DNA of 14,632 bases, from assembly GCA_016210285.1 (NCBI GenBank), contig JACQUN010000035.1, forward strand, positions 1 to 14,632, given 5' to 3'. The stretch's first letter is position 1; each line of letters starts with the position of its first letter. This DNA is from Chloroflexota bacterium. Its GTDB lineage: Bacteria; Chloroflexota; Dehalococcoidia; UBA1127; JACQUN01. The notes beneath the pieces were generated by a model, which worked only from the letters and a program-made list of their open reading frames with translations, was not told the origin of the DNA and searched no databases. Below, in pieces: positions 1 to 14,632 of this stretch. Position numbers and translations under genes: made by a program.

Positions 1-1392
1 GACCTGGGGGATGGAGAGGGCGACACCTGCTGCGCCGTCGGTGTCCCTGGCGGTCTTCAGACTTGTGGCGGCTGCAGGGACAGCAACTAGCAGTTCAAAC
101 GCCCCAATATCGCAGGCTCCACCCTGGGGCCTCGGTACGCCCCGCTGGTCGGTGGTAAGTGCATTTCCAAGAGAGTCCTTGCATTGCGCCACTGGAACAT
201 GGTTGATTGCCGGGCTCCCAGGCAGCAGGGCGTGAGTGAACGTGGGGCCACCGTTGTTGGCCAGAGGACCCAGAAGAGGATCAATTCCAACGAGATTCCC
301 GGTTGCGTCGCCAGAGATGACGCACCCCGAGGTGACCTGGACCAGGTTGTAGCCCTGGGAGCTCGTGTTGCCGTAGCAGTCAGGGTTCTCCCCGCCAGTG
401 TCGACGTTCCCTGCGATTATCGTGTTCTTGGACTTGAAGACTCCGTTGAGATTCCACACTCCGCCGCCATTCCCGTCCCCATTGGAATCGCTATCCGCGA
501 CGTTGCTCACCATGGTCACGTTATCCAGAATGACGGTGGCACCGCCATCCATGGATATGCCACCGCCGTGGCGACGAGCGGAGTTCCCGCTGATGGTGCT
601 GTTGACGATGGTCAGATTCCCGCCTGTCGCGTGGATACCAGCGCCATCACCGAAATTGCCGCCAGCGACATTACCGCTGATCGTGCTGTTGGCGATGGTT
701 GCAGTACCGATGTTATTGCTAAAGCCACCGGCTCCGCACGAGGCTTCGGTATTTCCGGCCACGGTGCTATCGATAAGCCAAATAGTCCCCTGATTTGCAA
801 TGGCACCACCCCAGCAGCCATCTTGATTGTCCCTCACGACAACGGCGCTCATGGTCAGACTTCCTCTGTTACGCACTCCGCCAACGCTGCCGTTTCGGAT
901 TGTTAGCCCGGATATCGCCACGGTGATAGTTGGTGCGTTAATGGGTGCAAGAGGGTCCACATGAAACACGCGATCAAGGCCGCCACCGTCCACCGTCGTG
1001 AGTCCGGCGCCAACTCCGCTGATGGTTAAGTGATCGGTGATGTCCAGGTCGCCCGTTGCTCCAAAGTCCTCGAAGGACCCGCCAATGGAGAGGGTGTAGA
1101 TCCCAGCCGGCAGGTTAATCGTGTCCGCGCCAGCCAAAGCGTTCGCTTCCAAGATCGCCGCTCGCAGGGTGCATCTCCCAGCGAGGTCGGAGCAGGTGCC
1201 ATCGCCTGGGTTGGCGTCAACTGCATCCGCGGTAGAGTTTACGGTGAATATGCTTGGTTGTATCTGAGGGGCAATGGCCCTAACGCCTGATGAAAGCGGA
1301 CCTGTAGAGAGAACCAGTAGGGCGACGAGGACCAGCAGAGCTGGATACAACGAGGCTTGCTGAGTGATTCTCATGTGCCGGTTGGTACCCAT
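1..1392 (-). CDS. Secreted CSLREA / choice-of-anchor Q beta-helix protein (3' partial)
   Basis: Reading the minus strand from ATG at 1392 gives 464 codons without a stop up to the window edge, so the C-terminus is missing. GGGAGG lies just upstream of the ATG; a second in-frame ATG is at 1374. Residues 1-39 look like a signal peptide (basic start, then a Leu/Val-rich core, then GVRA). Residues about 50-95 match the CSLREA module: TADAVDANPGDGTC, then CTLRAAILEANA and GADTINLPAG. The middle carries beta-helix rungs such as TIANSTISGN and TIVNSTISGN. Near the end of the visible part LGPLANNGGPTFTHALLPGS, DQRG and CDIGAFE match the choice-of-anchor Q domain. The protein is probably exported and surface-linked, folding as a right-handed parallel beta-helix; ligand or function is unknown. 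It is transcribed away from the operon and may be unrelated to it. Confidence 0.88.
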   Translation of the reverse strand, partial: MGTNRHMRITQQASLYPALLVLVALLVLSTGPLSSGVRAIAPQIQPSIFTVNSTADAVDANPGDGTCSDLAGRCTLRAAILEANALAGADTINLPAGIYTLSIGGSFEDFGATGDLDITDHLTISGVGAGLTTVDGGGLDRVFHVDPLAPINAPTITVAISGLTIRNGSVGGVRNRGSLTMSAVVVRDNQDGCWGGAIANQGTIWLIDSTVAGNTEASCGAGGFSNNIGTATIANSTISGNVAGGNFGDGAGIHATGGNLTIVNSTISGNSARRHGGGISMDGGATVILDNVTMVSNVADSDSNGDGNGGGVWNLNGVFKSKNTIIAGNVDTGGENPDCYGNTSSQGYNLVQVTSGCVISGDATGNLVGIDPLLGPLANNGGPTFTHALLPGSPAINHVPVAQCKDSLGNALTTDQRGVPRPQGGACDIGAFELLVAVPAAATSLKTARDTDGAAGVALSIPQV

Positions 1393-1449
1393 ATTCACGT
1401 CCCTCCCTCGGGCTGTGACCGCCAGGATCTGCCAACGCCAATCTACCCT

Positions 1450-1478
1450 ATTGTTGGTGGCTGCACTTGTATGGGCAA
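1450..1478 (-). promoter_or_regulatory. Candidate sigma70-type promoter for the beta-helix gene
   Basis: On the minus strand TTGCCC (1478-1473) and AACAAT (1455-1450) are separated by exactly 17 bases, each matching four of six consensus positions. Transcription would start near 1443, giving a leader of about 50 bases before the ATG at 1392. This rests on motif matching by eye only. Confidence 0.3.
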
Positions 1479-1597
1479 TTGCGACCCGGTTGCATTCTAG
1501 TTGCGTCTGTCGTACGTATGCTCGGGAACTGTGGGCTAATCTCGAAGGCTTTGCCCCAATCCCTGCCATAAGAGGAGATGGCAACAAGTCCAGGGTG

Positions 1598-1606
1598 TGC
1601 TAAACT
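1598..1606 (+). promoter_or_regulatory. Candidate extended -10 promoter for the operon
   Basis: TGC followed by TAAACT forms an extended -10 element (TGn plus four of six -10 positions); there is no convincing -35 box at the right distance. Transcription from here would start near 1613, which fits the translation start chosen at 1689 and would exclude the more upstream ATG at 1578. The rest of the divergent gap 1393-1688 shows no gene I can support. Confidence 0.25.
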
Positions 1607-1688
1607 GTGCTCCAAGCTCATGGCGTGGGAGAGGGACAACACCTCTTGGCTGACCCATGGTGCCCCAAGGCGGCGGCTGAGGGTTGTC

Positions 1689-2372
1689 ATGTCGATTGTG
1701 ACCAGATGTTACCTCGATGTCCTGGATAGCCTTGGGACTGCCGTGCAGGAGGTCTTTGTATCGGGGCCGTCAAGGATCGGCCGCACCGCTCCCGAATCCG
1801 AAGTGGACATCACCATTCCCTCTGAGTGCCGGTCGGCCAGCCGTCTCCACGCAGTTATCGAGCCTCACGAGGGGCACGTGCGGCTGACGGACCAGAGCCG
1901 TTTCGGGACCATTGTCAACGGGACAGTTGTCCTGCACGACTCCGTGGTATTGCGCCACGGGGACGAGCTTGTCTTCGGCCTTCCCCACGATGGCTGGCGG
2001 GTCAGGCTACGCATCGCTGGAGCCTCTGGGGATACCACTGCCCCTGCTGACCCCCTGGAGTCCCTGGTGGTGTCGGAGACTCCCCGGCAGGTGAGGATCG
2101 GGCGGCTTGTCGTTGAGGAGCAGCTAGGCGCCCGACCCTTCCGGCTCCTCAAGTTCCTCGCGGACCATAAGGGCGCGTGGTACGGGATATCGTCGCTGGT
2201 GGACATCCTGTGGCCCGACCCCGAAACGGCGCCCTACCAGGCCCACCAGGCCCTGTCCCACTACAAGAAATCCGTCAACGACGTTCTGCGACCACACCTT
2301 CATGGCCAGGACGCCATCGAGTCCTGGCCTCACCGAGGCTACCGCATGCGCCAACGACTGGAGGGCGAGTAG
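1689..2372 (+). CDS. FHA domain plus OmpR-type winged-helix regulator
   Basis: The 227-residue protein has two domains. Residues about 5-115 are a forkhead-associated (FHA) domain, which binds phosphothreonine: GPSRIGR (26-32), SRLH (51-54) and NG (77-78) are its conserved binding-loop residues. Residues about 134-222 match the OmpR/PhoB winged-helix DNA-binding fold: an RPFRLLKFLADH helix, a LVDILWP segment, and HRGYRMR as the wing. No receiver or membrane segment is seen. The frame is open further upstream with ATGs at 1578 and 1620, but GAGGG five bases before 1689 is the better ribosome site; the purine run at 1572-1577 touches its ATG. It lies 23 bases before the kinase gene, so I infer that it reads the kinase's phosphorylation and acts on transcription, perhaps of this operon. 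Confidence 0.86.
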   Translation: MSIVTRCYLDVLDSLGTAVQEVFVSGPSRIGRTAPESEVDITIPSECRSASRLHAVIEPHEGHVRLTDQSRFGTIVNGTVVLHDSVVLRHGDELVFGLPHDGWRVRLRIAGASGDTTAPADPLESLVVSETPRQVRIGRLVVEEQLGARPFRLLKFLADHKGAWYGISSLVDILWPDPETAPYQAHQALSHYKKSVNDVLRPHLHGQDAIESWPHRGYRMRQRLEGE

Positions 2373-2395
2373 CGCCCTGTCCCTGGGGACGGGTT

Positions 2396-4516
2396 ATGGA
2401 TACTGCTTCCCACCCCTGGTTTGACCCCAACACGCTGGTGGGGGAAACCCTCCAGGGGTACTCGCTTGAGGCGCTCCTAGGCACTGGCGGCTTTGGCGCG
2501 GTTTACCGGACCAGGAACCCTCAGGGTGAGCCCCGGGCCATAAAGGTGCTGTACCCGCCCCGCTCTCTGGCCACGGATGACGTCCGCGTTTGGGACACCC
2601 GCCTGACCCACTTCCAGCGCGAGGTGCTCAACGCCAGAGGCTTCACTCATCCGAACATCATTCGCGTCTACGATAGCGGGCAGGGCCGCCGGCATTTTAC
2701 CGTTGCGGGCTCGGGCCTCCTACCGGCAGATGACCGCAGTGGCCAGTATCCTCTGGCCTATTATGTCGCCGAGCTCATCCCTGATGGGGTGGACCGGCAC
2801 CTGCGGGAGGGTCGGCTGTTCTCACCCCAGGAGGCCGTCCGCATCGCCCTCCAGGTGTGCGATGCCTTGATAGCCCTCCACAGCGCCAAACCTCAGATCG
2901 TGCATCGCGACCTGAACCCGGGCAACATCCGACTGGCCGATGGTGGCAGGGTGGTGCTGACCGACTTCGGCGTGGCCCGCATAGAAGGGGTCCCCGGCAC
3001 GTATGTCACCTCCGAGGGCCCTCTCATACACAGGGGCGTGGGCGCTCCCGAGCAGTTCCGGTCTGACGAGCTGGACCAGCGCACTGATATCTACCAGTGC
3101 GGCGCCCTGCTGCTGGTGATGCTTACGGGGAAGTATCCCCACGAAGGGGAGCCGCGCGTCCTCTTGGCCCAGAAGGCTGTTCCGAACAGCCTCTCCCAGG
3201 CCATCCTCCGCTGCCTGGAACACGAAAGGGCCAACCGCTTCCCGGACGCGGCTGCCCTGAAGGTAGCCCTCTCCAGCTCCCCACCTCCAACCCCTTCAGC
3301 CCGCTGGGCTGTGTCGGCCTGGCAGCGCCAGGTGGAGACGCCATACTGGCCCACGCTCACCACGCCATTGGTTGAAGGGAACGGCTGTTATCTCTGGGAT
3401 AGCCAGACCGTCTACCGGCTGAATCCAGAGACCGGCACCACCATCTGGGCGTGGAGAGCTTCTGGCCTGATCCGCGAGGGCTTCCAGGGAGCTGCAGTGC
3501 AGCTCAGCGGCGAGGGGTTGTACGTTCGCCACGGCACCTTGCTCTCCTGCCTGGACCCTCGAGGGATTGAGCGGTGGCGGGCCCGAGTGAGGAGCGCCAC
3601 CGCTGGGGCCTTTGTGGCCGCTGGCGACGCGGTGATTGTGGACTCGTACGCACACAGCGGCGGAGCGCCTCTGGGCCTGTCTGCCCTGGCCGCGAGTACA
3701 GGGGGCCTCATCTGGGACCTGCCGTTGGACGAGTACCATGTTCTGCACCTGGCGGCCGCCCAGAGTGCCCTGGTGCTGGTGGAGAGCATGGGCCTTGCCG
3801 CCTCGGGAGGGATGAGGGTGCGCACTCTGGATGTTTCGTCTGGCGAGGTAAGGGGTGTGTTCGCCCTGGCGGAGCACTTGCGCGAGCTGGAGGCCCACCT
3901 GGGGCCTGCTCCACTCCTGCGGGCGCTCCAGCCCGTCGTGATGCAAGAGGGTGCCATCGTTGTTGGGATCACCCCCCTATCTTATCCGAGACCCTATCTG
4001 GCGTGCCTCGATGCCGGGTTGAAGGTGCGCTGGACCCACTACCTGGACCTGGCTCCGGCTTCGTCCAATGGTGAGGTCTCGCTGGCAGGGTCGCAGGACC
4101 ACCTGGTGGCCTCGGTGGTCACACGAGATGCCGAGGGTAGAACCACCGCCGGATGGCTCGCAGGCCTTGACCTCCAGTCCGGTGAGCGCGTGTGGCAGCG
4201 CGAAGGCACACCGGGGGCCGTCCTCTCCCGCCTGACGTCGGGAGGCCAAGAGCCCCTGGTGTTTGGCATCGTTCAAGAACCTGGAAGGAGCGGCAGAGGC
4301 CGCGGCCACTGGCGCCTTGCAACGCTGGATCCCGCCACAGGCCAAGAGCTGTGGCGAGGGCAGGAGCGGGATGCTCCGGGCGGCTCCCTGCCCCTGGGCC
4401 CCGTAGTGACTCCCACGCGAGTGTACGTCCAAGTGCCAACCAGGCCACCGGCGCCCAGGCGCAGAGGCGCGGTCGAGACGGGGCCTGGCGCCATCGAAAC
4501 CTTTCAGCGACGGTGA
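2396..4516 (+). CDS. Ser/Thr protein kinase fused to a PQQ-type beta-propeller
   Basis: The 706-residue protein starts with a Hanks-type kinase domain (about 22-290): glycine loop GTGGFGAVY (29-37), ATP lysine K50 in AIKVL, helix-C glutamate E76, catalytic loop HRDLNPGN (170-177) with D172, DFG at 190-192, and APE at 217-219. The usual lysine two residues after the catalytic aspartate is asparagine (N174). From about residue 310 to the end come at least six beta-propeller blades of the PQQ/BamB kind, each with a pattern like LNPETGTTIW, LDPRGIERW, LDLQSGERVW or LDPATGQELW. No transmembrane helix joins the two parts, so the propeller should be cytoplasmic, perhaps a partner-binding or sensing platform. 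ATG 2396 is chosen because the longer in-frame reading to 2177 runs through the FHA gene and precedes no domain. Substrates are unknown; the FHA protein and membrane partners in the operon are obvious candidates. Confidence 0.9.
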   Translation: MDTASHPWFDPNTLVGETLQGYSLEALLGTGGFGAVYRTRNPQGEPRAIKVLYPPRSLATDDVRVWDTRLTHFQREVLNARGFTHPNIIRVYDSGQGRRHFTVAGSGLLPADDRSGQYPLAYYVAELIPDGVDRHLREGRLFSPQEAVRIALQVCDALIALHSAKPQIVHRDLNPGNIRLADGGRVVLTDFGVARIEGVPGTYVTSEGPLIHRGVGAPEQFRSDELDQRTDIYQCGALLLVMLTGKYPHEGEPRVLLAQKAVPNSLSQAILRCLEHERANRFPDAAALKVALSSSPPPTPSARWAVSAWQRQVETPYWPTLTTPLVEGNGCYLWDSQTVYRLNPETGTTIWAWRASGLIREGFQGAAVQLSGEGLYVRHGTLLSCLDPRGIERWRARVRSATAGAFVAAGDAVIVDSYAHSGGAPLGLSALAASTGGLIWDLPLDEYHVLHLAAAQSALVLVESMGLAASGGMRVRTLDVSSGEVRGVFALAEHLRELEAHLGPAPLLRALQPVVMQEGAIVVGITPLSYPRPYLACLDAGLKVRWTHYLDLAPASSNGEVSLAGSQDHLVASVVTRDAEGRTTAGWLAGLDLQSGERVWQREGTPGAVLSRLTSGGQEPLVFGIVQEPGRSGRGRGHWRLATLDPATGQELWRGQERDAPGGSLPLGPVVTPTRVYVQVPTRPPAPRRRGAVETGPGAIETFQRR

Positions 4517-4630
4517 AGGGGGTCCCGCAAGCCAAGCGCAACCAACCTGCAAGCCATTCTGCACTCCGGCCACCTTCTCAGGCTCTAAGCTGCTTGAGGA
4601 AGGACAGGATACCCGGATCGGAGGTGCAGC

Positions 4631-5218
4631 ATGGCGACCGTGGTGTGCAGCGGCTGTGAGGTGATCGTAGATTCAAGGAGTATCGCATGTTCGCGATGCC
4701 AGACGCCCGTCGGGTACCTGGGAGGCACGCCGGTCACCACGAGCCGGTGGCCGCATCGGCAAGAGGCGCTGGGGGCACCGGCGGCAGTCGCCAGGCCAGC
4801 GACGCCGCCGGTCTTCGAGGGGGAGCGGGCAACGCGGGAACGAGAGCGGCGGGTGGCGCGGGCCAAGGTCTTGCTGGCGGAAGGGAAGCCTGCCGGCGAT
4901 GTCATCATGCTGCTGCTTCGGGAGGAACCCGTGGCTCCCGCGGAGGCCCAGGCCCTGGTACAAGAGGCGGCGGGGAGGCCCTTGCCCGAGCTGCCGCAGG
5001 ACAAGCTCCCCGAGGTGTTGCAAGAGGGGCTGGACGAGGAGGAGACAAGCCCAGGGAAGGATTTGCTCTGGGGGCTGATCTGGCTCCTGGGAGGCGGCGC
5101 CGTCACCCTTGCGACCTACGCGGCGGCCGCTCCAGGGGAGACGTATTTCATCTTCTACGGCGCCATGCTCTACGGGGCATTCCGCCTGCTCAAGGGCATG
5201 GCGAAGGGCGTGGTGTAA
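4631..5218 (+). CDS. Zinc-ribbon protein with helical hairpin and two C-terminal membrane helices
   Basis: The 195-residue protein opens with a zinc ribbon: C6-x2-C9 and C20-x2-C23, followed by QTPVGYLGGTP. Residues about 75-118 are charged and helical, with a LLAEG-DVIMLLL-EEPVAPAEAQALV pattern like the short two-helix motifs often found beside zinc ribbons. Two hydrophobic stretches follow at about 143-166 and 172-190, so the protein is probably membrane anchored with the ribbon in the cytoplasm. GGAGGT five bases before the ATG fixes the start. The ribbon and the residues right after it closely match the N-terminus of the gene at 12078, showing a shared module on different bodies. No family beyond this is recognised; a scaffold or adaptor role is inferred from context. 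Confidence 0.83.
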   Translation: MATVVCSGCEVIVDSRSIACSRCQTPVGYLGGTPVTTSRWPHRQEALGAPAAVARPATPPVFEGERATRERERRVARAKVLLAEGKPAGDVIMLLLREEPVAPAEAQALVQEAAGRPLPELPQDKLPEVLQEGLDEEETSPGKDLLWGLIWLLGGGAVTLATYAAAAPGETYFIFYGAMLYGAFRLLKGMAKGVV

Positions 5219-5255
5219 GGGCCGCCTTGCTGGCGGACGAGCGCGCACATGGTGA

Positions 5256-5329
5256 GGAGGCCCCATGAACAAGAACGTCCTCTGGCTGGGGGCTGCGGTG
5301 GCGGTGCTGGTGGGCATGTTGGTGTGGAG
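5256..5329 (+). repeat. Duplicated 5' module, copy A (RBS plus signal-anchor codons)
   Basis: This 74-base stretch, running from the ribosome binding site GGAGGCCCC through the membrane anchor codons, matches 7459-7532 at 67 of 74 positions by my count. The two genes diverge sharply after it. Confidence 0.8.
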
Positions 5330-7076
5330 GGACCCCTTCGACTGGTTTCCTTGGCCAGAGGGTACTTGCATTGCTGAACCTTGTCAACCTACCTCTCCAG
5401 CCACTGCTGCACGCACTGATGGGCGGCCCATCAACATCAGCATCGCCAGCTCCATCACTAAGCGGGAGTGGCTGGACGCCGCCATCCCCGCCTTCAATGA
5501 GGCCTCCAAGTCCGATAGCAGCCTCCAGGTCAACGGGAAGCCCATTGTGGTCACGGAGGTCAAGGAGGAGGATGCCCTGGCGCCCGGGACCTTCAAGCCC
5601 TACCGGTCCCCCACCCAGGCCAGAGACACCCGGGACGGCAAGATCATGCCCACGATCCTCTCGCCGGCCGACGAGGCCTGGGTGCTCTGGCTGAACCGTG
5701 AGTGGAGGGCCACCCACGGGGGACAGGAGATCGTTACAGCCAAGGCGCAGAGCGTGGCCCAGACCCCGATTGTCATCGCCATGTGGCGCTCCCGCGCTCA
5801 GGCCTTGGGATGCTGGCCCAGTCCCACGCCGGAATGCACCTGGGCTCGGTTCCGCACCCTCGCCGCCAGGGCCGAGGGTTGGGGGCTCTTTGGGCATCCA
5901 GAATGGGGCCAGTTCAAGTTCGGCTACGCCTACGTCGGCGAGTCCGACGTAGGCACCCAGACGGCAGTGATGGTCTGCATGATGGGGCTCCACAAGACCA
6001 CGGGGCTGACGGTCGCAGACATTGACGGCAACAACGGCTGTGGCCAGGCCATTGTGGACGTGGAGAAGGCCAAGGTCCGCAGCGGGACCAGTAGCCCTTG
6101 GCTCCTGGATGGTATGGTGCAGAGCGGGCTGGACGCGGTGACCACCTACGAGAAGGAGGTCGTCGCCTATAACATCAAGAACCGCCAGACCCTGCGGGAG
6201 CCCCTGGTGGCGGTGTACCCCCAGGACGGCACCGTGGTGGCGGGGCACCCCTTTGCCATCCTGGACAGGGCGCCCTGGGTCACTGCCGACCAGGTCGAAG
6301 CCGCCAAGGTGTTCCAGGCCTTCCTCCTCTCCAGTGAGTGGCAGCGCAGGCTTTTGGAGACGGGAATGCGGCCCGCCGACCCCGGTGTGAAGCTGGGCTC
6401 GCCCATTGAGCTGGGCAACGGCGCCAACCCGGATGGAAACCTGGTGCGGCTGGAAGTGCCCGAAACCCTGGTGCTGAACCGCATCATCGAGGTCTGGCAA
6501 CAGGTGAAAAAGCCGGCCGTCATCGCCCTGGTGTTCGACAAATCGGGGAGCATGAACGGCGAGAAGATCACGGCCGCCAGCAAGGGCGCCATCGCATTCG
6601 TCAACGCGATGTACGGCAAGGATTGGCTCCTGTGGATGCCTTTTGACGACCAGGTGTTTGTTGGGGTGCAGGGGCCGAAAGCCGAGTCTGGGGAGCGGCT
6701 CGTGGGGGATATCGCCGCGACACCCGCCAGCGGGGGAACGGCTCTCTACGATGCGGTGGGCCAAGCCTTCACTATGCTGTCTGACATGCGATCCCAGCGG
6801 GGCAAAGATCCTGCTCGCTACGGGATCGTGGTCCTGTCTGACGGCAGGGACACCAACAGCACCTCCTATACTTTGTCGGTGCTGGAGGCGCGCCTCAGGC
6901 CCTTGGAGCAAGACCCTTCGGGCATCCAAATCCATACCGTCGGCATCGGCGGAGATGTAGACGATACCATCCTGGCCAAGATCGCCGCCGCAGCCCATGG
7001 GAAGTACTGGAAGGCCAAGACGACCTCTGTCCGGGAGATGGAGCTCATCTACCAAGAGATCGTCAAGTACTGGTAG
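5265..7076 (+). CDS. Membrane-anchored solute-binding and vWA domain protein (copy 1)
   Basis: The 603-residue protein has an N-terminal membrane segment (about 5-21) without a lipobox, then a type-2 periplasmic solute-binding fold (about 55-385). Typical features include INISIASS at the start, HPEWGQFKFGYAYVGESDVG at the hinge region, VAVYPQDGTV and, near its end, a QVEAAKVFQAFLL/ETGMRPAD helix. A vWA domain occupies about 418-603 with a complete metal site: D425, S427 and S429 in DKSGS, T492 in SGGTAL, and D526 in LSDG. The domain order matches the solute-binding and VWA protein family seen in Chloroflexota and Actinobacteria. GAGGAGG four bases before the ATG fixes the start. No ABC permease or ATPase is nearby, so transport is unlikely; ligand sensing or metal-dependent assembly outside the membrane is inferred. 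The ligand is unknown. Confidence 0.88.
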   Translation: MNKNVLWLGAAVAVLVGMLVWRDPFDWFPWPEGTCIAEPCQPTSPATAARTDGRPINISIASSITKREWLDAAIPAFNEASKSDSSLQVNGKPIVVTEVKEEDALAPGTFKPYRSPTQARDTRDGKIMPTILSPADEAWVLWLNREWRATHGGQEIVTAKAQSVAQTPIVIAMWRSRAQALGCWPSPTPECTWARFRTLAARAEGWGLFGHPEWGQFKFGYAYVGESDVGTQTAVMVCMMGLHKTTGLTVADIDGNNGCGQAIVDVEKAKVRSGTSSPWLLDGMVQSGLDAVTTYEKEVVAYNIKNRQTLREPLVAVYPQDGTVVAGHPFAILDRAPWVTADQVEAAKVFQAFLLSSEWQRRLLETGMRPADPGVKLGSPIELGNGANPDGNLVRLEVPETLVLNRIIEVWQQVKKPAVIALVFDKSGSMNGEKITAASKGAIAFVNAMYGKDWLLWMPFDDQVFVGVQGPKAESGERLVGDIAATPASGGTALYDAVGQAFTMLSDMRSQRGKDPARYGIVVLSDGRDTNSTSYTLSVLEARLRPLEQDPSGIQIHTVGIGGDVDDTILAKIAAAAHGKYWKAKTTSVREMELIYQEIVKYW

Positions 7077-7108
7077 CAGACGGTGCATCTGGCGGAGAGG
7101 AGGCAGGC

Positions 7109-7471
7109 ATGCCGCCACCCGACTGCCCAAAGTGTGGCTACGGGGTAGTGAACTGGACAGATGTCTACTGTGCCCGGTGCGGTGAGCGCTTGCCTGGCCT
7201 GCCTGAAGGGCTGCGGCAAAGCAAGCAGACGGCGTGGAATTTAGGAATTCTCCTGATGTTTTTTTTGGCCCTGCCCATGCTGGGCGCCGGCATTGCCCTG
7301 TGGTTCATGGGCCCGGCCTGGTTCCACTATCGGGAGAACACTCTGGTCCGAGCCATCAGCATTGGCCTCATAGTGGGAGCCCCTATTCTTTTCTTCGCCG
7401 CGTTATTCTTCGACACCCTCGCCGGACATATTCGCTGGTCGGGGGGAAGGCCAAATAAGGAGGCCCCATGA
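7109..7471 (+). CDS. Small zinc-ribbon protein with two membrane helices
   Basis: The 120-residue protein has a zinc ribbon at the N-terminus (C6-x2-C9 and C21-x2-C24, ending GERLPGLPEG). Two hydrophobic segments follow at about 43-65 and 82-101, and a short polar tail ends the protein. The start is set by AGGAGG five bases before the ATG. Its stop overlaps the next start in an ATGA, so it is translationally coupled to the second solute-binding/vWA gene. The layout (ribbon gene directly before a solute-binding/vWA gene) repeats that of 4631-7076, though this ribbon is not close in sequence to that one. A run of eight T bases at 7259-7266 lies within the first membrane helix. Function is unknown; it may be a dedicated partner or chaperone of the vWA protein. 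Confidence 0.8.
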   Translation: MPPPDCPKCGYGVVNWTDVYCARCGERLPGLPEGLRQSKQTAWNLGILLMFFLALPMLGAGIALWFMGPAWFHYRENTLVRAISIGLIVGAPILFFAALFFDTLAGHIRWSGGRPNKEAP

Positions 7472-7532
7472 GCAAGAACGCCTTCTGGTTGGGGGCTGCG
7501 GTGGTGGTGCTGGCGGGCATGGTGGTGTGGAG
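7459..7532 (+). repeat. Duplicated 5' module, copy B (RBS plus signal-anchor codons)
   Basis: Partner of 5256-5329: it includes the ribosome binding site and the first 21 or so codons (SKNAFWLGAAVVVLAGMVVW against NKNVLWLGAAVAVLVGMLVW). Confidence 0.8.
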
Positions 7533-9447
7533 ATTCTTGCCTGGTGTGCTAGGGGAATCCACCGACGGGGGTGTCAGCAGTCCGTCGCCGGTATCCCAGC
7601 CGGGACCTAGCGTCAAGGTGGTGCATTGGGCCACCGGCCACCTAACGCGGCAGGGGAAGGATAGGGATGGGAAGGAGTTGCGCTTGCTGCCGGTGATGGC
7701 TGAGGAGTTCAACAAGGCTGGCGAGAGGACCGAGTCCGGTAAGCGGATCGTGGTCGAGGTTCATGATGTCCCCTCGGAGCTACAGGGCAGGTACCTGGTC
7801 GAACGGGTGACAACCGGAGTCCGAATTGACCTCCGCCAGATGACCAATGGGTACGTTGCTCAGGAAACCTCGGACTCCGACCCCGTCATTGTTACCCCCT
7901 CCGACGCCCACTGGCTGGTCAGCGCCAATCACGACGCTGGCCGCGCCCTAGTGGACCTCAGCGCTGCTCGGAGCATCGTCAGCCCAGTCATCGGCATCGT
8001 CACCTATGAGGAGATGGCCAGATGTCTGGGCTGGCCGGAGAAGGCTATCGGCTATGCCGACATCATAGCCCTGCGAAGCGACCCCATGGGTTGGGCCAGG
8101 TACCCCTGTGCCAGGGCCGCATGGGGGCAGCGGCCTCTCCTGGCATTCACTGACCCCACTACATCCAGTACTGGCCGGAGCCTCCATCTTGCCCTCTATT
8201 CCTTTGCCTCTGGCAAGCCTCCCGAGCAACTCACCCTGGAGGATGTCACCGACCCGCAGGTAGTCAGTTACGTCAAGCAGTTCCAGGGTCTGATAGACCA
8301 CTACCTGATCGGCACCACTGTATTGAATACCAAGGTACACCAGGGGCCTCGCTACGGCCACTTCTTCATCATGCCCGAGGACAACCTTATCCAGCTGTAT
8401 GAGGGGACCGAACGTGCGTTCATCCAGGGTAAGAAGGTCACAGCCCCGCCACTACCCAAGGACCACCGTATGGTGATGATCTACCCCAGGGAAGGGTCCA
8501 TGCCCCGCACCAACTGCGCCTGCATCGTTCAGGCAGAGTGGGTGAGCAACGAGCAGGTGGAAGCAGCCCAGAGGTGGATTGACTTCCTCCGGAAAGATGA
8601 GCAGCAACGGAGCTTTATGAGCGCCGGCTTCCGGCCGGGCATCGGGACGGACGTTTCTCTCACCGACCCCACCAGCAAAATAAACAGCAAGTACGGATTG
8701 GACCCGACACAACCAACGCGGGTGCTCTTCCCCTCTCTGATGGACCCGACAGTCGCCGCAGCCATTGACGATTCCTGGATAGAAGTGAAACGGCCGAGCA
8801 TTGTGACCTGGGTCCTGGACACGTCCGGTTCCATGGAAGGCGCCAAGCTCCAACAGGCCAAGGATGGAATGATTGGTGCTCTGGACAACATGGCCAGGAA
8901 TAACTGGGCCGGCTTCCTCACCTTTTCCGACACGACCCATACCCGCATCCCGGTTGCGCCGCTGACGGAGAACCGCTTTAGAATCGCAGATGCTGTTCAG
9001 GGAGTGCAGGCGAGCGGCGGGACCGCCCTCTACGACGCCATCAAAGCTGCCATTGAGATGACGAACGCTACGCCGGGGGAAGCCGATGCGATTCGCGCGG
9101 TTATTGTCCTCACCGACGGCAAGGCCACCCGCGGCGAGACAGGCTTGGATGACCTCATCCGGATGGTCTCGTCGGATGAGACTCCCATCAGCAGCTTCTC
9201 GGGTTTAGAGAATACCTCTCCGGTGGACGACCGTGGGAGGTTACTCGAGAAGACAGAGGTAGCCGGCATCGGGCTGGCTCTGGCTATAGAGACTCGCTAC
9301 CCCATCCAGATTTTCTTCATTGGAATCGGCGAGGATGCCGATATGCAGATTGGCCGGATGCTGGCTGAAGCGACCGGCGCGGAATTCCAGGGAGTAACAG
9401 AAAACGACCTCGCCCAGGTGCTAGAGGAGTTCAGCAAGTACTTCTAG
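7468..9447 (+). CDS. Membrane-anchored solute-binding and vWA domain protein (copy 2)
   Basis: The 659-residue paralogue of the gene at 5265 has the same plan. A membrane anchor (about 5-22) is followed by a solute-binding fold (about 45-410), containing VIVTPSDAHWLVSAN, VMIYPREGS and, near its end, a NEQVEAAQRWIDFL/SAGFRPG helix. A C-terminal vWA domain (about 445-659) has an intact metal site: D451, S453 and S455 in DTSGS, T519 in SGGTAL, and D550 in LTDG. The vWA part is longer than in copy 1, with extra sequence at about 565-600 after the LTDG strand. AAGGAGG four bases before the ATG and the four-base overlap with the previous gene fix the start. Outside the first 22 residues and the vWA motifs the two copies are strongly diverged, so they probably bind different ligands or partners. 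Confidence 0.88.
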   Translation: MSKNAFWLGAAVVVLAGMVVWRFLPGVLGESTDGGVSSPSPVSQPGPSVKVVHWATGHLTRQGKDRDGKELRLLPVMAEEFNKAGERTESGKRIVVEVHDVPSELQGRYLVERVTTGVRIDLRQMTNGYVAQETSDSDPVIVTPSDAHWLVSANHDAGRALVDLSAARSIVSPVIGIVTYEEMARCLGWPEKAIGYADIIALRSDPMGWARYPCARAAWGQRPLLAFTDPTTSSTGRSLHLALYSFASGKPPEQLTLEDVTDPQVVSYVKQFQGLIDHYLIGTTVLNTKVHQGPRYGHFFIMPEDNLIQLYEGTERAFIQGKKVTAPPLPKDHRMVMIYPREGSMPRTNCACIVQAEWVSNEQVEAAQRWIDFLRKDEQQRSFMSAGFRPGIGTDVSLTDPTSKINSKYGLDPTQPTRVLFPSLMDPTVAAAIDDSWIEVKRPSIVTWVLDTSGSMEGAKLQQAKDGMIGALDNMARNNWAGFLTFSDTTHTRIPVAPLTENRFRIADAVQGVQASGGTALYDAIKAAIEMTNATPGEADAIRAVIVLTDGKATRGETGLDDLIRMVSSDETPISSFSGLENTSPVDDRGRLLEKTEVAGIGLALAIETRYPIQIFFIGIGEDADMQIGRMLAEATGAEFQGVTENDLAQVLEEFSKYF

Positions 9448-9465
9448 CGGGCCGAGAGGCAACTT

Positions 9466-10686
9466 ATGGGGATGCCGAACATGATGGAGCCGAGAGTCCC
9501 CTACGAGGACTTGCGGCGGCAGCTCAGGCGGGAGCTCATTCGCTCTGCCCTGCTACGCGGGGATATGGGCCCGCTGGCCTTCCTCTGGAGCGCGGGAGAG
9601 GGCCTCTTCTTGGCCGTGCTGCGCTCGACGGACCTGGCGCTGCTCTGGTCGGCCCTGGCCGCGCTCTTTGGCATGCTTATGGTGGCGGGCTACATACAAG
9701 ACAGGGCCAAGCAGGAGTCGGCTTGGCGGAGGGTGGCCGAGGTGCGTTTTCCTGTACGACCGATCAGCGCGCTCTCCGCGCAAGAGGCGGTGCAGCAGGG
9801 AACCGTTCTCTTTGTGGGAATTGCCCAAAAGGTTGGCGCCATCGAGAAACGGAGCGGCGTTTCCAGCGACCTGCGCCGGGCCCTGGAAAACGCCTTCGGC
9901 CTGCTGGCCCTTCACTACATAGAGGCCAAACAGGGCGCGGGCTCCGCCGTGGCGGGCGAGGTCTTGCAGGAGTTAGATACGATGACGCGTCTGCTGGACG
10001 CCATCCACGATTCAGGGGCCGCTGTGGACCCGGCCCTGGGGGTCCAGTTGGCTCGAGAGACCGAGGAGACCCTGTTACGGCTCTGGGAGCGGCAGAACAC
10101 CACCGAGTTCGAAAAGTTGCAGAGAGACCTCCAGATTGGATTTTCTCAGCTGAGCTTACAGGCTGGGCTCAAAGCCCTCGGGCTGTTGGTTGAGGCCTAC
10201 CGCCTCCTCCAAGACGTTCTGGAGCAGAAGACAGGGACCGAACCTCTTGTGGTGGGGATGGTCCCTGGGCTGGCAGAGGAGACCATGGGCGAGGGGTTGA
10301 ACATTCTCCGAAGAGCCCTCGGTTTGGCCCAGTCGGTCCATGCCTCAAGGCCGAGCCAAATGGAGCAGGAGATCGGTGAGCTTCAGGGTGCGATTGCGGA
10401 GCTCAAGACGCAGGGACAACAGGCTGAGCTGCTCGAGATCCGTGAAAGGCAGCTTGCGTCCCTCGAAGGGAAGCTCAGAAAGATTCAGCAGCAACAGCTA
10501 GGGCTTGAACGCCTCCTGCTGGCGTGTGGCGACTGCGAGCTTTCCCTGTTCGACGCCCGGATCGATCTGGCGGCACTCCAAGCTAACGTGTCGGAAGCCA
10601 CCATCGGCGCTGTCACTGAAAGGCTGCGCAGGGCCATTGGCCAGGCCAGAGAGCTGCAAGAGGAGCTCAGGAGGCTGGGGCTGTGA
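9466..10686 (+). CDS. Membrane-anchored helical / coiled-coil protein
   Basis: I do not recognise a family for this 406-residue protein. It has a basic amphipathic N-terminus (16-31), a hydrophobic region about 35-52, and a clear membrane helix about 57-77. A long, almost wholly helical soluble part follows. Residues about 299-352 have the charge and leucine spacing of a coiled coil (QEIGELQGAIAELK, then RERQLASLEGKL). CGDC occurs at about 355. GAGAGG six bases upstream supports the ATG at 9466; further in-frame ATGs follow at 9472, 9481 and 9484. It begins 18 bases after the second solute-binding/vWA gene. TelA genes are often paired with an XpaC-type membrane protein of similar plan, and this may fill that place, but I see no diagnostic XpaC motif. 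Confidence 0.8.
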   Translation: MGMPNMMEPRVPYEDLRRQLRRELIRSALLRGDMGPLAFLWSAGEGLFLAVLRSTDLALLWSALAALFGMLMVAGYIQDRAKQESAWRRVAEVRFPVRPISALSAQEAVQQGTVLFVGIAQKVGAIEKRSGVSSDLRRALENAFGLLALHYIEAKQGAGSAVAGEVLQELDTMTRLLDAIHDSGAAVDPALGVQLARETEETLLRLWERQNTTEFEKLQRDLQIGFSQLSLQAGLKALGLLVEAYRLLQDVLEQKTGTEPLVVGMVPGLAEETMGEGLNILRRALGLAQSVHASRPSQMEQEIGELQGAIAELKTQGQQAELLEIRERQLASLEGKLRKIQQQQLGLERLLLACGDCELSLFDARIDLAALQANVSEATIGAVTERLRRAIGQARELQEELRRLGL

Positions 10687-10711
10687 ATGGGGATGGCGAC
10701 CTTAAGCGCTG

Positions 10712-10730
10712 GAGTCTCGCGGCGAGACTC
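10712..10730 (+). promoter_or_regulatory. Perfect palindromic hairpin in the gap before the TelA gene
   Basis: GAGTCTCG and CGAGACTC form a perfect 8-bp stem around a CGG loop. No T run follows, so it is not a standard intrinsic terminator. Its core (GTCTCGCGGCGAGAC) recurs nearly unchanged in the gap at 12968-12982. It could be a protein-binding site, an RNA-processing site or an attenuator. Confidence 0.5.
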
Positions 10731-10842
10731 GTGCATCTCTAGCTCAACCAGATTGCAATCCCACCACAAGCCATTTCTCAACTAGGACTCGTCTACCATT
10801 GGTACAGTGGCGGTGGACAAGGCAATGGCAAGGAGGAGCGCG

Positions 10843-12024
10843 ATGACCACAGACCAGAACCCCGGCCAGACGCCCGAGCCGATCTCGGAGATAGTCCCCG
10901 TGAGCGGCAAACAACCCGTGGCACCCCAGGGGCTGTCAGACGCGGAGGTCCACGCGCTGCAAGCCCGGGCTGCCGAAGTCGTCCACGGCCTGGTCGAGGC
11001 CAGCGGCAGCAAGGAGATGGCCATCGTGGACAGCATCTCGGCCGTTGGCATCCAAACGCAACGGCAGGCCACCGGTGATTTCAACCTGCTGCGGGCCCGT
11101 GTTGGGGACATGCTGGCGGGCCGCGGCCCAGGTGAACAGGTGTCCAAGGACCTGGTAGACCTGCGGGTGACCCTGGACCAGATTGATCCCCAGAGGATCA
11201 CGAACCCGAGCATCCTCCAGCGGATTGCCTACTTGCTGCCCTTCACTGGGGGCGTCAGCGCCGTGGTGAAGGCCCTGGAGCGGATCGCCGTCCGTTACCA
11301 GACGGTGTCCCAGCAGGTGGTCGTGGTAGAGGCCCGGCTCAGGGAAGGGCGCCTCATGCTCACGCGCGACAACATCGAACTGCGGAAGCTCTACGAGCAG
11401 GTGGAATCGGCCCAGGGGCCTATCCAGAAGAATGCCTACCTGGGCGAACTGGTGATTCAGCAGCTAGACCAGTCGCTCCAGGGCATCAGCGATGCGCAGA
11501 AGCGAGAGAGGGTCCAGGAGGCCCTGCACGACGTGACCATGCGTGTGCAGGACCTGCGCACGATGCAGGAGGCCCATGCTCAGTTCCTGGTGAGCCTCCA
11601 GATGACCAGGCAGAACAACACGCGGCTGGGCCAGGCTGTGGACCGCACGCTTACCCTGGCCACCAACATGGTCATGGTAGGCCTGGCCATCCAGTCGGCC
11701 CTGGCGCGGCAGCGCCGGGTCCAGGAGGCCACCGAGAGGACGCGGGAGTTTCTGGGCAATCTCCTGGTGTCCAATGCCACCACCATCAGACAGCACACCA
11801 CGGAGATTGGCGACATCTACAACAGCCCGGTCGTCGCCGTGGACAAGATCACCCAGGCCCACAACCAGCTCATCGAGGCCATCAACCTGGCTGACCAGCT
11901 CAAGACCGAGGGTATCGCCGCCGCCAGGGAGAACATTGCCAAGCTGGGTCAATTGGCCGCCGAAATGGAGCGGCGGGCTGTGGGGCTGCAAGCGCCGCCT
12001 GAAACCAGGGCACTGGAAGCGTAG
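10843..12024 (+). CDS. TelA-family (toxic anion resistance) protein
   Basis: The 393-residue protein matches the TelA/KlaA family (Pfam TelA) along most of its length. The first 30 residues are polar and Pro-rich. Family features are LLPFTGG (131-137), the LREGRLMLTRDNIEL stretch, LGELVIQQLDQ, and the highly conserved block from about 256 to 350 starting RQNNTRLGQAVDRTL and running through TERTREFLGNLLVSNATTI to DKITQAHNQLIEAI. It is helical and soluble, and probably acts at the inner face of the membrane. TelA proteins are linked to tellurite and cell-envelope stress tolerance, but the biochemical role is unsettled. The frame is open to a GTG at 10807, but AAGGAGG six bases before ATG 10843 decides the start. 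The 156-base gap before it is the longest in the operon and holds a hairpin, so it may have extra regulation. Confidence 0.9.
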   Translation: MTTDQNPGQTPEPISEIVPVSGKQPVAPQGLSDAEVHALQARAAEVVHGLVEASGSKEMAIVDSISAVGIQTQRQATGDFNLLRARVGDMLAGRGPGEQVSKDLVDLRVTLDQIDPQRITNPSILQRIAYLLPFTGGVSAVVKALERIAVRYQTVSQQVVVVEARLREGRLMLTRDNIELRKLYEQVESAQGPIQKNAYLGELVIQQLDQSLQGISDAQKRERVQEALHDVTMRVQDLRTMQEAHAQFLVSLQMTRQNNTRLGQAVDRTLTLATNMVMVGLAIQSALARQRRVQEATERTREFLGNLLVSNATTIRQHTTEIGDIYNSPVVAVDKITQAHNQLIEAINLADQLKTEGIAAARENIAKLGQLAAEMERRAVGLQAPPETRALEA

Positions 12025-12060
12025 CCCGCCGACACATCAGTTCAGGTCTTGTCGCTCGTA

Positions 12061-12077
12061 GGGCAAGGGAGGTGCCC
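12061..12077 (+). promoter_or_regulatory. Ribosome binding site inside a small hairpin
   Basis: GGGCA (12061-12065) and TGCCC (12073-12077) can pair, presenting the Shine-Dalgarno sequence AGGGAGG as the seven-base loop directly before the ATG at 12078. Such an arrangement could expose or mask the site, tuning translation of the zinc-ribbon gene. Confidence 0.35.
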
Positions 12078-12950
12078 ATGCCTACCGTGAGATGCATTGG
12101 CTGTGGCCGAGAGGTCAGCGTCGCTTCCATCGCCTGCCCGAATTGTCAGACGCCGATTGGGTATAAGGGGGGCACCCCCGCACCTTCGTATCCGCGCGCC
12201 CAAGAAGCGGAGAGAGCCATGCCAATCCTCACCAGTCTCACGGCATCAACAGATGGCCACAATGGCGATGGCGGGAGAGGCTCCAGCCTGGGGCGAGCCG
12301 CCGTGAGGGCGCACTATTGCCCCAACTGCGGCAGTCCCGCGGTGGAGGGCGATCGGTTCTGCTCCTCGTGCGGGCACCCGTTTCAAACAGAGCCCCAGGA
12401 GCTGCGATACAGGATTTCTGCGCTTCGGGTGGTCCTCATATCCTTCCTCTCAGGGGGACTGTACCTCTTCTACTGGCTCTTTCTGACCTGGAAACAGTAC
12501 CGGGACCATAGCCGGGAGGAGGGGTATCCCGTTTGGCACGCCCTTACCCAGTTGGTGCCCATCTATGGTCTGTACCGATTCCACGCCCATGTGCGGTCCT
12601 ACAAGGAGCTGCTGGACCAGGTGGGCTTGCGCCACTCTCTCAGCCCTGGCCGGGCGGTGGTGACGGTGGTGGTCACGAATGTCATGGACTACATCGTCTG
12701 GAATTCCGAGAGTGTCAGCCCGCTACTCCTGGCCATCCATGCGGCATCTGTGGTTATTGTCGCTGGGCTGCTGTTCGCTATCCAGAGCAACTTGAACAGG
12801 TACTGGGCCCACCTGCCCAATGTCGTACTTCGCGAGGCGAAGGTAGGCTTCGGTGAAGTTGTCTTCGCCATCGTGGGGGTCCTCATCTGGCTTTCGGCGA
12901 TCGGCAGTGTACTGGACGCTGCGAACCCAGGCTCGGGGATCGGAGTATGA
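12078..12950 (+). CDS. Double zinc-ribbon, DUF4234-like multi-pass membrane protein
   Basis: The 290-residue protein begins with a ribbon of C6-x2-C9 and C20-x2-C23, followed by QTPIGYKGGTP, closely matching the start of the protein at 4631. A low-complexity linker leads to a second ribbon (C81-x2-C84, C95-x2-C98, YCPNCGSPA and FCSSCGHPF). The C-terminal half has about four hydrophobic segments. The first part (LRVVLISFLSGGLYLFYWLF, then WHALTQLVPIYGLYRFHAHV) resembles DUF4234-type membrane domains. ATG 12078 is preferred over GTG 12072 because GGGAGGT is then correctly spaced and the paralogue starts at the same point. Both ribbons are expected in the cytoplasm. An adaptor role within a membrane complex is inferred; the biochemical function is unknown. 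Confidence 0.82.
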   Translation: MPTVRCIGCGREVSVASIACPNCQTPIGYKGGTPAPSYPRAQEAERAMPILTSLTASTDGHNGDGGRGSSLGRAAVRAHYCPNCGSPAVEGDRFCSSCGHPFQTEPQELRYRISALRVVLISFLSGGLYLFYWLFLTWKQYRDHSREEGYPVWHALTQLVPIYGLYRFHAHVRSYKELLDQVGLRHSLSPGRAVVTVVVTNVMDYIVWNSESVSPLLLAIHAASVVIVAGLLFAIQSNLNRYWAHLPNVVLREAKVGFGEVVFAIVGVLIWLSAIGSVLDAANPGSGIGV

Positions 12951-12964
12951 ATGCAAGCGCCTCA

Positions 12965-13004
12965 CAGGTCTCGCAGGGAGACGAAGCCGGCTGAGACCTG
13001 CGAG
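12965..13004 (+). promoter_or_regulatory. Overlapping inverted repeats before the repeat-protein gene
   Basis: CAGGTCTC (12965-12972) pairs perfectly with GAGACCTG (12993-13000), and CTCGCAGG (12970-12977) pairs perfectly with CCTGCGAG (12997-13004). The two 8-bp stems share bases, so they exclude one another. A third, smaller inverted repeat (GTCTC...GAGAC, 12968-12982) copies the hairpin core at 10714-10728. No T run follows. The set could form a switchable leader RNA or a multi-site operator. Confidence 0.4.
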
Positions 13005-13052
13005 GGGGCTGACTGCTCCCAGACACAGTGAACCCATAAGGAGAGGCGAGCC

Positions 13053-14632
13053 GTGGCTACCCAGGATTCTCTCAACCCCACCGGACAAGCAGTAGGCGAT
13101 AGGGAGCGCCCCGCCGTGACCGCTAGAGGCTTCGTCGCTCTCTTTCTTTTCGTGACCTCGCTGACCCTGATTCCAGTCCGAGACGCTGTGGCGCACCAGT
13201 TGATCCCACGGGAGTTTGCTACTCAAGCGGTCGCGGCCTCCGTCAGCGGAGTCTTGCTGTGGGTGGGCGTGGCCCTCTCGGCCGTCACCGGCTTTGCCGC
13301 ACGCCGAGCGTTGCTCTGGCTTGTTCTGCCCTTTGCCCCCGAGCCAGTTCGCTATCTGGCTGTGCTCATAGCCCGGTCCCTCGGCGAGACGATGAAGCGC
13401 ATCACGCTGATCGCAGGTCGCCTCGTCGGGGTGCTTATCACCCTGGGCCGAAGGGGACTGGCGGCCCTGCGAAGGCTGGTGGTCCCTCTTGCAGGGATGG
13501 TGGGACGCGTAGCCCTAGTGGTGGTATCCTTTCCCTTCGTCCTGGTGGCTGGGGTGGCTGCGCTGACCTGGAGAGTCCTCTACCCTCCAGGAAGGGTGGT
13601 CGTATCCGGCCTCTCGCACGTGATCCTTGCCCTCATGAACCTCCTGGGGCACTTCGTCGCTCGTGTGCTCAGCGCGCTGGCGACTCTCGTGACGGATGTC
13701 ATGAAGGCCATTGGGTTGGTGCTCGCCTACCTGGCGCGGGGCCTCGCGTTCGTCGGACGCATGGCGCTCAGCGTGCTCATGCCTCCCGCCACCTGGCTCC
13801 GGCGGGCAGTGGCCTGGGGAGTTCGCATGGTAGCGGCAGTGGCCAGGGCCGCATGGTTGGGGCTTGGGGCCGTGTTGAGCGCCCTGCGGGCCATGTTGCT
13901 GCTCGCCCTGCGAGGGATCGCCCGCGCCATGGGGGTCCTCTACCGTTCTGCTCTTCGGGTGCTTGGGGTCCTGGGCCGCATGCTGGCCTCTGTTGCCAGG
14001 TTCCTGGTCGCCGCTGTGGTGTTGGTGACCAAAGCCGCCTGGGCCATACTGGTGCACGGAGGGCACGGGCTGGCTGTCGTGGGCCGCGTTGTGCTGGCAG
14101 TGCTCATGCCTCCCGCCACATGGCTCCTTTGGGTAGCGGGCCGGGGAGTTAGCATGGTAGCGGCAATGGCTAGGGCCGCATGGCTGGGGCTTGGGGCTGT
14201 GCTGAGCGCCCTGCGGGCCATGTTGCTGCTCGCCCTGCGAGGGATCGCCCGGGTCGTGGGGGTCCTCTACCGTTCTGCTCTTCGGGTGCTTGGGGTCCTG
14301 GGCCGCATGCTGGCCTCTGTTGCCAGGTCCCTGGTCGCCGCTGTGGTCCTGGTGGCCAAAGCCGCCTGGGCCATATTGGTGCATCTGGGGCGCGGACTAG
14401 CCGTCGCGGGCCGCACTCTGCTTGCAGTCCTCAGCCTTCCCGCCACGTGGCTCCGCCGGGCAGTGGCCTGGGGAGTTCGCATGGTAGCGGCGGTGGCCAG
14501 GGCCACGGGCCTGGGGGTCCGGGCCGTGTTGAGCGCCCTGCTCCAGTTCGCTCTCCTGGCGGTGGCACCGCTCGGAAGCCTATGGGCAGGTACCCTGGCT
14601 GCGATGAGGGTAGGATGGAAGCTGGCGGTGCA
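13053..14632 (+). CDS. Arg-patterned hydrophobic helical repeat protein (3' partial)
   Basis: From GTG 13053 the frame stays open for 526 codons to the window edge; AAGGAG at 13038-13043 gives a nine-base spacing. The first 26 residues are polar. Membrane-like segments follow at about 27-42 and 60-95. From about 113 on the protein is almost entirely Ala, Leu, Val, Gly, Met, Trp and Arg. Between residues 113 and 526 the only acidic residue is D215. Basic residues fall every seven positions in many places (repeat positions 9, 16, 23, 37 and 60, 67, 74 and 96, 103), giving long hydrophobic helices with a basic stripe. Residues 243-526 are tandem 109-residue repeats; 134-242 look like a decayed copy. 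I recognise no family. Membrane-lying or phospholipid-binding helices, or a pore or scaffold, are possible. The frame has normal GC-rich third positions. Confidence 0.78.
   Translation, partial: MATQDSLNPTGQAVGDRERPAVTARGFVALFLFVTSLTLIPVRDAVAHQLIPREFATQAVAASVSGVLLWVGVALSAVTGFAARRALLWLVLPFAPEPVRYLAVLIARSLGETMKRITLIAGRLVGVLITLGRRGLAALRRLVVPLAGMVGRVALVVVSFPFVLVAGVAALTWRVLYPPGRVVVSGLSHVILALMNLLGHFVARVLSALATLVTDVMKAIGLVLAYLARGLAFVGRMALSVLMPPATWLRRAVAWGVRMVAAVARAAWLGLGAVLSALRAMLLLALRGIARAMGVLYRSALRVLGVLGRMLASVARFLVAAVVLVTKAAWAILVHGGHGLAVVGRVVLAVLMPPATWLLWVAGRGVSMVAAMARAAWLGLGAVLSALRAMLLLALRGIARVVGVLYRSALRVLGVLGRMLASVARSLVAAVVLVAKAAWAILVHLGRGLAVAGRTLLAVLSLPATWLRRAVAWGVRMVAAVARATGLGVRAVLSALLQFALLAVAPLGSLWAGTLAAMRVGWKLAV
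13452..13778 (+). repeat. Degenerate repeat unit preceding the tandem array
   Basis: This 327-base stretch, one period upstream of the clear array, resembles it at protein level toward its end: VTDVMKAIGLVLAYLARGLAFVGRMALSVL here against VTKAAWAILVHGGHGLAVVGRVVLAVL in the next unit. Its first half is only loosely similar. Confidence 0.4.
13779..14105 (+). repeat. Tandem 327-bp repeat, unit 1
   Basis: The unit encodes 109 residues starting MPPATWLRRAVAWGVRMV and ending GRVVLAVL. It matches unit 2 at roughly 85-90 percent of bases by eye, including a block near identical from LSALRAMLLLALRGIAR through GVLYRSALRVLGVLGRMLASVAR. The period is exactly 327 bases, a multiple of three. Confidence 0.93.
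14106..14432 (+). repeat. Tandem 327-bp repeat, unit 2
   Basis: Starts MPPATWLLWVAGRGVSMV and ends GRTLLAVL, the same 109-residue length as unit 1. Most base differences from unit 1 cluster near its start and end. Confidence 0.93.
14433..14632 (+). repeat. Tandem 327-bp repeat, unit 3 (cut by window end)
   Basis: Begins SLPATWLRRAVAWGVRMVAA, closer to unit 1 than to unit 2. After AVLSALL it departs from the other units (QFALLAVAPLGSLWAG), so this may be a terminal, diverging copy; the window edge hides the rest. Confidence 0.8.

What the first reader, a model, noticed from the sequence alone, without database searches (positions are those of the whole stretch)
1689..14632. Candidate undescribed membrane stress or signalling operon: FHA/kinase, duplicated SBP-vWA, zinc ribbons, TelA and an Arg-repeat protein
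Ten same-strand genes with gaps of -4 to 156 bases join a phosphothreonine reader with a DNA-binding domain, a Ser/Thr kinase with a propeller, two extracytoplasmic solute-binding/vWA proteins, three zinc-ribbon membrane proteins, a coiled-coil membrane protein, a TelA protein and an unusual repeat protein. TelA, vWA and kinase parts are known together in Ter-type stress systems, but this composition is not one I recognise. No phosphatase, TerC or TerD gene is in view.
Basis: partly seen in the sequence, partly recalled or inferred. Interest (0 to 1): 0.78.

Follow-up and report, generated by a model that had tools for sequence, protein, structure and literature searches.

The report
Membrane-sensing operon with a giant helix
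A run of ten neighbouring genes, probably from an uncultured Chloroflexota bacterium, looks like a membrane-spanning sensor and signalling system, and its odd arginine-rich protein is most likely the front half of a third sensor, built around a very long helix that should lie on the membrane.

Summary
The ten-gene cluster is real, and relatives show its main parts belong together.
- In L001 the DNA-binding domain of FHA protein A (56% identity) is fused through a hydrophobic stretch to the SBP of D (48%).
- In L158 a kinase is fused to a homologue of coiled-coil protein G, followed by TelA and a D-type SBP-vWA (51%).
- G-TelA-SBP-vWA recurs in L088 and L093/L154; L001 has SBP-vWA-G-TelA.
- Of 40 phylum SBP-vWA loci, 9 carry a kinase beside or fused to it; 4 of these 9 are convergent look-alikes.

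'Arg-repeat protein' J is cut by the contig end. Its 416-residue tail keeps one hydropathy phase (3.64 residues per turn) with arginines on one face. Among 1,551 reading frames scanned, only J and N-terminal extensions of SBP-vWA relatives score this high, so J is most likely the front of a third SBP-vWA.

Best reading: an envelope-sensing system (SBP-vWA outside, kinase and FHA-wHTH inside) with a TelA/giant-helix membrane module. Ligand, targets and physiology are unknown. The exact ten-gene set was not seen elsewhere. In 400 phylum genomes, close SBP-vWA relatives and TelA co-occur no more than chance.

The parts
1689..2372 (+). A: FHA domain (motifs GR31, SRLH51, NG77) plus C-terminal winged-helix-like domain
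   Evidence: Pfam FHA 50 bits, Trans_reg_C 18 bits, below cut-off; motifs; C-terminal part 56% identical over 129 aa to L001:1860-3584
2396..4516 (+). B: Ser/Thr kinase plus PQQ/BamB-like propeller; no transmembrane segment seen
   Evidence: Pfam Pkinase 92 bits, PQQ_2 54 bits; GTGGFGAV, AIKVL, HRDLNPGN, DFG; no TM in crude scan
4631..5218 (+). C: zinc-ribbon protein, paralogous to the ribbon of I
   Evidence: 54% identity over 46 aa to I; no Pfam hit
5265..7076 (+). D: SBP-vWA protein with N-terminal hydrophobic anchor; MIDAS motifs DKSGSM425, GGTALYDA490, LSDG524
   Evidence: Pfam SBP_bac_11, VWA; hydrophobic segment; motifs; 51% identity over 559 columns to L158:11156-12895
7109..7471 (+). 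E: small zinc-ribbon-like protein with two TM segments
   Evidence: weak ribbon hits, E 0.03; TM scan
7468..9447 (+). F: SBP-vWA protein with N-terminal hydrophobic anchor; MIDAS motifs DTSGSM451, GGTALYDA517, LTDG548
   Evidence: Pfam; 553 relatives at E<=1e-10 among 7,993 scored candidates; AlphaFold model pLDDT 85.2, pTM 0.80; PDB matches to SBPs and vWA domains
9466..10686 (+). G: TM plus coiled-coil protein; homologues next to TelA in four other loci, one of them fused to a kinase
   Evidence: alignments; L001, L088, L154; L158 kinase fusion
10807..12024 (+). H: TelA, divergent subtype
   Evidence: Pfam TelA 130 bits, cut-off 30; 59% identity to L001 TelA
12072..12950 (+). I: zinc ribbons plus at least three TM segments
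   Evidence: Pfam Zn_ribbon_3 36 bits, two stretches; TM scan
13053..14632 (+). J: cut by the contig end; two N-terminal hydrophobic segments then a giant amphipathic helix region; probable N-terminal half of a third SBP-vWA
   Evidence: the same kind of region is N-terminal to SBP-vWA in L001, L002, L003, L088 and, cut by contig ends, L092, L093
13383..14630 (+). giant amphipathic helix region of J (residues 111-526): period 3.64 residues per turn, 41 Arg on one face
   Evidence: power 43.6, 0 of 200 shuffles as strong; three window controls 2.9-6.2; Arg resultant 0.73 at the best period
13773..14541 (+). 327-bp tandem repeat (109 residues, about 30 helical turns)
   Evidence: TRF, 2.4 copies, 86% matches

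Best explanation
A transmembrane envelope-sensing system. Outside the membrane, SBP-vWA proteins (D, F and probably the missing half of J) bind a small ligand in the SBP domain and use the metal site of the vWA domain to assemble (inferred). G, a membrane coiled-coil protein, and TelA (H) link them to the inside. Kinase B phosphorylates a partner, and FHA-wHTH protein A reads phosphothreonine and binds DNA, probably controlling the operon or an envelope regulon (inferred). The giant Arg-patterned helix of J lies on the inner leaflet and, with TelA, senses or stabilises the membrane, the place where relatives have PspA beside, or SPFH fused to, the SBP-vWA. Shown: domains, motifs, fusions, neighbourhoods, helix periodicity. 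Inferred: ligand, phosphotransfer, DNA target, membrane binding, direction of signalling.
For: A wHTH-hydrophobic stretch-SBP fusion in L001 joins A and D. [kinase-TM-G]-TelA-[D-type SBP-vWA] in L158 joins B, G, H and D. G-TelA-[helix-SBP-vWA] in L088 and L093/L154 and [helix-SBP-vWA]-G-TelA in L001. In 197 genomes of one order, all 3 with the close SBP-vWA also hold a TelA like H, found in only 1 other genome. Of 40 phylum SBP-vWA loci 9 carry a kinase, the nearest within 63 bp in each, against 0 of 40 TelA loci; kinase-SBP fusions in L076, L078, L080, L082, the one in L078 with an N-terminal zinc ribbon. MIDAS and FHA motifs are intact. PspA lies directly before a helix-SBP-vWA in L092. SPFH-SBP-vWA and kinase-SBP-vWA fusions occur among listed relatives.
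Against: The ten-gene set is not seen elsewhere. Phylum-wide, TelA and close SBP-vWA share 3 of 400 genomes, no more than chance. Four of the 9 kinase loci (L071, L072, L073, L075) are convergent, near-identical arrangements, so they are neither operons nor independent, and in the fusions the distance is zero by construction. The kinase has HRDLN where the usual catalytic-loop Lys sits. The winged helix of A rests on a sub-threshold Pfam hit. In 197 genomes TelA is absent from 193, so the counts are small. No regulator target, phosphatase or expression data. Gaps of 102-156 bases could hold internal promoters. C is not clearly a membrane protein.
Confidence: 0.55

Rival explanations
1. A Ter-type metal or oxyanion stress/resistance locus in which TelA is the effector and the SBP-vWA proteins are its sensors.
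For: TelA present; TelA sits beside SBP-vWA, SBP and XpaC-like genes in 8 of 35 TelA loci examined; structural SBP matches include sulfate and ferric-ion binders.
Against: No TerC, TerD or other Ter family hit among the ten proteins; SBP matches to thiamin and sugar-phosphate binders are as good; TelA here is a divergent subtype.
Confidence: 0.18
2. An assembly or adhesion complex: vWA proteins as extracellular scaffolds, with kinase/FHA regulating assembly.
For: vWA matches to inter-alpha-inhibitor heavy chains and integrins; A matches TagH and EspM models, far below their cut-offs.
Against: No secretion ATPase, pilin or sortase family hit among the ten proteins; the SBP domain is unexplained; wHTH-SBP in L001 points to transcription.
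Confidence: 0.1
3. A nutrient-uptake accessory locus: SBPs feeding an ABC transporter encoded elsewhere.
For: SBP domains in D and F.
Against: No permease or ABC ATPase hit in the window proteins; SBPs are fused to vWA, kinase, SPFH, wHTH or helix domains in relatives.
Confidence: 0.06
4. An anti-phage defence system built on the kinase.
For: PADLOC matches of B to PD-T4-6 and mad6.
Against: The matched stretch is the kinase domain; none of the other nine proteins has a PADLOC hit at E<=0.01. Defence genes around related loci were not searched for.
Confidence: 0.04
5. Chance neighbours in one metagenome contig, not one system.
For: Exact set not found again; patchy occurrence and no phylum-wide co-occurrence.
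Against: The same parts recur in other orders or as fusions in L001, L088, L093/L154 and L158.
Confidence: 0.07

Closest known systems
TelA-XpaC-like-SBP-SBP-vWA gene clusters in other genomes of the phylum (L111, L112, L113, L115, L116, L119, L120, L132)
   Same: TelA next to an SBP-vWA gene and a small membrane protein
   Different: They have a stand-alone SBP and an XpaC-like gene (Pfam-confirmed in L111 only); G is not detectably XpaC-related; no kinase match in those loci; no giant helix among their reading frames
Kinase-SBP plus SBP-vWA pairs (L076, L078, L080, L082)
   Same: Hanks kinase coupled to SBP and next to SBP-vWA; L078 adds a zinc ribbon
   Different: No TelA or G match in those loci; kinase is fused to SBP rather than to a PQQ propeller
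Sulfolobus ArnA-ArnB-ArnC network (PMC6509490, passages read)
   Different: The solved ArnB paralogue has vWA, beta-sandwich and helix bundle, no SBP; ArnA carries its own zinc finger, A does not
PSP envelope stress systems (PMC11237479, passages read)
   Same: Membrane-stress logic; in relatives PspA is a neighbour (L092) and SPFH/band-7 a fusion partner
   Different: No PspA in the window; the words vWA and TelA do not occur in that paper's main text
Perilipin 4 giant amphipathic helix (PMC5889406, passages read)
   Same: Very long repetitive amphipathic helix; one relative (P0022) has plain 11-residue repeats
   Different: Bacterial, Arg-rich with almost no acidic residues, strongly hydrophobic, fused to a transmembrane sensor in relatives; no homology shown
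Ter-type stress systems (recalled; the 2012 paper I looked up is not held)
   Same: TelA and a vWA domain
   Different: No TerC/TerD family hit; vWA is SBP-fused and predicted outside the membrane

Membership tests
TelA family (PF05816) | score above Pfam cut-off | tested here: met
   H 130 bits against 30
Ter-type stress system (definition recalled) | TerC/TerD-class proteins in the locus | tested here: not met
   none among the ten window proteins; beyond the contig not testable
Ter-type stress system (definition recalled) | TelA present | tested here: met
TelA-XpaC-SBP-SBP-vWA cluster | XpaC (PF10112) partner | tested here: not met
   no Pfam hit for G; G profile against XpaC-like profile, probability 1.2 (only three rows in the G profile)
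TelA-XpaC-SBP-SBP-vWA cluster | SBP-vWA near TelA | tested here: met
   F is two genes before H
PSP system | PspA/IM30 protein | tested here: not met
   no PF04012 hit in the window proteins; found beside helix-SBP-vWA in L092
ArnA/ArnB network | FHA and zinc finger in one protein | tested here: not met
   A has FHA plus winged-helix-like domain, no ribbon hit
ArnA/ArnB network | vWA with ArnB-like fold | tested here: met
OmpR/ToxR-type winged helix | Trans_reg_C above cut-off | tested here: inconclusive
   18.4 (A) and 18.9 (L001) against 26.2
Giant amphipathic helices (perilipin 4-like in form) | long phase-coherent amphipathic helix | tested here: met
   power 43.6 over 416 aa; helices of 81-105 residues in a low-confidence model
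Giant amphipathic helices (perilipin 4-like in form) | 11-residue repeats | tested here: inconclusive
   clear in P0022 (lag-11 identity 0.39); weak in J (0.153 against 0.130 expected)
Giant amphipathic helices (perilipin 4-like in form) | binds membranes or lipid droplets | not testable with these tools
   needs protein
Active Hanks-type kinase | catalytic motifs | tested here: inconclusive
   glycine loop, AIK, HRD, DFG present; HRDLN replaces HRDLK

The most novel reading that the evidence does not exclude
A new class of bacterial membrane receptor. A giant Arg-patterned amphipathic helix (about 100 to over 700 residues in the sequences seen, period 3.64 residues per turn, sequence repeats of 11, 29, 40, 44, 51 or 109 residues that each come close to a whole number of helical turns) lies on the inner leaflet as a lipid-packing or curvature gauge. 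It is fused through a TM segment to an outward-facing SBP-vWA sensor, works with TelA or PspA inside, and signals by kinase and FHA-wHTH, with helix, SPFH, kinase and wHTH acting as interchangeable inner domains of one receptor family.
Probability: 0.35. Interest if true: 0.82.

Novelty: new variant of a known kind. Interest (0 to 1): 0.62.

Why it matters
The role of TelA is still unclear (one 2026 paper says so for its Listeria homologue). These loci tie TelA by neighbourhood, and its partner G by fusion, to an outside sensor, a kinase and a DNA-binding reader, which gives testable partners. The giant helix looks as if selection acts on helical phase rather than on sequence, and it would be an unusually long bacterial membrane-binding helix built into a receptor.

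Tried and rejected
- Own genome: not held, so nothing right of 14632 could be read.
- G against XpaC-like proteins: no profile match.
- Single-sequence search with G found only itself. A three-row profile found 4 proteins, the window's own copy and the L088 one among them, but missed the known L001 and L154 homologues, so it does not show how rare G is.
- N-terminal 115 aa of J against an HMM of six relatives' N-termini: rank 2 of the 2,002 records (10.2 bits), one shuffle higher. This is weak homology evidence. The full-length J record was not among the reported rows.
- A first kinase pattern scan returned no kinase at all, known ones included; it was faulty and was replaced by phmmer.
- Defence: kinase-domain PADLOC hits only. 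Rfam: 0 matches at gathering score. TelA against PDB sequences: 0 at E<=0.01.
- AlphaFold of J: pLDDT 53.5, pTM 0.31, used for secondary structure only.
- Divergent left-hand frame 1-1587: no Pfam hit.
- Rows left out: five fetched TelA places (L104, L105, L106, L108, L109) were not put into the 35-locus count. In one search, 30 of 120 listed relatives lacked the SBP start motif and were not classified. Of 76 SBP-vWA places, loci around 40 genomes were fetched and used.
Full report
WHAT IS THERE. A divergent frame (1-1587, minus strand) has no Pfam hit. The contig is 14,632 bases long and no genome is held for it. The four relatives of F found in named genomes are Chloroflexi or Dehalococcoidia MAGs, so the host is probably a Chloroflexota bacterium. 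This is inferred from protein similarity only; a relative of F at 60% identity is also labelled Spirochaetales. Domain calls are: FHA in A, kinase plus PQQ propeller in B, SBP plus vWA in D and F, TelA in H, zinc ribbons in I and weakly in E. The MIDAS motifs of both vWA domains and the FHA motifs are intact. The kinase has HRDLN where HRDLK is usual.

THE ARG-REPEAT PROTEIN. J runs off the contig. Beyond residue 110 its 416 residues are 9.9% Arg, 0.2% Asp and 0.2% Glu. Its hydropathy repeats with a period of 3.64 residues at a power of 43.6, against 2.9 to 6.2 for three other window proteins and 0 of 200 shuffles. At that best-fitting period the 41 arginines keep to one face of a helix over about 114 turns (resultant 0.73; 0.46 and 0.32 at 3.62 and 3.66). 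I scanned 1,551 reading frames of 220 aa or more, in all six frames of the window and of the loci held. Scores of 18 or more belong only to J and to N-terminal extensions of SBP-vWA relatives (L001, L002, L003, L088, L092, L093 and duplicate loci of these). The next value, 16.0, is the antisense strand of J, then 12.1. In five relatives the strongest or near-strongest sequence repeat is 11 (P0022), 29 (P0056), 40 (P0086), 44 (P0002) or 51 residues (P0035), with identities of 0.28-0.43 at that lag; in J it is 109 residues. Divided by 3.64 these give 3.02, 7.97, 10.99, 12.09, 14.01 and 29.95 turns. Selection thus seems to act on helical phase. The argument is partly circular, because periodic hydropathy by itself raises identity at such lags, and other relatives show weaker lags (15, 18, 22) that fit less well or only as chance. 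An AlphaFold model gives helices of 81, 105 and 103 residues, but at pLDDT 53.5. In L088 a helix-SBP-vWA fusion lies directly after TelA; in the window J lies one gene after TelA. J is therefore most likely the front of a third SBP-vWA. Sequence homology of the N-termini alone is weak.

RELATIVES OF F AND THEIR INNER DOMAINS. A profile of F found 553 proteins at E<=1e-10 among 7,993 scored candidates, 120 of them listed. The SBP start motif was found in 90 of 120: 61 have at most 110 residues before it and 29 have more. Of those 29, 20 are the helix type (period 3.60-3.66, at most 2 of 500 shuffles as strong). Four carry SPFH/band-7 (PF01145); P0030 looks similar but Pfam finds no SPFH in it. 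Two carry kinases and two are other types (P0040, P0059). Some extensions are cut by contig ends.

LINKS BETWEEN THE PARTS. (1) L001:1860-3584 joins a winged helix 56% identical over 129 aa to the C-terminal part of A with an SBP 48% identical over 365 aa to D, with a hydrophobic stretch between them. That winged helix was found in only 1 of 400 phylum genomes, G001 itself. (3) L088 and L093/L154 hold G-TelA-[helix-SBP-vWA], and L001 holds [helix-SBP-vWA]-G-TelA. (4) L092 has PspA (83 bits) directly before a helix-SBP-vWA that is cut by the contig end. (5) Of 40 SBP-vWA loci from the phylum, 9 carry a kinase, the nearest within 63 bp in each; none of 40 TelA loci does. Four of the nine (L071, L072, L073, L075) are convergent to the SBP-vWA and look like one arrangement; five (L076, L078, L079, L080, L082) are on the same strand. 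L076, L078, L080 and L082 fuse kinase to SBP, and L078 begins with a zinc ribbon. (6) Of 35 TelA loci examined, 20 have an XpaC-like neighbour and 8 an SBP-vWA neighbour. The XpaC-like label comes from my own iterative profile: Pfam confirmed L111 (PF10112, 47 bits) but not L115 or L126.

CO-OCCURRENCE, BOTH WAYS. In one order (197 genomes) the close SBP-vWA family is in 3: G001, G525 and G573. A TelA like H is in 4: those 3 plus a contig-edge fragment in G558. Leaving out G001, which supplied the profile, that is 2 of 2 against 1 of 194 others (probability about 1.6e-4 by hypergeometric count, not corrected for kinship). A 912-residue gene divergent from the system in L001, L088 and L092 hits the same 3 genomes plus 4 others, one long match at a contig edge and three short ones. 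Against this, across 400 phylum genomes SBP-vWA (61 at E<=1e-20) and TelA over its cut-off (35) share only G001, G107 and G368, against about 5 expected. That SBP-vWA search missed the more distant SBP-vWA genes that one search found beside TelA, so it understates the wider association. The close family is patchy (3 of 76 in another group).

MECHANISM. The simplest model that uses every link: SBP-vWA proteins face outward, bind a ligand and assemble through the vWA metal site. G and TelA couple them to the cytoplasm. B phosphorylates a partner, and A reads phosphothreonine and acts on DNA. Arg-rich and nearly without acidic residues, the J helix should sit on the inner leaflet by the positive-inside rule (established knowledge), where relatives place PspA or SPFH. 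The fusions show which domains belong together; the order of signalling is inferred. The archaeal ArnA-ArnB-ArnC network, where FHA, vWA and kinases control gene expression (PMC6509490, passages), is the closest working analogy, not a family assignment.

NOVELTY. Searches for TelA, vWA, XpaC, PspA, SBP and Chloroflexi combinations found no description of this set in their listings; only open-licence PMC papers are held. The PSP survey PMC11237479 has no vWA or TelA in its main text (passages). PMC12791056 (passages) says the function of the Listeria XpaC-TelA pair is not well established. Known families re-combined, with one domain that no Pfam or NCBIfam model recognises, make this a new variant of a known kind.

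Noticed in passing
L001:3896-6634, L088:1637-4417, L092:3933-6659 (all minus strand): A conserved 908-926 residue protein (weak TPR hits only) is divergently encoded beside the system in three relatives; long matches in G001, G573, G525 and, at a contig edge, G527 among 197 order genomes. Not in the window. Possibly an alternative regulator.
   Followed up: partly
L003:2689-3906 and L044:8981-11089: The protein near SBP-vWA in G's position may carry a C-terminal sigma-70 region 4-like HTH (L044: PF04545 E 0.0008, 19.3 bits, below the 24.1 cut-off; L003: only DUF1492 E 0.07), suggesting a membrane-tethered transcription factor.
   Followed up: partly
L105:376-1926: A flotillin (Band_7 92 bits, Flot 31 bits) precedes a divergent TelA match (2119-3015) in genome G191, an SPFH-TelA pairing.
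   Followed up: partly
window 1-1587, minus strand: Divergent 529-aa frame cut by the contig start; no Pfam hit; by reading it resembles a secreted beta-helix protein.
   Followed up: partly
L089:9477-11332: A second SBP-vWA copy in genome G440, split over two frames, near a recombinase-like gene (by reading).
   Followed up: no
L044-L083 (phylum SBP-vWA loci): 17 of 40 loci hold two or more SBP or SBP-vWA genes above 60 bits, so the window's duplication is not unusual in itself.
   Followed up: yes
window 13515-14384, minus strand: A 289-aa antisense reading frame inside J's repeats also shows the 3.64 periodicity (score 16.0), most simply a mirror of the coding strand rather than a gene.
   Followed up: partly
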